Origin: Sphaerisporangium cinnabarinum
Lineage (GTDB): Bacteria > Actinomycetota > Actinomycetes > Actinomycetales > Cellulomonadaceae
Length of the DNA stretch: 64,000 bases
Direction: 5' to 3'
Assembly: GCA_003052455.1 (NCBI GenBank)
Contig: QAPD01000022.1
Location: 62,001 to 126,000 of the forward strand
Numbering within the stretch: position 1 is the stretch's first letter; each line of letters starts with the position of its first letter. Positions 1-64,000 of the stretch are shown here, in pieces. The position numbers and the translations under genes were made by a program. Below the pieces are notes generated by a model. It made no database searches and was not told where the DNA came from. It worked only from the letters and a program-made list of their open reading frames with translations.

Positions 1-910
1 GCGCCGTCCACGGGTCGGTGACGAGCGTGCTGACCCGCGTCTCCACGGCCGCGCCGGAGCGCGCGAGCACGCGCACGAGGTCCTCGGCAGCGTAGCGGAG
101 CCACGGCCACTCCGAGGCGTAGTGCGGCACGTCGACGAGGAACGGCGTCCCCGCCTCGCCGCCGTCGAGCCGCGCGCGCTCGCGCAGCTCGGACACGGGG
201 TGGTGGCGCAGGTCGGACGTGAGATAGACGTCGGCCCCGCTCGCCCGCACGGCGTCGAACAGCGAGTCGCCGGACCCGCCCACGACCGCGACCGACTCGA
301 CGCGCGCGTCGAGGTCGCCCGCCACGCGCACGCCCTGCACCGTCGGGGGCAGCACCTGCGCGACGCGCTGCGCGAAGGCGCGCAACGTCGTCGGCTCCGC
401 GAGCCGGCCCACGCGGCCGGTGCCGGTGCGCGCCGCCTCGTGCGGCGACGGTGCGGGGTGCGGCACGAGGGGGACGCGGTGGAGCAGGTCGAGCGCGTCG
501 GCGAGGGTGTCCGCGACCCCGCGCTGCGCGGCGTCGGCGTTGGTGTGCGCGACGTACAGCGCGCACCCGCCGCGGATGAGGCGGTGCACGAGCGAGCCCT
601 TGAAGGTCGTCGCGGCGACGGAGTGCACCGGCCGCAGGAACAGCGGGTGGTGCGTGACGAGCAGGTCGGCGCCCCAGGCCAGCGCCTCGTCAGCGACCTC
701 CTCGACGGGGTCGACGGCGAGCAGCACCTTGCGCACGGGCGCGTCCGGGTCGCCGGCGACGAGGCCGACGGCGTCCCAGTCCTCCGCCGTCGACGGCGGG
801 TACAGCTCGTCCAGCGTCCGCACCACGCGGCCGAGCGTCGGGTGCCCCGCGCCGTCGGCCGCCGGGTCCGCAGGAGACGTGTCGGTGCTCGGGTCGGGCG
901 CGGCGGTCAT
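1..910 (-). CDS. Nif3-like dinuclear metal centre protein (3' end cut by window edge)
   Basis: Read from ATG at 910 towards the left edge, which it crosses before a stop, so the C-terminus is missing. Family hallmarks are visible: WDAVGL at about residues 45-50, the metal-binding THHPLF at 86-91 and AHTNAD at 121-126. The last visible part, rich in SDLRHH and VTDPW-type motifs, is the usual C-terminal lobe, so only a few residues are lost. Nif3/YbgI proteins form hexameric toroids with two metals per subunit and are often labelled GTP cyclohydrolase 1 type 2; their physiological reaction is unsettled. The first 25 residues are a low-complexity Ala/Pro/Asp extension. It is divergent from the arsR-sulP pair with about 90 bp between starts. 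Confidence 0.88.
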   Translation of the reverse strand, partial: MTAAPDPSTDTSPADPAADGAGHPTLGRVVRTLDELYPPSTAEDWDAVGLVAGDPDAPVRKVLLAVDPVEEVADEALAWGADLLVTHHPLFLRPVHSVAATTFKGSLVHRLIRGGCALYVAHTNADAAQRGVADTLADALDLLHRVPLVPHPAPSPHEAARTGTGRVGRLAEPTTLRAFAQRVAQVLPPTVQGVRVAGDLDARVESVAVVGGSGDSLFDAVRASGADVYLTSDLRHHPVSELRERARLDGGEAGTPFLVDVPHYASEWPWLRYAAEDLVRVLARSGAAVETRVSTLVTDPWTA

Positions 911-958
911 GGCGGCAGGCTATCCCGGGCGGGCCGCCGCACGCCGCTCGCCGTGGTT

Positions 959-980
959 TGATGGATTGCGCAATCCATCA
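959..980. promoter_or_regulatory. 22-bp perfect palindrome, probable ArsR operator
   Basis: Each arm is 11 bp (left arm TGATGGATTGC) with the axis between bases 969 and 970. It ends 20 bp before the GTG of the ArsR-family gene, which has its own GGAGGA ribosome site between them. ArsR/SmtB dimers bind such dyads over their own promoters, so autoregulation of the arsR-sulP unit is the natural inference. It is also about 50 bp before the divergent Nif3-like start and could affect both. Confidence 0.7.
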
Positions 981-1000
981 TCCCGCTGCCCGGAGGACCC

Positions 1001-1447
1001 GTGCCCCGCCCACCCCGACCCGACGACGGCGCCCCCGGCACCGACGAGACCGCTCCCCTCTACCGCATCAAGGCCGAGCTCTTCCGGTGCCTCGCGCACC
1101 CCACGCGCATCCAGGTGCTCGAGGTCCTCGCCGCCGACGCCGACCACACCGCGCCCGTCTCCGTGCTGCTCGGCGTCACCGGGTGCGAGGCCTCCCAGCT
1201 CTCCCAGCACCTCGCGGTGCTGCGCCGAGCGGGCGTCGTGACCTCCACGCGCAGCGGGAACGCCGTCGAGTACCGCCTCGCCGAGCCGCTCGTCGCCGAG
1301 CTCCTCGTCGTCGCGCGGGCGTTCCTGCTGTCGAACCTCGCGGGCGCGTCCGACCAGCTCGAGGCCGCGCGTCGGCTCCCGGCCCTGCCCGGCGCGTCCG
1401 CGCGCGCCGTGCTCGACGCGACCACCGCGTCGACCCCCTCGGCATGA
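1001..1447 (+). CDS. ArsR/SmtB-family transcriptional repressor
   Basis: 148 residues. A winged-helix domain spans about residues 20-100: the start LYRIKAELFRCLAHPTRIQVLEVL and the recognition helix around SQLSQHLAVLRRAGVV at 66-81 are typical. There is no obvious CxC metal site in the recognition region, so the inducer is probably not a classical thiophilic metal. The GTG start is set by GGAGGA 6 bases upstream. The stop overlaps the next start as ATGA, coupling it to the SulP transporter, so the regulator probably senses or responds to the transported anion (bicarbonate or sulfate are the usual SulP substrates). The palindrome just upstream is its likely operator. Confidence 0.9.
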   Translation: MPRPPRPDDGAPGTDETAPLYRIKAELFRCLAHPTRIQVLEVLAADADHTAPVSVLLGVTGCEASQLSQHLAVLRRAGVVTSTRSGNAVEYRLAEPLVAELLVVARAFLLSNLAGASDQLEAARRLPALPGASARAVLDATTASTPSA

Positions 1448-3156
1448 ACCGCCTCGCCGCCGTCCGCGACCTGCTGCCCCGGCGCTCCGACTACGACGTG
1501 CGGCCTCGGACCCTGCGCGCCGACCTCCTCGCCGGCGTCACCGTGGGCGTCGTCGCCCTCCCGCTCGCGCTCGCGTTCGGCGTCAGCTCCGGGGTCGGGG
1601 CCGCCGCCGGGCTCGTCACCGCCGTCGTCGCCGGTATCGTCGCGGCGGTCCTCGGCGGGTCGAACCACCAGGTGTCCGGGCCGACCGGGGCGATGGCGGT
1701 CGTGCTCGCGCCGGTCGTCGTCACGCACGGCCCAGGATCGGTGGCGCTCGTCACCGTCCTCGCCGGGCTCGTGGTCCTCGTCGCCGGGCTCTCCCGGCTC
1801 GGGCGGGTCGTCACGTACATCCCGTGGCCGGTCGTCGAGGGGTTCACGCTCGGGATCGCGTGCATCATCTTCCTCCAGCAGGTCCCGGCCGCGGTCGGCG
1901 TCGAGGTCGCACCCGGCCACAACACCCTGGTGTCCGCCGTGGAGGCCGTGCGCGCCGCCGTGACCGACGTACCCGCCGCCCCGGTGCTGTGGACGCTCGG
2001 CTGCGTCGCGCTCGTCGCCACGACGATGCTGCTGCTCCCCCGCCTCCACGCGGCGGTCCCCGCGTCGCTCGTCGCGGTCGTGCTCGCCACGGTCCTCGTC
2101 GAGGTGCTCGGCGCGCCCGTCCCGCGCATCGGCGCCCTGCCGTCGTCGCTGCCCGCGCCCGTCCTGCCCTCGGTGACACCGGGCGCGCTGCGCGACCTCG
2201 GCGGCGCCGCGCTCGCCATCGCCGCGCTCGCGGCGATCGAGTCCCTGCTGTCCGCCCGCGTGGCGGCGACCATGGTGCAGTCCGGGCCCGGCGGTGGTTC
2301 CGTCTACCAGCCCGACCGGGAGCTCGTCGGGCAGGGCGTCGCCTCCGTCGCCAGCGGCCTCTTCGGCGGCATGCCCGCCACCGGCGCCATCGCGCGCACC
2401 GCGGTCAACGTGCGCTCCGGCGCCCGCACGCGGCTCGCCGCCGTCGTGCACGCCGTCGTGATCCTCGCGGTCATGTACCTCGCCACCGGTCCCGTCTCCC
2501 GGATCCCGCTCGCCGCCCTCGCCGGCGTCCTCATGGTGACGAGCTTCCGGATGATCGGCGGACGCACGATCCGCTCCGTCGTCGGTGCCGGGCGCTCCAG
2601 CGCGGCCACCTTCGCCGTGACCGCCGTCGTCACCGTCGCGTTCGACCTCGTGCAGGCCATCGAGATCGGCATCCTCGTCGCCGCGTTCTTCGCGCTGCGC
2701 ACCGTCGCCCGCGCCTCGGGGGTGCACCGTGACCCGCTCCCCGGCCCCGCCGAGCCGGGCGACGAGCACGTCGCGCTCTTCCGCCTCGAGGGCTCCATGT
2801 TCTTCGGCGCTGCGGACCGCGTGCTCGCCGAGGTGTCCGACGCCTCGGCGCACGACGACGTCCTGGTCGTGATCCTCCGGCTCTCCCAGCTCCGCATGGT
2901 CGACGCGACCGGCGCGAGGGCGCTCGGCGAGCTCGTCGAGGGCCTCGAGGCGCGCGGCGTGACCGTCCTCGTCAAGGGGGTGCAGGACCGGCACCGCGCG
3001 CTGCTCACGAACGTCGGCGCGCTCGCGGAGCTCCGGCACGAGAACCACCTCTTCGACGCCCTCGACGACGCGATCGAGCACGCGCGCTCGCACGTGCGCC
3101 GTGCGGCCACCGGCACGGACGTCCCGCAGGTGCGCGGGCTGCGACCGTCGACCTGA
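1444..3156 (+). CDS. SulP-family anion transporter with C-terminal STAS domain
   Basis: 570 residues from ATG 1444, which overlaps the arsR stop; an earlier in-frame start is possible but would run through arsR. Residues about 25-420 form the SulP transmembrane core (LLAGVTVGVVALPLALAFG near the start, then the NHQVSGPTGAMAVVL segment typical of SulP). A STAS domain follows at about 440-550 (HVALFRLEGSMFFGAADRV and the loop MVDATGARAL). SulP proteins move sulfate, bicarbonate or other anions, often with Na+ or H+; the substrate cannot be read from sequence. Pairing with an ArsR regulator suggests inducible expression. No carbonic anhydrase gene is adjacent. Confidence 0.9.
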   Translation: MNRLAAVRDLLPRRSDYDVRPRTLRADLLAGVTVGVVALPLALAFGVSSGVGAAAGLVTAVVAGIVAAVLGGSNHQVSGPTGAMAVVLAPVVVTHGPGSVALVTVLAGLVVLVAGLSRLGRVVTYIPWPVVEGFTLGIACIIFLQQVPAAVGVEVAPGHNTLVSAVEAVRAAVTDVPAAPVLWTLGCVALVATTMLLLPRLHAAVPASLVAVVLATVLVEVLGAPVPRIGALPSSLPAPVLPSVTPGALRDLGGAALAIAALAAIESLLSARVAATMVQSGPGGGSVYQPDRELVGQGVASVASGLFGGMPATGAIARTAVNVRSGARTRLAAVVHAVVILAVMYLATGPVSRIPLAALAGVLMVTSFRMIGGRTIRSVVGAGRSSAATFAVTAVVTVAFDLVQAIEIGILVAAFFALRTVARASGVHRDPLPGPAEPGDEHVALFRLEGSMFFGAADRVLAEVSDASAHDDVLVVILRLSQLRMVDATGARALGELVEGLEARGVTVLVKGVQDRHRALLTNVGALAELRHENHLFDALDDAIEHARSHVRRAATGTDVPQVRGLRPST

Positions 3157-3173
3157 CTGCCTAGCCTGGAGCG

Positions 3174-4079
3174 GTGCACGAGTACGTGCGGGCCCTGCCC
3201 CCGACGCTGCCGCCCGGCGTCGTGTCGATGGTCGGGTACCGCCTGCGGACCGCGACGACGGACGGCACGCCGTCCGTCCATCGCGGCCTGCCGTCGCCGT
3301 GGCTCACGCTCGTCGTGAGCACCGCGGGCGTCGTGCCGACGGCGGTCGGACCGGACGCGGCGCCGACGCGGTACGCGTCGCTCGTCGGCGGCCTGCACAC
3401 GCGGCCCGCGTACATCCACCAGCCGCCCGAGCAGGCGGGCGTGCAGCTCGCCCTCGACCCCCTCGCGTGCCGCGAGCTGCTCGGTGTCCGGGCCGGCGAC
3501 CTCGGCCTCGTCGAGGACGCGGACGCGGTGCTCGGACCCGTCGCCGAGCGGTTGCGCGAGCAGGTGGCCGAGGCGGGCTCGTGGGCCGCGGCGTTCGACG
3601 TCGTGCGGGCGGCGCTCGCGACACCCGGCGGGGCCGCACCGGGTGGCTCCGACGCCCGGCGCGACGGCGTGCGCCCCGAGGTCGCGGAGGCGTGGCGGGT
3701 GCTCGTGCGGACGCGCGGGCGCGCCCGGGTGCGGGACGTCGCACGGCACGTGGCGCTGGGCGAACGCCGTCTGGAGACGCTGTTCCGGGCAGAGCTCGGG
3801 GTGTCGCCCCGCGCCGCGCGCGGGCTCGCGCGGTTCGACGCCGCCCGTCGCGCGGTGCAGCGCCTCGCCCTCGGCCGCGGGCCCCGCACGCTGGCGGACG
3901 TCGCCGCGAGCGCCGGGTACGCCGACCACTCCCACCTCGTGCGCGACTTCCGCCGGTTCGCCGGCACGACCCCGACGGGGTGGGTCCGCGAGGAGGTCGG
4001 GAACATCCAAGCCGGGGGCCACACCGACGGCCCAGGCTGGGACCATGAGCATCCACGAGAGCACCCGGGACACCGCTGA
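3174..4079 (+). CDS. AraC-family transcriptional regulator (DUF6597-type N-domain)
   Basis: 301 residues from GTG 3174. The N-terminal half (YVRALPPTLPPGVVSMVGY, then WLTLVVSTAG) resembles the cupin-like sensor domain found with actinobacterial AraC regulators; the C-terminal 100 residues hold two HTH motifs (VARHVALGERRLETLFRAE and ADVAASAGYADHSHLVRDFR). A TAGCCT element 6 bases before the GTG fits a leaderless start, though GGAG in the same interval could also serve as a ribosome site. The last 35 bases overlap the following VOC gene, suggesting the regulator controls or is co-expressed with it. A second AraC-VOC pair is present at 49.3-50.8 kb. Confidence 0.86.
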   Translation: MHEYVRALPPTLPPGVVSMVGYRLRTATTDGTPSVHRGLPSPWLTLVVSTAGVVPTAVGPDAAPTRYASLVGGLHTRPAYIHQPPEQAGVQLALDPLACRELLGVRAGDLGLVEDADAVLGPVAERLREQVAEAGSWAAAFDVVRAALATPGGAAPGGSDARRDGVRPEVAEAWRVLVRTRGRARVRDVARHVALGERRLETLFRAELGVSPRAARGLARFDAARRAVQRLALGRGPRTLADVAASAGYADHSHLVRDFRRFAGTTPTGWVREEVGNIQAGGHTDGPGWDHEHPREHPGHR

Positions 4080-4557
4080 CCACGCCCCCGCCGCCGTGAC
4101 GGCCGGGACACCGACCGGGACGCCGCCCGGGACGCCGACCGGGACGCCGAGCCCCCAGGTCTGGCCGACCCTCCAGGCGCGCGACGCCCGCGCGCTCGTC
4201 GCGTTCCTCACCGACGTCGTCGGGTTCGTCGCGGCGGCCGTCATGGCGGGCGACGACCGCGACGTCGCGCACGCCCAGCTCGACTGGCCGCACGGCGGCG
4301 GGATCATGCTCGGCAGCCACTCCCCCGAGCGGGAGTGGTCGCGCGAGCCGGGGACGTGCGGCACGTACGTCGTCGTGCCCGACGACGCCGCGATCGAGGC
4401 GCTGGACGCCCGGCTGCGCGAGCGCGTGCCCGGCACGGGTGGCCGCGTCGTCGTGCCGCTGCGCGAGACCGACTACGGGAGCCGCGAGCTCGTGCTCCAG
4501 GACCCCGAGGGGAACCTCTGGTCCTTCGGCACGTACCGCGGGGAGCCGCGGCGGTGA
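4045..4557 (+). CDS. VOC-superfamily protein (glyoxalase/bleomycin-resistance-like)
   Basis: 170 residues from ATG 4045, inside the end of the AraC gene. After a low-complexity leader (residues about 18-36, a GTPTGTPPGTPTGTP run) comes a single VOC fold: WPTLQARDARALVAFLTDVVGF, then VAHAQLDWPHGGGIML, and the closing strand REL..LQDPEGNLWSFGTY with the DPEGN turn of the family. VOC proteins include glyoxalases, dioxygenases and antibiotic-binding proteins; nothing here fixes the substrate. The leader is encoded by imperfect 12-bp GGGACGCCGACC-like repeats. Overlap with the AraC gene indicates co-expression. Confidence 0.83.
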   Translation: MSIHESTRDTADHAPAAVTAGTPTGTPPGTPTGTPSPQVWPTLQARDARALVAFLTDVVGFVAAAVMAGDDRDVAHAQLDWPHGGGIMLGSHSPEREWSREPGTCGTYVVVPDDAAIEALDARLRERVPGTGGRVVVPLRETDYGSRELVLQDPEGNLWSFGTYRGEPRR

Positions 4558-4633
4558 CGGCGTCGGGCGTGCTGCCCGCCGCGCGCCGCCGGTCGGGCGC
4601 GGTACGCCCGGCCTCGGCTCGCCTCGCCGCGCC

Positions 4634-6325
4634 TCACTTCGCCTCGGCGTAGTGGTCGACGACCGCGACGGTCAGCGGGAAGTCGACCGGGAAGTCGCCG
4701 AACAGCAGGCGTCCCGCCTCGGCCGCCGCGGCGCGGACCTCGTGCGCGACCGTCTCGGCGAGCTCCGCCGGCGCGTGCACGACGACCTCGTCGTGCAGGA
4801 AGAAGACGAGGTGCGCACGGTCGGCGAACGGGGCGGGCGCCGCGCCGGGGGTCGCGGCGAGGGGCAGGTCCCACAGGCGCCGCCGGATCGACGCCAGCCA
4901 GCACAGCGCCCACTCGGCCGCGGTGCCCTGCACGACGAAGTTGCGCGTGAACCGGCCCCACGCCCGCGTGTACGACCGGGCCCGCGCCTGCGCGTCGGCC
5001 CCGGACGCGGCGTCCTCGGTGGCACCGGCGTCCTCGACCGCGTACGCCCCGTCCTGGGCGGCGTGCCACGACTCGCCGGGTCGCGGGGAGCTGCGGCCGA
5101 GGAGCGTCGAGACGACCTCGCCGCGCTCACCCGCCTGGGCGGCGCGCTCCACGAGGCCGATGGCGTCGGGGAACGCCTTCGCGAGCCGCGGCAGCACGAG
5201 CGCGCTGTCGCCCGTCGTGCCGCCGTACATCGCGCCGAGCATCCCCACCTTCGCGTGGTCGCGGGTCGCGACGGCGCCCGACGCGACGATCCCCGCGTAC
5301 ATGTCGCCGCCACGCCCTGCGGCGGCCATCCGCTCGTCGTGCGCGAGCCCCGCGAGGACGCGCGGCTCGAGCTGCGCGGCGTCGGCCACGACGAGCCTCC
5401 AGCCCGGGTCCGCGACGACGGCGCGCCGCACCTGCTTCGGGAGCTGCAGCGCTCCCCCGCCGCTCGACGCCCACCGGCCCGTGACGACCCCGCCCACGAC
5501 GTACTCGGTCCGGAACCGGCCGTCGTGCACCCAGGTGTCGAGCCACGCCCAGCCGTTCGCCGTGAGGAGCCGCGCAAGCTTCTTGTACTCGAGCAACGGC
5601 TCGACGACGGGGTGGTCCGTGCGCTCGAGCTCTCCCTTGCGCAGGGACCGCACGCCGACGCCCGCGTACTGCAGCGCCTTGAGCAGGTCGGGGTGGGAGT
5701 CGGGGTTGAGCGTGGGTGGCGCGTCGAGCGCGGCGCGGATGCGCGCGACGAGCTCCTCCATGCGCGCGGGCCGCTCTCCCGGCCGGGGGCGCGGCCCGAG
5801 CTCGCCGCTGAGGATCGCGTCGTGCACGTCGGCGCGCCACGGCACGCCCGCGTGGTGCATCTCGGCGGCGACGAGCGCGCCCGCGGACTCGCCGGCGAGC
5901 AGCAGGCGCAGCCGTCCGGCCGCCTCCGGGCCGTCCGCGGCGGCGACGGTCGCGAGCTGGTCTCGGAGCTCCGCGACCGGGTCGAGCCGCACGCTCGGGC
6001 CGTCCTGCGCGCCGAGCTCGAACAGCCCGACGGGCTGCGGCGGCACGGACGGGTCGCGCCCGGCCGGCACCGCGGCGAGCTCGTCCCACGGGCCGGGGTC
6101 GCGCCGCGCGAACGGCGTGCCCGCGACGAGCCGCGAGCGCCGCAGGAGCACGTGGGACAGACGCAGGTCGTGCGACCGCTCCACGCGTCGCCCGGCCGCG
6201 AGCAGGGGCGGGTACCACCGGTTCGTGTCGTCCCAGGTCTCGCGGACCGGGTCCGGCGGTCCGTCCGCGACGTGCTCGACCCGGGCCCGACCCGGCGAGC
6301 CGACGTGGACCGCGTACGTGCTCAC
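4634..6325 (-). CDS. DNA polymerase I-like protein without 5' nuclease domain
   Basis: 563 residues from GTG 6325, which overlaps the stop of the SWIM gene as GTGA. Family A polymerase motifs are in order: motif A VADAAQLEPRVLAGL at about residue 312 (Asp present), motif B RDHAKVGMLGAMYGG at about 357 (Arg, Lys and Tyr kept, the usual Phe replaced) and motif C HDEVV at about 509. The first 200 residues match the spacing of a 3'-5' exonuclease domain but lack the clear acidic Exo motifs. Families like this are annotated in actinobacteria as bifunctional 3'-5' exonuclease/DNA polymerase; no role is established to my knowledge. It is the last gene of the seven-gene operon and is not the housekeeping polA, which would carry a 5' nuclease. 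Confidence 0.85.
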   Translation of the reverse strand: MSTYAVHVGSPGRARVEHVADGPPDPVRETWDDTNRWYPPLLAAGRRVERSHDLRLSHVLLRRSRLVAGTPFARRDPGPWDELAAVPAGRDPSVPPQPVGLFELGAQDGPSVRLDPVAELRDQLATVAAADGPEAAGRLRLLLAGESAGALVAAEMHHAGVPWRADVHDAILSGELGPRPRPGERPARMEELVARIRAALDAPPTLNPDSHPDLLKALQYAGVGVRSLRKGELERTDHPVVEPLLEYKKLARLLTANGWAWLDTWVHDGRFRTEYVVGGVVTGRWASSGGGALQLPKQVRRAVVADPGWRLVVADAAQLEPRVLAGLAHDERMAAAGRGGDMYAGIVASGAVATRDHAKVGMLGAMYGGTTGDSALVLPRLAKAFPDAIGLVERAAQAGERGEVVSTLLGRSSPRPGESWHAAQDGAYAVEDAGATEDAASGADAQARARSYTRAWGRFTRNFVVQGTAAEWALCWLASIRRRLWDLPLAATPGAAPAPFADRAHLVFFLHDEVVVHAPAELAETVAHEVRAAAAEAGRLLFGDFPVDFPLTVAVVDHYAEAK

Positions 6326-8460
6326 GCGCTCGCCTCCCGCGCTCGGGGCCCGGGGTCGGGCGCGGCGGCGACGGCGCGCGCGAGCGTCCGGCCCCGGGCG
6401 GCGACGAAGCCGGCACGCAGGAGCCCGGCGGCGTCGGGCGCGTGCGCGACGAGCCCGACCGTGGCGGCGAGCGTCGTCGCCCCGAGGTCGTCGGCGGTGC
6501 GCGCGGCGCGCGCGAGCGCGCGCGCCTGGTGCGGCGTGAGGTACCGACGCCCTGTCGCGGCGAGCGCCACGACCGTGTCGAGCAGCGTGTCGCACACGTC
6601 CTCGACGGGCGTGGGCACGACCACGTCCCGCGCGTGCGTGCCCGCAGGCCCCCGCAGCGACCGGACGCGCGCCCGGAGCCGGGCCCACGGGGTCGACCAC
6701 GCCCGATGGTCGTACGCCGGTGTCAGCGTCGGGACGACGACGTCGAGACCCTCGCCCGGGCGGTCGACGAACAGGCCGACGGCCTCGTCACGCCGCGACG
6801 CCAGGTCGCGCTCGACGGCGACGGCGACCACGCGCCGGCTCCCCGCCGCGACCCCGAGCAGGGTGTCGCACGCCGCCTCGTCCGCGGCGTCGACGCGCAC
6901 GACCGTCTCCGCGCCGTCCGCCGCGACCAGCGTCCACGTGAGCTCCTGCGCGACCTCGTCGAGCCCGATCGCCCCCGCCTCACGGACCATGACGACCCGC
7001 ACGACGGCGGGCGTCCGCCCGAACCCGGCCTCGGCCCGCGGCGGGGTCGCCGCGGTGCGGGCCGCGACGTCACGGAGCTCGTCGGCGTCGAGCGCCCCGA
7101 GCGGCTCGACGGCGGGCCCCTCGCCCGCGCGCAGCCCCGTGCCCGCGCGCTCGGTCGCGCCGCGGAGCGCGAACGGGCCGCGGCACAGCGCCTCGACCGA
7201 GCGGCCCCAGACGAGCGGGAGGTCCCACGAGCGCCGGAAGGTCGGGTCGGCGCCCGGCGGGCGGCCGGTGGTGACCGATCGGACGCGCCCGGCGTCCGCG
7301 TCCCACAGGTGCACGGTCACCCCGCGCGCGCCCGACGCCGCGACCCACCAGCGCGCACCGAGCGGCACGACCCGGGCCAGGTCGGTCGTGCGCTCGTCGG
7401 GCGTGCCGGCGTCGGGCGGCGGGTCCGCCTGCACGTACGCCCACAGCTCGGCCAGGGCCAGGAGGCAGTCCGTCTCGTCCACCGCGTCGCGGCGGTCCAC
7501 CAGCGCCTCGAGCCGCCCGACCGCGGACGTGACGAGGCGCTGGACGGCGGGCCGTCGGCCGAGCCGCGCGACCACGCCCGCACCGCGCAGCTCCTCCAGG
7601 TCGTCGCGGCCCACGTGCGAGAGCCCGACGTCGAGCAGCCGCTCGACCGCGCGCACGACCTCGTCGGCCACCGCTCGTGCCTCCGGGACGCCCGTGGCGC
7701 GGGGCGCGGTCGCAGCCCGCTCGGGCCAGGGCCACGGGCGGTCGTGCGCGCGCCACACGTGCGCGAGCGCCTCCAGCCGCCAGCGGCGCTCGTCCGCGTC
7801 GCTCCACGCCGTCCCCTCGCGGGCCACGAGCATGCCCGCGAACCCCGCCCCCGCGACGTACGTGACGCGTGGCGCGCCCGGCCACGAGACCACCGCGCGC
7901 GGGCCGTCGACCACCACCTCCACGGGAGGGCCGCCGACCGCCGCCTCCGCGGGGAGACCGTCGACCGTCGCCCCCGCGGGGAGACCTTCGAACGTCGCCC
8001 CCGCGGGAGGGCCGGGCGCCGTCTCGGCGACCGACCGCACGACGGCGGCGCCCGCGGCACGGTGCACGACGCGCGGGTCGAGCGCGAGGATCTCGGCCAC
8101 CGGGTCCGGGGTGGGAGCGGGCGCCGCCGCGCCGTCACCTGCCGCGGCGGGAGTCTCCGCGGGCGTGGAGCCCGCCTCCCGCACCCACAGGCTCGCGGCC
8201 ACGACGTGCTGGCACGTGCCCGGCGTCGGGCACGCGCACCGCGCCTCGGCAGGACCACCCGCATCGAGTTCGACCTGCATCCCGCCCACGGACACCACGA
8301 CGCCGTCGGGGCGCGACTCGACCGACTCGACCCGCCCGGCGGCGACGTCCTTGCGGGCGCGCCGGACGAGGCCCGGGCTCGCGAGGGTGGCGAGCGCGTC
8401 GTCGTCGTACCCCGCGTACACCGCGGCCCACGCACCGAGCACGGCGGCGACCCCGCTCAC
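6322..8460 (-). CDS. SWIM zinc-finger protein (YehQ-like)
   Basis: 712 residues from GTG 8460, which overlaps the VWA stop as GTGA. The SWIM motif CxCx5CxH is at residues 75-85 (Cys75, Cys77, Cys83, His85). The rest is a large alpha-helical region without recognised catalytic residues, as in E. coli YehQ. Residues about 150-185 are four tandem 9-residue repeats (see separate entry) that probably form a flexible linker. SWIM domains bind DNA, RNA or proteins; in this operon type the protein always travels with MoxR, DUF5682 and VWA partners and is presumed to be part of the same complex. The partner role is inference. Confidence 0.88.
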   Translation of the reverse strand: MSGVAAVLGAWAAVYAGYDDDALATLASPGLVRRARKDVAAGRVESVESRPDGVVVSVGGMQVELDAGGPAEARCACPTPGTCQHVVAASLWVREAGSTPAETPAAAGDGAAAPAPTPDPVAEILALDPRVVHRAAGAAVVRSVAETAPGPPAGATFEGLPAGATVDGLPAEAAVGGPPVEVVVDGPRAVVSWPGAPRVTYVAGAGFAGMLVAREGTAWSDADERRWRLEALAHVWRAHDRPWPWPERAATAPRATGVPEARAVADEVVRAVERLLDVGLSHVGRDDLEELRGAGVVARLGRRPAVQRLVTSAVGRLEALVDRRDAVDETDCLLALAELWAYVQADPPPDAGTPDERTTDLARVVPLGARWWVAASGARGVTVHLWDADAGRVRSVTTGRPPGADPTFRRSWDLPLVWGRSVEALCRGPFALRGATERAGTGLRAGEGPAVEPLGALDADELRDVAARTAATPPRAEAGFGRTPAVVRVVMVREAGAIGLDEVAQELTWTLVAADGAETVVRVDAADEAACDTLLGVAAGSRRVVAVAVERDLASRRDEAVGLFVDRPGEGLDVVVPTLTPAYDHRAWSTPWARLRARVRSLRGPAGTHARDVVVPTPVEDVCDTLLDTVVALAATGRRYLTPHQARALARAARTADDLGATTLAATVGLVAHAPDAAGLLRAGFVAARGRTLARAVAAAPDPGPRAREASA
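7904..8011 (-). repeat. Four 27-bp tandem repeats inside the SWIM gene
   Basis: The coding strand repeats a 27-bp unit four times, giving GLPAGATVD-like nonapeptides (PPAGATFEG, LPAGATVDG, LPAEAAVGG, PPVEVVVDG). The first two units are the most alike at DNA level. The unit keeps the reading frame, so copy-number change would only lengthen or shorten a linker after the SWIM motif. Confidence 0.8.
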
Positions 8461-9656
8461 GGGAGCACCCCGCCCAGCCACTCGGCGAACCGCTCCGGCG
8501 TGAGCGCCGCGATCTCCATGCCCTGCTCCGCGAGCCTGCGCGCGACGCCGCGGTCGTACGCGGGGTTCGCCTGCCCGTCGAGGGCCGCGAGCCCGAGCAG
8601 CCGGACGCCCGACGCGTGCAGGCGCCCCACCGCGGACACGAGCTGGGACACCGAGCCGCCCTCCTCGAAGTCGCTGACGAGCGCGACGACGGTGCGCCGC
8701 GGGTCGCGCACGTGCTGCTCCGCGTACCGCACGGCGCGCGCGATGTCGGTCCCGCCGCCGAGCTGCGCGGTGAGCAGCACCGTCACCGGGTCGTGCGCGA
8801 GGTGTGACATGTCGACGACCGCCGTGTCGAACAGCACGAGGCGGACCGTGATCCCGGGCAGCCCCGCGAGGATGCCCGCGCTCACCGCGCTGTAGAGCAC
8901 CGAGGCCGCCATGGACCCCGACTGGTCGACGAGCAGCACGACGTCGTACGACAGCGCTCTGCGCCGCCGCGCCGAGAACCGCAGGTCCGTGACGAGCAGA
9001 CGCTTGCGCTCCGGGTCCCAGCGGCCGAGGTTGGCGCGGACGGTCCCGGCGGCGTCGAACGTACGGCTCGACCGCACGAACGACCGACGGGACCGGTCCC
9101 GTCGACCGTCGACGGCCGTCACGAAACGGGGGCGCAGGCGGCGCACCACGTCGTCGACGACCCGCGCGACGATCCGTCGCAGCCCGTCCTGCACCTGCGG
9201 CCCGAGCCTGCCTCGCACGCGCAGGAGCGCCGACGCCAGCTCCGTGCTCGGCTCGACGGCCTCGACCGCCTGCGGGTCGGCGAGCAGCTCCGTCATGCCG
9301 TACCGGCCGACCGCCTCGACCTGCATGCGCTCGAACGTCTCGCGCGGGAACAGCTCGCGCGCCGACCCCAGCCAGTCGAGCCCCTCGACGACCGACCCTC
9401 CGCGGCCACCTCCGCGACCGCTCCCGCCACCGCCGTCCGGCTCGCCGCCGCTGCCGTGCCGGTGGCCGCGCGCGGTGTACTCGCGGTCGTAGAGGTGCCC
9501 GAGCGTGCGGTCGATCGCCTGGTCCGACGGCGCCACGGGCAGGGCGTCGCCCGCGTACCGGCCCAGCACGAGCCGCCAGCGCCACGCGGCCTCCCGGTCG
9601 TCCGCGCGGACGTCGGCACGGACGTCCACGCCGAGGCCGTCGCCGCCCGCGGTCAC
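8457..9656 (-). CDS. VWA-domain protein (YehP-like)
   Basis: 399 residues from GTG 9656, which overlaps the DUF5682 stop as GTGA. A von Willebrand A domain fills the C-terminal half with an intact MIDAS: DQSGS at 244-248, the GGTD threonine at 303 and SDFEEGG at 329-335. The first 100 residues are helical with a Gly-rich linker at about 68-88. VWA proteins paired with MoxR ATPases usually bind the ATPase through the metal site and act as adaptors that remodel a target, as in cobalt and magnesium chelatases. No signal peptide or membrane segment, so it should be cytoplasmic. Confidence 0.92.
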   Translation of the reverse strand: MTAGGDGLGVDVRADVRADDREAAWRWRLVLGRYAGDALPVAPSDQAIDRTLGHLYDREYTARGHRHGSGGEPDGGGGSGRGGGRGGSVVEGLDWLGSARELFPRETFERMQVEAVGRYGMTELLADPQAVEAVEPSTELASALLRVRGRLGPQVQDGLRRIVARVVDDVVRRLRPRFVTAVDGRRDRSRRSFVRSSRTFDAAGTVRANLGRWDPERKRLLVTDLRFSARRRRALSYDVVLLVDQSGSMAASVLYSAVSAGILAGLPGITVRLVLFDTAVVDMSHLAHDPVTVLLTAQLGGGTDIARAVRYAEQHVRDPRRTVVALVSDFEEGGSVSQLVSAVGRLHASGVRLLGLAALDGQANPAYDRGVARRLAEQGMEIAALTPERFAEWLGGVLP

Positions 9657-12160
9657 GAGACGCTCCCGCGTGCCCACGCGCCGAGCCCGTCCCGCTCGAG
9701 GACCGCGACGAGCTCGCGCTCCACGACGAGCGCGGCCCGCAGGTCGTCCTCCGAGACGTCCACGCGCCGGTCCAGCGCGTCCGCGCGCGTCCCGGTCCGG
9801 GCGGCGACGCGCTCGGCGAGCCGGTGCGTCTCGGTGGGCCGCAACCACGTGAACGCGCGGCGCAGGTCCGGCAGGACCGCGCGGAACGCGTCCTCGTCGA
9901 GACCGCGCAGGCCCGCGTCGACCGCGTCGAACATCTCGGGCGTGTGGAGCAGCAGGTCCGGGGCCGCGCGCAGGACCCCGCCGAGGAACGCCGTCGCGGC
10001 CACCGGGTCCGCCCCCGGCGCGAGCTGGGCGCGCACGCGCTCGACGAGCCCGTTCTCGCCGGGCTGGTCGCCCAGCTCGTCGTCGACGGCGGCGAACGCG
10101 GTGAGCGCACCGCGCACCGCCGGGGAGGCGCCGGCGTCCTCGCGCACGCGCGCGAGCGCCTGTCCCACCGCGGTGGGCGCCGAGCCCGGTCCGTCCCGGC
10201 CCGCGCCGCGCACGTCGCGCACGAGGGACCGCAGCGCGACGAGGCTCGCCAGGGCGTCGTCCTGCGTCGTCGCGTCGGCCGCCGCGACGTCCGGGACCAG
10301 GTACGCGGCCGTGGCCAGCCCCTGCTCCGCGAGGTCGAGCAGGGCCTCCGCGTGGTCGCCCAGCTCCAGCTCGACGCGCGCCCGCCACAGCCCCACGAGC
10401 CGCCGCATGCCCGCGACGACCGACGCGAGCGACGGGTCCACGTCGAGCGTCGACCGCACGAGCGCGACGAGCGGGGGCAGCCGCTCCGGCAGCCCGACGA
10501 CGACGCACTGCGCGACGAGACGCGCGACGGCGTCGCTCGAGCGCTCCTCGCGCGCCCGGTCGCGCGCGTCGTCGAGCAGCGCGACCGCGACCGCCTCGAG
10601 CGTCGCGCCGCGGTGGGAGAGCTCGACGAGGCGCGCCTCGACGAGCGGTGTCCAGGCGTACGTCCACTCCTCCAGCACGAGCCCCAGCCCGCGGCCCGCG
10701 ACGTGGTCGGGGCCGGACACCCGGCGGGCGAGCCCCAGCTCGAGGAACGCGCACAGCGCGAGGAACCGGCGCCGGTCGCGGTGCGCGGCACGACGGCGGG
10801 CGTCGAGCCGCACGGTGCGCGGCACGGCGTCGGACACGTCGAGGCGCAGCGCCCGCGCGCGGGCCCGGGCCTCCTCGACGAGCGGCGGGGCTGCGCCGCC
10901 CGGGGCGACGTCCCCGAGCGCGCGCCCGGCGAAGACCTCGGCGACCGCGAGGCCGAGCGGGCGGTCGCCCGCGGCGTCCAGGTCGTCCGGGTCCTTCACG
11001 TAGCACGAGGTGATCGCGTCGAGCAGGTCGGTGCGGCACGGCCAGGGCCGTTCGCGCAGGACCGCGAGCCGGTGCGCGTGCTCGACGGCGGCCTGGGACT
11101 GCGCGACGCTCACGAGCGCCCCGCGCTCCGACGCCCCACGCCCGACGTCGACGAGCACCCCGGTCGCGGCGGCAGCGGGCCCGGCCGCGTCGTGGTGCGC
11201 GGCCCAGAGGCGGTCGTAGTAGCCCGGTGCGGGCATGCCCGCGCCGTACCCCCGCAGGGCGTCGAGCCGCTCGTCGTCGTAGCGGACGAGCCACGCGGGA
11301 GCGTCGGCGAGCGCGCCGTACCCGTCCGCGGGGCGCCGCGCCACGACCGCCGCGCCGTGCTCGCTCCCGACGAGCGCCTCCACGAGGGCGAGCGTGTGGA
11401 ACGCGCCCGTCACGACGACGACCGGCCCGTCCGCACGCGCCGCGTGCTCCGCGACGCGTGCGGACATGCGCGCCTCGCGGTCGAGCGAACCGTCGGCGGC
11501 GAGCGCCTCCTCCTCGTAGTCGAGCCGCGCGAGCGCGGCCCACGCGAACACGTCGTCGACGAGCTCGCGCCAGTCCTGCAGGCGCGCCGTCTCGCGCGCC
11601 TCGAAGAGGTGGTCCCACAGCTCGTCGTGGTCGCGGCACCCGAGCCGCTCCGCGAGCCGGGCGACCGTGCGCGAGTGCGCGAGGTGGCGCTCCGCGAGGA
11701 CGGTGCGCGCGGCGGCCTCCCGCTCGTCGTCCTCCTCGGTCGCCCGCTCCCCCCACGGGGAGTCGACGAACGCGAGCTCCGCCCCCGCCGCGTGGCCCGC
11801 GCGCAGCGCGACCCACTCCGGCGAGTACCGCGCGAGCGGGTAGAAGCCCGCGGCGCGCACGCCGCCTCCCGCGGCGTCCGCGGGATCGCCCGCGAGGCTG
11901 AGGACCGCGACGGGCGGGACCGTCTGCTCGTCGAGCAGCGCGGGCAGCAGGCGCGTGTACTCCTCAGGTCCCTCGACGAGCACGACGGACGGCCGGACCT
12001 CGGCGACGAGCGCGGCCACCGCGACCGCGCACGCAGGGCTGTGGTGGCGCACCCCGACGAGGTGCACGCCGTCGCGCTCGCGCAGCAGCGCGAGGTCGTG
12101 GGCCGCCTGGCGCAGCCGCGACGGCGCGGCGTCCCACGCGGCACGCAGGGCTACCGCCAC
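9653..12160 (-). CDS. DUF5682 protein (YehM-like)
   Basis: 835 residues from GTG 12160, starting 10 bases inside the end of the MoxR gene. The N-terminal domain has the family signature GVRHHSPAC at 36-44 and LVEGPEEYTRL at 61-71, followed by DSPWGER, RDHDELWDHLFEAR and VVTGAFHTLAL. The His/Glu/Gly-Pro pattern recalls TraB/EreA-like folds, a resemblance I cannot test here. The C-terminal 400 residues are helical repeats. Function is unknown; the E. coli homologue YehM sits between YehL and YehP just as this gene sits between MoxR and VWA, so it is probably the substrate or the catalytic partner of the ATPase module. Confidence 0.87.
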   Translation of the reverse strand: MAVALRAAWDAAPSRLRQAAHDLALLRERDGVHLVGVRHHSPACAVAVAALVAEVRPSVVLVEGPEEYTRLLPALLDEQTVPPVAVLSLAGDPADAAGGGVRAAGFYPLARYSPEWVALRAGHAAGAELAFVDSPWGERATEEDDEREAAARTVLAERHLAHSRTVARLAERLGCRDHDELWDHLFEARETARLQDWRELVDDVFAWAALARLDYEEEALAADGSLDREARMSARVAEHAARADGPVVVVTGAFHTLALVEALVGSEHGAAVVARRPADGYGALADAPAWLVRYDDERLDALRGYGAGMPAPGYYDRLWAAHHDAAGPAAAATGVLVDVGRGASERGALVSVAQSQAAVEHAHRLAVLRERPWPCRTDLLDAITSCYVKDPDDLDAAGDRPLGLAVAEVFAGRALGDVAPGGAAPPLVEEARARARALRLDVSDAVPRTVRLDARRRAAHRDRRRFLALCAFLELGLARRVSGPDHVAGRGLGLVLEEWTYAWTPLVEARLVELSHRGATLEAVAVALLDDARDRAREERSSDAVARLVAQCVVVGLPERLPPLVALVRSTLDVDPSLASVVAGMRRLVGLWRARVELELGDHAEALLDLAEQGLATAAYLVPDVAAADATTQDDALASLVALRSLVRDVRGAGRDGPGSAPTAVGQALARVREDAGASPAVRGALTAFAAVDDELGDQPGENGLVERVRAQLAPGADPVAATAFLGGVLRAAPDLLLHTPEMFDAVDAGLRGLDEDAFRAVLPDLRRAFTWLRPTETHRLAERVAARTGTRADALDRRVDVSEDDLRAALVVERELVAVLERDGLGAWARGSVS

Positions 12161-13284
12161 AGGTCGCCCGCCGCCGTGAGGAAGTCCTTCCAGCGCGCGT
12201 CCGACCGCGCACGCTCCCGCACGACGTTGTCCACGTAGTGCCGCAGCCGCCGCGCGTCCTCCTCGTCGCCCTTGAGCGCGACGCCGCCCACCTGGCGCGC
12301 GACCTGCCCGGCCGTGACCGTGCCGTCGCCGAGGTAGCGCGCCTCGAGCGACGCCGCGATCGCGACGTTCACCGCCTCCGCCGTCGACATCACGGTCTCG
12401 GGGCGCTTGACCGGTGCGCCGCTCGCCGTCGTGCCGGTGCGCAGGTCCTGGAACACGGTGACGAGCACCTCGAGCACGTCGCGGTCGAGCACGGGCCGGT
12501 CGGCGGCCGGCCCGAGCTCCGCGGTGAGGCGCGTCTCGACGAGCTCGATCTCGAACGCGCGGTCGCGGATCGGCGCGACCGTCTCGAAGTTGAAGCGCCT
12601 CTTGAGCGCGGCCGACATCTCGTGGACCCCGCGGTCGCGGAGGTTCGCGGTGGCGAGCACGTTGAACCCGGGCCGCGCCGCGACGCGGGCGTCGGCGCCG
12701 AGCTCGGGGACCATGAGCTGCTTCTCGGAGAGCACGGACACGAGCGTGTCCTGGATCTCCGGGGCGCAGCGCGTGATCTCCTCGAACCGCGCGACGCGCC
12801 CGCTCTCCATCGCGCGGTAGACGGGCGACGGGACGAGCGAGCGCTCGCTGGGCCCCTCGGCGATGAGGAGCGCGTAGTTCCACGAGTACCGCACGTGGTC
12901 CTCGCTCGTGCCCGCGGTGCCCTGCACCGTGAGGGTCGACGTGCCGCTCGCGGCCGCCGCGAGCAGCTCGGACAGCAGGGACTTCGCCGTGCCGGGCTCG
13001 CCGACGAGCATGAGGCCCTGCCGACCGAGCAGCGACACGACCGCGCGGTCGACGAGCGGGTCGTCGCCGAAGAACTTGCGGCTCACGCCCAGCTCCCGGT
13101 CGCCCACGACGAACGCGCGCACGGCGCGCGGGCTCAGGCGCCAGCCCGGCGGGACGTCGGCCCCGCGCCGGGCGTCGGCGTCCGCGAGCGCCGCGAGCTC
13201 GTCGGCGTACCGGACCTCCGCCGGCGGTCGCAGCTCCGCGAGCGCCGGGGGCGCCTGCTCGTCACCGGTCGTCGTGCTCGTCAC
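12151..13284 (-). CDS. MoxR-type AAA+ ATPase (YehL-like)
   Basis: 377 residues from GTG 13284, which overlaps the BrkB stop as GTGA. Walker A is GEPGTAKS at 95-102; the Walker B position reads RFEEI at 167-171, with Glu in place of the usual first Asp; sensor 1 is in ATANLRD at 212-218 and the arginine finger region is ALKRRF at 227-232. MoxR ATPases form hexamers that remodel or load cofactors into target proteins together with a VWA partner, here two genes downstream. There is no membrane segment. The E. coli homologue is YehL by gene order and motif pattern. Confidence 0.92.
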   Translation of the reverse strand: MTSTTTGDEQAPPALAELRPPAEVRYADELAALADADARRGADVPPGWRLSPRAVRAFVVGDRELGVSRKFFGDDPLVDRAVVSLLGRQGLMLVGEPGTAKSLLSELLAAAASGTSTLTVQGTAGTSEDHVRYSWNYALLIAEGPSERSLVPSPVYRAMESGRVARFEEITRCAPEIQDTLVSVLSEKQLMVPELGADARVAARPGFNVLATANLRDRGVHEMSAALKRRFNFETVAPIRDRAFEIELVETRLTAELGPAADRPVLDRDVLEVLVTVFQDLRTGTTASGAPVKRPETVMSTAEAVNVAIAASLEARYLGDGTVTAGQVARQVGGVALKGDEEDARRLRHYVDNVVRERARSDARWKDFLTAAGDLWR

Positions 13285-14693
13285 CCGGGCTCCTCCTCGG
13301 TCCGGTCGCGGGCACCGTGCCCGTGGTCCTGCGGGTCAGCGTAGGAGCCGCGTCCCACACGGCCGGCGCCGATGCGCCGGGGAGGGTCGTCGACGGGTCC
13401 GGCGAGCGCGGCCGTCGTCGTGGCGCCCTGCCCGTCGGCCCACGACCCGCCCGCGGCCCGACCCGCCGGGACCACGCGGTGCGGGTCGGCCTCCGCGTTC
13501 ACGACGCCGCCCACGAGCACGACGATGCTCGTGAGCCAGCCCCACAGGACCCCGGCGAGGACGAGGCCGAGCATCTGCCCGGCCGCCTGGACGACCGCCG
13601 TCGTCCCGGCCTCCGTGCCCGGCGCCGCCGGTCCCGCGAGCCGGACGTAGAGGCCGAACCCCCACGACACGAGCAGGACGCCGCCGGTCCCGACGGCCGC
13701 GCCCGGCAGGCACCGCCGCCACGACGTGTCGACGTTCGGTGCGTACCGGTAGAGCAGCGTGAGGTACGCACCGCAGACGAGCACCACCGTCGGCCAGCGC
13801 AGCACGTCCCACGTCTGCCGGAATGCCGCGTCGAGACCGAGCCGCTCGGCGAGGTCGGCGCCGTCGCCCAGGAGCGGGCCGACGACGACGAGCGCGACGA
13901 CGGACACCGCCGTGACGATCGCGCCGAGGGCGAGCGCGACCCCCAGGACGTACTGCGCCACGACCCCGCGGCGCCGCTCGACGCCGTACGCGTCGTCCAG
14001 CGCACGGACCGCGGCGCGGAAGACGCGGCTCGCGAGCCAGAGCGCCACGAGGAAGGACCCGACGGCGAACCCGGTGCGCTGCTCGTCGAGCAGGCTGTCG
14101 ACGAGCGGCGCGACGACGGAGGTCGACACGTGCTCGGCGAACACCGTGGTGAGCCCGCCGACGATCGACGAGCGGATCGAGTCGACGGTGTCGTCGCCGA
14201 GGAGCGGGCGCAGGAAGCCGAGGCTGGACCCGATCGCGGTCGTCAGCGGGATGAGCGAGATGAGCCCGTAGTACGACATCTCGGCGGCGAGGCCCGTGAC
14301 GCGGACCCCGGCGACGCGGAACGCCGAGCGGGCGGCGACGTCGGCGACGCGCACGCGCGGTCCGGTGCGCGCCGCGGCCGCGAGCACGCGGTCCTGCCAC
14401 GGCACGCGGCCCGCCGCGCGCTCACGCCGCCGCGCCGTCCACGGGCGGACCACCGCTCGCGCGCACCACGTCCCCGCCGCAACCGCGCCGGCCGCGACGG
14501 GCACGCTCGCGAGCGCGCCGAGCGCCCGGGTCCCGCCGTCGTCCGCGGCGACGGCCACCACGACGACGACCGCCCCGACGCCCGCGAGGGCGAGCAGCGT
14601 CGACGTCGCCGTGCTCACCGTGGACCGGACTGCCGGCGACCGGCGCGCGAGCACGGCGACGAGCAGCCAGGCGAGCGTCGCGACGACGATCAC
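13281..14693 (-). CDS. YihY/BrkB-family integral membrane protein
   Basis: 470 residues. Two hydrophobic helices lead (residues about 1-75), then the YihY/BrkB core from about 115 to 400: AEMSYYGLISLIPL, the long amphipathic stretch with SSIVGGLTTVF, then four further membrane helices (VVAQYVLGVALALGAIVTAVSVVAL, LRWPTVVLVCGAYLTLLYR and others). The last 70 residues are polar and cytoplasmic. Once called ribonuclease BN, the family has no proven enzyme activity. Its stop overlaps the MoxR start, and the DUF4132 stop is only 36 bases upstream, so it is a true operon member. The E. coli yeh locus has no such gene here. It could tether the complex to the membrane (inference). Confidence 0.87.
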   Translation of the reverse strand: MIVVATLAWLLVAVLARRSPAVRSTVSTATSTLLALAGVGAVVVVVAVAADDGGTRALGALASVPVAAGAVAAGTWCARAVVRPWTARRRERAAGRVPWQDRVLAAAARTGPRVRVADVAARSAFRVAGVRVTGLAAEMSYYGLISLIPLTTAIGSSLGFLRPLLGDDTVDSIRSSIVGGLTTVFAEHVSTSVVAPLVDSLLDEQRTGFAVGSFLVALWLASRVFRAAVRALDDAYGVERRRGVVAQYVLGVALALGAIVTAVSVVALVVVGPLLGDGADLAERLGLDAAFRQTWDVLRWPTVVLVCGAYLTLLYRYAPNVDTSWRRCLPGAAVGTGGVLLVSWGFGLYVRLAGPAAPGTEAGTTAVVQAAGQMLGLVLAGVLWGWLTSIVVLVGGVVNAEADPHRVVPAGRAAGGSWADGQGATTTAALAGPVDDPPRRIGAGRVGRGSYADPQDHGHGARDRTEEEPG

Positions 14694-14729
14694 GGGGCGG
14701 CGCCGTCGCTCACGGGAGCGTCCGCCGGG

Positions 14730-17700
14730 TCACCACTGGCTCTTCCGCTCCCAGTCGGGGTCGAACGACCCCGCCTCGGCCACCGCCACGTAGTCGCGGT
14801 ACGCCTCCGCGACGAGGACGGGCGGCAGGTCCGCGATCCGCGCGGTCCCCCGCCCGGACCCGCGGCCCGTCCGCTCGAACGTCAGCGCCGTCACCGCGGC
14901 CGGGATGTTCTCCTCCGGGACGAACGACCCCGTGAACTCGATCTGCACGACGATCCCCGCGCTCGTGAACGCCTTGGTGTACGCGCTGAACCACCCGGCG
15001 TCCTCGGCCTGCGAGCGGGAGTAGCCCCGCTTCGTCGCGCGCCCGCGGAGGGAGAAGCTGTCGGAGAACCAGCCCTTGTGGTCGTCGATCGCCGTCGCGC
15101 CCGCGAGGACGTCGGGCGTCGCGACGTCGAGCTGCGCGAAGAGCGGGGTGACCTCGTAGTCGGCCAGGTGCGCCGTCCAGGCCGCCGTCGCCTCCGGACC
15201 GAGCAGGACGGCGTGCGCGAGCCCGACCGTCGACCCCTCCCCGAGCTCCACGTCCTCGTCGTCGGCGTCGACGAGCGCGCCGCCGTCGGGCCGGAACGGG
15301 CGGGCACGCTCCGTCCCGGGGTTCTCGACCCAGACGAGCCGCTCGACGAGCCGCGACATCACGGGGTGCCCGAGGAGGTACTCCTGCCACTCCGACGCCG
15401 TCCACGTGCGGCCCACGCACATCGCCTCGCAGAGCCGCTGGGTCTGCAGGGCGACGACGGCCTTGAGCTCCTTGCGACTCGCGGTGAGCTGCTTCTTGGC
15501 GGCCGCGACGAGCTCGGGGTCGTCCTGCGCCCGGGGTGCCGGGAGCGCCTTGACCACCTTCCCGGCGTCGCTCGTGAGCTCGAGCGTGAACGCGGGGGTG
15601 ATGCGCCCGACGTACTCCCGGGAGCCGAGGTCGAGGTGGAGCAGCCCGTCGTCCTCGAAGCCGGCGGTCTGGACGGTGCGGTCGGCGAGCTGGTCCGCCG
15701 TCCAGCCGCGCCGCTCCGCGAGCTCGCCCGCGAGCCGCTGCGCGGTCTCCTGGACCGTGGCCTGGCGGAACCGCCGCGAGACGGCGAGGAGCTCCTGGAT
15801 CGCGGCCGGCTGCCCGTTGGCGGCGAGCGCGTGCACGAGCGCCTCGGTCTGCGCGCGGCGCCCGACGTGCGCCTTCGCGTAGCGCTGGAACGTCGCGGCG
15901 AGCTCGGCGCCGGGCATCGCGACCGTCAGGGCGAGCAGACCCTTGTCCTTGACCGCCGAGCCGACGTACGTGGCCTGGTGCTCGCGGTAGAGGTCGCGAT
16001 GGTGGTCCTCGACCGTCTTGGACGCCTCGACCGAGTAGTGCTCGGGCGAGCGCTTGGCCCACGCCTGGTACTGGTCGTACCGCAGCTGGGCACCGGCCGT
16101 CGCGTACGCGTCGCTCTCCTGCGGCGAGGGGTTGCGCGTGTCCTGCGCGACCCACGCCGCGAGCACGTGGCTGCCGAGCCGGGCGCGGTCCTCCTCCCGG
16201 AGCAGCGACAGGTACCGCTCCAGCAGCCCGGCACCGCTCGGGTCCTTGAGCTTGACCGCGAGCACGACCCACCAGCGCAGGACCGTCGGGTCCACGGGCG
16301 AGCCGTCCGTCGCCCAGCGGGCCGCGGGCAGCGCGTCGAGGTCCAACCACGCCATGCTGACGGGCTTCTTCGCGCGCAGTCCCTTGGTCGCCTCCGCGAG
16401 CAGCGCCTCGGGCGCGAGGTCGGCGGAGATGTCCTCGCCGAGCGCCTCGAGCGCCGTGAGGAGCGTGGCGCGCACCACCTCGCTGCGCTCCCTGCCGAGC
16501 GCGGCGCGCAGCGCGGGCACCGCGCCGGCGTCACCGAGCCGCGCGAGCCACTCGGCCGCCGTGCGCCGGATCTCGGCCCGGCCGTTCCCGAGCCCCTGCT
16601 CGGCCAGGTCTCGCACGCCCGGGTGAGACAGCAGGACCTCTTGCGCGGCCGAGCGGTACGAGCGGCCCTCCCCGAGGGCGAGCTCGGTCAGGCGCGGCAG
16701 GAAGCGGCGCGGGACCTGCGGGAACTGCCCCAGCAGCGCGATCGCGCGCGCCGGCTTCGCCGTGCCGTAGGTGCGCTCGCGGTCGTCGAGGGCCTCGGCG
16801 AGACGGTCGAGCCGCCCGGCGTAGTACGGCCACGCGTTCCGGGGCGAGACCGTGTCCGCCGCCCACCACGACGAGAAGTAGAGGTCGTCGACCAGCCCGT
16901 CCGCGTCCTCACGGCCCACCTGGCGCAGCGCCGCCTCGAGGGCGCGGAGGTCGACGTCGAGCAGGTCCCCGTCGTGGAGGCGGTACCACGCGAAGTGCTC
17001 GCGCGGGCCGCGTTCCGCGACGACCAGGCGCAGACGGTGCAGGAGCGTGGTGCCCGGGAGGCGGGCGAAGACGGCAGGCGCCGAGAGCCGACGCATCGTC
17101 ACCCGGTCGGGGCGCCGCGTGCTCGTGCCGGAGAGGAACGCGGTGAACACCCGGATGTCGTCGTCCGAGATGCCGGGCAGCTCCTTGAGGTCCTCCTCGA
17201 CGGCCTGACGACGCCACCGCGCCCAGCCCTCGTCACCACCCTTCGCCGGGTGCGCCGCACGCTCCGCCCGGGCACGCTCCAGCGCCGTGTCGATCGCCGC
17301 CCGCGCAGCGCGGACGGCGTCCTCGCCGAGGACGACGTCAGGCAGCGGCTCGTACGGCGGTACCTCGATCTCCGGCTCGTCGCCCCGTGCCGCGTCGAGG
17401 ACGCGAGCGCGCTCGACGGTGTCGCGCAGCAGCGTCGCCCGGGCGCCCGTCGACCGCACGGCCGTCTCCTCCAGAGCGGCCAGGCCGCCGTCGACCTGGG
17501 CGAGCCGCGTCACCACGGCACCGAGCCGCGAGGCCGGGAGCGACGTGAGCAGCGGGGCGAGGAGCTCGAGCTGCCGCGCCGCGGGGAGCGGGACGAGCGC
17601 GGCGACCGCCGCCTCGCGCACCGCCTTGCTCGTGTCCGCGGCGAGCACGGCGAGCAGCGGGGCGAGCGACTCCGTCGCCGCCGGGTCCGCCGCGACGAGG

Positions 17701-18455
17701 GCCACGAGCTCGCCGCGCCCCGCGGCGCTCACCCCCGGCAGCACCTGCGTCGCGACGTCCAGGTGCGCGACGACGAACTCCCGCGCCGGGTCGCCGAGCA
17801 GCGCCGGGCCCAGGTGCCGCGACGCCCAGCCGGCTGACACCGGCCGCTCGAACAGCTCGCGCAGCACGACCGCCGGCGCGTCCGCCTCCGGCACGCCGCC
17901 CTCGACCGCGAGGGTCACGAGCAGGTCCGGCGTCCAGCGGTCGGGCGCGCCCTTGCCGTTCTTGCCGTGGCGGCGCTCGTTCGCGCGCCGCGACATGTCG
18001 TTGACGAGCGTCGTGAGCCAGCGCGGGTCCGACGACCGCTCACGGTCCACCTCGGACGAGACCGCGCTGAGCACCCTGCCGAGGCGCACGAGCTCCGGGA
18101 CGGTGACCGAGTCGGAGAGCGTGTAGAGGTTGGAGCGCGCGGTGACCGCCTTGGCGGACGTCCACCCCGGCACGGCGACCTTCAACCGGTCGTCCTGGGC
18201 AGGGGTCGTCCACGAGTAGACCCCGGACTGGCCGGGGCGGCCGAGGAGGGCCTCGACGTCGCCGCCCCGCAGCGCCTCCAGCTCGAGCAGCACCTCCGGC
18301 CCCTCGCCCCGGTGCACGTACGCGACCGCACGGTCCGCGAGCTCCGGCGACGCGACAGCGAGCACCCTTAAGGCGTCGACGAGCCGAGCGCTCGGGCGGT
18401 GGGCTCCCGTCTGCCCCTCGTCACGCCGGAACAGACCCTTGACCTTCTCGAGCAC
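14730..18455 (-). CDS. DUF4132-domain protein with HEAT-like repeats (YehI-like)
   Basis: 1241 residues from GTG 18455 (AGAGG just upstream). Residues about 150-1000 are helical with HEAT-like repeat character (for example DAGAVPALRAALGRERSEVV). The DUF4132 domain lies near the C-terminus, about 1040-1120, seen as HAVLLGPEATAAWTAHLADYE. The family is large and uncharacterised; E. coli YehI, in the region once named molR for an effect on molybdate gene expression, is the best known member. No WGR domain is visible. It is the first gene of the operon; the next start is 36 bases away. Long repeat proteins of this kind usually act as scaffolds or sensors. Confidence 0.85.
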   Translation of the reverse strand: MLEKVKGLFRRDEGQTGAHRPSARLVDALRVLAVASPELADRAVAYVHRGEGPEVLLELEALRGGDVEALLGRPGQSGVYSWTTPAQDDRLKVAVPGWTSAKAVTARSNLYTLSDSVTVPELVRLGRVLSAVSSEVDRERSSDPRWLTTLVNDMSRRANERRHGKNGKGAPDRWTPDLLVTLAVEGGVPEADAPAVVLRELFERPVSAGWASRHLGPALLGDPAREFVVAHLDVATQVLPGVSAAGRGELVALVAADPAATESLAPLLAVLAADTSKAVREAAVAALVPLPAARQLELLAPLLTSLPASRLGAVVTRLAQVDGGLAALEETAVRSTGARATLLRDTVERARVLDAARGDEPEIEVPPYEPLPDVVLGEDAVRAARAAIDTALERARAERAAHPAKGGDEGWARWRRQAVEEDLKELPGISDDDIRVFTAFLSGTSTRRPDRVTMRRLSAPAVFARLPGTTLLHRLRLVVAERGPREHFAWYRLHDGDLLDVDLRALEAALRQVGREDADGLVDDLYFSSWWAADTVSPRNAWPYYAGRLDRLAEALDDRERTYGTAKPARAIALLGQFPQVPRRFLPRLTELALGEGRSYRSAAQEVLLSHPGVRDLAEQGLGNGRAEIRRTAAEWLARLGDAGAVPALRAALGRERSEVVRATLLTALEALGEDISADLAPEALLAEATKGLRAKKPVSMAWLDLDALPAARWATDGSPVDPTVLRWWVVLAVKLKDPSGAGLLERYLSLLREEDRARLGSHVLAAWVAQDTRNPSPQESDAYATAGAQLRYDQYQAWAKRSPEHYSVEASKTVEDHHRDLYREHQATYVGSAVKDKGLLALTVAMPGAELAATFQRYAKAHVGRRAQTEALVHALAANGQPAAIQELLAVSRRFRQATVQETAQRLAGELAERRGWTADQLADRTVQTAGFEDDGLLHLDLGSREYVGRITPAFTLELTSDAGKVVKALPAPRAQDDPELVAAAKKQLTASRKELKAVVALQTQRLCEAMCVGRTWTASEWQEYLLGHPVMSRLVERLVWVENPGTERARPFRPDGGALVDADDEDVELGEGSTVGLAHAVLLGPEATAAWTAHLADYEVTPLFAQLDVATPDVLAGATAIDDHKGWFSDSFSLRGRATKRGYSRSQAEDAGWFSAYTKAFTSAGIVVQIEFTGSFVPEENIPAAVTALTFERTGRGSGRGTARIADLPPVLVAEAYRDYVAVAEAGSFDPDWERKSQW

Positions 18456-18596
18456 CCTCTACCTCACCGTCACGTCGTCGCTGCTGGTGGGCCCGATGCT
18501 AGGGGTGGCCGCCGACACGGCGCGGGCCAGTATCCGGGCGACGCGCGCCTCGTCCGAGCGAGGCACGGGCGTGCCCGGCGGGCGAAGGAGGGGTGG

Positions 18597-18670
18597 TGGG
18601 CCCGGAGGGACTCGAACCCCCGACATCCACGGTGTAAGCGTGGCGCTCTAACCAGCTGAGCTACAGGCCC
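18597..18670 (-). tRNA. tRNA-Val (UAC anticodon)
   Basis: 74-nt cloverleaf read from 18670. The acceptor GGGCCTG pairs with CGGGCCC, the anticodon stem CCACG/CGTGG encloses loop CTTACAC (anticodon TAC), and the T arm contains GTTCGAGTC. The CCA end is encoded at 18596-18594. A TAGGCT -10 element lies about 17 bases upstream. Confidence 0.95.
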
Positions 18671-18739
18671 TGGAACGGCGGAGCACAGCCTACCGGGTCG
18701 GTACCCCGCCACCTGCCACGACCGCCGGGCTCCCGGGGC

Positions 18740-19237
18740 TCAGAGCTGTTCCAGCGCCCGCCGGTAACCGTCGAGGTCACGACGCTGCCCGCGCGGGTTG
18801 ACGACCGACCACCGGACGATCCCGTCGGCGTCGAGCAGGAACGAGCCGCGCAGCGCGAGGCCGTCGTCCTCGTCGAGGACGCCGTAGGCCCGCGCGACGT
18901 CTCCGTGCGGCCAGAAGTCGGAGAGCAGGTCGAACTCGAAGCCCTCCTGCGCGGTCCACGCCTTCTGCGCGAACACCGAGTCGCACGAGATGCCGAGCAG
19001 GGTGACGCCGGCTGCCTCGAACTCCTCGAGGTTGTCGCGCAGCTCGCACAGCTCGCCCGTGCAGATCCCCGAGAACGCGAAGGGGTAGAACACGAGGAGC
19101 ACCGGCCCGCCGCGCAGGTCGGCGAGGTGGACGGGCGTGCCGTGGGTGTCCGGCAGCGTGAAGTCGGGCGCCGGGTCGCCCGGACCGGGCGGCGTGGTGC
19201 GTCCGGTCGTCGAGGCGTCGTCAGCGACCGCGGCCAC
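18740..19237 (-). CDS. ahpE: AhpE-type peroxiredoxin
   Basis: 165 residues from GTG 19237, overlapping the DUF3052 stop by 17 bases. The peroxidatic cysteine is Cys59 in FAFSGICTGELCEL; LLSDFWPHGDVARAYGV further on is characteristic of mycobacterial AhpE. AhpE is usually a 1-Cys enzyme, but here a second cysteine, Cys64, sits five residues after the first, the spacing used for disulfide resolution in BCP/PrxQ enzymes. The protein should reduce hydroperoxides in the cytosol with help from mycoredoxin or thioredoxin. Choice of GTG 19237 rests on the family N-terminus; an upstream start would add a shadow of the DUF3052 gene. Confidence 0.88.
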   Translation of the reverse strand: MAAVADDASTTGRTTPPGPGDPAPDFTLPDTHGTPVHLADLRGGPVLLVFYPFAFSGICTGELCELRDNLEEFEAAGVTLLGISCDSVFAQKAWTAQEGFEFDLLSDFWPHGDVARAYGVLDEDDGLALRGSFLLDADGIVRWSVVNPRGQRRDLDGYRRALEQL

Positions 19238-19634
19238 GGGTCCCGAGCTTCGTCGCGGACCAGTCGGGCGCGATGGCGAACGTGCTCGTCGCGTGCAGCC
19301 CGGCCGTGTTCGCGGCCTCCTGGATGTCGTTGTGACCCACGTGTCCCGGCCGCCCGGGCTTGGGGGTGAGCACCCAGATGAGGCCGCCGTCGTCGAGCAC
19401 GGTCTGGACGTCCACGAGCAGGTCGGTGAGGTCGCCGTCGTCCTGGCGGAACCACACGACCACGCCGTCCGTGACGTCGTCGTAGTCCTCGTCGACGAGC
19501 TCGCCGCCGACGAGCTCCTCGAGCTCACCGCGCAGGTCGTCGTCGACGTCGTCCGCCCAGCCGAACTCCTGGACCACGTTGCCGGGCGCGAACCCCAGTC
19601 GGTCCGCCCCGCTGGGCCCTACGGTGTCGGTCAC
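19221..19634 (-). CDS. DUF3052 family protein
   Basis: 137 residues from GTG 19634, with GGAAAGGAA 9-17 bases upstream. The conserved pattern GFAPGNVVQEFGWADDVDDDLR at the start, then DVTDGVVVWFRQDDGDL and LIWVLTPKPGRPGHV, identifies the actinobacterial DUF3052 family, which is structurally unassigned and related in spacing to methyltransferase-independent sensor proteins. Acidic, soluble, no membrane segment. It commonly lies beside ahpE and aceE in actinobacteria, as it does here, hinting at a link to redox or pyruvate metabolism. The function is unknown. Confidence 0.9.
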   Translation of the reverse strand: MTDTVGPSGADRLGFAPGNVVQEFGWADDVDDDLRGELEELVGGELVDEDYDDVTDGVVVWFRQDDGDLTDLLVDVQTVLDDGGLIWVLTPKPGRPGHVGHNDIQEAANTAGLHATSTFAIAPDWSATKLGTRGRGR

Positions 19635-20064
19635 TGTCGTGTCGTTCCTTTCCTCGTCCTGTCGGTGCGGTGGCCGTCGCGCGCACCCGGGCGGGCGCCC
19701 GCGCGCACGACGACCTGCCGTGTCTGGCAAAGGTAGCCCACCGCAGGGTGCGGTGCTTGGCAAGGCACCGCCCACGGACAGCCGTCCCGGGGGTCGTTCG
19801 CCGTGGTCGGGCACGGCCGGGCTGCCGTACGACGGCGGCGCGCACGCCGTCCGGCCCGTGTCGCCGAAATCACGCCCTCTTGACCACCCGATGGTGTGAC
19901 TTACGCGCGCGTTGTGAACACAATGGGTAGACCACCCTGGTCTCGTGAAGAGGCGCGGTCGCCACCAGCGGCCGCGGCGCCGTGCCCGGAGTGGGCCCGA
20001 GACGGGTGTCGGCCGTGTACCGCGCGGCCGAGCGCCCGGCATCCGACGAGATATGAGGTTGCTG
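19635..20064. promoter_or_regulatory. Divergent regulatory region of DUF3052-ahpE and aceE (no gene seen)
   Basis: 430 bases without a credible gene. It must hold the promoters of both transcripts. Visible structure: TTGTGAACACAA at 19912-19923 (arms TTGTG/CACAA around AA), two TGGCAA-containing segments at about 19735 and 19762, and the aceE ribosome site GAGG at 20055-20058. No clear -35/-10 pair can be chosen by eye. A candidate ATG at 20053 precedes the aceE GTG by 12 bases. Confidence 0.5.
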
Positions 20065-22827
<2,763 letters not shown>

Positions 22828-22846
22828 CCCGCACCGCCTGAGACGA

Positions 22847-22882
22847 CGACGGCCGGTCACCCCGCGGGGTGACCGGCCGTCG
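22847..22882. terminator. Bidirectional terminator between aceE and the convergent TPR-like gene
   Basis: A 36-base perfect palindrome (18-base arm beginning CGACGGCCGGTCACC) placed 20 bases after the aceE stop and 31 bases after the stop of the convergent gene. No U-run, as is common in GC-rich actinobacteria. Confidence 0.8.
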
Positions 22883-22912
22883 CCGTCTCCGGAAGGTGCC
22901 CGACGCCGCGGG

Positions 22913-23599
22913 TCAGGTCCCGGCGCGGTGCTGCTCGGCCTGGGCGACGGCGCGCTCGAGGTCGGCGCGCAGCGGCGCGACGCCCCGGGGGTCGCCGTAC
23001 TCGACGAGCGACTCGAGGTGGTGGCGGGCGTCGAGTGGCCGGTCGGCCTCGATGGCGGCGAGGACGAGCTGGCGCCCGACCTCGGCCTCGTGCTCGCGGG
23101 CACGCCAGTGGCCGACGCCGAGGCCCAGCGCCTCGACCGGCAGACCAGCGGTGCGCAGCACCTCCATGGACTGCGCGAGCGCGTGCCCCGAGGGGTCGCG
23201 CTCGGCGGCCGTCGCGAAGCGGCGCAGAGCCGCCTCCGGGTCGTCGTCGAGGGAGAGACGGCCGAGCTCCACGAGCGGGTACCACCCGCGGGGGTGCCCG
23301 GCGAGCTCCTCGGCGAGCGCCCAGACCGCGAGGTCGGCGGCGCGCTGCTTCTCGGTCTCGTCCGCCGGGGCGGCCAGGGGGTCGTCCGTGGTCGGTCCCT
23401 CGGCGGCCCGACGACGGACCAGCTCGGCCAGCGCGCGGAAGGCCCGCTCGTCGTTCGGGTCGTCGACGAGCATCGCCCGCAGCGCGTCCTCGTGGACCGT
23501 GTCGCCACGCTTCTCCCCGGACCGTGGGCGGCGCGTGCCGACGGTCGACGCGGACGTCGGCCGACGCATGAGCTGTCGAAGTCGGGGCATGAGTGCCAT
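22913..23599 (-). CDS. Conserved hypothetical TPR-like protein
   Basis: 228 residues. After a basic N-terminus (about 35 residues) the protein is helical with TPR-like spacing: EDALRAMLVDDPNDERAFRALAEL, then LGRLSLDDDPEAALRRFATAAERDPSG and EVGRQLVLAAIEADRPLDARHHLE. No signal peptide or membrane helix. Function unknown; TPR proteins mediate protein contacts. It is convergent with aceE and divergent from the FasR-like gene, about 120 bases apart. Second methionine at codon 4 is an alternative start. Confidence 0.72.
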   Translation of the reverse strand: MALMPRLRQLMRRPTSASTVGTRRPRSGEKRGDTVHEDALRAMLVDDPNDERAFRALAELVRRRAAEGPTTDDPLAAPADETEKQRAADLAVWALAEELAGHPRGWYPLVELGRLSLDDDPEAALRRFATAAERDPSGHALAQSMEVLRTAGLPVEALGLGVGHWRAREHEAEVGRQLVLAAIEADRPLDARHHLESLVEYGDPRGVAPLRADLERAVAQAEQHRAGT

Positions 23600-23680
23600 T
23601 CCCCGACCCTAGCGGGTCGTCCGGGTGCTCACCCAGCGACCCGGTCCCCCGGCGACGCGCCGACCGTCGCGGCGCGCGCT

Positions 23681-23697
23681 TTGTGGACTGTCCACAA
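23681..23697. promoter_or_regulatory. 17-base dyad over the fasR promoter
   Basis: TTGTGGACTGTCCACAA: perfect 8-bp arms around one base. The -10 TATGCT at 23707-23712 lies 6 bases before the GTG of the regulator gene, implying a leaderless mRNA; a -35-like TGGACT at 23684-23689 is inside the dyad with 17-base spacing. The site therefore covers the promoter and could serve autoregulation. Confidence 0.65.
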
Positions 23698-23718
23698 CCC
23701 CGGCCGTATGCTCGGCGC

Positions 23719-24918
23719 GTGACGGCCACCCCCAGGACCCCGGCGACCGCGCCGGCCCCGACGAGCCCGGCCGGCAACGCGGACAACCTCCAGCGCCTGC
23801 GCGACGGCAGCGGCCTGCTCATGTCCGCCGCGCTGCGCCGCCTCGACGACGAGATCCGCTGGTACCGCGAGCTCCCGGCCGAGGACCGCTCCTACGTGGG
23901 TCTCGTCGCACAGTCCGGCATCACGGCGTTCGTCACGTGGTACGCGGACCCGCAGGCCCCGCCGCACGGCGTGAGCGACATCTTCGCCGCGGCCCCGCCC
24001 GAGCTCACGCGCTCGATCTCGCTCCAGAACACGCTCCAGCTCGTCCGCATCGTCGTCGAGGTCGTCGAGGCGTACTCCGACCAGCTCGCGGCGCCGGGCG
24101 GGGAGCGCGACCTGCGCGAGGCCGTGCTGCGCTACTCCCGGGAGGTGGCGTTCTCCGCGGCCGAGGTCTACGCCCGCGCCGCGGAGGTCCGCGGCGCGTG
24201 GGACGCGCGCCTGGAGGCCCTCGTCGTGGACGCGCTCATCCGCGGCGACGGCGACGACTCCCTGCGGTCGCGCGTCTCGGCGCTCGGCTGGGGCGGCCAC
24301 GGCTCGACCCTCGTCATGGCGGGCACGATCGCCGCGACGCTCGACGAGGTCCGGACGGCGGAGCTGCGCCGCGCGACGCGCCGGGCGGCGGGCGACGCGC
24401 TCGTGGGCATCCACGGCGACCGGCTCGTGCTCGTGCTCGGCGGCGAGGGCGACCTCCAGGCCGCCGCGGCGTCGCTCCTGCCCCGCTTCGGGCCCGGCCC
24501 GGTCGTCATCGGGCCGACGGTCCCCGGGCTGGAGGAGGCCGCGCGCTCGGCGCAGGCCGCGCTCGCGGGGCTGCGGGCCGCGCCCGCGTGGCCGCAGGCC
24601 CCGCGCCCGGTGCTCGCCGACGACCTGCTCCCCGAGCGCGTCCTCACCGGCGACACCACGGCGCGGCGCACGCTCGTCGCCCAGGCGTACCGCCCGCTCG
24701 CCGAGGCGACTGGCTCGGTGCTCGAGACGCTGTCCGCCTACCTCGGCACGGGCCGGTCGCTCGAGGCGGCGGCCCGGTCCCTGTACGTGCACCCGAACAC
24801 CGTGCGCTACCGCCTGCGCAAGGTCTCGGAGATCACCGGCTGGGACCCGCTCGACGCCCGCGAGTCGTTCGTGCTCCAGGTCGCGCTCGCGCTCGGGCAG
24901 CTCTCGACGGTCCGCTGA
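23719..24918 (+). CDS. fasR: FasR-like activator of fatty-acid synthesis (PucR/HTH_30 type)
   Basis: 399 residues from GTG 23719. The C-terminal 60 residues are a PucR-type HTH (TLSAYLGTGRSLEAAARSLYVHPNTVRYRLRKV region, about 335-375); residues about 160-310 resemble a degenerate GGDEF-like sensor domain. In Streptomyces coelicolor the PucR-type protein FasR sits directly upstream of fabD-fabH-acpP-fabF and activates that operon; gene order here is identical, with fabD 131 bases downstream. Assignment rests on this synteny and the fold. It is distinct from the TetR-type protein of the same name in mycobacteria. A palindrome overlaps its own promoter and a related dyad precedes fabD. Confidence 0.85.
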   Translation: MTATPRTPATAPAPTSPAGNADNLQRLRDGSGLLMSAALRRLDDEIRWYRELPAEDRSYVGLVAQSGITAFVTWYADPQAPPHGVSDIFAAAPPELTRSISLQNTLQLVRIVVEVVEAYSDQLAAPGGERDLREAVLRYSREVAFSAAEVYARAAEVRGAWDARLEALVVDALIRGDGDDSLRSRVSALGWGGHGSTLVMAGTIAATLDEVRTAELRRATRRAAGDALVGIHGDRLVLVLGGEGDLQAAAASLLPRFGPGPVVIGPTVPGLEEAARSAQAALAGLRAAPAWPQAPRPVLADDLLPERVLTGDTTARRTLVAQAYRPLAEATGSVLETLSAYLGTGRSLEAAARSLYVHPNTVRYRLRKVSEITGWDPLDARESFVLQVALALGQLSTVR

Positions 24919-24965
24919 GGAGCCGGGCCCGTCCGACGACCCCCGGGGCACTCCGCAGCGCCGCC

Positions 24966-24982
24966 TTGTAGGTTCGGCACAA
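24966..24982. promoter_or_regulatory. Candidate FasR-type site upstream of fabD
   Basis: TTGTAGGTTCGGCACAA has the same 17-base span and outer TTGT/ACAA as the dyad before fasR (11 of 17 positions identical). It ends 67 bases before the fabD start, suitable for activator binding. A second imperfect dyad (CAACC ... GGTTG, about 24979-25000) overlaps it. No convincing -10 is visible next to the GTG. Confidence 0.45.
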
Positions 24983-25049
24983 CCACCCTCCGCAAGGTTG
25001 GTGCGCGTCGTGACGTGGCGCACGGGCCTCGCGTTGGCACAGTTGACGG

Positions 25050-26036
25050 GTGCTCGCCGTCTTGTGCCCTGGACAGGGCTCCCAGTCCCCCGGAATGCTC
25101 GCCCCCTGGCTCGAGCTGCCCGGCGTCGCCGACCAGGTCTCCGCGTTCGGCGAGGCCGCGGGCCTCGACCTGCGTGCGCACGGGACGGAGTCGGACGCCG
25201 ACACGATCCGTGACACGGCCGTCGCGCAGCCGCTCATCGTCGCGTCGTCGCTCGTCGCGCTCCGCGTGATCCTCGACGGGCGCGACACCGCCGACGTCGT
25301 CGACGTGACCGCCGGGCACTCGGTCGGCGAGCTCGCCGCCGCGGCCGTCGCGGGGGCGCTGACGGACACCGGCGCCGTCGGGCTCGTCGCGCACCGCGCG
25401 CGCGCCATGGCCGCGGCCGCCGCTGCGACCCCGACCGGCATGAGCGCCGTCGTCGGGGGCGACCCGGAGGAGGTCCTCGCCGCGATCGAGGCGGCCCACC
25501 TGTGGCCCGCGAACGTCAACGGCGGCGGGCAGGTCGTCGCCGCCGGCGCCCTCGACCACCTCGCCGCGCTCGCGGAGAACCCGCCGGCGAAGGCGCGGGT
25601 CATCCCGCTCCAGGTCGCAGGCGCGTTCCACACGCCCTTCATGCAGCCGGCGCTCGAGGAGTTCGAGCCGGTCGCCGCGTCGTGGGACGTCGCCGACCCG
25701 CGCCTGCCGTTCCTCTCGAACGCGGACGGCGAGTCCTACGGGACGATCGACATCGAGGGCAGCACCTACGGCAAGGCGCGCGACGTCGTCCGTCGCCTCA
25801 CCGCGCAGATCGCGGCACCCGTGCGCTGGGACCTGTGCCAGGAGACCCTCGCGGAGCTCGGCGTCACCGCACTGCTCGAGCTCGCGCCCGGGGGCGTCCT
25901 CACGGGCCTCGCCCGCCGCTCGCTCAAGGGTGTGGAGGCCGTGGCCGTGAAGTCGCCCGACGACGTCGAGGCGGCCCGCGACCTCGTCGCCCGGCACTCG
26001 GTGGCGGCCGGCGCGGCCCCGGGCGTCGACGCGTGA
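25050..26036 (+). CDS. fabD: Malonyl-CoA:ACP transacylase
   Basis: 328 residues from GTG 25050. The oxyanion loop PGQGSQSPGM is at residues 7-16, the nucleophile elbow GHSVGE at about 91-96, and the catalytic histidine is in AGAFHTPFM at about 190. It moves malonyl from CoA to ACP for the type II fatty-acid synthase. First gene of fabD-fabH-acpP-fabF; its TGA overlaps the fabH GTG. No ribosome site is obvious before the GTG, so a leaderless message is possible. Confidence 0.96.
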   Translation: MLAVLCPGQGSQSPGMLAPWLELPGVADQVSAFGEAAGLDLRAHGTESDADTIRDTAVAQPLIVASSLVALRVILDGRDTADVVDVTAGHSVGELAAAAVAGALTDTGAVGLVAHRARAMAAAAAATPTGMSAVVGGDPEEVLAAIEAAHLWPANVNGGGQVVAAGALDHLAALAENPPAKARVIPLQVAGAFHTPFMQPALEEFEPVAASWDVADPRLPFLSNADGESYGTIDIEGSTYGKARDVVRRLTAQIAAPVRWDLCQETLAELGVTALLELAPGGVLTGLARRSLKGVEAVAVKSPDDVEAARDLVARHSVAAGAAPGVDA

Positions 26037-27040
26037 GCGGCGCGACCCTGCGCCAGGCGACGGGCCCGGCGCACTCGCGCATCCTCGCGATCGGCGGGGT
26101 GCGCGGCGAGAACGTCGTGACGAACGACGACATCGCCGGCCCGATCGACTCCTCCGACGAGTGGATCCGCCAGCGCACCGGGATCGTCACGCGCCGTCGT
26201 GCGGGCGCCGACGTGGACGTCCTCGATCTCTCCGAGGCCGCGGCGCGCGACGCGCTCGCCCGGGCGGGCCTCCAGGGCGCCGACGTCGACGCGGTGATCG
26301 TCTCGACGGTCACCTACTTCCACCAGACCCCCGCCGCCGCGGCGGTGCTCGCCGAGCGCCTCGGCGCGACGCCCGCCGCCGCGTTCGACGTGTCTGCCGC
26401 GTGCGCGGGCTACGCCTACGCCATCGCGCAGGCCGACGCCCTCGTCCGCGCCGGCATCGCGACCCACGTGCTCGTGGTCGGCGCGGAGAAGATGAGCGAC
26501 TTCATCGACCCGACCGACCGCTCGATCTCGTTCCTCCTGGGCGACGGCGCCGGCGCCGCGATCGTCGGGCCGTCCGACACCCCGGGCATCGGCCCGACGG
26601 TGTGGGGCTCCGACGGCGGCAAGGCGCAGGCGATCCGCCAGACGCACGCGTGGTCGGACCTGCGCGAGGACCCCTCGCTCGGGTGGCCCACGCTGCGCCA
26701 GGACGGCCAGAGCGTGTTCAAGTGGGCCGCGTTCCAGATGGCCCCCGTCGCCGCCAAGGCGATGGCCGAGGCCGGGGTCGCCCCGGCCGACATCGGCGCG
26801 TTCGTGCCGCACCAGGCGAACATGCGGATCATCGACCAGATGATCAAGCAGCTCGAGCTCCCCGCGTCCGTCGCGGTCGCCCGGGACATCGCGGAGACCG
26901 GCAACACGTCGGCCGCCTCGATCCCCCTCGCGACCCGGCGCCTGCTCGACGAGGGGCAGGTCCGCTCCGGCGACCTCGCCCTCCAGATCGGGTTCGGCGC
27001 CGGGCTCGTCTACGCGGCGCAGGTGGTCGTCCTGCCGTAG
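26033..27040 (+). CDS. fabH: Beta-ketoacyl-ACP synthase III
   Basis: 335 residues from GTG 26033 (GTGA overlap with fabD). The catalytic triad is visible: Cys in DVSAACAGYAYA, His in VPHQANMRI and Asn in ETGNTSAASIP. It condenses an acyl-CoA primer with malonyl-ACP to start chains; actinobacterial enzymes usually accept branched primers. About 164 bases separate it from acpP, with a CCTCCCCG/CGGGGAGG hairpin at 27069-27084. Confidence 0.96.
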   Translation: MSGATLRQATGPAHSRILAIGGVRGENVVTNDDIAGPIDSSDEWIRQRTGIVTRRRAGADVDVLDLSEAAARDALARAGLQGADVDAVIVSTVTYFHQTPAAAAVLAERLGATPAAAFDVSAACAGYAYAIAQADALVRAGIATHVLVVGAEKMSDFIDPTDRSISFLLGDGAGAAIVGPSDTPGIGPTVWGSDGGKAQAIRQTHAWSDLREDPSLGWPTLRQDGQSVFKWAAFQMAPVAAKAMAEAGVAPADIGAFVPHQANMRIIDQMIKQLELPASVAVARDIAETGNTSAASIPLATRRLLDEGQVRSGDLALQIGFGAGLVYAAQVVVLP

Positions 27041-27204
27041 GGGAGAATCACCCTGGACGGACGGCCGCCCTCCCCGCGGGGAGGACCCACGCCGTCGGCG
27101 GACCCGTCCGTCGCGCGCACCCGTCTGACGAAGTACCGCCCGGCACACCCACCGGGCACCGCCACCGGGACCGGTCGCCGCCGGCCCCACGACAAGGAGA
27201 AACC

Positions 27205-27453
27205 ATGGCCTACACCGAGCAGGAAGTCCTCGCCGGCCTCGCGGAGATCGTCGCCGAGGAGACGGGTCTGCCGACCGACGCCGTCGCGCTCGAGAAGTCC
27301 TTCACCGACGACCTCGACATCGACTCGCTGTCGATGATGACGATCGTCACCCACGCCGAGGACAAGTTCGGGGTCCGCATCCCGGACGACGAGGTCAAGA
27401 ACCTCACGACGGTCGGCGACGCCGTGTCCTTCATCACGGGCGCCCAGGCCTGA
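27205..27453 (+). CDS. acpP: Acyl carrier protein
   Basis: 82 residues from ATG 27205 behind a strong AAGGAGAAACC ribosome site, the best in the operon. The phosphopantetheine attachment serine is Ser41 in DLDIDSLSMM. Acidic four-helix protein that carries the growing acyl chain for FabD, FabH and FabF. It is followed by a perfect intercistronic hairpin, which may help raise its level relative to the enzymes. Confidence 0.97.
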   Translation: MAYTEQEVLAGLAEIVAEETGLPTDAVALEKSFTDDLDIDSLSMMTIVTHAEDKFGVRIPDDEVKNLTTVGDAVSFITGAQA

Positions 27454-27481
27454 GCACGCCCCGCCTGCCTCGCAGGCCTGC

Positions 27482-27514
27482 GGGCGGGCCGGCGTCACCC
27501 ACGCCGGCCCGCCC
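27482..27514 (+). terminator. Intercistronic hairpin between acpP and fabF
   Basis: A perfect 14-bp stem (left arm GGGCGGGCCGGCGT at 27482-27495, loop CACCC, right arm 27501-27514) begins 29 bases after the acpP stop and ends 37 bases before fabF. No U-run follows. It could be a partial terminator or a 3' stabiliser that makes acpP mRNA more abundant than fabF mRNA. Confidence 0.65.
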
Positions 27515-27551
27515 GTCCTCCCCGCCCCCGCCGCAACCCCCGAGGAGCACC

Positions 27552-28796
27552 ATGTCCGCCGCTACTGAAGTCGTCGTCACCGGCCTCGGCGCCACCACGC
27601 CGCTCGGCGGCGACGTGCCCTCCACCTGGGCCGCGGCACTGGCCGGCGAGTCCGGCGCGCGCACGCTCGAGAACGACTGGGCGGAGCGCTACGAGATCCC
27701 GGTGACGTTCGCCGCGACGATCAAGGTCGACCCGGCCGAGGTCCTCGCGCGCCCCGAGATCAAGCGCATGGACCCCTCCACGCAGTACGCGATCATCGCC
27801 GCGCGCGAGGCGTGGGCGGACGCGGGCAGCCCCGAGGTCGACGGCGACCGGCTCGGCACGGTCGTGTCGTCCGGCATCGGCGGCATCTGGACCACGCTCG
27901 ACGGCTGGGACACGCTGCGGGAGCGCGGCGCGCGCCGCATGTTGCCCATGACCGTGCCCATGCTCATGCCGAACTCCCCCACCGCGTACGTCTCGCTCGA
28001 GCTCGGTGCCCGGGCGGGCGCCCACGCCCTCGTCTCCGCGTGCGCGTCCGGCGCCGAGGCGATCGGCTACGGCGTCGACATGATCCGCGCGGGCCGTGCG
28101 GACGTCGTCGTCGCCGGCGGCACCGAGGCCACGATCCACCCCATGCCGATGGCGGCCTTCGCCGCCTCGCGCACGCTCTCGCTGCGCAACGACGACCCCC
28201 AGGGTGCGTCGCGCCCGTACGACGTCGACCGCGACGGCTTCGTCATCGGCGAGGGCTCGGGCGTCGTCGTCCTCGAGAGCGCGGAGCACGCCGCGGCCCG
28301 CGGGGCCCGCGTCTACGCGCGCCTCGCCGGCGTCGGGCTGTCCTCCGATGCCTACCACATCACCTCGCCCGACCCGGAGGGCCGGGGCCAGGTCGCGGCG
28401 ATGCGCCGCGCGCTCGAGGAGGCCGGGGTCACCGGTCGGGACGTCGTGCACGTCAACGCGCACGCGACCTCGACCAAGGTGGGCGACCTCACCGAGACCC
28501 GCTCCATCCGCTCGCTCCTGGGCGACGACGCCGACCACGTGCTGCTCTCGGCCACGAAGTCGATGACCGGGCACCTCCTCGGCGGTGCCGGCGCGCTCGA
28601 GTCGATCTTCACGATCAAGGCCGTCGCGGAGCGCCTCGCTCCCCCGACGATCAACGTCGCGAACCCCGACCCGGAGCTCCAGGTGCCGCTCGTGCGCGAC
28701 ACGCCCGCGCCGCTGCCGAGCGGCGACGTCGTCGCGATCAACAACTCGTTCGGCTTCGGGGGCCACAACGTCGCCCTCGCCGTGGCCAGCGTCTGA
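27552..28796 (+). CDS. fabF: Beta-ketoacyl-ACP synthase II
   Basis: 414 residues from ATG 27552 with GAGGAG 5 bases upstream. Catalytic Cys is in LVSACASGAEA (about residue 163), the two histidines in VNAHATSTKVGD and SMTGHLLGGAGA, and the Phe gate in NNSFGFGGHN. It elongates acyl-ACP in the type II synthase; in actinobacteria it corresponds to KasA-like enzymes. It is the last gene of the operon and is followed by a long bidirectional terminator. Confidence 0.96.
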   Translation: MSAATEVVVTGLGATTPLGGDVPSTWAAALAGESGARTLENDWAERYEIPVTFAATIKVDPAEVLARPEIKRMDPSTQYAIIAAREAWADAGSPEVDGDRLGTVVSSGIGGIWTTLDGWDTLRERGARRMLPMTVPMLMPNSPTAYVSLELGARAGAHALVSACASGAEAIGYGVDMIRAGRADVVVAGGTEATIHPMPMAAFAASRTLSLRNDDPQGASRPYDVDRDGFVIGEGSGVVVLESAEHAAARGARVYARLAGVGLSSDAYHITSPDPEGRGQVAAMRRALEEAGVTGRDVVHVNAHATSTKVGDLTETRSIRSLLGDDADHVLLSATKSMTGHLLGGAGALESIFTIKAVAERLAPPTINVANPDPELQVPLVRDTPAPLPSGDVVAINNSFGFGGHNVALAVASV

Positions 28797-28814
28797 CCAG
28801 GCGCCACGACGACG

Positions 28815-28852
28815 CGAAGGGCGCCTCCCGGATCTCCGGGAGGCGCCCTTCG
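28815..28852. terminator. Bidirectional terminator between fabF and DUF3145
   Basis: A 17-bp perfect stem (left arm begins CGAAGGGCGCCTCCC at 28815) around an ATCT loop, 19 bases after the fabF stop and facing the convergent DUF3145 gene. Confidence 0.85.
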
Positions 28853-28908
28853 TGGTCTCTGCCGACGGGTGTGCGTGAGCAGTCCCCGCGGCGCGGCGTC
28901 GGTGAGCG

Positions 28909-29409
28909 TCAGCCGACGCGGTGCAGCCAGCGCACCGGCGCGCCGGCGCCGGCGTAGCGGAACGGCTCGAGCTCGTCGTCCCAGGCCTTGCCGAGCGCGA
29001 GGTGGAGAGCGTCGCGCATCGCCCACGGCTCGCTCACCTGCTCGAGCGCAGCACGGATCCGGTCCTCGGGCACGACGATGTTCCCGTGCACGTCCGTCTG
29101 GGCGTAGAAGATGCCGAGGTCGGGCGTGTGGGACCAGCGTCCGCCGTCGACCCCGTGGCTGGGCTCCTCGGTGACCTCGTACCGCAGGTGGGACCATCCG
29201 CGTAGCGCGGAGGCCAGCCTGGCGCCCGTCCCCTGCGGCCCCTGCCACGAGTACTCGGCCCGGTAGAGGCCGCGCGCGGCGGGCTGCTCGGTCCAGTCGA
29301 GCGACACGCGCACGCCGAGGACGTTGCCCGCGGCCCACTCCATGTGCGGGCACAGAGCACGCGGTGCTGAGTGCACGTAAAGAACACCGCGGGTGATGGC
29401 ACCGGCCAT
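28909..29409 (-). CDS. DUF3145 family protein
   Basis: 166 residues from ATG 29409, chosen over an upstream in-frame start because AGGGAGG lies 6-8 bases before it and the family begins TRGVLYVHSAP. Conserved features include CPHMEWAAG and WDDELEPFRYAG. DUF3145 is an actinobacteria-restricted family of unknown function, present in nearly all members of the phylum. Cytosolic. It commonly neighbours the fab genes, as here, but no biochemical link is known to me. Confidence 0.88.
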   Translation of the reverse strand: MAGAITRGVLYVHSAPRALCPHMEWAAGNVLGVRVSLDWTEQPAARGLYRAEYSWQGPQGTGARLASALRGWSHLRYEVTEEPSHGVDGGRWSHTPDLGIFYAQTDVHGNIVVPEDRIRAALEQVSEPWAMRDALHLALGKAWDDELEPFRYAGAGAPVRWLHRVG

Positions 29410-29548
29410 GTCTGCCTCCCTAGGTCGAGGTTTCGTCTTCCCCAACGTCCTCACCCAGGGCGGGTCCACAGCGCTCGCACAGATGTCGCGGCGTGTCTCG
29501 TGCTCATCTTGCACGACATCGCGCGTGCGCGCGAGAGATCGGGCGGGC

Positions 29549-29570
29549 GTGCCCGGGACCGACCGGGCAC
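29549..29570 (-). terminator. Probable terminator of def
   Basis: GTGCCCGG and CCGGGCAC form an 8-bp perfect stem around a six-base loop, ending 8 bases after the def stop. No U-run. Confidence 0.5.
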
Positions 29571-29577
29571 ACCCGTG

Positions 29578-30063
29578 TCAGAGGTGCTCGCGCAGCTCGC
29601 GCATCGCCTTCTTGCGCACGGCCCGGTCGAGCCGGTCCAGGTACAGCATGCCGTCGAGGTGGTCGCACTCGTGCTGGAGGCACCGGGCCATGAGCTCGGT
29701 GCCCTCGACCACGACCTCGTTGCCGTCGAGGTCGGTGCCGACCACGCGCGCGTACCAGGCGCGGCGCGTGGGGTACCAGAGGTCGGGGACCGAGAGGCAG
29801 CCCTCGTCACCGTCCTGGTAGTCGTCGGACAGCTCGACGATGCGCGGGTTGAGCACGTACCCGATCTCGTCGTCGATGTTCCACGAGAACGCCCGGAGGT
29901 TGACGCCGATCTGGTTGGCGGCGAGCCCCGCGCGACCCTCGTGGTCGACCGTCTCGACGAGGTCGGCGACGAGAGAGCGCACCCGGTCGTCGATGGTGGT
30001 GATCTCGTCGCAAGGGGTGCGGAGCACGGGGTCCGGGATGGTCCGGATCTCTCTCATCGCCAT
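29578..30063 (-). CDS. def: Peptide deformylase
   Basis: 161 residues. The three family motifs are intact: [16 protein letters not shown] and the zinc-binding HECDHLDG. It removes the formyl group from nascent N-terminal methionine. Two starts are possible: ATG 30072 or ATG 30063. The Shine-Dalgarno-like GGAAGA at 30078-30073 touches the first but sits 9 bases before the second, so 30063 ([11 protein letters not shown]) is chosen. The C-terminal extension after the zinc site is short. Single gene, divergent spacing of under 70 bases from the DUF1206 gene upstream on the same strand. Confidence 0.94.
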
Positions 30064-30130
30064 GGTCACCATTCTTCCATGCGCGCGGCGCCGTCCGGCC
30101 GTCGTCCCCAGCCCCGCGCCGGGGCGCGTG

Positions 30131-30937
30131 TCACATCCGCGCGTACCGCGCCCGCGCGAACGAGTAGAGCCCGTAGGCGGCGAAGCCCAGGCCGACGGCG
30201 ACGAGGAGGACGACCCCGAACGGCTGCCCCGCGAGCGTGGCGAACGCGCTGTCGAGGCCGCCCGCCTGCTGCGGGTCGTGCTGGACGGCGGCCACGACGA
30301 ACAGCACCCCCAGCACGCCGAGCGCGACGCCCTTGGCGATGTACCCGACCTGCCCGAGCGTCACGACGGCGCGTCCCAGGTGCCCGCCGGTCCCGCCCTC
30401 GAGGTCCTCGAGGAACTTCTTCCGCCATCCCTTGACGACGTGGTAGACGCCACCGGCGACGATGCCGACGCCGACCGCACCGACGAGCAGCACGCCGCCG
30501 GGCTTCTCCATGAGGGTCGCGGTCATGCTCTCCTCCTGGCCGGAGCCACCGGCGGACCCGGTCACGACCTGGAGGGCGATCACCCCGAGCGCCAGGTAGA
30601 GGACGGCCTTGCCCGCCGCCTTGAGCCGGTCGGACGTCTCGCCCGCGCCGCTCAGCGCGACGGTGATCTGCCACAGGGCGAGCGCCGCGAACGCGACGAC
30701 GGCGAACCAGAGCAGCGCGGTACCGCCCGGCGTCTGCGCGATGGCGGTGAGCGCACCGGTCTGGTCGGCCTGCTCGCTGGAGGCCGAGCCGGTCGCCACC
30801 TGCACGGCCAGGACGCCGACGACGAGGTGGAGCAGACCGCTCACCGCGTAGCCTGCGCGGGCCAGGAGCTCCAGGGTCTTGCTGCCGCGTGCGCCGCGTG
30901 CTGCCGCCTTGCCGGTCGAGCTCATGCTCGGTGCCAC
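30131..30937 (-). CDS. DUF1206 membrane protein
   Basis: 268 residues from GTG 30937, set by GAGGAGG 4 bases upstream (ATG 30925 would be 16 bases away). Three copies of the DUF1206 two-helix unit follow one another: [19 protein letters not shown] with [15 protein letters not shown], then [18 protein letters not shown] with [16 protein letters not shown], then [20 protein letters not shown] with [16 protein letters not shown], giving six transmembrane helices. Common in actinobacteria and cyanobacteria, function unknown. Located between def and an acyltransferase on the other strand. Confidence 0.85.
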
Positions 30938-31079
30938 AGGACCTCCTCGGTCGTCGGGACGCCGCCCCCACCGCGCCGCCGGGTTCTCCGGCCCGCACAC
31001 GGTGCCAGAACTGCGGGTGCTGCGCACGCCGGGCGCCCATCTCAGGTCTCGTGGATCACGATTCGGTAACGTGCCCCGG

Positions 31080-32195
31080 ATGCCGACGCAGACTCCTCGC
31101 CTCGCCGTGCTCGACGGACTCCGGTTCGCCGCCGCGGCCGCGGTGCTCGTGTACCACTTCGTCGCCGTCAACCACCACGCGTGGGGCGAGCGCACGAGCG
31201 CCTCCCTCCCCGGCGCCCAGGCCGTCACCGCCTACGGGTCCTTCGGGGTCCAGCTCTTCTTCGTCGTCAGCGGCTTCGTCATCCTCATGACCGCCTGGGG
31301 CCGCGACGTGCGCGGCTTCGTCGCGTCGCGCGCCGGGCGGCTCTTCCCCGCCTACTGGGCCTCGGTGCTGCTCACCGTGGTCCTGCTGGCGCTCGTCGTC
31401 CCCGGGCGGCGCGACGTCGACCTGCCGCAGGCGGCGGCCAACCTCACCATGGTCCAGCGCGCGTTCGGCATCCCCGACCTCGAAGCCGTCTACTGGACGC
31501 TCTGGTCCGAGCTGCGGTTCTACGTCCTCGTCGGCGTGCTCGTCGCCGTCGGCCTCACCCGGGCGCGGGTCCTCGCGTTCGTCGTGCTGTGGCCCGTCGC
31601 CGGCGCGATCGCCACCCAGACCGGCTCCGAGCTGCTCGCGACGGTGCTCGTCGCCCCCGACGCCCCGCTCTTCGCGGGCGGCATGGTGCTCTACCTGCTG
31701 ACCCGCGAGCGCCGGTCCCCCGTCCTCTGGCTCGCGCTCGCGCTGAACGTGCTCCTCGGTGCGGCGCTCTCCGGCCGGATCCAGTCCGGGCGCATCGAGA
31801 ACAGCACCGACGTCGTCGTCTCGCCCACCGCGTGGTGGGTCGCGATCGTCGTGTGCTTCGCGCTCGTCGCCGCGGCGACGCTCACGCCGCTCGCCCGCGT
31901 CTCCTGGGGCTGGCTCACCGCGCTCGGCGCCCTCACGTACCCGCTCTACCTCGTGCACTCGTCCTGGGGGCGGTGGGTCATCGAGTCCGTGCACCCGTAC
32001 CTCTCGCGCGCCGCGACCCTCGCGGTCGCGGTCGCGGTGTGCCTCGCCCTCGCCTGGCTGATCCACCGCGCCGTCGAACGCCCGCTCGGGCCCCGGCTGC
32101 GCCACGCCCTCGACCGCGACCTGCGCCGCGACCTCGACCGCCCGTCCCGCGCCGCCGCCGGGAGCGCTCAGGGTGAGCCGGTCGCCGCGAGGTAG
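31080..32195 (+). CDS. Acyltransferase 3 family membrane protein
   Basis: 371 residues from ATG 31080. Begins with LAVLDGLRFAAAAAVLVYHF, the conserved Arg/His entry of acyltransferase family 3, followed by FFVVSGFVILM, RLFPAYWASVLLT, and about ten membrane helices; the LYLVHSSWG motif is near residue 300. Such enzymes O-acylate exported sugars, peptidoglycan or exopolysaccharide. The donor and target are unknown and no polysaccharide cluster is adjacent. TAACGT at 31066-31071 lies 8 bases before the ATG, consistent with leaderless expression. Its 3' end overlaps the convergent DUF488 gene by 28 bases. Confidence 0.85.
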   Translation: MPTQTPRLAVLDGLRFAAAAAVLVYHFVAVNHHAWGERTSASLPGAQAVTAYGSFGVQLFFVVSGFVILMTAWGRDVRGFVASRAGRLFPAYWASVLLTVVLLALVVPGRRDVDLPQAAANLTMVQRAFGIPDLEAVYWTLWSELRFYVLVGVLVAVGLTRARVLAFVVLWPVAGAIATQTGSELLATVLVAPDAPLFAGGMVLYLLTRERRSPVLWLALALNVLLGAALSGRIQSGRIENSTDVVVSPTAWWVAIVVCFALVAAATLTPLARVSWGWLTALGALTYPLYLVHSSWGRWVIESVHPYLSRAATLAVAVAVCLALAWLIHRAVERPLGPRLRHALDRDLRRDLDRPSRAAAGSAQGEPVAAR

Positions 32196-32527
32196 TCGCG
32201 CAGCACCACCGCCTGGTTGTGCTGCTCGTCCTTCGCCCCGTACACCAGCGTCACCACCGGGTGCTGCCCGACGACGTCCCGCAGCTCCGTGACCGCCTCG
32301 CCGTGGGCGTCGAGCTCGGCGCGGTACCGCTCGGCGAACTCGTCGAACAGCCCTTCCTCGTGGTGGAACCAGCGCCGCAGGTCCGTCGACGGCGCGACGT
32401 CCTTGAGCCACAGGTCGACGTGCGCCGCCTCCTTGCTCACTCCGCGCGGCCACAGGCGGTCGACGAGCACGCGGAACCCGTCCTGCTCCTCGGCCGGCTC
32501 GTACACGCGCTTGGTCCGTACCGTCAT
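32168..32527 (-). CDS. DUF488 family protein
   Basis: 119 residues from ATG 32527. Starts TKRVYEPAEEQDGFRVLVDRLWPRG, the conserved entry of this small family, followed by LRRWFHHEEGLFDEFAERYRAEL and VVTLVYGAKDEQHNQAVVL, where the aromatic and acidic residues of the family are kept. Cytosolic; the function is not established. The gene is convergent with and overlaps the acyltransferase gene. About 50 bases separate its start from the tRNA 3' end. Confidence 0.85.
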   Translation of the reverse strand: MTVRTKRVYEPAEEQDGFRVLVDRLWPRGVSKEAAHVDLWLKDVAPSTDLRRWFHHEEGLFDEFAERYRAELDAHGEAVTELRDVVGQHPVVTLVYGAKDEQHNQAVVLRDYLAATGSP

Positions 32528-32578
32528 GAGGCCATGACACCGCGCGCACGCTCGCGCCGCACGCGCGACGCAGAAGGG

Positions 32579-32652
32579 TGCCCCGTGCAGGACTTGAACC
32601 CGCGACCGAGAGATTATGAGTCTCCTGCTCTGACCAGCTGAGCTAACGGGGC
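32579..32652 (-). tRNA. tRNA with CAU anticodon (elongator Met or Ile2)
   Basis: 74-nt cloverleaf from 32652: acceptor GCCCCGT/ACGGGGC, anticodon stem GGAGA/TCTCT with a slightly extended pairing around loop CTCATAA, T arm GTTCAAGTC. The anticodon alone cannot separate elongator Met from lysidine-modified Ile2. CCA is not encoded. Upstream, TATGCT lies about 12 bases before the 5' end. Confidence 0.9.
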
Positions 32653-32710
32653 GCGCGGGCGAGCATACCGCCCGTGCGGCAGGCGATCGGAGAGCCGCTA
32701 CGGTGGGGAC

Positions 32711-33226
32711 GTGTCCTGGTTCCGCCGTCCCGCGCTGCCCGACCCTGTCCGTCGTGCGCTCGACCTCCCGGCCACCGATCGTGTCCTCGCGTCGGCGGAG
32801 CTCGCCGACGGTTCGTGGGCCGTCGCGACGCGGGCCGGGCTCCTCACGAGCGACGCCGGAGGGACGACCGTCGACCGGCGCCTCTGGTCGGACGTCGACC
32901 GGGCGGGGTACGACCCGGAGAGCGCGACGATCACCGTCACGTGGGTCGACGGCACCCCTCCCCTGGCTATGCGCCTCGCCGACCCGCGCCGCACGTCGCT
33001 CGCGCAGACGCTGCGCGAGCGCGTCCAGTCGTCGGTCGTGCTCTCGGAGACCGTGACGTTCGCCGCAGGCCTGACCGCGCGCGTCGCCGTGCGGCGGGAC
33101 GCGGACGGCGAGCTCTTCTCGCAGGTCGTCGCCGACCCCGGGCTGGACCTGACGGACCCGGAGGTCGAGGCCCGGGTCGACGCGGCCGAGGGGCGGGTCC
33201 GGTCGGCGTCCGGACTACCCCTCTGA
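32711..33226 (+). CDS. Conserved actinobacterial hypothetical protein
   Basis: 171 residues from GTG 32711. The first half reads as beta-strand-rich (DRVLASAELADGSWAVATRAGLLTS, VDRRLWSDVDRAGYDPES, ITVTWVDGTPPLAMRL), suggesting a PH-like or small-barrel fold, followed by helical TSLAQTLRERVQSSVVLSE. No signal peptide. The -10 TACGGT at 32699-32704 is 6 bases before the GTG, which fits a leaderless message. Function unknown; it is divergent from the CAU tRNA and followed by tRNA-Asn. Confidence 0.7.
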   Translation: MSWFRRPALPDPVRRALDLPATDRVLASAELADGSWAVATRAGLLTSDAGGTTVDRRLWSDVDRAGYDPESATITVTWVDGTPPLAMRLADPRRTSLAQTLRERVQSSVVLSETVTFAAGLTARVAVRRDADGELFSQVVADPGLDLTDPEVEARVDAAEGRVRSASGLPL

Positions 33227-33281
33227 GCCTGCTAGAGTTTTCCCCGGTCGCTGCGGTGCACACCGCAACGGCCATGGTCGA

Positions 33282-33354
<73 letters not shown>

Positions 33355-33362
33355 CACGTATG

Positions 33363-33404
33363 GAAGGCCCTTGACCTGGGAATTTACCCAGGTCAAGGGC
33401 CTTC
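33363..33404 (+). terminator. tRNA-Asn terminator carried by the element
   Basis: 18-bp perfect stem (left arm begins GAAGGCCCTTGACCTG) around an AATTTA loop, starting 9 bases after the tRNA. The sequence belongs to the element, so it replaced the native terminator on insertion. Confidence 0.8.
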
Positions 33405-33515
33405 TGCGTTCTGCATGGCAACGTGTTGGCAATTGGCCTCCCCAGAGCCCGACCGCAGACAAGTCGGGCCAGGCAGCGGCAGCAACCGCGAACCTGGCCC
33501 TCGGTCGGGCACCTA

Positions 33516-33746
33516 GTGAGAGGTGCAGACCGTGAGCCACAACCCTACCGATCCCCGTGCACGTGTGGAGCACCCGCGGACGGGACGCTCATCCTCAGTT
33601 CGCCGGCGCTTGGTCTCGTGATCGAGTCGTCGTGCATGTCGTGCGGCACTGACGCCCTCGGCACGGCCCGGAGCGACGTGAAGTGGACGCCCGGGATCAC
33701 GCCCGTCGTGACGACGCACCTGACGTACCCGGAGCGGGTCCAGTGA
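33516..33746 (+). CDS. Small Cys-rich hypothetical protein
   Basis: 76 residues from GTG 33516; the frame is open further upstream, so the start is uncertain. CTCG and CMSCG form two pairs of cysteines that could bind one zinc ion. The TGA overlaps the GTG of the next gene (GTGA), the main support for it being real. First gene inside the left end of the element. Function unknown. Confidence 0.45.
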   Translation: MRGADREPQPYRSPCTCGAPADGTLILSSPALGLVIESSCMSCGTDALGTARSDVKWTPGITPVVTTHLTYPERVQ

Positions 33747-34876
33747 GCGCGGCGACGTTCGCGCCCGGTGACCGCGTGCGCATCCTGACCGGAGCCTCGA
33801 GCGGGCGGACGGGCACCGTCGTCAGTACGCGCGGCAACGGGCGGGTCGTCGACGTCGAGCACGAGCGCCCGGTCCTGCTCACGGTGCCGGATGGTCCGAG
33901 CCAGGTCGTGCGGCTGCCCTACGCGCCCGAGGAGCTCGAGGTCGTCGAGCCCGAGCCGGTGAGCGTCCTCGCGCCCGGCAACCGGTTCCGTGTCACGGAC
34001 CGCGGTGACGAGTACGACGGCGTCACGGGCGTGGTGCGTAGCGAGCCGTTCACGTCGTCGGACGGTGAGGCGTTCGTCCACGTGATGCACGACGACGGAT
34101 CGATCACGATGTGGGAGACGAGCCGACTGCAGCGGGACGTGACGCTGGCGCCCGGGACGCGCGTGCGGCGAACCGACAACGGACGCATGGGAACGGTCGA
34201 CTACACGGCCGTGGAGACGGACCTGCTCGCGGAGCAGCCCGGCATGGTCCCGGTCGCGTGGGACGGCGACGACGCGTGGCTGACGTCTCCTCACGCGCTC
34301 GACGTCATCGAGCACCTTCCCGCGGCCGACGTGCCGCAGCAGCCTGAGATGACCGCCAACGACGGCGGCGCCAACGAAGGGAGAATCACTATGACCGACA
34401 CCGAGCTTCACGACGTGACCACGGGATGGCGAGCGGAGATGCTCGACCAATTCCGCCGGGAGCACCCCCTGGCTGACGCTGACTTCGACGCACAGGCTTG
34501 CCTGATGGTGGCGGACTCTCCCGAAGGAGCACGCGAGGGCCTCGCCCGCTTGCTCCTCCCTCCGGTCCACACCGCGGGCCACGACGTGCCGATGCCCGCA
34601 TGGGCAACAGGCCGGGAGTCGGTCGTACTCGGAGGCGGCTACGAGCCGAGTCCGGACGACCTGGCCGTCAGGTTCTACAAGGACACTCTCGAAGACGAAG
34701 CGGCGAAGGTCACGGTCGAGCAGTACGTGCGGGCCGACGGCAGGAGCATGCCCGCAAGCGTGCGGGTCGAGATCGATGAGGTCGGCATTCGCCCGCGTAG
34801 CGCCCGCAACGTGGCCTCGGCTCTGATCGAAGCCGCCGAGACACTCGAGAAGGCCCGCGCCCTACGTGCCCTCTGA
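33743..34876 (+). CDS. Protein with three N-terminal SH3/KOW-like repeats
   Basis: 377 residues from GTG 33743. Three units begin FAPGDRVRILTG, LAPGNRFRVTD and LAPGTRVRRTD, each followed by a Gly-rich strand such as GRTGTVVS, VTGVVRS or MGTVDYT: small-barrel (SH3/KOW-like) repeats over residues about 4-180. The C-terminal 160 residues are a different, helical/beta domain (TTGWRAEMLDQFRREHPLAD, then YEPSPDDLAVRFYKDTLED). An internal ATG at 34391 preceded by GGGAGAATC could yield the C-terminal domain alone. KOW/SH3 barrels bind RNA or protein. No recognised family; cargo gene of the element. Confidence 0.65.
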   Translation: MSAATFAPGDRVRILTGASSGRTGTVVSTRGNGRVVDVEHERPVLLTVPDGPSQVVRLPYAPEELEVVEPEPVSVLAPGNRFRVTDRGDEYDGVTGVVRSEPFTSSDGEAFVHVMHDDGSITMWETSRLQRDVTLAPGTRVRRTDNGRMGTVDYTAVETDLLAEQPGMVPVAWDGDDAWLTSPHALDVIEHLPAADVPQQPEMTANDGGANEGRITMTDTELHDVTTGWRAEMLDQFRREHPLADADFDAQACLMVADSPEGAREGLARLLLPPVHTAGHDVPMPAWATGRESVVLGGGYEPSPDDLAVRFYKDTLEDEAAKVTVEQYVRADGRSMPASVRVEIDEVGIRPRSARNVASALIEAAETLEKARALRAL

Positions 34877-35268
34877 CGCTCCGCCTATCGACCGCTGAGC
34901 CTCGCCAAGAGTGTCCACACTGTGCACCCCCTTGGCGGGCCTGAGCGGTCGATGGGGTCAGCACTACTGACCCTGCCAGCTCTTCCACAACGGCGCTCCT
35001 GCCCCTCAGCCGTGAACCGATGGGTCCGGTGGCACAGTCCGCGGAACCGGCCGCGGCACCCTCGCCTCGTAGTGCACGACGTCGCCAGGGTCCACGCGAA
35101 GCTCGCTCCCGACACCGGGGCGGGCTACTGGTCGTGGCCGGTTCCGAATCCGGGCGCTGGATCGGGGGTTTGCTTGGGGAGGGGGTCTGCTCCGGGAGAG
35201 AGCCGCCCGCCAGGGCGTCCGTGTCTTTCATCCTTCCCCGCGCCGAGAGGTTCTGGGAGCGTTCGGAC
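34877..35268. other. 392-base interval without a clear gene
   Basis: Holds a large imperfect inverted repeat at 34887-34953 (separate entry). The rest (34960-35268) has open frames on both strands but none with family features or a ribosome site. The 3' part must contain the promoter of the gene at 35269; no clear -10 is visible. Confidence 0.5.
34887..34953. repeat. Imperfect 23-bp inverted repeat around a 21-base centre
   Basis: Left arm 34887-34909 starts ATCGACCGCTGAGCC; right arm 34931-34953 ends AGCGGTCGAT; 20 of 23 positions pair. The central 21 bases contain TGTCCACACTGTGCA. It follows the stop of the repeat protein by 10 bases, so it may be a terminator, or a protein-binding site of the element. 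Confidence 0.65.
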
Positions 35269-35775
35269 ATGGATCACAGAGAAGTGTTCAAGCCCATCAA
35301 CGACGCCATCGCCCAGAGCTCAAACGAACTCGCCCGCGTGTTCGGCTACGGGCAGCCGCGGTGGTACGGCCTAGCTCTCTCGGACATCGCGTTGGCCTTG
35401 CAGGATGGCGAGGAGATCGAGTTCGCGGACGTGGGCGTGTCACTCGGGAGCGAGGACGACGACTTCACGGTCGACATCGTCATCCTGTCGAGCAGCCTCC
35501 TCATTCAGGTCCACGGTGTCAGTGCGGGCGAGCGTGACGAGCGGACGACGACTGTTCGGGACCGTGCAACACTCTCGGCGCTCGAGATCACGGCTGGGAC
35601 CAGTGCCTTTGCGAACGGCCTGGCGGAGAGCTGGCCCGGACGGGTCTCGCTCAAACTGACCTACGACGACGAACTGACTCTTACCCTCCCGCAATCGCGC
35701 AGTGCGAACCGCGAGCAGCATGGGCGAGTCAGCGCACTCGTTCCGGCACTTCGTCGCGACCTGACACGTAGTTGA
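35269..35775 (+). CDS. Hypothetical protein
   Basis: 168 residues from ATG 35269; the frame is open upstream but the run before this start lacks protein-like character. The sequence begins REVFKPINDAIAQSSNELARVFGYG and alternates strands and acidic turns (VSLGSEDDDFTVDIVILSSSLL, LTYDDELTLTLP). No signal peptide, membrane helix or known motif. It ends 12 bases before the HIRAN gene, so the two are probably co-transcribed. Function unknown. Confidence 0.6.
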   Translation: MDHREVFKPINDAIAQSSNELARVFGYGQPRWYGLALSDIALALQDGEEIEFADVGVSLGSEDDDFTVDIVILSSSLLIQVHGVSAGERDERTTTVRDRATLSALEITAGTSAFANGLAESWPGRVSLKLTYDDELTLTLPQSRSANREQHGRVSALVPALRRDLTRS

Positions 35776-35787
35776 GCCACGCCTGCC

Positions 35788-36441
35788 ATGGGACTCCTCA
35801 AGAAGCTCTTTGGTCGCCGAAACGCGACACCGCAGCCGAGACCCGCACCCGCGCCAACGGTCCGGGTCACGGTCGAACGCTCCCACCGGGTTACCCAGCC
35901 CTCTCGGCCTGCCCGCCGTGCGCCGACTCCGGTCGCTCAGCGCACGACGGTGTGGCGGGACGAGTACCTCGAGGGCGAGCGAGAAGCGGCAGCACTGGCC
36001 CGTCGGGAGGATGGCCTTCCGCACCTGCGCCTCGTGAAGGAACGCGGTCGCCTGGCACTCGAGGCCCCCGGTATGGGCTGGATCAACCCGCGCTCGCGTG
36101 CGCTCTACAAGACCGGCATCTACATGTTCGGCCTCCGCGGGCGCGCCTACCACGAGGCAGCGTTCGTGGCTGCCGCTCTCCCACTCGGTCGACTCCTCGA
36201 ACTCGTGCGTGAGCCAGAAAACGAGCACGACAGGAACGCCGTCGCCATTTACGCCAGGAACGGCAGGATCGGGTACGTCAACAAGCAGAACGCGGCACGG
36301 ATCGCCAAGCGCATCGACGCCGGTGAGACCATGCACTGCATCGTCGCCAAGGGCGGACGGGCGGGCGATCCCGACAAGTCGTGCGCGCTGCTCGCCACGA
36401 GCGACGTGACACTCGCGCACATCGCCCAGGACGTGTCCTAG
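35788..36441 (+). CDS. HIRAN-domain protein
   Basis: 217 residues from ATG 35788. A basic, Pro-rich N-terminus (about 60 residues, LLKKLFGRRN) precedes a HIRAN domain at about 110-180: IYMFGLRGRAYHEAAF, then LVREPENEHDRNAVAIYARNGRIGYVNKQNAARIA. HIRAN domains occur in Rad5/HLTF and in stand-alone bacterial proteins, where they bind 3' ends of single-stranded DNA or stalled forks. Here the domain is not fused to a helicase. Located in the cargo part of the element next to an unknown gene; a role in DNA damage or phage defence is possible but unproven. Confidence 0.75.
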   Translation: MGLLKKLFGRRNATPQPRPAPAPTVRVTVERSHRVTQPSRPARRAPTPVAQRTTVWRDEYLEGEREAAALARREDGLPHLRLVKERGRLALEAPGMGWINPRSRALYKTGIYMFGLRGRAYHEAAFVAAALPLGRLLELVREPENEHDRNAVAIYARNGRIGYVNKQNAARIAKRIDAGETMHCIVAKGGRAGDPDKSCALLATSDVTLAHIAQDVS

Positions 36442-36528
36442 GTCTCGGGCATCCAAACGCTTCAAACGGTTTTGTGGATGCCGTCTACGTTGCTGGGTCG
36501 GCCGATCGTCACCACTCGATCTTCGAAA

Positions 36529-37182
36529 CTAGGGCTCTAGGTACTGGACCGCAATCGACGAGATGTGGGCGCCCTCAAGCACTACGCGCTCATACGCTGG
36601 ATCGAGATTGACGGCCTTCTTCTTACCTGGATCGCGGCGGGCTAGGGGGCCAGCCAGCACGAGGGCGCGAGTTTCGGAGTCTGCCTCGGTCGAGTAGGCG
36701 CCGACCCAGCCCAGCCAGAGCGTCCCGTCGTCCATCGCAACTCTCACGAACGGCTCGTGCCCATCTGGGCACTGCTTGCGGAAGGCGATGAGCCACTCGG
36801 GGTCGGGAGTGAGGTTTGGCGTCTTGCCGTCGCCTGCGCGCCACATCTTCCACAGCTGGTCCGCCATGAACGCCAGGAAACACGCGAAGCTGGTCGCGAC
36901 ACCTGCGAGGACCAGAGCACGTGGAGCCATCTCAAGGCGATAGACGTCGTCCGTTGCGAACCGCACGTAGTCAAACCACAGCCGAGAGTGCAGCGACCAG
37001 GCGCTGATAGCGATGAGCGCCCCAATCGTCGAGAACACGATCGACGCAAGGGCGATTCGCCCGACCTCAGCGAACGCCGACTCGTGGGGTGAGACTCTCC
37101 AACGGCGGGCTCTCAGATCGAAGAGGAGCCCAGGTGCCGCAGCGAGAAGAAAGATGATGAGGCCTGTCCAGCCGTCGATCAT
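36529..37182 (-). CDS. DUF6338-like membrane protein
   Basis: 217 residues from ATG 37182. Helix 1 (GLIIFLLAAAPGLLFDLRARRW) is followed by SPHESAFAEVGRIALASIVFS, the family signature, then two more helices (IGALIAISAW and APRALVLAGVATSFACFLAFM). The C-terminal 100 residues are soluble and strand-rich (DGTLWLGWVGAYSTEADSETRALVLAGPLA). ATGA overlap with the 54-residue gene upstream shows the two are translated together. Family assignment is from memory of the signature; the function is unknown. Confidence 0.7.
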   Translation of the reverse strand: MIDGWTGLIIFLLAAAPGLLFDLRARRWRVSPHESAFAEVGRIALASIVFSTIGALIAISAWSLHSRLWFDYVRFATDDVYRLEMAPRALVLAGVATSFACFLAFMADQLWKMWRAGDGKTPNLTPDPEWLIAFRKQCPDGHEPFVRVAMDDGTLWLGWVGAYSTEADSETRALVLAGPLARRDPGKKKAVNLDPAYERVVLEGAHISSIAVQYLEP

Positions 37183-37343
37183 GCTTTGCCGGCGGGATCC
37201 TTCTTGGCGCCGTCGCCGGATCCCCCACCCTTGCCCTTCGCATCGATCACCTGGTCAACCGACTTTCGCTCCGTGGCAGCAGACCCCGTGAGCGAGTCTC
37301 TGCCGCTCCCCGGTTCGCTGATTCGACCCTTGTTCTCAACCAT
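37179..37343 (-). CDS. Small basic/Gly-rich protein paired with DUF6338-like gene
   Basis: 54 residues from ATG 37343, with its TGA overlapping the next ATG. The sequence is polar: MVENKGRISEPGSGRDS at the start, then ERKSVDQVIDAKGKGGGSGDG and a Lys-rich end. Probably disordered. The overlap and its own start spacing support it as a gene. In related loci a short polar protein often precedes the DUF6338 protein; that is a recollection, not tested here. Confidence 0.6.
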   Translation of the reverse strand: MVENKGRISEPGSGRDSLTGSAATERKSVDQVIDAKGKGGGSGDGAKKDPAGKA

Positions 37344-37399
37344 GGCTGGAGCCTAGTGGCTCGAGACGAGTACCGAGAAGGCTGCTGATCCATGTCCGG

Positions 37400-38047
37400 T
37401 CAAAAGGCCCACTCCCAGCCACCGCCCTGAACGTAGACCGGCCGGTACGCCACGACACCTGCACCCGCGGGAACGTCGAGGACGATCGTCCCGTTGGCGG
37501 ACTGTGCCGGCCCCATCGTCTGCGGGAGCTGCTCTGCGTCGCTCAGGCACATATAGGCGTTGCCGATCGGATCGTTGATCCGCATGTTGTTCGCGTCGAA
37601 CGCCTGGAAGTCGTGGAACGTCATCATGAAGTCACCCATCGTCGAGGAGTCCCACGCCGCAGTGGTGTTCACCTCGAACCGCAGCGCGACGAACTGCCCG
37701 TTCACCGGCGGCTCCGAGTACTCGCTCGTGCACTGGAAGTTCGGGACGATCTCCGTGACCTTGAAGTCGAGCGTCCACTCGTTCGTCGCCGGGTCCTGCA
37801 GGCCGCCGGTCTCGCCGATCTCCTTGACGATGTTGCCTCGCTCGTTCGTCTCCGGCTCGGCCGGAGTCGCTTCCTCGGTCTCCTCGACATCGACCTCTTC
37901 GGCGCTCGGTTCCTCGGAGCGCTCCTCGCTGGGAGTGCGAGTCCCAGCCAGCTCGGGCGGCTCTGACGACGAGGGGCTCGCCGCGGAGCACCCAGCGATG
38001 AGCGCCGCGACGAGAACAACGGCGGGGGCAAGCAAGCGAGTCTTCAT
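37400..38047 (-). CDS. Lipoprotein with DUF4352-like domain
   Basis: 215 residues from ATG 38047, with AAGGAA 6 bases upstream. Signal peptide MKTRLLAPAVVLVAALIAGC ends in a lipobox, so Cys20 should be lipidated and the protein anchored outside the membrane. A long acidic Ser/Glu/Pro linker covers about 22-75. The C-terminal domain (LDFKVTEIVPNFQC, then NGQFVALRFEVNTTAAWD and TIVLDVPAGAGVVAYRPV) has the Ig-like pattern of DUF4352 proteins. Two further Cys may pair. Cargo gene; surface role unknown. Confidence 0.8.
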   Translation of the reverse strand: MKTRLLAPAVVLVAALIAGCSAASPSSSEPPELAGTRTPSEERSEEPSAEEVDVEETEEATPAEPETNERGNIVKEIGETGGLQDPATNEWTLDFKVTEIVPNFQCTSEYSEPPVNGQFVALRFEVNTTAAWDSSTMGDFMMTFHDFQAFDANNMRINDPIGNAYMCLSDAEQLPQTMGPAQSANGTIVLDVPAGAGVVAYRPVYVQGGGWEWAF

Positions 38048-38173
38048 GGCAATTCCTTGAGATCGTTGGTGTACCAGACGTTCCGCTTCACGGTCCCACT
38101 TCAATCCGTACGGGTTACTCGTCCAGGGTGGGTGAAATGCGAGATTCACCCGTCGACGAGCGCCGGTGCGGTC

Positions 38174-38389
38174 CTACCTCGTCCGTCGCGACTTGGGCAT
38201 GACGCTGTCCCGGGCTTCATAGCTCTCGCGGAGGAAGTCGACCATGTTCGGCCACGCGTCGGGGTTCTCGCGGTAGAAGGCGTGACGCTCGGCATGCCAG
38301 GGGTACCAGTCGTCGATCGTTCGATCAGAGAACGTGCGCAGCCGCGCCGGCACCGGCGTGCTCCCCGTGGGCTCATGGCGGCGCCTCAT
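38174..38389 (-). CDS. Small phage-type protein downstream of the small terminase
   Basis: 71 residues from ATG 38389 (ATGA overlap with the gene upstream). Trp/Tyr-rich centre: TIDDWYPWHAERHAFYRENPDAW, ending in a basic tail. No known domain. Third gene of the terS cluster, where actinophages would normally place the large terminase. Confidence 0.55.
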   Translation of the reverse strand: MRRRHEPTGSTPVPARLRTFSDRTIDDWYPWHAERHAFYRENPDAWPNMVDFLRESYEARDSVMPKSRRTR

Positions 38390-38577
38390 ATCCACTCCAC
38401 CCGGAACATCCGGTAGTAGCCGTCGGGGTCCGGCGGAATCTTGACGCCGTGCGCGTGGCGCCAGTCTTGGCGTGCCCGCTGCCAGGTGGGCACGTCGGGC
38501 CAAAGATCCGGGTCGAAGATCAGCAGCTCGGGCGGCGGCTCGATCGTGGGCTCAGGCTCAGGCTGTCGGCGCCTCAT
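38386..38577 (-). CDS. Small phage-type protein next to terS
   Basis: 63 residues from ATG 38577, overlapping the terS stop as ATGA. PPPELLIFDPDLWPDVPTWQRARQDW resembles short proteins that follow small-terminase genes in actinobacterial phages. Acidic N-terminus, aromatic C-terminus. Function unknown. Confidence 0.6.
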   Translation of the reverse strand: MRRRQPEPEPTIEPPPELLIFDPDLWPDVPTWQRARQDWRHAHGVKIPPDPDGYYRMFRVEWI

Positions 38578-38924
38578 CGTCGACCCCGTCCCGCATAGAC
38601 GCCGCGGACAGGTCGAGCCGGCGGCGCATCCTCGTCGAGTCCGGGCACTCCGAGCGTGGCGAGGATGCGCGCCATCGCGAGACGGTGGGCACGAGCCTCG
38701 GCGACGCCCGGGTGAAGTCGCATCCCCTGGCTGCTCGTGATCATGATGCCGTCCTTCTCCACCGCAGCATCGAGCTCACGGATCCGGTCGCGAGTACGGC
38801 ACGCCTCCTCAAGCTGCGCAGCCTCGGCGGGCCCGAGCTCGAAGTCGGCGACGATCGCGTCCCACAGCTCGATGCCGGGCGCGCGAAGTCCTGCGGGGGT
38901 CGCTGGTGCTTGCGTAGTGGCCAT
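38574..38924 (-). CDS. Small terminase subunit, P27 type
   Basis: 116 residues from ATG 38924, fixed by AAGGAGG 7 bases upstream. GIELWDAIVADFELGPAEAAQLEEACRTRDRIRELDAAVEKDG and LHPGVAEARAHRLAMARIL follow the P27-family pattern of actinophage small terminases: helical core then a helix that binds the large subunit. Small terminases recognise packaging sites. No large terminase gene is present in the element, a pattern known from phage-inducible islands that redirect a helper phage's packaging. First gene of a three-gene overlapping cluster. Confidence 0.7.
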   Translation of the reverse strand: MATTQAPATPAGLRAPGIELWDAIVADFELGPAEAAQLEEACRTRDRIRELDAAVEKDGIMITSSQGMRLHPGVAEARAHRLAMARILATLGVPGLDEDAPPARPVRGVYAGRGRR

Positions 38925-39036
38925 AGCGGGGCCTCCTTGGGCCGGATCGAAGGGCTCAACGTTTGGGTGACCGGGCGAGATTTCGCTAACTACCTGGCTG
39001 CGAACCCCTTCTTTGGCCAGGGCCACCCCCCGGGGG

Positions 39037-39225
39037 TCATCGGGTCAGGTGTCGTCGTAGGGCTTGCGCCGCGGTCTGCTTGTCGGGTGGGTTGCGGGTG
39101 GCTCTGAGGCGTTCCATGGCCGTGGTGTACCCGGTCTCGGCCCGTCGCGCCTGGCGCTTGCGGGTGGCGTCGGCGAGGGCTTCGAGCGCGGCGCTGGTGC
39201 GGTGCGAGTGGGTCTCATCGTTCAC
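39037..39225 (-). CDS. Small basic helical protein
   Basis: 62 residues from GTG 39225 (GTGA overlap with the SEC-C gene; GGAAGGAC upstream). Helical and basic: SAALEALADATRKRQARRAETG and a tail rich in Arg. No known domain. Last gene of the tape-measure cluster; 112 bases separate it from terS. Confidence 0.5.
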   Translation of the reverse strand: MNDETHSHRTSAALEALADATRKRQARRAETGYTTAMERLRATRNPPDKQTAAQALRRHLTR

Positions 39226-40127
39226 GGTGCGTCCTTCCGGTGGGCAGTGAGGAGGACGTTGTCGAGCGGGAGGGCGCAGCAGTTGCCCATGGTCTTGTCG
39301 CTGCCGCACCAGCACGGGTCGTCGATGTAGGTCTGGATGCAGCAGTCGCGGTAGGTCTTGCCGGATCCGCAGGCGCAGTCCTGGATCTGGCCGCGGGGGT
39401 GCATGGTGCCGGCGACGGCGGCCTGGAACTCGGGCCGGTTCACCCGGTCGTCGAAGGTGTGGACCACGGACTGCTCGACCTTGCCGCGGTGCAGGACGGT
39501 GCGCTGCAGCTTCCCGCCGAGGAGCACCTTCATGTGGGTGGACTGGTCTGCGCATGCGCGGTCGAGCCGGGCGCGCATCGCGAGTCTGACCCACTCCTCG
39601 GTGGTGGTCGGTGGGAGCGTGGCGGGGAACCCGGCGAACGCTTCGAGCGTGGCGAGGCCACCGTCGCCGGTGAGTCGCTCGGCCATACCTGCGAGCTCCA
39701 TGTCGCTGGGGAGGATCCCGATCGGTGCGGGGTAGACGAACAGGCCGACGACGGGGCGAGGCTCGAAGCCGAACCGGGAGGAGAACGTGGTCGCGGTGAA
39801 CGCTGCTGCACGGTGGGACCACCCGACATGCACGAGCGTGACTTCCTCGCGATCGCCGAGGGTGGGCAGGCTCGCCCACATCTGCCGCGCGAGATCAGGG
39901 GTGACGTCGTTGAACTCGTCCAGGGTCGTGGCGTTGGTCAGGCCGGCCATGCGCTTCCACGTGACACCGACCTCATGGTCACCGAGGGTGGCGATCGCCA
40001 TGTCGAGGTGCAGGATCGGTTCGACCTTGGTCGTGGTGTCGATCACGCGCGCGGTGCGGGAGTAGTTCCAGGTGTCGGAGAACAGCTCCGCGTGGTCGCT
40101 GTGTGCGGCGAGGGCGAGGAAGCTCAT
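39222..40127 (-). CDS. Protein with two C-terminal SEC-C-like zinc motifs
   Basis: 301 residues from ATG 40127 (ATGA overlap with the tape-measure-like gene). The C-terminus carries two CxC(x)nCC motifs: CACGSGKTYRDCC and CWCGSDKTMGNCC, both typical of SEC-C zinc binding. The first 230 residues show a mixed fold beginning FLALAAHSDHAELFSDTWNYSR, without a recognised domain. SEC-C motifs contact nucleic acid or the SecB/ribosome system. The place in a phage-type operon suggests a DNA- or protein-binding accessory role. Not a standard structural gene. Confidence 0.7.
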   Translation of the reverse strand: MSFLALAAHSDHAELFSDTWNYSRTARVIDTTTKVEPILHLDMAIATLGDHEVGVTWKRMAGLTNATTLDEFNDVTPDLARQMWASLPTLGDREEVTLVHVGWSHRAAAFTATTFSSRFGFEPRPVVGLFVYPAPIGILPSDMELAGMAERLTGDGGLATLEAFAGFPATLPPTTTEEWVRLAMRARLDRACADQSTHMKVLLGGKLQRTVLHRGKVEQSVVHTFDDRVNRPEFQAAVAGTMHPRGQIQDCACGSGKTYRDCCIQTYIDDPCWCGSDKTMGNCCALPLDNVLLTAHRKDAP

Positions 40128-41845
40128 GTGCTGGCTCCGATCGTGAGAGGGGCGGTCGCGCACGGAGGGCCGGGGATGGTTCCGCCGGCAGCCATGCGCA
40201 TCGAGTTGAACCCGACCCGCGTCACCTGCTCGCCTGCCGCGTTGTACTGCACGGTCACGTTCACGCGCCGCCCGTCCAGGAGGTCGAGTTGCTGGTTCAC
40301 GTACCGGATGCCAGACACGGCGTCGCCGGTGTTCGCGTAGATGTCGGTCCCCCGGGACAGCGGGATGGATAGGACTTCGTCGACGAGGGCCTCGACCTCT
40401 GACGTGGTGTACCCCGCGGCCGTCGCGCTATCGATCAGGCGCTGGCGCCCGTCCCGGAGGACGGCGTTTGCCTGCTCCTGCGAGTCCGTCTGCTCGAGCG
40501 TGGCGTCGTATAGCGCCTGCGGGTCGTCGGTCAGGCCGAGGATCGTGCGCTGGTTGTCACGGCCCATCTGGTCCCCGGTGGACAGGCTGTTGTTCCAGCC
40601 GTTCTGCTTGTCCGTCAGTGACGCGATGCCATCCTCGAAGCTGAGGGTCGCCTCGATCGTGGACTGCCGCAGGTCGTTCATGTCCCGCAGTGCGTCGTTC
40701 ACCCGGTCGAGCGCATCCGCCTGGCGCAGCTGCTCCTCCGTCAGGCCAGTCTCGGCCTCGCGCAACTGATACGAGACCTCTTCCGCGTCCCGCATGGTGT
40801 TGGCCTGGGACTGCAGGACCTCGATCGTGCGGCTGCGGGCCTGGTACTCGTCGGCCAGCTTGTCCGCGACGGGGGCGTCCAGGAGGGGGTCGAGGGCCCG
40901 GTACTGCTCGTCGAGCGCTTCGTTCTGCTCGCGGAGGATGTCGATGTGCTTCTCGAGGTTGGAGAAGTCGCCGGATCCCACCGCGGCGTACAGGTCGCCC
41001 AGGGTGACGGTCGTCCCTTCGAGCCCGGTCTGGATGTCGTCGAGGTTCGTCTTGGCCTCGGCCTGCCAAAGCTCCCAGGACGAGCGGACGTCGGTGACCT
41101 TGGTCAGCATCTCGTCGAACTTCTCGATGAGGCCCGACCGGTCGAACCCGACGCCGGCCTCCTTGAACTCGAGTGCCAGTTCCCCTGACTCTTCCTTGGC
41201 GTCGTTCACGAGGTCCGCGACGTCCTCCAGCCTGGTGAACAGGATCCCCAGGCCGGCGGCGGCGGTCCCGGCCGCGGAACCGATGGGGCCGAAGCCGGCG
41301 AACGCGTTGGCGGCGATCTCCTGGACGGTGTCTGACACGTCGTCGAAGCCACCGGAGAACGAGGCTGCGGCTTCGCGGCCGGACTGACCGGCCTCGTCCT
41401 TGAACCCGTCCACTCCCTTGGATGCGCGGTCCGTGTCCGCGTGGACCTCTGCTTCGACGTCGAGGTCGTCGATGTCCTGCAGCGTGTCGTAGACCTTCGC
41501 TGCCCGGTCCAGTGCCTCGTTCGCGTCGGCCTGGATCTCGGCCTCGGCCCGCTTCCGGTCGACGTCCTCAAGTTCGTCCGCAAGCTTCTCGAGATCGGCC
41601 ATGGCGTCGAGCGCGTCCACGACAACCTGAGGCTCGATATCTTCGCGGCCCACGGACTTGAGGAGATCCTGGACGTCCTTGAGCTTCTTGTCGGCCTCGC
41701 CCGTGTCGGCCCCGACCTCGAGCACCGCAGGGGCCTTCGTGACGGCCTCGGCCTCACCCTTGACGCGCTTGACTGCGGCGTCGACCTCGTCAGTGTTCGC
41801 GGTGAAGGTCGTCTGCAGCGTCGCGACATTGAACGTGGTGGCCAT
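40124..41845 (-). CDS. Tape-measure-like protein, apparently short at its C-terminus
   Basis: 573 residues from ATG 41845. The N-terminal 190 residues contain repeated acidic/basic helices (KRVKGEAEAVTKAPAVLEV, then EDIEPQVVVDALDAM, EAEIQADANEALDRAA, VEAEVHADTDRASKG) followed by a Gly/Ala-rich hydrophobic segment (AANAFAGFGPIGSAAGTAAAGLGILF), as in tape-measure proteins. Long coiled coils cover about 240-450. The end reads MAAGGTIPGP and then 13 atypical residues, where phage homologues normally go on for further domains. Either a truncated tape measure or a satellite-specific version. Host phage tail genes are absent. Confidence 0.6.
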   Translation of the reverse strand: MATTFNVATLQTTFTANTDEVDAAVKRVKGEAEAVTKAPAVLEVGADTGEADKKLKDVQDLLKSVGREDIEPQVVVDALDAMADLEKLADELEDVDRKRAEAEIQADANEALDRAAKVYDTLQDIDDLDVEAEVHADTDRASKGVDGFKDEAGQSGREAAASFSGGFDDVSDTVQEIAANAFAGFGPIGSAAGTAAAGLGILFTRLEDVADLVNDAKEESGELALEFKEAGVGFDRSGLIEKFDEMLTKVTDVRSSWELWQAEAKTNLDDIQTGLEGTTVTLGDLYAAVGSGDFSNLEKHIDILREQNEALDEQYRALDPLLDAPVADKLADEYQARSRTIEVLQSQANTMRDAEEVSYQLREAETGLTEEQLRQADALDRVNDALRDMNDLRQSTIEATLSFEDGIASLTDKQNGWNNSLSTGDQMGRDNQRTILGLTDDPQALYDATLEQTDSQEQANAVLRDGRQRLIDSATAAGYTTSEVEALVDEVLSIPLSRGTDIYANTGDAVSGIRYVNQQLDLLDGRRVNVTVQYNAAGEQVTRVGFNSMRMAAGGTIPGPPCATAPLTIGAST

Positions 41846-41846
41846 G

Positions 41847-42440
41847 TCAGCGCCTCGTCAGCTCGGAGGGGCGGATCTTGCCGAGGCGGACCCTCCACTC
41901 GAGCTTGCCCGCGGACGACTGGCGCCCGACGGCGAGCATCGCGCGGTCGACGTCGAGCTTGAGGTCTGGGCGCACGCGGACGAACTCCTCGACGCCGTAC
42001 GTCTTGCCGATCTCGGCGGCACGTGCGGCGACGGCCCGGGCGAGGACCTCGTCGCCGCTGCGGGTCGCACGCCCGAGCAGCGTCTCGAGCTCGTCCTCGT
42101 CCCGGATCTTCGCGACGCGGTCCTGGGCGTCGCGCAGCGAGATCGTGAGCGACGCGGGGTCGCCGGGCAGTCCCGTGGTCCCGAACGCTCTCCCGACCGC
42201 GCTGCGGTCGACCTCGCCGGCGCTGGACGCGAGCTGGGCCAGGTCGTTGTCGAGCGACGCCTTGCGCCGGTCGTAGGCCTCGGACAGCAGCCGCCGCCGA
42301 GCGTCCTCGGTGTAGTCCTCCTGGCTGCGGATGTCCTCGTACTCGCGCGTCGCGCTGGTGGCGTGCTTGTCGAGCGTGGTGCGCAACTCGTCCGCGCCGC
42401 CCGCTGCGACGATCTTCTCGATCGCCTGGTTCGTGTCCAT
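41847..42440 (-). CDS. Phage-type helical protein, possible scaffold
   Basis: 197 residues from ATG 42440, set by AGGAGG 4 bases upstream. Mostly helical: TNQAIEKIVAAGGADELRTTLDKHA, RSQEDYTEDARRRLLSEAYDRRKASLDNDL, then DELETLLGRATRSGDEVLARAVAARAAE. No known motif. It stops one base before the tape-measure-like start, so the two are coupled. The pattern recalls head-assembly or scaffolding proteins of actinophages, but this is only a resemblance. Confidence 0.55.
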   Translation of the reverse strand: MDTNQAIEKIVAAGGADELRTTLDKHATSATREYEDIRSQEDYTEDARRRLLSEAYDRRKASLDNDLAQLASSAGEVDRSAVGRAFGTTGLPGDPASLTISLRDAQDRVAKIRDEDELETLLGRATRSGDEVLARAVAARAAEIGKTYGVEEFVRVRPDLKLDVDRAMLAVGRQSSAGKLEWRVRLGKIRPSELTRR

Positions 42441-42451
42441 CGGTCCTCCTG

Positions 42452-42655
42452 TCACGCCCCCCTCGCGGCCCGAAAGTGCTCCAAATTCGCGCGGCTGACC
42501 CGGTACCTGCCTCCGGGCTTCTCTGCTTCGAGTCGTCCCTCGCAGATCGCGAGTCGGACTCCTCGGTCAGTCATGCCCAGCAGCTCGGCGGCCTGGCCCG
42601 TGCTCAACCACTGACCTCGACTCTCGCGGCACTTCCGGTTCTGGCTCGACCTCAC
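42452..42655 (-). CDS. Helix-turn-helix DNA-binding protein (excisionase/MerR-like)
   Basis: 67 residues from GTG 42655; TTG 42607 is a possible shorter start. The HTH reads WLSTGQAAELLGMTDRGVRLAICEGRLEAEKPGGRYRVSRANLEHF, a helix-turn-helix followed by the RY-rich wing of excisionase-type proteins. It ends 11 bases before the next gene. Its start lies on a CACTTCCG palindrome, so it probably binds its own promoter region. It could regulate or help excise the element. Confidence 0.7.
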   Translation of the reverse strand: MRSSQNRKCRESRGQWLSTGQAAELLGMTDRGVRLAICEGRLEAEKPGGRYRVSRANLEHFRAARGA

Positions 42656-42857
42656 TTCCGGTGGCGGAAGTGAGCCAGGCCAGACCCGCGACTCGGAGTG
42701 CCACGAGTACGTCGTCCACCTCGGGGTCCAGCCCACGTGCCCGAACACGAAGTGAGCTCAGCCGAGCATGGGTGTCGAGCCAGGCCGCGACGCGGGCGGG
42801 AACGACGACAGCGGGCCCGCTGACCCCAATGACGTGCCTGGATGCGCGTGCGGCCAT
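42567..42857 (-). CDS. Phage-type hypothetical protein
   Basis: 96 residues from ATG 42857. The N-terminal part RHVIGVSGPAVVVPARVAAWLDTHARLSSLRVRARGLDPEVDDVL is like short proteins found before excisionase-type HTH genes in actinophages. The C-terminal 30 residues share DNA with the start of the HTH gene, so either the HTH protein starts later or this tail is short. Divergent from the membrane protein at 42886. Function unknown. Confidence 0.55.
   Translation of the reverse strand: MAARASRHVIGVSGPAVVVPARVAAWLDTHARLSSLRVRARGLDPEVDDVLVALRVAGLAWLTSATGSEVEPEPEVPRESRSVVEHGPGRRAAGHD
42630..42674. promoter_or_regulatory. Triple CACTTCCG site at the HTH gene start
   Basis: CACTTCCGGT occurs at 42630-42639 and 42653-42662, 23 bases apart, and the second copy forms a perfect dyad with CGGAAGTGAG (CTCACTTCCG at 42651-42660, GTGG, then 42665-42674). 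Three copies of the octamer near the start of a DNA-binding protein suggest an operator. Confidence 0.6.
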
Positions 42858-42885
42858 GTCAGCGCCTCCCGCTAGGTTCCACGCC

Positions 42886-43308
42886 ATGGATTTCAACTGG
42901 GACGTTGCCCTCAAGGCTGTGGGCGTCCTTCTTCCGGTGATCGTGCCGCTCGTGTTGGCCTCGCTTCGGACAAGCCCTCTCGACCGGCGACTCGATCACG
43001 ACGTTGAGCGGGTGGCGAAGTTGCCGGAGTCGGAAGCCCGCACCCTGATCCTTGAGAGAATCCGCCGGACGGTGGAGGCCCAATCGGCCGAGCCAGAAGG
43101 TCGCCGAGACACCCCCATGCTGGTCGTGTCGGTGATTCTGACCGGAGCGCTCGGATGGCTCACGGTGTGGCTCGTCGCGAATGGCGCGTGGTGGAGCTAC
43201 ACCCTCGCGGCCGTCGCGGCCCTCCTGTGCCTGCTCTTCGTCTACGGGATCTTCGAGACTGCTCAGAAGGTTCCCCGCGACGAGAAGGGTCGTCGCATCA
43301 AGATGTGA
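42886..43308 (+). CDS. Small membrane protein
   Basis: 140 residues from ATG 42886. Helix 1 is VALKAVGVLLPVIVPLVLASL, then a soluble acidic segment (HDVERVAKLPESEARTLILERIRRTV), then two helices (MLVVSVILTGALGWLTVWLVA and YTLAAVAALLCLLFVYGIFE) and a Lys/Arg tail. TAGGTT at 42873-42878 lies 7 bases before the ATG, consistent with a leaderless message. It is the only plus-strand gene in the right two thirds of the element. Possible superinfection or defence gene, no direct evidence. Confidence 0.65.
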   Translation: MDFNWDVALKAVGVLLPVIVPLVLASLRTSPLDRRLDHDVERVAKLPESEARTLILERIRRTVEAQSAEPEGRRDTPMLVVSVILTGALGWLTVWLVANGAWWSYTLAAVAALLCLLFVYGIFETAQKVPRDEKGRRIKM

Positions 43309-43597
43309 TGGCATCGCTGCCACCTCCCGCCCTCACGAGCCGTACCGCGCCGCACTCGGAGCATCGGCAGATGTGCCATCCGCGCAACGGGGACGGCTCG
43401 CTAGTCCAGCCCGGGATGCGGCACCCGTACCGGTGGCGGGTGCCGTGCTGGTCGACAGTCTCGGGACGGCTCGTCGTTGTGGTCATCGGGGGGTCTCCGT
43501 CGTTCGTCGCGGTGAGTTCGTCGAGGCGCGCGAGGATGCGCCGGGTGATCGCGAGCAGGTCGGCAAGAATGGGTTGGGTGGTCGTCTCGGCGGTCAT
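43298..43597 (-). CDS. Phage-type protein with Cys/His cluster
   Basis: 99 residues from ATG 43597, overlapping the DUF3631 stop as ATGA. The first half is helical (LADLLAITRRILARLDELTA); the second contains HRYGCRIPGW and HICRCSECGAVRL, giving a Cys/His set fit for one zinc. Overlaps the convergent membrane-protein gene by 11 bases. Function unknown. Confidence 0.55.
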   Translation of the reverse strand: MTAETTTQPILADLLAITRRILARLDELTATNDGDPPMTTTTSRPETVDQHGTRHRYGCRIPGWTSEPSPLRGWHICRCSECGAVRLVRAGGGSDAITS

Positions 43598-43603
43598 GAG
43601 TCA

Positions 43604-43659
43604 CCACCGGTTCCACCGGCTCCACCGGCTCCACCGGTTCGAGTGGGTAGGGGTACCCC
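43604..43659. repeat. Left iteron-like array: four 9-bp repeats plus GGGGTACCCC
   Basis: CCACCGGTT, CCACCGGCT, CCACCGGCT, CCACCGGTT in tandem (43604-43639), then GGGGTACCCC at 43650-43659. It encodes the Gly-rich C-terminus of the DUF3631 protein (GGAGGAGG). The same arrangement occurs inverted at 44737-44786. Confidence 0.7.
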
Positions 43660-44736
43660 CATCCGGCGCCAGACCGGTGTGAGGTCCCTGACCTGGTAGC
43701 CGCGGGGACCGACGCCACCGGGTCGGTCGGAGTTCACCTTGAAGCTCGTGACGAGCATCCGGCCCATGCGCTGGGCGGTGAGCGCCTTGCCGTAGGCGGA
43801 CTCGCGCCCCCAGATCTCGGCGTTGCTCAGGACGAGAGTGGAGAGGATCTGCTCGGTGGCCCAGAAGGGTCGGTCCTCGGGCCAGTAGGCCGCGAGATCT
43901 CGCAGGAGGGTGACTGCGGGCGGGATGCGTTCCATGCCGTCGGCCCGGTCTGCCACCGCCTCGGCGAGGTCGCGGTGGATCAGTTCCTCGCACACAGACG
44001 GCCAGCGTCCGCCGGCCGCTTCGGCGACTCGACGGAGTGGGTTCCATCGTTCCTTCGTTCGACCAATGCACCCCGCGGGGAGCTCGGGCCGCACGGTGCG
44101 CACGACGTCGCGCACCTGCTCGGCCCAGATTGCCAGGGCCTCACCAAGGTCGATCGCGTCCGGCTCGATCTCCTCCCAGTCCGACGTCTCCACTCGACCT
44201 TCGAGGTCGGGAAGGAGCAGGACTCGGATGGTCCGGGACCGAGTGTCATCCGGGAGGGTCGGAGAGTTGCCCGCCATCGCGATCGGCGAGTACGTGGGCA
44301 TCTCCTTCACGTCCCACCCGTCCCGAGTGGGGACGAGCACTGGGCGGGTCGCCCCGCGCTTGTACCCGGCGTTGATGATCGCGAGGAGGTCTTCGACCCC
44401 GTCCTTCTTCGGGTTGAGGTTCCGGTCGACCTCGTCTATCAGGACTGTCCGCAACTCCTTGTCGAGGAGACGCGAGAGCATCGCCGGGCTCGACAGTGAA
44501 GCCGCCTGGATCGGCCGCAGGCACAGTCGCTGCAGGTGCTCGAGGGCGGTGGTCTTCCCGGACCCGGGGACCGGTGAGTCAAGCACGAGACGAGGCGTCG
44601 TGTACGTCTGCTCGCACAGGTGTGTGTGCGCGGCCCAGAGGATCAGGAGGTCGATGTCTGCGTCGTGCATCGTGCACACGAACCGCGCGAGCCAGGCGCG
44701 GACCCGGTCCAGCACCGCTTCTCCGGTTCCGGTCTG

Positions 44737-44786
44737 GGGGTACCCCGGTGAACCGGTTGGACCGGTTGAGCCGGTGGAACCGGTGG
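44737..44786. repeat. Right iteron-like array, inverted relative to the left one
   Basis: GGGGTACCCC at 44737-44746, then AACCGGTTG, GACCGGTTG, AGCCGGTGG, AACCGGTGG at 44751-44786: the reverse complement of the CCACCGGYT repeats at 43604. The two arrays face each other about 1.1 kb apart, at the two ends of the DUF3631 gene. Confidence 0.7.
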
Positions 44787-44829
44787 GCTCGAACGGGTCG
44801 AACGGGGGGGTCTTCGACGATGAGCTCGG

Positions 44830-45066
44830 TCATGCGAGGATCCCCCTTGCCTGCAGGATCCTGCGCTGGTGCTCGGCCCGGCGTTCCTCACCGCGACGAC
44901 GGCACAGCTCCTCGTACGGCACCGTCTCCGCGATCATCCGAGCGACGCGTGCTGCGGTCTCATGCGACTCGGCGTTCTCCTGCTCGACCTGGCGACGACC
45001 AAGCTCGATGCCCTGGGCCAAACCAGCCTCGTACCACTCGAGGCACTCACTCGACGGGCTGGCCAT
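44830..45066 (-). CDS. Small helical phage-type protein
   Basis: 78 residues from ATG 45066, with AGGAGG about 10 bases upstream. Helical: CLEWYEAGLAQGIELGRRQVEQEN and EELCRRRGEERRAEHQRRILQARG. The TGA overlaps the DUF3631 ATG, confirming that start. It begins 20 bases inside the gene before it. No known domain. Confidence 0.6.
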   Translation of the reverse strand: MASPSSECLEWYEAGLAQGIELGRRQVEQENAESHETAARVARMIAETVPYEELCRRRGEERRAEHQRRILQARGILA

Positions 45067-45331
45067 CGGCGCTCACCTCCTGCAGGAGGTGCAGCTGCCG
45101 CGCGTCTACTGGCACAAGCTTCACCAGGACCATGTCGGCCCGGTCTCCTCGAGAACGCGCACGGCGCACTGCACGCTCGGCCGCGGGGAGGTTGAAGTAC
45201 AGGTGCCGACGGACGGTCTTGCCGCGCACGAGCACGGCGTAGGACTCGCGGAAGAACACCGCGGCATCGTCGGTGGCAGTCGCTAGACTGGGGGTGTTCG
45301 CCCTCGAGAACCGCCGCCGCCTGGTCGCCAC
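45047..45331 (-). CDS. Phage-type hypothetical protein
   Basis: 94 residues from GTG 45331; a later GTG in frame (about 45255) is an alternative. The conserved-looking part is VFFRESYAVLVRGKTVRRHLYFNLPAAERAVRRARSRGDRADMVLVKLVPV, a strand-helix-strand pattern. The start lies in the loop of a near-perfect dyad (45305-45347, CGAGAA ... TTCTCG), which may be an operator or attenuator. Function unknown. Confidence 0.55.
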   Translation of the reverse strand: MATRRRRFSRANTPSLATATDDAAVFFRESYAVLVRGKTVRRHLYFNLPAAERAVRRARSRGDRADMVLVKLVPVDARQLHLLQEVSADGQPVE

Positions 45332-45361
45332 CCGGGCGGCGTTCTCGTGTCTGGGGTGTGA

Positions 45362-45574
45362 TCACGCGACGTGCCCCCGACCAGCCGTCGGGATCGGAGC
45401 GCACAGGATGTGGTCCAACTCGTCGAGGTCGACCTTGAGCAACTTGGGACCGACGCGGTAGCCGGTCAGGCGCCCCTCTGCGATCCATCGGCGGATCGTT
45501 CGGGCGTGGACGTCGTAGCGCTCGCCAGCAACGGCGGTGCTGGCGAGCCGTTCAGGATGGGTTGCGGTGCTCAA
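45362..45574 (-). CDS. Helix-turn-helix protein (AlpA/excisionase-like)
   Basis: 70 residues from TTG 45574; GGAG 6 bases upstream supports this unusual start and there is no nearby ATG or GTG. AGERYDVHARTIRRWIAEGRLTGYRVGPKLLKVDLDELD is a helix-turn-helix with the conserved RTIRRWI helix and GYRVG wing of excisionase-like proteins. It is the second such protein in the element. Likely controls integration or expression of the replication genes. Confidence 0.7.
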   Translation of the reverse strand: MSTATHPERLASTAVAGERYDVHARTIRRWIAEGRLTGYRVGPKLLKVDLDELDHILCAPIPTAGRGHVA

Positions 45575-45765
45575 CGGGGGCTCCAGGGGTTGACCTAGAG
45601 ACCCGTCCTCGCGCTGCGAGTGTGGGCCTAGGAACCCCCGGGAATGTTCCCGCCCGGAGTGCCGGAGCCTGGCACCTCCCCGAATGGGACAGGGTGGGCT
45701 GCTAGGGACAGGGTATGTGAGTGGGGACACGTCTGGCGAGCCGTACGCTCGGCGTGTCGCCCGTG

Positions 45766-46209
45766 TCATCGCATCTTGGGCAGCTTGAGCGAGACGTCGA
45801 GTCGCCCGGCCGTCGGCGTGTGGCGCGTCATCTCTTCGTACTGCGTCAGCGTCTCGTCGCGGAACATGCGCGGCGGGTCCTGGCGGCAGATGCGGCATCT
45901 GTAGATGTGCGTCCGGTGCCACCCGGGAGTTCCGTAGGCTCCCGTTGTGAACATGTCCGCGTCAGGGGCGAGGATCCGCGCCTTGCCGTTGTCGGTGCGC
46001 ACGCCGTAGGTCGTGAACCACTCGTGCACGTAGTCGGGCGGATCGTGCTCGTCGCGCGGGTCGGGGAACCCGTCGGGCAGCGGGTCCTCTCGCGCCCAGC
46101 GCTCAGCCAGCGACTCATAGCGGTAGATCTTCCCGAGCAGTTCCTCGGCGTGCTCCCCGCGGCCGTGATGCCCCTTCCCTGTGCACACCACGTCCAAGTG
46201 CCGCGTCAT
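45766..46209 (-). CDS. Hypothetical protein with Cys pair, next to integrase
   Basis: 147 residues from ATG 46209, overlapping the integrase stop as ATGA. A Cys pair in HIYRCRICRQDPPRMF near residue 112 and an N-terminal CTGKGHHGRGEH may form a zinc site. The middle is acidic (DEHDPPDYVHEWFTTYGVR). No recognised family, but its coupling to the integrase indicates an element gene. About 190 bases without a gene separate it from the HTH gene downstream. Confidence 0.6.
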   Translation of the reverse strand: MTRHLDVVCTGKGHHGRGEHAEELLGKIYRYESLAERWAREDPLPDGFPDPRDEHDPPDYVHEWFTTYGVRTDNGKARILAPDADMFTTGAYGTPGWHRTHIYRCRICRQDPPRMFRDETLTQYEEMTRHTPTAGRLDVSLKLPKMR

Positions 46210-47141
46210 CCCTCTGCCCTCCAGATTCGCTCGACGTCGAGGCTCACGGTCGCACTCGCCATGACGGCCAGCGCGGCGGCGATCTCCGCGTCTCGGGTCT
46301 GCGCCGCGTGCTGGTAGCGCAGCGCGGCCTGCGGTGACGTGTGCCCAGCACGGGCCATGAGCTCGGCCGTCGTCGCCCCGGTGCGGGCGGCGAGCGTCAA
46401 GGCGCTGTGTCGTAGCCCGTGCACACGCAACGCAGGCTTGCCGATCGCGGCGGCAGCGGGCCGGATCTTGTCTCGCAGCGTCGAGGGCGCCCACCACGCT
46501 CCGTCGCGGTGGAACAGCAGCCCTTGGGGACCGGGCGCGGCAAGTTCGGCCAGGTGGACGCGGAGCGCTTCGACGACGTGCGGGGGCAGGTGCACGGTCC
46601 GGCGTCCGGCGTCGGTCTTCGGCGGCCCGACGACGGGCTCGTGGTGCGGCAGGTGCTGGACCTGGCGCACCACGCGCACGGACCCGGCCTTGAGGTCGAC
46701 GTCGGCGCGGCGCAGCTCCAGCAGCTCACCCAGGCGCAGTGCTCCCCAGCCTGCCAGCAGGACGAGCGCGGACAGATCCGACCGGATCGTGGCGGCGAGG
46801 GCGGCGAGTTCGTGGGGCTCGAGCGTCACGGGTTCGACAGCTCGCCTAGCCTGCCCAGCACCCTCCACGCGGCACGGGCTCACGCTCACGAGGTCTTCAC
46901 GCACGGCAGCCCGGTAGATCGTGCGCAGCAGGGCGTAGGCGTGGGCGACGGCCGTGCTCCCGGTGCGGTCCGGGCGCGAGGTCTTGGCAGCCGCGGCGGC
47001 GAGGTCGCGGCGCAAGGTCGCCTCCCAGCGCGCTACCTCGGTGGGTGTGACGTCCGCCAGGAGACGCTCGGCGAGCGTCGGGAGGATGTGGGAGTCGAGG
47101 TAGTGCCGGTACTGGCGGACCGTCGTGGGACGTAGGTCGCG
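46206..47141 (-). pseudogene. int: Tyrosine recombinase (integrase), N-terminally truncated at attR
   Basis: About 310 residues visible. The full catalytic set is present: Arg in GALRLGELLELR, Lys in PPKTDAGRR, HxxR in VHGLRHSAL, His in AGHTSPQ and Tyr in RYQHAA. The SAM-like core-binding domain starts at LRPTTVRQYRHYLDSHILPT, directly at the attachment site. The usual 60-80-residue arm-binding domain is missing, and no ATG, GTG or TTG occurs in frame between the core-binding domain and the att repeat; beyond it the frame runs into host DNA. In a circularised element the frame would meet TAA 44 bases into the left end. The gene therefore looks decapitated, and the element may be unable to excise by itself. 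Confidence 0.75.
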
Positions 47142-47158
47142 AGTCCTACCGCGGGAGC
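47142..47158. repeat. attR-type direct repeat
   Basis: AGTCCTACCGCGGGAGC, identical to the tRNA-Asn 3' end at 33339. CGTAGGT (47131-47137) precedes it by four bases instead of three. Host sequence follows, including a G/C dyad at about 47170-47200 that was probably the native tRNA-Asn terminator. Confidence 0.85.
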
Positions 47159-47353
47159 CCTCAGGTTCGGCCCCGACCGCACAACGGTCCGGGGCCGGAC
47201 CTCTTGCGTCTCCGGGACGAACCTCCGTCCGGCGCGGGAGCGTCCGACCTCTCCGAGCACCCGTCGACGCGTCCGCGCCGCTCGCGCGGGCCGGGCGTCT
47301 GCGGACACACCTCCGTCGGCGCAGGACGCCCCGGACCGACCGAGGCCGCCGGG

Positions 47354-49300
47354 TCAGGCGATCTCGCCCTCGCGCAGCGTGCGGCGCTCGGCCTCGACGG
47401 CGAGGAGGGCGGCGAAAGCCTCCTGGTACGCGGCGAGGTCGACCGACGGGTCGAGGCGCTGGAGCCGGCTCTTGGCGTCGGCGACGCGGCGGGTGAGGCC
47501 CAGGTCGACGAGGCCGCGCACGACCCCCGCGACGTAGCCGCCGACGACGTTCTCCCGGTCCTCGGGCAGGGGTGCGACGGCGAGCTCGGTCACGAGGCCG
47601 CGCACGGGCTCGGCGGCCTGCTCGACGACTGCCTCGACCCAGTGCCCGGCGCCGAGCGACCTGCCCTCGCGCACGCCGCCCGCGGCGCGGATCGCAGCGT
47701 GGACCGCGCGCCAGGCCGGGACGGCGAACGCGTCCTCGCCCAGGTCGTCGAACATCGGCGGCACGTGCTGGGGGTACTGGAGGACGGCGGCGAGCGCGAG
47801 ACGTTCCCGGCGCGCGACGGGGTCGCGGGGGTCGGGCAGGGGCAGCGCGGGGACCTCGGGCTCGGGTGCGCGGGACTCCGCACCGGGGCGGGCGTCGTCG
47901 GACCGCGTGGTCCGGACGGGCCCGGGTGCGCTGCCGCGCTTGGCGGCCGCGGCGACCTCGCGCCGGACGCGCTCCGCGTCGGTGCCGATCCAGCCGGCGA
48001 GCATGCGCGCGTACTCGGGCCGCAGCGCGGTGTCGCGGATGCCGGCGACGACCGGCGCGGCGGCGCGCAGGGCGCCGACGCGCCCCTCGGCCGTGTCGAG
48101 GTCGAACGACGCGAGCGTGGTCCGGATGACGAACTCGAAGAGCGGCTGGCGGCCGTCGACGAGCGCGCGCACCGCGTCCGGCCCCCGCGCCATGCGCAGC
48201 TCGCAGGGGTCCATGCCGCTCGGCTCGACGGCGACGAACGTCTGGGCGTAGAAGCGCTGGTCCTCGCCGAACGCCCGCACGGCCGCCTTCTGTCCCGCGG
48301 CGTCGCCGTCGAACGTGAAGACGACCTCTCCCCCGACGGACGCGCCCGACGCGAGCTGCATGCCGCCGCCCGCGGTCGTGTCGCCGAGCAGGCGCCGGAC
48401 GATGCGCGCGTGGTCCGAGCCGAACGCGGTGCCGCACGTCGCGACGGCCGTCGTCACGCCGGACAGGTGCGCGGCCATGACGTCCGTGTACCCCTCGACG
48501 ACGACGACGCGCTTCTGCTTCGCGATCTCGCGCTTGGCGAGGTCGATGCCGTAGAGCACGTGCGACTTCTTGTAGAGCGTGGTCTCGGGGGTGTTGAGGT
48601 ACTTGGGGCCCTGGTCCTCGTCGTAGAGGCGGCGGGCGCCGAACCCGATGATCTCGCCCGTCACGTCGCGGATGGGCCACATGAGGCGGCCGCGGAACCG
48701 GTCGTAGATACCGCGCTGACCCTGGCTCATGAGGCCGGAGGCGACGAGCTCCGCCTGGGTGAAGCCGCGGCCCTGGAGGTGGCGCTGGAGGTTGTCCCAG
48801 CCGGTGGGCGCGTACCCGACGCCGAAGTGCTCGGCGTCGGCCCGCTCGAAGCTGCGCTCGGCGAGGAACGCGCGCGCGGCCTGGGCGCCCGGGGCGAAGA
48901 GCTGCTCGGAGAAGTACTGGGCGGCGACGCGGTGCGCCTCGAGCAGCCGCTGGCGGCGACCGGGCTCCTCGCGGGGGCGCTGCGGGCCGCCGGAGTCCTC
49001 GTAGCGCAGCTGGATGCCGATGCGGTCCGCGAGGTACTCGACGGCCTCGACGAAGGTCAGGCCGTCGATCTTCTGCACGAACGAGATGACGTCGCCGCCC
49101 TCGCCGCACCCGAAGCAGTGCCAGCGCCCGACGCCGGGGCGCACGTGGAACGACGGCGAGCGCTCGTCGTGGAACGGGCACAGACCCTTGAGCGAGCCGA
49201 CGCCGGCGGTCTTGAGGGTGACGTGCGCGGAGACGATCTCGTCGATCCGCGCGCGGTCGCGGACGGCTTCCACGTCCTCGCGTCGAATCAGGCCTGCCAC
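47354..49300 (-). CDS. dnaG: DNA primase
   Basis: 648 residues. N-terminal CHC2 zinc finger: CPFHDERSPSFHV then WHCFGCGEGGDV (residues about 40-65). The Toprim domain follows with VVVEGYTDVMAAH (about 270) and FTFDGDAAG (about 320). The C-terminal helicase-binding region is Ala/Arg rich. It makes RNA primers for replication. In actinobacteria dnaG normally lies just after dgt; here an AraC-VOC pair intervenes. Its stop is about 195 bases from attR. Confidence 0.96.
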   Translation of the reverse strand: MAGLIRREDVEAVRDRARIDEIVSAHVTLKTAGVGSLKGLCPFHDERSPSFHVRPGVGRWHCFGCGEGGDVISFVQKIDGLTFVEAVEYLADRIGIQLRYEDSGGPQRPREEPGRRQRLLEAHRVAAQYFSEQLFAPGAQAARAFLAERSFERADAEHFGVGYAPTGWDNLQRHLQGRGFTQAELVASGLMSQGQRGIYDRFRGRLMWPIRDVTGEIIGFGARRLYDEDQGPKYLNTPETTLYKKSHVLYGIDLAKREIAKQKRVVVVEGYTDVMAAHLSGVTTAVATCGTAFGSDHARIVRRLLGDTTAGGGMQLASGASVGGEVVFTFDGDAAGQKAAVRAFGEDQRFYAQTFVAVEPSGMDPCELRMARGPDAVRALVDGRQPLFEFVIRTTLASFDLDTAEGRVGALRAAAPVVAGIRDTALRPEYARMLAGWIGTDAERVRREVAAAAKRGSAPGPVRTTRSDDARPGAESRAPEPEVPALPLPDPRDPVARRERLALAAVLQYPQHVPPMFDDLGEDAFAVPAWRAVHAAIRAAGGVREGRSLGAGHWVEAVVEQAAEPVRGLVTELAVAPLPEDRENVVGGYVAGVVRGLVDLGLTRRVADAKSRLQRLDPSVDLAAYQEAFAALLAVEAERRTLREGEIA

Positions 49301-49309
49301 GAGGCGAGT

Positions 49310-50281
49310 CTATGCGCCCCGGACCGGCCCGGCGGGTGCCCCGGCGGCGGCGTCCGTCACCTCCGTCCCGGTCCCCGCCGTCGCCCCCACGAGGGCCGCG
49401 CGCGACGCCGCGCAGCGGCGCGCGTACGCGCCCGGGGTGACACCGGTCGCGCGCGCGAAGTCCGCCCCGAGGTGGGCCTGGTCGTAGTAGCCGACGGCGG
49501 TCGCGAGCGCCGCGAGGTCCTGGCCCGGGTCCGCCGCCAGGAGGTCCGCGGCGAGGTGCACGCGGTGCCGCTGGAGCACCCACTTGGGGCTCACGCCGAC
49601 GGACGCGGCGAACAGACGCTGGAGCGAGCGCGCGGACGTGCCGACGACGTCCGCGAGGTCCCCGACGCCCGCCCCCGGCCCGAGCTCGCCGCCGACGAGC
49701 GCGGCGAACGCCCGCGCGACCCGGTCGAGGTCGCGCGTCGCGCGGGGTGTGCGGACCCGCTCGGCCCGGGCGCGCAGCAGCGGCTCGACCGTCCGCGCGG
49801 CCTCCTCGTCGCGGCCCGCGACCGCGAGGGCGAGCGCCGCGGCGCCGGTGCGCTCCGCCGTCGGGCCGAGCAGCGCCGCGGCCGGGACCTGCACGCCGGG
49901 ACGCACGGCGTCCGGGTGGCCGAGCAGCACCCGGAAGGCGCCCGGCCGGAGCTTGGTGCCGACGACGGCGCCCGACCCGGTCAGCGTGCGCTCGAACAGG
50001 CCGGGTGGGATCCCGTGCGCGACGTACCCCGACTCCTCGGCGACGACGTTCGCGACCGGGTGGGGCACGAGGACCTGCGTGAACGCCGCGCCGGGCGGGA
50101 GGTCCCACCGCACGACCCAGTGCCGCTCCACCAGGTCCGCGAGGTCGGGGGCGGGCTCGACGCGCACGAGCTCGAAGCCGCGGCGCGCGGCTGCCGGGTC
50201 GACGAGACCGCGGACGGACGTCGTCGGGCGCCGGGGCCCCACGGGGGCACCGGGACCGGCGGGTTCGAACACCTGTCGCAT
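49310..50281 (-). CDS. AraC-family transcriptional regulator (DUF6597-type N-domain)
   Basis: 323 residues from ATG 50281. The start is uncertain: GGAGGA abuts this ATG, while ATG 50317 and GTG 50272 are alternatives. The N-domain includes GFELVRVEPAPDLADLVERHWVVRWDLP and FTQVLVPHPVANVV, as in sensor domains of this group; the HTH part is VGDLADVVGTSARSLQRLFAASVGVSPKWVLQRHR and ALATAVGYYDQAHLGADF. Divergent from a VOC gene about 90 bases away, which it likely controls. Same gene pairing as at 3.2-4.6 kb. Confidence 0.84.
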   Translation of the reverse strand: MRQVFEPAGPGAPVGPRRPTTSVRGLVDPAAARRGFELVRVEPAPDLADLVERHWVVRWDLPPGAAFTQVLVPHPVANVVAEESGYVAHGIPPGLFERTLTGSGAVVGTKLRPGAFRVLLGHPDAVRPGVQVPAAALLGPTAERTGAAALALAVAGRDEEAARTVEPLLRARAERVRTPRATRDLDRVARAFAALVGGELGPGAGVGDLADVVGTSARSLQRLFAASVGVSPKWVLQRHRVHLAADLLAADPGQDLAALATAVGYYDQAHLGADFARATGVTPGAYARRCAASRAALVGATAGTGTEVTDAAAGAPAGPVRGA

Positions 50282-50368
50282 TCCTCCAAGACTGGCACGG
50301 CCCGCCGACACCAGCATGGGGGGACGGCCCGTCCCCGGAGGGCGGGGAACCACGAGGAGGAGGACACC

Positions 50369-50821
50369 ATGGAGATGTCGGCACTGCACCCCAACGTCAC
50401 GGTGAGCGGCGCGCGCGAGGCGATCGCGTTCTACGAGGCCGCGCTCGGCGCCGAGGTGGTCGACACGATCACGGCGGGCGACGCCGTCATCCACTCCGAC
50501 CTGCGGCTCGTCTCCCCGGCGGGGACCAGCACGTTCACCGTCGCGGAGGCGTTCCCGCCGGACTCGGTCGCGCCGGAGCCCGGCGCACCGACGCACGCGT
50601 CGTTCACCGTCCCGGTCGAGGACACCGACGCGGCGTACGCGCGGGCGCTCGCAGCCGGCGCGTCGAGCCTCGCGGAGCCGTCGGACTGGTTCGAGGGGTT
50701 CCGCCAGGCGGCGGTGCGCGACCCGTTCGGGCACCGCTGGTACTTCGCGACCGTCGCGGACTCCGTCACGGCCGAGGACGTGCAGCGCGCGAGCGACGCG
50801 TGGGTCGCGGAGCGCGGCTGA
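50369..50821 (+). CDS. VOC-superfamily protein (PhnB/YdeE-like)
   Basis: 150 residues from ATG 50369 with GAGGAGGAGG upstream. One VOC fold: LHPNVTVSGAREAIAFYEAALGAEVVD, then THASFTVPVEDTDAAYARALAAGASSL and AAVRDPFGHRWYFAT, the DPFGHRW turn of the PhnB-like group. Metal ligands are not clear. Substrate unknown. Divergent partner of the AraC gene. The stop lies 22 bases before the convergent dgt stop. Confidence 0.85.
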   Translation: MEMSALHPNVTVSGAREAIAFYEAALGAEVVDTITAGDAVIHSDLRLVSPAGTSTFTVAEAFPPDSVAPEPGAPTHASFTVPVEDTDAAYARALAAGASSLAEPSDWFEGFRQAAVRDPFGHRWYFATVADSVTAEDVQRASDAWVAERG

Positions 50822-50842
50822 CCCGGCCCGTGCGCCCGTCGG

Positions 50843-52168
50843 TCAGGCGGGCGGGCGCACGAGCCGCGCGTGGAGCTGCATCGCGGAGACGTCGGTGAGC
50901 GACGCGACCTGGTCGATCACCACGCGCAGGCGGGCGGCGTCGTCGGGCGCCGCCTCCCAGTCCGCCGCGAACGACGGCTCGAGCGCGACGGGCGCGCGCT
51001 CGCCCAGGACGTGCACCAGGTCGGCGATCACCTCGCGCTGGCGCTGGTAGAGCGGCTCCTGCTCGCGCGGCGCCATGACGTACGCGACCGCGACGCCCTT
51101 GAGCACGAGGATCTCGGCGACCGTCTCGTCCGGCACGACGAGCCGCGCCGCGTACCGCGTGAGCGGGCCGTCCCCGAACAGCGCGCGCGTCGCGTCCTGG
51201 GCCGCGCCCGTGAACCGGCCGATGAGCTGGCTCGTCGCGTCCTTGAGCGCGGCGAGCGCGCGACGTGACCCGTCGAACCCGGTCACCAGGTGCCCGGTGC
51301 CCTGGAGCCGCGTGATCGCGGCGTCGAGCGCCGCCTCGTCGTACGCGGTGCCGTACCAGGAGTGGACGGCGCGCACGACGCGCGCACGCTCGTCGGGGTC
51401 GTCGAGCACGGCGAGCTCGATGCGCCCGCCGACGACGGCGTCCTCGACGTCGTGCACGGAGTACGACACGTCGTCCGCGAGGTCCATGACCTGCGCCTCG
51501 AGGCACTTCACCTGGGCGGGCGCCCCGGCGCGCAGCCAGTCGAACACCGGGCGGTCGTCCTCGTAGACGCCGAACTTGTGGGTGGGTCGGCCGTCCGCGC
51601 GCAGCGGCGCCTCCCCCGCGCCCCACGGGTACTTGACGCTCGCGTCGAGGCTCGCGCGCGTGAGGTTGAGCCCGTACGACCGGCCGTCCTCCACGACCTT
51701 GGGCTCGAGCCGCGTGAGGAGGCGCAGCGTCTGCGCGTTGCCCTCGAACCCGCCGACATCGACCGCGAGGTCCGCGAGCGCCCGCTCGCCGTTGTGCCCG
51801 AACGGCGGGTGCCCGAGGTCGTGCGCGAGGCACGCGGTGTCGACGATGTCCGGGTCGCAGCCGAGCGCCTTGCCGATCTCGCGGCCCACCTGGGCGACCT
51901 CGAGCGTGTGCGTGAGCCGGGTGCGGACGAAGTCGTCGCTGCCCGGCCCGAGCACCTGCGTCTTGGCGCCGAGGCGGCGCAGCGCCGACGAGTGCACGAT
52001 GCGGGCGCGGTCGCGCTCGAACGGTGTGCGGGCCCGGGACTTCGCGGACTCGACGAACCACCGCTCGGTGTCGGCGTCGGAGTACGACGCCGTGCCCTCC
52101 TCGCCGCGCGCCGGGCGCGGGCCGGTCCCCACGACCGCGGGGTCGAACGCCTGCTGCTCGAACGTCTG
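50843..52168 (-). CDS. dgt: Deoxyguanosinetriphosphate triphosphohydrolase-like HD protein
   Basis: 441 residues from GTG 52168. TACGCT at 52181-52176 lies 7 bases upstream, which argues for a leaderless start here; GTG 52198 would add ten residues and run through that element. HD-domain motifs are intact: [28 protein letters not shown] and [14 protein letters not shown]. The enzyme releases triphosphate from dNTPs and tunes the pool. Normally adjacent to dnaG in actinobacteria. Confidence 0.93.
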
Positions 52169-52245
52169 CACGGGCCCCAGCGTAACGACGCCGGTCACGA
52201 CGTGGCGGACGGCGTGCGCGCCGTCACGGGCGTACCCTCCCGCGT

Positions 52246-52677
52246 ATGGGTGCAGCGCGTGCGCTCGAGCTGCGGGCCGTCACCGTCGACGGCCTGGTCG
52301 AGGTCGTCCCGTACGTGGACGGCCGGTCGCTCGTGGACGTCGTCGGACGGTTCGAGTCGGCGCGCGGGTACTCCCCCGCGGGCGCGTACGGCGGGCTGGT
52401 CCCCGCGTTCTTCCGCTACGGCGACGCCGCGCACCAGTGGTACGGCCGCGGGCGCGTGCCCGCGGGCGGTCGGGCGTGGGTGCTCGCGTGCGACTGCCAC
52501 GAGGCGGGCTGCTGGCCGTTCGAGGTGGCCGTGTCCGCCGACGCGACCACCGTCACGTGGCGCGACCTCACGCAGCCGTTCCGCCCCGAGTGGGACTACT
52601 CCGCGCTCGGGCCGTTCACGTTCGACCGCGCGCAGTACGACGACGCGGTGCGCGCGGTCGCGCACCTGTTCGGCTAG
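52246..52677 (+). CDS. Conserved hypothetical protein with CxCxxxxC motif
   Basis: 143 residues from ATG 52246. [17 protein letters not shown] near residue 85 is a compact Cys cluster, found in small actinobacterial proteins I cannot name. Aromatic centre ([18 protein letters not shown]) and a [18 protein letters not shown] segment. No signal peptide. Divergent from dgt with under 80 bases between starts and overlapping the convergent GH13 gene by 4 bases. Confidence 0.65.
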
Positions 52678-54515
52678 GGCAGCCGCCACACCCCGACGGC
52701 CGGGCCGTCGCCCGAGAGCCGCGCGCCGCCGTCGTGCGGGGCGAGTTCCAGCGCGCCGTGCAGCCGCTCGGGCTCCCCGCGCCCCACGAGCGCGGGGTGC
52801 AGCGTGACGCCGTCCCACGGCGCGCGGGCGAGCGCGACGAGGACGCGCTCCTCGGGCGTCTCCCGGAGGTAGACGAGGGCGTCGTCGGCGACGTGCACCC
52901 AGCGCAGGCCGCCGTGACGCAGCGCGTCGGAGCCGCGGCGCACCGCGATCAGCGCCCGGTACAGGTCGAACGTCGCGCCGTCCCAGCGCCCGTGGCCCGA
53001 GCCCGCGTCGTCCCACGGCATCGTCGCGCGCGCGTGCTCGCCGTTGAGACCGGTGAGCCCCAGCTCGTCGCCCGCGAAGACGACGGGCGTGCCGGGGTAG
53101 GTCAGCAGGAGCGTCGCGGCGACCTCGACCATCTCGCGCGAGCCGACGATCGAGCGCAGCCGCGGGGTGTCGTGCGAGCCGAGCATGTTCCACTGCGACG
53201 CGGTCACGCGCCAGGGCAGCACGGCGTCGAACTCGCGCATCGTCTCCACGACCGCTGGTCCGGCCCGGCGCGGCGTGCGCACGGGCAGCCCGAGGTAGGG
53301 CACGGGCGAGTGCGCGGGAGACAGCCAGGTCCACGCCGGGCGCGTGAACGCCGAGTAGTTCATGTTCGCGTGCCAGCCGTCGCCCGCGAGGTCGCCGGAC
53401 GCGTCGTGGAAGTGCTCGGCGACGAGGGCGGCCTCCGGGTTCACGCTCCGCATCGTCGTGCGCAGGCGGCGTGCGACGTCGAGCGTGCGGTCCTCGGCGC
53501 CGAAGCGGCCGGTCATGTTCGCGACGTCGATGCGCCACCCGTCGAGACCGAACGGCTCGCGCAGGTAGCGCCCGACAACGGACCCGGGCCCGTCGATCAT
53601 GCGCGCCCCGAGCTCGGCCGACCCGTACGACAGCTTCGGCAGCGACGCGTGCTCGAGCCAGCCCACGTACCCGGGCTCGCCGTCGGTCCAGTAGTAGAAG
53701 TCACGCTCCGGCGCGCCGGGGTCGGCGAGCGCCCGCGCGAACCACTCGTGCCCGGCGCCCGTGTGGTTCGTCGTGAGGTCGCCCATGACGCGCAGCCCGC
53801 GCGCGTGCGCGGCGCGGATCAGCGACGCGTACGCCGCGTCGCCGCCGAGCAGCGGGTCGACGTGGTCGAACGTGCTCGCGTCGTAGCGGTGGTTGGAGCG
53901 CCCCGGGAAGACAGGCGTGGTGTAGAGGGTCGTGACGCCGAGCGCCACGAGGTGGTCGAGCCGCTCCTCGACCCCGGCGAGGTCGCCCCCGTAGTACTGC
54001 GTGCCGACGTCGGGCCCCGCGCCGTGCGGCTCCTCGTCCCAGGCCGCGGGGACGGCCCACTCGGGGAGCGGACGCCCGTCGGCCGCGGCCGAGCGCGCGA
54101 ACCGGTCCGGGAAGACCTGGTACACGACGCCGTCGCGCATCCACGCGGGCGCGCCCTCGTGGACGGTGAGGCGGAAGTCCGCGGCGTCGGGCACGTCGCG
54201 GTCCCACACCCCGCGGCCGTTGAGCCAGCGGTAGCCGCGCTCGCCCTCGTCGAGGAAGAACCGGTACCCGGTCTCCGGGTTGTGCACGAGCACCTCGGCG
54301 ACGTACCAGTCCTCGTGCTCGTCCGAGCGGTCGAGGCGCGCCGGGGCGAGGCGCGGCTCGCCGTCGCGCACGGTGCGCAGCCACACGTCGCGCACGCCGG
54401 CCGACCGGGGCACGCGCACGCGGACGGGGACCGTGTCCCCGAGGGCGGGGACGCCCTCGGGGACGTACAGCGCCGAGCCGTCGTGGTGCGGGACGGGGGT
54501 CACGACGTCGTGCAC
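52674..54515 (-). CDS. GH13 maltodextrin hydrolase (alpha-amylase/neopullulanase-like), cytoplasmic
   Basis: 613 residues from GTG 54515, 4 bases after the malG stop. A CBM34-like N-domain (DWYVAEVLVHNPETGYRFFLDEG, about 70-95) precedes the GH13 barrel: region I DLTTNHTG, nucleophile Asp in GWRIDVANM (about 330), acid/base Glu in VAEHFHD (about 361), third Asp in GSHDTPRL (about 447). No signal peptide, so it should cut imported maltodextrins inside the cell. Last gene of the malEFG operon. Close to neopullulanase/cyclomaltodextrinase-type enzymes. Confidence 0.9.
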   Translation of the reverse strand: MHDVVTPVPHHDGSALYVPEGVPALGDTVPVRVRVPRSAGVRDVWLRTVRDGEPRLAPARLDRSDEHEDWYVAEVLVHNPETGYRFFLDEGERGYRWLNGRGVWDRDVPDAADFRLTVHEGAPAWMRDGVVYQVFPDRFARSAAADGRPLPEWAVPAAWDEEPHGAGPDVGTQYYGGDLAGVEERLDHLVALGVTTLYTTPVFPGRSNHRYDASTFDHVDPLLGGDAAYASLIRAAHARGLRVMGDLTTNHTGAGHEWFARALADPGAPERDFYYWTDGEPGYVGWLEHASLPKLSYGSAELGARMIDGPGSVVGRYLREPFGLDGWRIDVANMTGRFGAEDRTLDVARRLRTTMRSVNPEAALVAEHFHDASGDLAGDGWHANMNYSAFTRPAWTWLSPAHSPVPYLGLPVRTPRRAGPAVVETMREFDAVLPWRVTASQWNMLGSHDTPRLRSIVGSREMVEVAATLLLTYPGTPVVFAGDELGLTGLNGEHARATMPWDDAGSGHGRWDGATFDLYRALIAVRRGSDALRHGGLRWVHVADDALVYLRETPEERVLVALARAPWDGVTLHPALVGRGEPERLHGALELAPHDGGARLSGDGPAVGVWRLP

Positions 54516-54519
54516 GCGG

Positions 54520-55431
54520 TCAGCCCTTCACGGAGCCGGCCGTGAGGCCGCCCACGATGTACTTCTGCAGGTAGAGGAACAGGGCGAGCACGGGCAGCGC
54601 CGAGATGACGGCGCCGGCCGTGAAGAGGCCCCAGTTGGCCTCCTTGAGCGACGACACCCACCCGTACAGCCCGACGGCGAGGGTCCAGTTGCTCTCGGAC
54701 GACAGGACGATGCGCGCGATGATGAACTCGCCGAACGTGCTGATGAACGACAGCAGCGCGACGACGGCGAGGATCGGCGCGACGAGGCGCAGGATGATCG
54801 TCCAGTAGATCTGCGTGTGGGTCGCGCCGTCGATCTTCGCGGCCTCGTCGAGCTCGCGCGGCACGGTGTTGAAGAACCCGTACATGAGGAACGTGTTCAC
54901 GCCCAGGGCGCCGCCGAGGTACACCGCGACGAGCGCGATCTTGCTGTTGAGGCCGAGGACCGGCACGACGTTCCCCAGCGAGATGAGCAGCAGGAAGATC
55001 GCGACGAACGCGAGCATCTGCGGGAACATCTGGATGATCAGCAGGGACGTCAGTCCGGCGCGCCGGCCGCTGAAGCGGAACCGGGAGAACGCGTACGCCG
55101 CCGCCGCGCCCATGAGCACGGTGCCGACCGACGTCGCGACCGCGATGACGAGCGTGTTGCCCATCCACGTCCAGAACATCGTGGTGCCGAGCTGGGCGTA
55201 GTTCGCGGTGCTCACGTCGGAGAAGAGCGAGTTGGAGCCGGTGAGGGTCCCGTTCTCCGACAGCGACGCGGACAGGACGTACACGAGCGGGAACGCGGCG
55301 TAGACGACGGCGATCACGCCGACGACGTGCCGCCAGCCCAGCTCGGAGAACCAGCGCCCCGGGCGCATGCGGTTCCGGGACGCCGGGGCGGCCGTGCCGC
55401 CGACGACGGGGGGTGCCTGGGTGGTCGCCAT
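54520..55431 (-). CDS. malG: Maltose/maltodextrin ABC transporter permease
   Basis: 303 residues. Six transmembrane helices, from VVGVIAVVYAAFPLVYVLS to VISALPVLALFLYLQKY. The EAA loop that docks on the ATPase is DEAAKIDGATHTQIYWTIILRL (about 205). One base separates it from malF. No ATPase gene is in the operon, so a shared MsiK-type ATPase elsewhere is expected, as in streptomycetes. The longer cytoplasmic N-terminus is common in actinobacterial MalG. Confidence 0.93.
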   Translation of the reverse strand: MATTQAPPVVGGTAAPASRNRMRPGRWFSELGWRHVVGVIAVVYAAFPLVYVLSASLSENGTLTGSNSLFSDVSTANYAQLGTTMFWTWMGNTLVIAVATSVGTVLMGAAAAYAFSRFRFSGRRAGLTSLLIIQMFPQMLAFVAIFLLLISLGNVVPVLGLNSKIALVAVYLGGALGVNTFLMYGFFNTVPRELDEAAKIDGATHTQIYWTIILRLVAPILAVVALLSFISTFGEFIIARIVLSSESNWTLAVGLYGWVSSLKEANWGLFTAGAVISALPVLALFLYLQKYIVGGLTAGSVKG

Positions 55432-55432
55432 G

Positions 55433-57079
55433 TCAGCTGATCTCCTCGAACTTGCGCGTGCTGCGGAAGGCGATGGCCGAGATCGTCCCCACGATGACGA
55501 AGATGACGATCGACAGGGCGCTCGCGAGCCCGAAGTCCTTCTGCGCCGAGCCGTCGACGCCGGAGATCGAGTACACCATCGAGATGAGGATGTCCGTGTG
55601 GCCGAGCGGTACGGACGCGTCGGCGAAGCGTGGCCCGCCCCCGGTGAGCATGTAGATCAGGGTGAAGTTGTTGAAGTTGAAGGCGAACGACGAGATGAGC
55701 AGCGGCGCCGTCGAGATGAGCAGCAGCGGCAGCGTGATCGCGCGCCACGTGGTCCAGCGGCCGGCGCCGTCGATCTTCGCGGCCTCCATGACGTCGGACG
55801 GCAGCGACTGCAGCGCGCCCGTGCAGATGAGGAACATGTACGGGAAGCCCAGCCACAGGTTCACGCCGAGCACGGACAGCTTGGCCAGCCAGGGGTCGGT
55901 GAGCCACGGGATGTGCGCGCCGCCCAGGATCACCTCGTTGATGAACCCGAACCGCGTGTTGAGCAGCCCGGACCACAGCAGCGCCGCGAGGAAGCCGGGG
56001 ATCGCGTACGGCAGGATCATCAGCGTCCGGTAGACCTTGCGCCCGCGCATCCGCGTGTCGTTGAACACGATCGCGAGGAACAGGCCCAGCAGGAACGTCG
56101 TGGCGACCGAGCCGATCGCGAACACGAACGTCCACAGCAGGATCTTGACGAACGGCTGGGCGTAGCGGGCGTCCGAGAACGCGGTGACGAAGTTGTCGAG
56201 GCCGACCGGGACGCGCCAGCCGACCGCGAGGGTCGAGCCGTCGGGCGCCTGGAACTGGCCCTCGTCGTTCGGCGTGTAGACCGTGCCCGTCGTCGTGTCG
56301 GTCATCGTGTCGGCCGCCGCGTCCCACTCGAGGGCGGACGTGTACACGTAGCCGGTGCGCGCGTCGGTGGTACGGATCGAGCCGTCCTCGGGGTCGTCCG
56401 AGACGGGGACGCGCAGCTCGGTCACCTCGGCCTGGCGCTGCAGCACCTGGTCGCGCGGCAGGACCGTGTAGCCGGGGACCTCGGTCGCGCGGCCGTCCTC
56501 GACCGTCGCGCCGTCGACGACCGACAGCGGCCGCTCGGCGGTGCCGGCCTCGACCTCGCCGTCGTCGGTGACGACCGCGAAGCCGAGCGCGTCGCCGTCC
56601 TCGACGACGGTCAGCGCGGACGACGCCGAGCCCTCGACCCGGCGCTCGTTCTGGATGAGCAGCGCGGAGACCGCCTGCTCCTTCGTCGAGTTGTGGCCCG
56701 TGCCGTAGTTGGTGAACGCCACGTAGCCCGTGTACCCGACGACGAAGATCTGGTAGACGAGCAGGAAGATCAGGCCGGGCAGGATGTACTTCAGCGGCAG
56801 GGACCGCTTGGAGAAGTACACCCAGTTGGCCGCGACGAGCATCGCGAGCGTCGCGGCGAGGATGCCGTAAGAGCCGGCCGTCCACGCGGACCAGACCACG
56901 TACACGCCGAGCGCGTCCACGACCGCCATGAGGGCGAGCTTGACGAAGAACCCGGGCCCGTAGTCGCGCGCGTGCGACGCGTCGCGGGCCCGCAGGCGGC
57001 GCGCGTCCCGCGGCGGCGGGCCGTCGGCTCCGGAGGTGCCGACGCGCTCGTCGTCGGCCGTGGTCTGAGGGGCGGACAT
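55433..57079 (-). CDS. malF: Maltose/maltodextrin ABC transporter permease with large extracellular loop
   Basis: 548 residues from ATG 57079 (GGAGG 7 bases upstream). Helices 1-3 lie within about 45-125; a 170-residue extracytoplasmic P2-type loop follows (about 130-300, containing acidic repeats such as VTDDGEVEAG), then five helices and the EAA motif VMEAAKIDGAGRWTTWRAI. The large loop, which contacts the loaded binding protein in E. coli MalF, is present here. ATPase partner not in the window. Between malE and this gene is a long perfect hairpin. Confidence 0.93.
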   Translation of the reverse strand: MSAPQTTADDERVGTSGADGPPPRDARRLRARDASHARDYGPGFFVKLALMAVVDALGVYVVWSAWTAGSYGILAATLAMLVAANWVYFSKRSLPLKYILPGLIFLLVYQIFVVGYTGYVAFTNYGTGHNSTKEQAVSALLIQNERRVEGSASSALTVVEDGDALGFAVVTDDGEVEAGTAERPLSVVDGATVEDGRATEVPGYTVLPRDQVLQRQAEVTELRVPVSDDPEDGSIRTTDARTGYVYTSALEWDAAADTMTDTTTGTVYTPNDEGQFQAPDGSTLAVGWRVPVGLDNFVTAFSDARYAQPFVKILLWTFVFAIGSVATTFLLGLFLAIVFNDTRMRGRKVYRTLMILPYAIPGFLAALLWSGLLNTRFGFINEVILGGAHIPWLTDPWLAKLSVLGVNLWLGFPYMFLICTGALQSLPSDVMEAAKIDGAGRWTTWRAITLPLLLISTAPLLISSFAFNFNNFTLIYMLTGGGPRFADASVPLGHTDILISMVYSISGVDGSAQKDFGLASALSIVIFVIVGTISAIAFRSTRKFEEIS

Positions 57080-57176
57080 CGTGGTGCCTCCGAGGTCGTC
57101 GGACGCGCGGGGTGCTGCGTCTTCTGGAGTGTCGTCGTGCTGCGTCGCGGCCCGTTCCGGGCCGGAGGGCGGGACG

Positions 57177-57217
57177 CGCCGCCGCGGTGCGCAGGAGCCC
57201 TGCGCACCGCGGCGGCG
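57177..57217 (-). terminator. Intercistronic hairpin between malE and malF
   Basis: Perfect 19-bp stem (left arm begins CGCCGCCGCGGTGCG at 57177) around a 3-base loop, about 15 bases after the malE stop on the minus strand. It probably stabilises malE mRNA or partially terminates, so that the binding protein exceeds the permeases. E. coli uses a REP element at the same place. Confidence 0.75.
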
Positions 57218-57230
57218 GGCTGCACCCGGA

Positions 57231-58463
57231 TCAGGCGTCGATCGCGCCCTGGATGTCGGCGATCATCTTGTCCCAGCTCGAGACCGGGTCGGCACCGGCG
57301 ACGATCGCCGCCTCGGTGACGCCCCAGAAGCTCCACACGGAAGCCATCTCGGGGATCGACGGCATCGGCACGGCCTCGGCACCCACGGCGCGGAAGCCCG
57401 CGACGATCGGGTCGTCGGCGGCCGCGGTGTCGGCGGCGGCGGTCAGCGCCGGCGGACGGTTGCCCGCCTCGTACAGCGCGAGCTGCGCGTCCTCGGTCGA
57501 CAGGAAGTTCACGAGGAAGTCGTTCGCGACGATCGCGTTGTCGCTCTCCGCGCTCAGGTAGAAGCCCTGGACGCCGACGAACGGCTGCGCGGGCTGGCCG
57601 CCCGCGGTCGGGATCGGGTCGATCGACAGGTCGAGGCCCTCGAACGAGTCGATCATCCACGGACCGCCCACGATGAACGGCGACTGGCCGTTCTTGAACG
57701 CCTCGACGGCGATGTCGTAGGTGGTGTCCTGGCTGAGGACGCCGGCCGCACCCTGGGCGCCGAGCCACTGCGCGAACGCCTGGCCCTCGGGGCCGCCCAT
57801 CGCGAGCTCGGACGAGTAGCTGCCGTCCTCGTTCTGCGCGAAGACGGGAGCGCCGAAGGACGTCTGGAACGGGTAGTGGGTGTACGGGTCACCCTTGTCG
57901 CCGTCCGACTGGACCAGGATCGGGAACTGCGTCCCGGCGGCCTGGCCCGCGGCCACGGCCTCGTCCCACGTGGCGGGGGCGGTCGGCGCGAGCGCGGTGT
58001 TGCGGATGAGGGCGATGTTCTCGATCGCGTAGGGCAGGCCGTAGACCTGGCCGTCCTGCGTGAACGCCTCGATGGAGACGTCCTCGAACTCGGCCGCCTT
58101 GTCCCCGAGCTCGAGCGGCGCCACGACGCCGTTCGTCGTGAGCTCGCCCAGCCAGTCGTGGGCGCCGACGGTGATGTCGGGGCCCTCGCCCGTCGGGACC
58201 TGCGCGAGGAAGTCCGCCCGGATGTCCTCGAAGTTCTTGAGCACGACGTCGACCGTCGTGCCCGTCTCGGTCTCGAACGACTCGGCCGCCGCGGTCACGG
58301 CGTCCTGACGGGTCTCGTCGACCCAGACGGTCAGCGAGCCACCGGCGGACGAACCCTCGGCGCTCGGCTCGTCGGTGGTCTCGTCGCCCGAGCCGCCGGA
58401 CGAGCAGGCGGTCAGCGCCAGCGTCGTGGTCAGCGCGGCGGCAAGAAGGATGCTCCGTCGCAT
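57231..58463 (-). CDS. malE: Maltose/maltodextrin-binding lipoprotein
   Basis: 410 residues. Signal peptide with lipobox LALTAC: Cys20 is the expected lipidation site. After a 25-residue acidic linker the solute-binding fold starts at GGSLTVWVDE. VYGLPYAIENIALIRN and GGPWMIDSF are typical of maltodextrin-binding proteins. It delivers substrate to MalFG. Starts a minus-strand operon; the divergent promoter region contains LacI-type half-sites. First and most strongly expressed gene of the set, given the hairpin after it. Confidence 0.93.
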   Translation of the reverse strand: MRRSILLAAALTTTLALTACSSGGSGDETTDEPSAEGSSAGGSLTVWVDETRQDAVTAAAESFETETGTTVDVVLKNFEDIRADFLAQVPTGEGPDITVGAHDWLGELTTNGVVAPLELGDKAAEFEDVSIEAFTQDGQVYGLPYAIENIALIRNTALAPTAPATWDEAVAAGQAAGTQFPILVQSDGDKGDPYTHYPFQTSFGAPVFAQNEDGSYSSELAMGGPEGQAFAQWLGAQGAAGVLSQDTTYDIAVEAFKNGQSPFIVGGPWMIDSFEGLDLSIDPIPTAGGQPAQPFVGVQGFYLSAESDNAIVANDFLVNFLSTEDAQLALYEAGNRPPALTAAADTAAADDPIVAGFRAVGAEAVPMPSIPEMASVWSFWGVTEAAIVAGADPVSSWDKMIADIQGAIDA

Positions 58464-58539
58464 CAGTGGTCACTCCAAGCGTGTCGTGATGGGCGGCCCG
58501 CTCCGGCGTTGGCACCGGCGCCGGACCCTGATGAGCACG

Positions 58540-58605
58540 ACGGTAGAGCGGGAGGTGGCACGGGTGCAAGTCGTTGCGGTAACTTTCATGCAACGCTTTA
58601 CAGGG
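58540..58605 (-). promoter_or_regulatory. malE promoter and candidate LacI operator
   Basis: On the minus strand a -35 TTGCAC (58569-58564) and -10 TACCGT (58545-58540) are separated by 18 bases. Just upstream, CGTTGC at 58572-58577 and GCAACG at 58590-58595 form a dyad, followed by CTTTACA. The segment TGTAAAGCGTTGC (minus strand) resembles the operator before the alpha-glucosidase gene. Confidence 0.55.
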
Positions 58606-58727
58606 CGTCGACCGGCGCCCACCCGCCTCCTCCGGTCGCCGGGTCCGCGCGCCTCCGCCCGGAGGATCGCGGCTCGCCGACCGGACGACCAGGACGAGGA
58701 GGTCCGGTGTCCCCTACGCTGCCCCAT

Positions 58728-59804
58728 GTGCGTACCCGTCTCAGTGATCTCGCCGCCCAGGCAGGCGTCTCCACGGCGACGGTCTCGCGCGTCCTCAACG
58801 GGAAGCCCGGCGTCGCGAGCGAGACCCGCCAGGCGGTGCTCGCCGCGCTCGACGTGCTGGGCTACGAGCGCCCGTCGACGCTGCGCACCCGCTCCGCCGG
58901 CCTCGTCGGCCTCGTCGTCCCGGAGCTGACGAACCCCGTCTTCCCCGCGTTCGCCCAGACGATCGAGTCGCTCCTGTCCGAGCACGGGTACACGCCGCTG
59001 CTGTGCACGCAGTCGCCGGGCGGGACCACGGAGGACGACTACGTCGACATGCTCATGGACCACGCGGTCGACGGCATCGTCTTCGTCTCCGGCCTGCACG
59101 CGGACACCCAGGCGAGCCACGAGCGCTACGAGCGCCTGCGCAGCCGGGGCATCCCGATCGTCCTGGTCAACGGCTTCGCCGAGGGCATCGACGCCCCGTT
59201 CGTCTCGCCCGACGACGTCGCGAGCGTCGAGCTGTCCGTGCGCCACCTGGTCTCGCTCGGGCACCGCAGCGTCGGCCTCGCGATCGGCCCGGACCGCTTC
59301 GTCCCGGCGCAGCGCAAGCTCGCGAGCTTCGCCGAGTCGCTCGTGCGGCACGGGCTCGTCGCCGACGAGGCCGAGGCGGCGCAGCACGTCGTCGTGACGC
59401 TCTACACGGTCGAGGGCGGCCAGGCCGCGGGCGGCGAGCTCATCGACTCGGGCCACACCGCGATCGTCTGCGGCTCCGACCTCATGGCGCTCGGCGCCAT
59501 CCGCGCGGCGCGCTCGCGCGGCCTGCGCGTGCCGCAGGACGTCTCGGTGCTCGGCTACGACGACTCGCCCCTCATCGCCTTCACCGACCCGCCGCTGACC
59601 ACCGTGCGCCAGCCCGTGAGCGCCATGGCGCACGCCGCCGTGAGCGCGCTGCTCACGGAGATCGCGGGCGAGCGGGCGCCGCGGACGGAGCTCCTGTTCC
59701 AGCCGGAGCTCATCGTCCGCGACTCGACCGGGGCCGCACCGGCCCGCGCGGCGTCCGCCCCGGACGCGAGCAGGGTCGCCGCGGCGGGCTCGCCGACCGC
59801 CTGA
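58728..59804 (+). CDS. LacI-family repressor of the maltose genes
   Basis: 358 residues from GTG 58728; the -10 TACGCT at 58715-58720 ends 7 bases before it, fitting a leaderless message. The HTH is LSDLAAQAGVSTATVSRVLNG (about 5-25) with the hinge STLRTRSAGLVGLVVPELTNP; the periplasmic-binding-protein-like sensor follows. Divergent from malE and directly upstream of the alpha-glucosidase gene, so it is the likely maltose repressor (MalR type). The C-terminal 25 residues are an Ala/Pro-rich tail. Confidence 0.9.
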   Translation: MRTRLSDLAAQAGVSTATVSRVLNGKPGVASETRQAVLAALDVLGYERPSTLRTRSAGLVGLVVPELTNPVFPAFAQTIESLLSEHGYTPLLCTQSPGGTTEDDYVDMLMDHAVDGIVFVSGLHADTQASHERYERLRSRGIPIVLVNGFAEGIDAPFVSPDDVASVELSVRHLVSLGHRSVGLAIGPDRFVPAQRKLASFAESLVRHGLVADEAEAAQHVVVTLYTVEGGQAAGGELIDSGHTAIVCGSDLMALGAIRAARSRGLRVPQDVSVLGYDDSPLIAFTDPPLTTVRQPVSAMAHAAVSALLTEIAGERAPRTELLFQPELIVRDSTGAAPARAASAPDASRVAAAGSPTA

Positions 59805-59845
59805 GACCGGCACCCACCCACCTCGCTGCGGGCGGTCGTCGGCCC

Positions 59846-59876
59846 TTGTCGACACCGCACCGCAAGCGCTTACACT
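59846..59876 (+). promoter_or_regulatory. Alpha-glucosidase promoter with LacI-type operator
   Basis: A -10 TACACT at 59871-59876 and a -35-like TTGTCG at 59846-59851. Between them CGCAAGCGCTTACA holds the perfect core AAGCGCTT (59864-59871), the canonical LacI/GalR-family operator centre. Binding there would block the promoter, so sugar-dependent derepression is expected. Confidence 0.7.
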
Positions 59877-59976
59877 CGACGGAGGGTCGGCGACACCCCG
59901 CTCCGCCTGCCGAGTGATCATCACCGGAAGATCCCCTGAAAACCCCAGCACCACGTACGTGAGGACCGACAGCTCG

Positions 59977-61830
59977 ATGACTCGTATCGATTCGACGCCG
60001 ACCGCCACCGCGCCCAGCACCGGACTGGCCACGGCCACCGCCCCGGCACCCTTCAGCACGGGCGCGCTCGTGCACACCGGGCCGGGCGAGGCCCCCGAGT
60101 GGTGGCGCGACGCCGTCATCTACCAGGTCTACCCGCGCTCCTTCGCGGACGGCGACGGCGACGGCGTCGGCGACCTGCCGGGCATCACCTCGAAGCTCGA
60201 CCACCTCGCCGAGCTCGGGGTCGACGCCGTCTGGCTGAGCCCGTTCTACCGCTCGCCCCAGAAGGACGCGGGCTACGACGTCGCCGACTACCGCGACGTC
60301 GACCCCCTGTTCGGCACGCTCGCCGACTTCGACGAGCTCCTCGCCCAGGCGCACGCGCGCGGCATCCGCATCATCGTCGACCTCGTCCCGAACCACACGT
60401 CGGACCAGCACGCCTGGTTCCAGGCGGCGCTCGCGTCGCCCGAGGGCTCCCCCGAGCGCGCGCGCTACATCTTCCGCGAGGGCGAGGGCGAGCACGGCGA
60501 GCTGCCCCCGAACAACTGGCAGTCGATCTTCGGCGGCCCCGCGTGGACTCGCGTGACGGCCGGCGCGAACGCGCGCCCCGTGACCGGCGCCGAGGGCGAG
60601 ACGCCCGGGCAGTGGTACCTGCACCTCTTCGACTCGACCCAGCCGGACCTCGCGTGGGACAACCCCGAGGTGCGCGAGGAGTTCGAGCAGGTGCTGCGCT
60701 TCTGGCTCGACAAGGGCGTGGACGGGTTCCGCGTCGACGTCGCGCACGGCATGATCAAGGCCGACGGGCTGCCCGACTGGGACGGCACCGTCTCGATGGT
60801 CGAGGGCACCGAGGCCGGCGAGGAGGGCACCGACCCGGGCGCCCCCGAGGACGGCTCGACGGGCGCCGGGAACTCCGGCCCGATGTTCGACCAGGACGGC
60901 GTCCACGAGATCTACCGCGCGTGGCACCGCGTGCTCGCCGAGTACGACGGCGACCGCGCCCTCGTCGCCGAGGCCTGGGTCGAGCCCCTCTCGCGCCTCG
61001 CACGCTACGTCCGCCCGGACGAGATGCACCAGGCGTTCAACTTCTCGTTCCTCACCACCGGGTGGGCGGCCGCGCCGCTGCGCACCGTGATCGCGGCGTC
61101 GCTGCACGCGAACGACGAGGTCGGCGCCCCCACGACGTGGGTCCTGTCGAACCACGACGTCGTGCGGCACGCGTCGCGCCTCGGCCTGGCCGACCCGGGC
61201 CTGCGCCCCAACGGCATCTTCGCCCACGACCCGCAGCCCGACGAGGAGCTCGGCCTGCGCCGCGCCCGTGCCGCGTCGCTGCTCATGCTCGGCCTGCCCG
61301 GGTCGTCGTACCTCTACCAGGGCGAGGAGCTCGGCCTCCCCGAACACACCGCCCTGCCCGACGACGTCCGTGAGGACCCGGCCTTCTTCCGCACCCAGGG
61401 CGCCGAGGCGGGTCGCGACGGCTGCCGCATCCCGCTCCCCTGGACCGCGGACGCCGAGGGCTTCGGGTTCGGGCCGTCCGGGAAGACGTGGCTCCCCCAG
61501 CCGGAGTCGTACGGCCGCTACGCCGCGGACGTCCAGCGCGGCGTCGAGGGCTCGACGTACGAGACGTACCGCACGGCTCTCGCGACGCGTCGCGCGGAGC
61601 GTCTCGGCGCGGGCACGCTCGCGTGGGTCGAGGAGTTCGCCGGCTCGGCGGACGTCGTCGCCTTCCGCAACCGCGACGTCGTCGTGCTCGCCAACCTGGG
61701 CACCGAGCCCGTGCTGCTGCCGCGCGGCGCGGAGGTCCTCGTGGCCTCCGGCCCGGTGCTGACCGACCGCTCCGCGGACCCGCAGGTCCGCGTCCCGTCG
61801 GACACGACGGTCTGGCTGCGCGCGCACTGA
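59977..61830 (+). CDS. GH13 alpha-glucosidase (oligo-1,6-glucosidase-like)
   Basis: 617 residues from ATG 59977, with GAGGA about 12 bases upstream; an upstream in-frame start is possible. A 35-residue Thr/Ala-rich leader precedes WWRDAVIYQVYPRSFADGDGDGVGDL, the entry of the alpha-glucosidase/oligo-1,6-glucosidase group. Catalytic residues: Asp in DGFRVDVAHG (about 253), Glu in VAEAWVEP (about 330), Asp in LSNHDVVRH (about 391). No signal peptide. It releases glucose from imported maltose and isomaltose. Behind the LacI-type operator and co-regulated with malEFG. Confidence 0.93.
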   Translation: MTRIDSTPTATAPSTGLATATAPAPFSTGALVHTGPGEAPEWWRDAVIYQVYPRSFADGDGDGVGDLPGITSKLDHLAELGVDAVWLSPFYRSPQKDAGYDVADYRDVDPLFGTLADFDELLAQAHARGIRIIVDLVPNHTSDQHAWFQAALASPEGSPERARYIFREGEGEHGELPPNNWQSIFGGPAWTRVTAGANARPVTGAEGETPGQWYLHLFDSTQPDLAWDNPEVREEFEQVLRFWLDKGVDGFRVDVAHGMIKADGLPDWDGTVSMVEGTEAGEEGTDPGAPEDGSTGAGNSGPMFDQDGVHEIYRAWHRVLAEYDGDRALVAEAWVEPLSRLARYVRPDEMHQAFNFSFLTTGWAAAPLRTVIAASLHANDEVGAPTTWVLSNHDVVRHASRLGLADPGLRPNGIFAHDPQPDEELGLRRARAASLLMLGLPGSSYLYQGEELGLPEHTALPDDVREDPAFFRTQGAEAGRDGCRIPLPWTADAEGFGFGPSGKTWLPQPESYGRYAADVQRGVEGSTYETYRTALATRRAERLGAGTLAWVEEFAGSADVVAFRNRDVVVLANLGTEPVLLPRGAEVLVASGPVLTDRSADPQVRVPSDTTVWLRAH

Positions 61831-61849
61831 CCGACGCCGCCGCGTCGTC

Positions 61850-61887
61850 CACGACGGCCGGGCCCCCCGGGGGTCCCGGCCGTCGTG
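61850..61887 (+). terminator. Terminator after the alpha-glucosidase gene
   Basis: 13-bp perfect stem CACGACGGCCGGG / CCCGGCCGTCGTG with a 12-base loop, followed by CTTCTCGT. It starts 20 bases after the stop. Confidence 0.75.
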
Positions 61888-61965
61888 CTTCTCGTCCCGT
61901 CGGCGCAGGGCCGCGCTCGGGTGGCCGACGGAGGGGCGGCGCTCAGCCGACGGAGGAGGCTGCGG

Positions 61966-63201
61966 TCAGCCGCCGGAGACGCTCAGCTCGGCCTCACGCA
62001 GCCGCTCCTCGTGCTCGGCGTCGAGCTCGCGCGAGTCGAGCCAGCCGTAGGGCAGGTGCGGCGTCTTGGGCGAACCCGCCCGGCCGCGCTGGCCCTCGGC
62101 GGCCTCGCCGGGGTAGGGGGCGTCCTGGTCGAGGTCGTCGAGCAGCGCGCGCAGCTCCGCGAGCGTCGAGACCATCGCGAGCGCGCGGCGCGCGTCCCCG
62201 CCCACGGCGTAGCCCTTGAGGTACCAGGCCATGTGCTTGCGCAGGTCGCGCATGCCCTTGCCCTCGTCGCCGTCGAAGTACTCGATCATGAGCTCGCCGT
62301 GGCGGTAGATCGTGCCCGCCACCTCGCGCAGGCCCGGGCGCACGCGCTCGGGGCGGCCCGCGAACGCCGCGGCGAGGTCGGCGAACAGCCAGGGCCGGCC
62401 CTGGCAGCCGCGCCCGACGACGACGCCGTCGCACCCGGTCTCACGGACCATGCGGACGGCGTCCTCGGCCGACCAGATGTCGCCGTTGCCGAGCACCGGG
62501 ACGCTCGTCACGGCCTCCTTGAGACGCGCGATCGCGGACCAGTCGGCCGTGCCGGAGTAGTGCTCGGCGGCGGTGCGGGCGTGCAGCGCGACCGCCGCGA
62601 CGCCCAGGCCCTCGGCGATGCGACCCGCCTCCAGGTAGGTGAGGTGGTCGTCGTCGATGCCCTTGCGCATCTTCACGGTGACGGGCACCCCGTACGGGCG
62701 GGCGGCCTCGACCGCGCCCTGCACGATGGCGGTGAACAGGTCGCGCTTCCAGGGCAGCGCCGCTCCCCCGCCCTTACGCGTGACCTTGGGCACCGGGCAG
62801 CCGAAGTTCAGGTCGACGTGGTCGGCGCGGTCCTCGGCGACGATGATGCGCACGGCCTCGCGGACGGTCGCCGGGTCCACGCCGTACACCTGCGCGGACC
62901 GAGGGGTCTCGTCGGCGCCGAACGTCACGATGCGCAGCGCCTCGGGGTTGCGCTCGACGAGCGCGCGGCTCGTGACCATCTCGGCGACGTAGAGGCCGGG
63001 GTCGTCGCCGCCGGACGCGCCGGCCTCGCGGCACAGCGTGCGGAACGCGCGGTTCGTGACGCCGGCCATCGGGGCGAGGACCACCGGGGTCCGGACGACG
63101 ATCGGGCCGATCCGCAACGGCGCCACGAGCGGACCGGTCCCCGGGTCGGGGCGGTCGGTCGTCGTGCTGAGGGCAGGAGCGGGTGCAGTCACGCGCTCCA
63201 T
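61966..63201 (-). CDS. dusB: tRNA dihydrouridine synthase
   Basis: 411 residues from ATG 63201; GTG 63192 is a possible alternative. FMN-binding entry VLAPMAGVTNRAFRTL, catalytic Cys in LNFGCPVPKVTRKGGGAAL (about 135), RKGIDDDH and GRGCQGRPWLF match the DusB-type enzymes. It reduces uridine in the tRNA D-loop. The C-terminal tail after SPKTPHLPYGWLD is longer than in E. coli DusB. Lies between the maltose genes and glyS, an order common in Micrococcales. Confidence 0.93.
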   Translation of the reverse strand: MERVTAPAPALSTTTDRPDPGTGPLVAPLRIGPIVVRTPVVLAPMAGVTNRAFRTLCREAGASGGDDPGLYVAEMVTSRALVERNPEALRIVTFGADETPRSAQVYGVDPATVREAVRIIVAEDRADHVDLNFGCPVPKVTRKGGGAALPWKRDLFTAIVQGAVEAARPYGVPVTVKMRKGIDDDHLTYLEAGRIAEGLGVAAVALHARTAAEHYSGTADWSAIARLKEAVTSVPVLGNGDIWSAEDAVRMVRETGCDGVVVGRGCQGRPWLFADLAAAFAGRPERVRPGLREVAGTIYRHGELMIEYFDGDEGKGMRDLRKHMAWYLKGYAVGGDARRALAMVSTLAELRALLDDLDQDAPYPGEAAEGQRGRAGSPKTPHLPYGWLDSRELDAEHEERLREAELSVSGG

Positions 63202-63318
63202 TGTCCCACCCGGCTCGCGCTGCACGGCGAGCCCCGTTTCGACGAGCGAGCAGCGGACCGTCGTGGCAGTGTTGAGGAGGTCCGGCAATACAGGCCGGAC
63301 ACGGACGAAAGGGACGAC

Positions 63319-63477
63319 ATGCCTCTCTGGCTCATCCTGGTCATCGTCGGCGCCGTGCTCCTCATCCTCGGCGTCGCCATCGAGGCCGCGAAGATCCTCA
63401 TCTGGATCGGCATCATCGTGCTCGTCGTGAGCCTGGTGATCGGCCTGCTCAACCGGGCTAAGGGGGCGGCCCGCTAG
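63319..63477 (+). CDS. 52-residue membrane protein
   Basis: From ATG 63319 with GAAAGGGA 5 bases upstream. Almost wholly hydrophobic: LWLILVIVGAVLLILGVA and KILIWIGIIVLVVSLVIGLL form two helices ending in a short basic tail (NRAKGAAR). Small proteins of this type are frequent in actinobacteria; function unknown. It is divergent from dusB and followed by a strong terminator. Confidence 0.75.
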   Translation: MPLWLILVIVGAVLLILGVAIEAAKILIWIGIIVLVVSLVIGLLNRAKGAAR

Positions 63478-63517
63478 CGCGAGGCCGCAGGGGGCGACGC
63501 GTCCCGACGAGACGCGA

Positions 63518-63553
63518 CAGGAGGGGCGGGACCGTACGGTCCCGCCCCTCCTG
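63518..63553. terminator. Bidirectional terminator between the small membrane protein and glyS
   Basis: 16-bp perfect stem (left arm CAGGAGGGGCGGGACC) around GTAC, 40 bases after the small gene and 35 bases after the glyS stop. Confidence 0.85.
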
Positions 63554-63588
63554 CGTGCCCGGCGCCGGTGCGCCGGGCCGGTCGGGCG

Positions 63589-64000
63589 TCAGGCGCCGAG
63601 CAGGTGCCCGGCGAGGTACTCGGTGACCTTGTCGAGCGCGACGCGCTCCTGGCTCATCGAGTCGCGGTGGCGGATCGTCACGGCCTGGTCGTCGAGCGTG
63701 TCGAAGTCCACGGTGATGCAGAACGGCGTGCCGATCTCGTCCTGGCGGCGGTACCGGCGGCCGATGGCGCCCGCGTCGTCGAAGTCGACGTTCCAGTACC
63801 TGCGGAGCTCGGTCGCGAGCTCCTTCGCCTTGGGCGAGAGCTGCTCGTTGCGGCTCAGCGGGAGCACGGCGGCCTTGACCGGCGCGAGGCGGTGGTCGAG
63901 GCGCAGGACCGTGCGCGTGTCCACGCCGCCCTTCGCGTTCGGCGCCTCGTCCTCGGTGTACGCCTCGACGAGGAACGCCATGAGCGAGCGCGTGAGACCC
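63589..64000 (-). CDS. glyS: Glycyl-tRNA synthetase, class II (C-terminal part; 5' end beyond the window)
   Basis: 137 codons are visible. Reading from the right edge, [18 protein letters not shown] contains class II motif 3 with its arginine; the anticodon-binding domain follows ([24 protein letters not shown], then [39 protein letters not shown]). It is the alpha2-type enzyme of actinobacteria, which charges tRNA-Gly. The start and motifs 1-2 lie outside the window. Confidence 0.93.

What the first reader, a model, noticed from the sequence alone, without database searches (positions are those of the whole stretch)
4634..18455. Expanded yeh-like MoxR-VWA operon with a membrane protein and a DNA polymerase
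Seven minus-strand genes run DUF4132, YihY/BrkB, MoxR AAA, DUF5682, VWA, SWIM, DNA polymerase I-like. The DUF4132-MoxR-DUF5682-VWA-SWIM core keeps the order of E. coli yehI, yehL, yehM, yehP, yehQ, a locus without a known biochemical role. Here it is fused by overlaps to a membrane protein and a polymerase. MoxR-VWA pairs remodel targets, DUF4132 looks like a scaffold, SWIM binds nucleic acid, and the last gene could synthesise DNA. A membrane-tethered, ATP-driven DNA maintenance, cofactor or conflict system is a reasonable hypothesis.
Basis: partly seen in the sequence, partly recalled or inferred. Interest (0 to 1): 0.78.

Follow-up and report, generated by a model that had tools for sequence, protein, structure and literature searches.

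The report
Widespread yeh operon beside unrelated neighbours
Five of the seven genes are an actinobacterial copy of a widespread but uncharacterised bacterial operon (E. coli yehI-yehL-yehM-yehP-yehQ), while the membrane protein and the DNA polymerase look like ordinary chromosomal neighbours; one of the five, DUF5682/YehM, is predicted to carry an EreA/ChaN-type enzyme fold, which gives the operon a testable activity.

Summary
The seven minus-strand genes are real and tightly packed (DUF4132, BrkB, MoxR, DUF5682, VWA, SWIM, polymerase; 18455-4634). The 'expanded system' reading does not hold. The five-gene core matches E. coli yehI-L-M-P-Q and recurs across bacteria: 74 of 80 named loci have all five, some in other orders. 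The polymerase lies near the core in 13 of those 80, all from four genera; it is nearly universal in the window's family (110 of 121 genomes, of which 38 have DUF5682). BrkB sits in the operon only in Cellulosimicrobium, intact in 3 of 7 core-bearing genomes. In three of four core-less Cellulosimicrobium genomes BrkB and the polymerase still stand side by side after a tRNA-Val. They look like residents, not parts. New here: the predicted DUF5682 N-terminal domain has as its 12 best structural matches ChaN, EreC, HopBA1, RRSP-type and related chains, with invariant H39/H40, E63, R228, M232 and H255; a helical-repeat region follows. I infer an ATP-driven MoxR-VWA machine controlling this hydrolase-like subunit; nothing of that is tested. 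A DNA-damage role is hinted at by published DUF4132 regulation elsewhere; no convincing SOS box was found here.

The parts
14730..18455 (-). DUF4132 protein (YehI homologue) with HEAT repeats; core gene 1
   Evidence: Pfam PF13569 135.3 bits, HEAT_2 37.7 bits; blastp to E. coli YehI E 3.6e-24
13281..14693 (-). BrkB/YihY-type membrane protein; read here as a resident neighbour, not a core gene
   Evidence: Pfam PF03631 139.6 bits; not found in the operon outside Cellulosimicrobium in the loci examined; next to the polymerase without the core in L083, L084, L086
12151..13284 (-). MoxR-family AAA+ ATPase (YehL homologue); core gene 2
   Evidence: Pfam AAA_5 128 bits; 49% to YehL; Walker A GEPGxxKS in 26 of 26
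9653..12160 (-). DUF5682 protein (YehM homologue): N-terminal EreA/ChaN-like predicted fold (about residues 1-330) and C-terminal helical repeat; core gene 3
   Evidence: Pfam PF18934 336.5 bits; AlphaFold models pLDDT 87.7 and 87.8; VIA-align and hhalign
8457..9656 (-). VWA_CoxE-type protein with MIDAS DxSGS (YehP homologue); core gene 4
   Evidence: Pfam PF05762 155.1 bits; 42% to YehP; MIDAS motif 26 of 26
6322..8460 (-). SWIM zinc-finger protein (YehQ homologue); core gene 5
   Evidence: CxCx5CxH at residues 75-85, a CxC..CxH motif in 25 of 25; blastp to YehQ E 2.6e-7; Pfam SWIM below cut-off
4634..6325 (-). Second family A DNA polymerase (NF011538); read here as a resident neighbour, not a core gene
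   Evidence: NCBIfam NF011538 697.8 bits; over cut-off in 110 of 121 family-sample genomes, most without DUF5682
18594..18670 (-). tRNA-Val(TAC), landmark beside the locus with or without the core
   Evidence: ARAGORN

Best explanation
The locus is a composite. Five genes (DUF4132, MoxR, DUF5682, VWA, SWIM) form one conserved functional unit, the actinobacterial version of E. coli yehI-L-M-P-Q. BrkB and the polymerase are chromosomal residents of the tRNA-Val to polymerase interval in which this core lies. Shown: gene content; conservation of the five as a set in several orders; presence of BrkB and polymerase without the core; intact Walker A, MIDAS, SWIM and polymerase motifs. Inferred: the MoxR ring, coupled to substrates by the VWA protein, remodels or switches the DUF5682 protein, whose N-terminal domain has a predicted EreA/ChaN-like fold with a conserved His/Glu/Arg set and is probably a hydrolase; the DUF4132 HEAT protein and the SWIM protein supply scaffold and target recognition. 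Most likely target class: a cellular protein or complex rather than DNA itself. My confidence in the composite reading is about 0.85, in the enzyme assignment of DUF5682 about 0.5, in the ATP-switch mechanism about 0.35; the figure below is for the whole statement.
For: Core as a set: all five genes in 74 of 80 named loci (Actinomycetota, Gammaproteobacteria, Burkholderiales, Planctomycetota, Verrucomicrobia and others), 62 in the window's order, 9 permuted, 3 with DUF4132 on the other strand. Same order in 24 fetched loci of the phylum and in E. coli. Among the 40 largest ORF clusters of the 80 loci I recognised no sixth partner common to the set. Independence: core-less Cellulosimicrobium G204, G229, G315 have tRNA-Val, BrkB, polymerase and G275 tRNA-Val, polymerase; polymerase and core trees keep the same genus groups. 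DUF5682: the 12 best VIA-align rows are a Tetrahymena complex IV subunit (three entries, Z 10.6-10.2), ChaN 2g5g (8.0), HopBA1 (7.5), 2rad/3b55 (6.8/6.7), EreC (6.4/6.3), two entries titled bacterial protein toxins and one RRSP (6.0-5.7, same residue numbering); then a drop to 4.2. hhalign to a ChaN profile gives 70.7% probability, against 0.3 and 0.2% for MoxR and VWA controls. Weak Pfam ChaN hits, E 0.026 and 0.07, in two of four proteins scanned.
Against: Foldseek found no match at E <= 0.001 (best 0.03), and VIA-align rows 5-12 have Z under 8, a range the tool warns may be only a common arrangement. That these hits form one superfamily is recalled. The hhalign ChaN match covers 34 columns and the EreA match is not significant (1.3%); a PDB sequence search with the N-terminal profile gave nothing up to E 5; the window protein itself has no Pfam ChaN hit. 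No substrate, activity or interaction is shown. The six assessable core-bearing Cellulosimicrobium genomes overlap SWIM with the polymerase by 4 nt, so coupled expression there is likely. Of the 32 family-sample genomes whose DUF5682 is of the window's type (my split by score, up to about 370 bits, split matches included), 24 have the polymerase nearby.
Confidence: 0.6

Rival explanations
1. The polymerase is a recruited sixth member in four genera: the core acts in DNA repair and the polymerase fills gaps under shared control.
For: Within 8 kb of DUF5682 in 24 of 38 family-sample genomes, all those of Cellulosimicrobium (7), Oerskovia (7), Promicromonospora (8) and genus g150, which holds Antribacter (2) (G262 split over two contigs); 4-nt overlap in Cellulosimicrobium. 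A D. radiodurans DUF4132 protein is in the DdrO regulon and rises after mitomycin C (PMC8533742, passages). SCO3434, annotated DNA polymerase I, rises with recA and lexA in S. coelicolor when topA levels are altered (PMC6637917, passages); that it belongs to NF011538 is a guess.
Against: Not nearby in 14 of 38 family-sample genomes (8 of them with the window's DUF5682 type; G289 at 11.6 kb; G265 ends 6.8 kb from DUF5682, so not fully excluded) and in none shown of 16 other phylum-sample genomes. Gaps of 1.5 kb with another ORF in 4 of 5 Oerskovia loci, 2.7 and 4.7 kb in two g150 loci, 2.1 kb in one of three Promicromonospora loci. SOS-box counts are not clearly above control. tRNA-Val and polymerase stand together without the core.
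Confidence: 0.16
2. The core is a cofactor or metal insertion chaperone like CoxD-CoxE or NorQ-NorD; DUF5682 binds haem or metal (as ChaN does) or is the client.
For: VWA_CoxE domain; MoxR-VWA pairs act in metal insertion in NorQD and CoxDE (PMC7159879, passages; PMC9976466 and PMC13036017, starts of abstracts in a listing); ChaN, in complex with haem, is the fourth VIA-align row.
Against: I recognised no metalloenzyme among the 40 largest ORF clusters beside the core, but these were not scanned against families, so this is weak.
Confidence: 0.22
3. The core is a conflict (anti-phage) system like the MoxR-vWA ternary systems.
For: MoxR-vWA ternary systems are proposed conflict systems (PMC7159879, passages); DUF5682 presence is patchy in the family sample, 38 of 121 genomes.
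Against: PADLOC gave no hit for the five core proteins at E <= 0.01; bpMoxR Pfam below cut-off; in E. coli some part of the locus is found in 5342 of 5426 genomes, at least 80% of it in one place in 3976, unlike a patchy defence island. Defence genes around the loci were not scanned.
Confidence: 0.12
4. All seven genes form one membrane-tethered DNA maintenance machine.
For: Seven co-oriented genes with overlaps at five of six junctions.
Against: Intact BrkB is missing from the operon in 4 of 7 core-bearing Cellulosimicrobium genomes and in all loci of other genera examined; polymerase proximity seen only in four genera.
Confidence: 0.05

Closest known systems
E. coli yehI-yehL-yehM-yehP-yehQ locus
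   Same: Same five families in the same order
   Different: E. coli has yehK between yehI and yehL and no BrkB or polymerase there; YehQ has two CxC..CxH motifs, the window protein one
MoxR-VWA pairs CoxD-CoxE, NorQ-NorD, RavA-ViaA
   Same: MoxR ATPase next to a VWA protein; CoxE-type VWA domain
   Different: Here with DUF5682, SWIM and DUF4132; no client enzyme identified
vWA-MoxR ternary conflict systems (Kaur et al. 2020, PMC7159879; passages seen)
   Same: MoxR and vWA genes plus a third conserved protein
   Different: The terms SWIM, YehL, DUF4132, MolR and TIKI do not occur in that paper's main text; no VMAP or iSTAND match appeared in the Pfam scans
EreA/ChaN-type fold (EreC, ChaN, HopBA1, RRSP; that these form one superfamily with TIKI/TraB is recalled)
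   Same: Predicted fold of the DUF5682 N-terminal domain and position of an R..M...G..H stretch
   Different: Very low sequence identity (10-16%); followed by a HEAT-like helical region
NF011538 'bifunctional 3'-5' exonuclease/DNA polymerase'
   Same: Equivalog over cut-off; polymerase motifs A, B, C in 37 of 38, the miss being a fragment
   Different: No DxE in the first 215 residues of the window protein, so the exonuclease site may be lost

Membership tests
yehI-L-M-P-Q type operon | DUF4132, MoxR, DUF5682, VWA and SWIM genes together | tested here: met
yehI-L-M-P-Q type operon | Gene order of the E. coli locus | tested here: met
   same order in E. coli and 62 of 80 named loci; interrupted here by BrkB
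NF011538 polymerase | score over the curated cut-off (389 bits) | tested here: met
   697.8 bits
NF011538 polymerase | working 3'-5' exonuclease site | tested here: inconclusive
   no DxE in residues 1-215 of the window protein; D[TIVL]E in the first 120 residues of 7 of 38
EreA/ChaN/TIKI superfamily (DUF5682 N-terminus) | fold | tested here: met
   on a predicted model only: 12 best VIA-align rows Z 10.6 to 5.7, next row 4.2; Foldseek weak, best E 0.03; grouping of the hits recalled
EreA/ChaN/TIKI superfamily (DUF5682 N-terminus) | sequence profile match | tested here: inconclusive
   hhalign ChaN 70.7% over 34 columns, EreA 1.3%; Pfam ChaN E 0.026/0.07, below cut-off, in two of four proteins scanned and not in the window protein
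EreA/ChaN/TIKI superfamily (DUF5682 N-terminus) | hydrolase activity or haem binding | not testable with these tools
   needs purified protein
MoxR-VWA chaperone pair | Walker A in the ATPase, MIDAS DxSxS in the VWA protein | tested here: met
   26 of 26 each
vWA-MoxR ternary conflict system | VMAP, iSTAND or beta-propeller third component | tested here: inconclusive
   none named in the Pfam scans; bpMoxR 22.6 bits against 27
Known anti-phage systems in PADLOC | HMM match of core proteins | tested here: not met
   no hit for the five core proteins at E <= 0.01

The most novel reading that the evidence does not exclude
The yeh core is an ATP-gated hydrolase machine of a kind not yet described: a MoxR-VWA pair that controls an EreA/ChaN-fold enzyme (DUF5682/YehM) carried on a helical-repeat arm, guided by SWIM and DUF4132/HEAT proteins, possibly in the DNA-damage response.
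Probability: 0.28. Interest if true: 0.72.

Novelty: new member of a known kind. Interest (0 to 1): 0.42.

Why it matters
The seven-gene claim is explained mostly by neighbourhood, which should stop BrkB and the polymerase being read as parts. At least part of the core is found in 5342 of 5426 E. coli genomes and the set occurs across phyla. In the open-access library no paper holds 'DUF5682'; three hold 'DUF4132', and the passages of two of them, plus the listing of the third, do not treat the five genes as a system. The fold assignment of DUF5682/YehM names residues to change in a laboratory strain.

Tried and rejected
SOS control of the locus: consensus boxes with up to 2 mismatches lie upstream of 2 of 25 DUF4132, 1 of 37 polymerase, 1 of 40 MoxR and 0 of 8 BrkB genes, against 4.65% of random pieces, so not clearly above chance. 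In the window's DUF4132 upstream the best is 3 mismatches. E. coli yehH, yehI, yehK and yehL show no CTG-N10-CAG box within about 300 nt (at up to 9 mismatches to the consensus); yehF has a weak one.

A sixth conserved partner: of the ORF clusters (100 aa or more) in 80 loci I looked at the 40 largest; as far as coordinates tell, they are mostly frames overlapping core genes, plus the polymerase region and local neighbours. They were not scanned against families.

Whole-length DUF5682 fold search was dominated by helical repeats, so the N-terminal domain was predicted alone.

BrkB 'remnant': four core-bearing genomes without BrkB keep about 25 codons like the end of the window's BrkB before MoxR. 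Core-less BrkB genes end differently, so this stretch may be the MoxR leader into which BrkB reads; I do not use it as proof of deletion.

Literature: a search on Tiki/TraB/ChaN/EreA words returned unrelated papers.

No structure was predicted for DUF4132 or SWIM (both jobs went to DUF5682). Promoters and terminators were not scanned with the tool.
Full report
Observation. The seven genes exist as described, on the minus strand. From DUF4132 (18455-14730) there is a 36-nt gap to BrkB (14693-13281), then overlaps to MoxR (13284-12151), DUF5682 (12160-9653), VWA (9656-8457), SWIM (8460-6322) and the polymerase (6325-4634). A tRNA-Val lies upstream at 18670-18594. The window lies in a 4.39 Mb genome; the closest named locus is Cellulosimicrobium funkei, 96% in DUF5682.

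The core. E. coli K-12 carries yehI, yehL, yehM, yehP, yehQ in this order, each related to the window's protein. In these, 78 have MoxR, 79 VWA, 78 SWIM and 75 DUF4132 within the fetched flank. All five are in 74 loci: 62 in the window's order, 9 permuted on one strand, 3 with DUF4132 on the other strand (recount; best hit of each gene, so a paralogue could be counted). The six incomplete loci are L118, L143, L181, L193, L194 and L196; of these L118, L193 and L194 are cut by contig ends close to the core, while L143 and L196 lack genes although flank was available. A set kept through rearrangement is the best evidence that these five work together. The query profile was built on Actinomycetota, so the sample leans to that type.

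A second DUF5682 type. In Streptomyces-type genomes (name inferred) and some genomes of the window's family, a higher-scoring DUF5682 sits with MoxR and VWA, and DUF4132 and SWIM were not detected with the window's proteins. One Streptomyces-type locus, L097, has DUF4132 with MoxR, DUF5682 and VWA.

The polymerase. NF011538 is over its cut-off in 110 of 121 genomes of the family sample; 38 of the 121 have DUF5682 at E <= 1e-20. It lies within 8 kb of DUF5682 in 24 of these 38: all 7 Cellulosimicrobium (one, G262, split over two contigs), 7 of 7 Oerskovia, 8 of 8 Promicromonospora and 2 of 2 of genus g150, which holds Antribacter (distances: 3.5 to 7.9 kb between matched domains). It is not shown within 8 kb in the other 14, where the shortest distance on one contig is 11.6 kb (G289); in G265 DUF5682 is 6.8 kb from a contig end. 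Eight of the 14 have the window's DUF5682 type, six only the other type. In the phylum sample 17 genomes have DUF5682; apart from the window's own, none of 16 shows the polymerase nearby (for 15 of them; for G124 the fetched locus has no hit), though G042's DUF5682 is 2.7 kb from a contig end. In the named set it is in 13 of 80 loci: Cellulosimicrobium 3, Oerskovia 3, Promicromonospora 6, Antribacter 1. Between SWIM and polymerase there are about 1.5 kb with a carbonic-anhydrase-like ORF (name recalled from its motif) in 4 of 5 Oerskovia loci and 86 nt in the fifth, 2.7 and 4.7 kb in the two g150 loci, and 0.1, 0.4 and 2.1 kb in three Promicromonospora loci. The 4-nt overlap was seen only in Cellulosimicrobium: the window and L056-L060. 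The own genome has another family A polymerase match in a 931-aa frame, probably the housekeeping PolA.

BrkB. Intact BrkB between DUF4132 and MoxR occurs in G000 and G285, and before MoxR at a contig start in G309, out of seven core-bearing Cellulosimicrobium genomes. G246, G295, G303 and G262 have only 158-167 nt there (stop codon included). Of four Oerskovia loci with a full DUF4132 frame, three overlap MoxR directly and one (L063) leaves 20 nt; none has BrkB there. In the named set BrkB is intact in 2 of 80 loci (L118, L166), with a short stretch in L117.

Why they are neighbours. Cellulosimicrobium genomes without DUF5682 still have AhpC, tRNA-Val, BrkB and polymerase in a row (G204, with 2.8 kb between tRNA-Val and BrkB; G229; G315) or AhpC, tRNA-Val and polymerase (G275). 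G207 and G211, of other genera, have tRNA-Val and AhpC within about 5 kb of the polymerase, in G211 on the other strand. The polymerase tree (32 rows) puts core-bearing and core-less Cellulosimicrobium in sister clades; the core tree keeps the same genera, with weak support at some deep forks. So the core sits in, or was lost from, an interval between tRNA-Val and a resident polymerase. Which of gain and loss happened is not settled.

DUF5682. AlphaFold gives mean pLDDT 87.7 for the whole protein and 87.8 for residues 1-334 alone. VIA-align rows 1 to 12 for the N-terminal model are a Tetrahymena complex IV subunit (three entries), ChaN, HopBA1, 2rad, 3b55, EreC (two), two entries titled bacterial protein toxins and one RRSP entry with the same numbering, Z 10.6 to 5.7 with 148-211 residues aligned; row 13 has Z 4.2. 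That these proteins belong to one superfamily is recalled, and rows 5-12 are in the range where the tool warns of common arrangements. Foldseek ranks five chains of the same list first, none significant. Invariant residues in 35 sequences include R38, H39, H40, S41, P42, E63, R228, E229, M232, G252 and H255. hhalign places the R228-M232-H255 stretch on ChaN's RD..MA...G..H stretch (70.7%) and, without significance, the HH/E63 stretch on EreA's H...E stretch (1.3%); MoxR and VWA controls give 0.3 and 0.2%. The C-terminal half matches HEAT-like repeats, Z up to 8.8, within the range the tool warns about for helical repeats.

Mechanism. Walker A, MIDAS and SWIM motifs are intact in 26, 26 and 25 of as many proteins compared. 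MoxR-VWA pairs elsewhere are described as remodelling or activating a client (PMC7159879, passages; PMC9976466 and PMC13036017, starts of abstracts in a listing). By analogy I infer that DUF5682 is the subunit they control and that DUF4132 and SWIM recruit targets. No step of this has been tested.

Context. E. coli has some part of the locus in 5342 of 5426 genomes and at least 80% of it in one place in 3976, which fits a chromosomal housekeeping or stress system better than a mobile defence island. Of published hints, a D. radiodurans DUF4132 protein (DRA0166) belongs to the DdrO regulon and is induced by mitomycin C, and the same paper says MolR was described as a LexA-regulon member (PMC8533742, passages). 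I found no convincing box at the window's operon. PMC9334617 (passages) mentions the E. coli metG/DUF4132/yeh region only as an insertion site.

Print, as far as searched: no paper with two of DUF5682, DUF4132 and MoxR; three papers with two or more of the yeh gene names, none on function by title; DUF4132 in three papers, DUF5682 in none. Subscription papers are mostly not held.

Noticed in passing
window 6325-4634: The polymerase labelled bifunctional has no DxE motif in its first 215 residues, so its exonuclease half may be inactive; 7 of 38 sequences compared show D[TIVL]E in the first 120 residues.
   Followed up: partly
window 13285-13360 and L056, L058, L059, L061: About 75 nt before MoxR (from GTGTGGGAC) are almost unchanged in genomes with and without BrkB; it may be a leader or internal promoter of the MoxR-to-polymerase part.
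   Followed up: no
L062, L063, L064, L113 between SWIM and polymerase: A 284-288 aa carbonic-anhydrase-like ORF (name recalled from its motif) sits between core and polymerase in four of five Oerskovia loci.
   Followed up: no
L116 2475-3299 and 3411-6270: In E. coli yehF (PF05406, a WGR-type family by recall) and the pseudogene yehH precede yehI; yehF has a weak LexA-like box.
   Followed up: no
window 19870-23508: A long minus-strand frame without a Pfam match is conserved (64-93%) near the AhpC gene in relatives; the true coding frame was not settled.
   Followed up: no
L100, L104 and the genomes G023, G107, G128, G161, G182, G193: Six of seven Streptomyces-type genomes (name inferred) with DUF5682 have two or three DUF5682 matches; in L100 and L104 DUF5682 and VWA are read in one open frame.
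   Followed up: no
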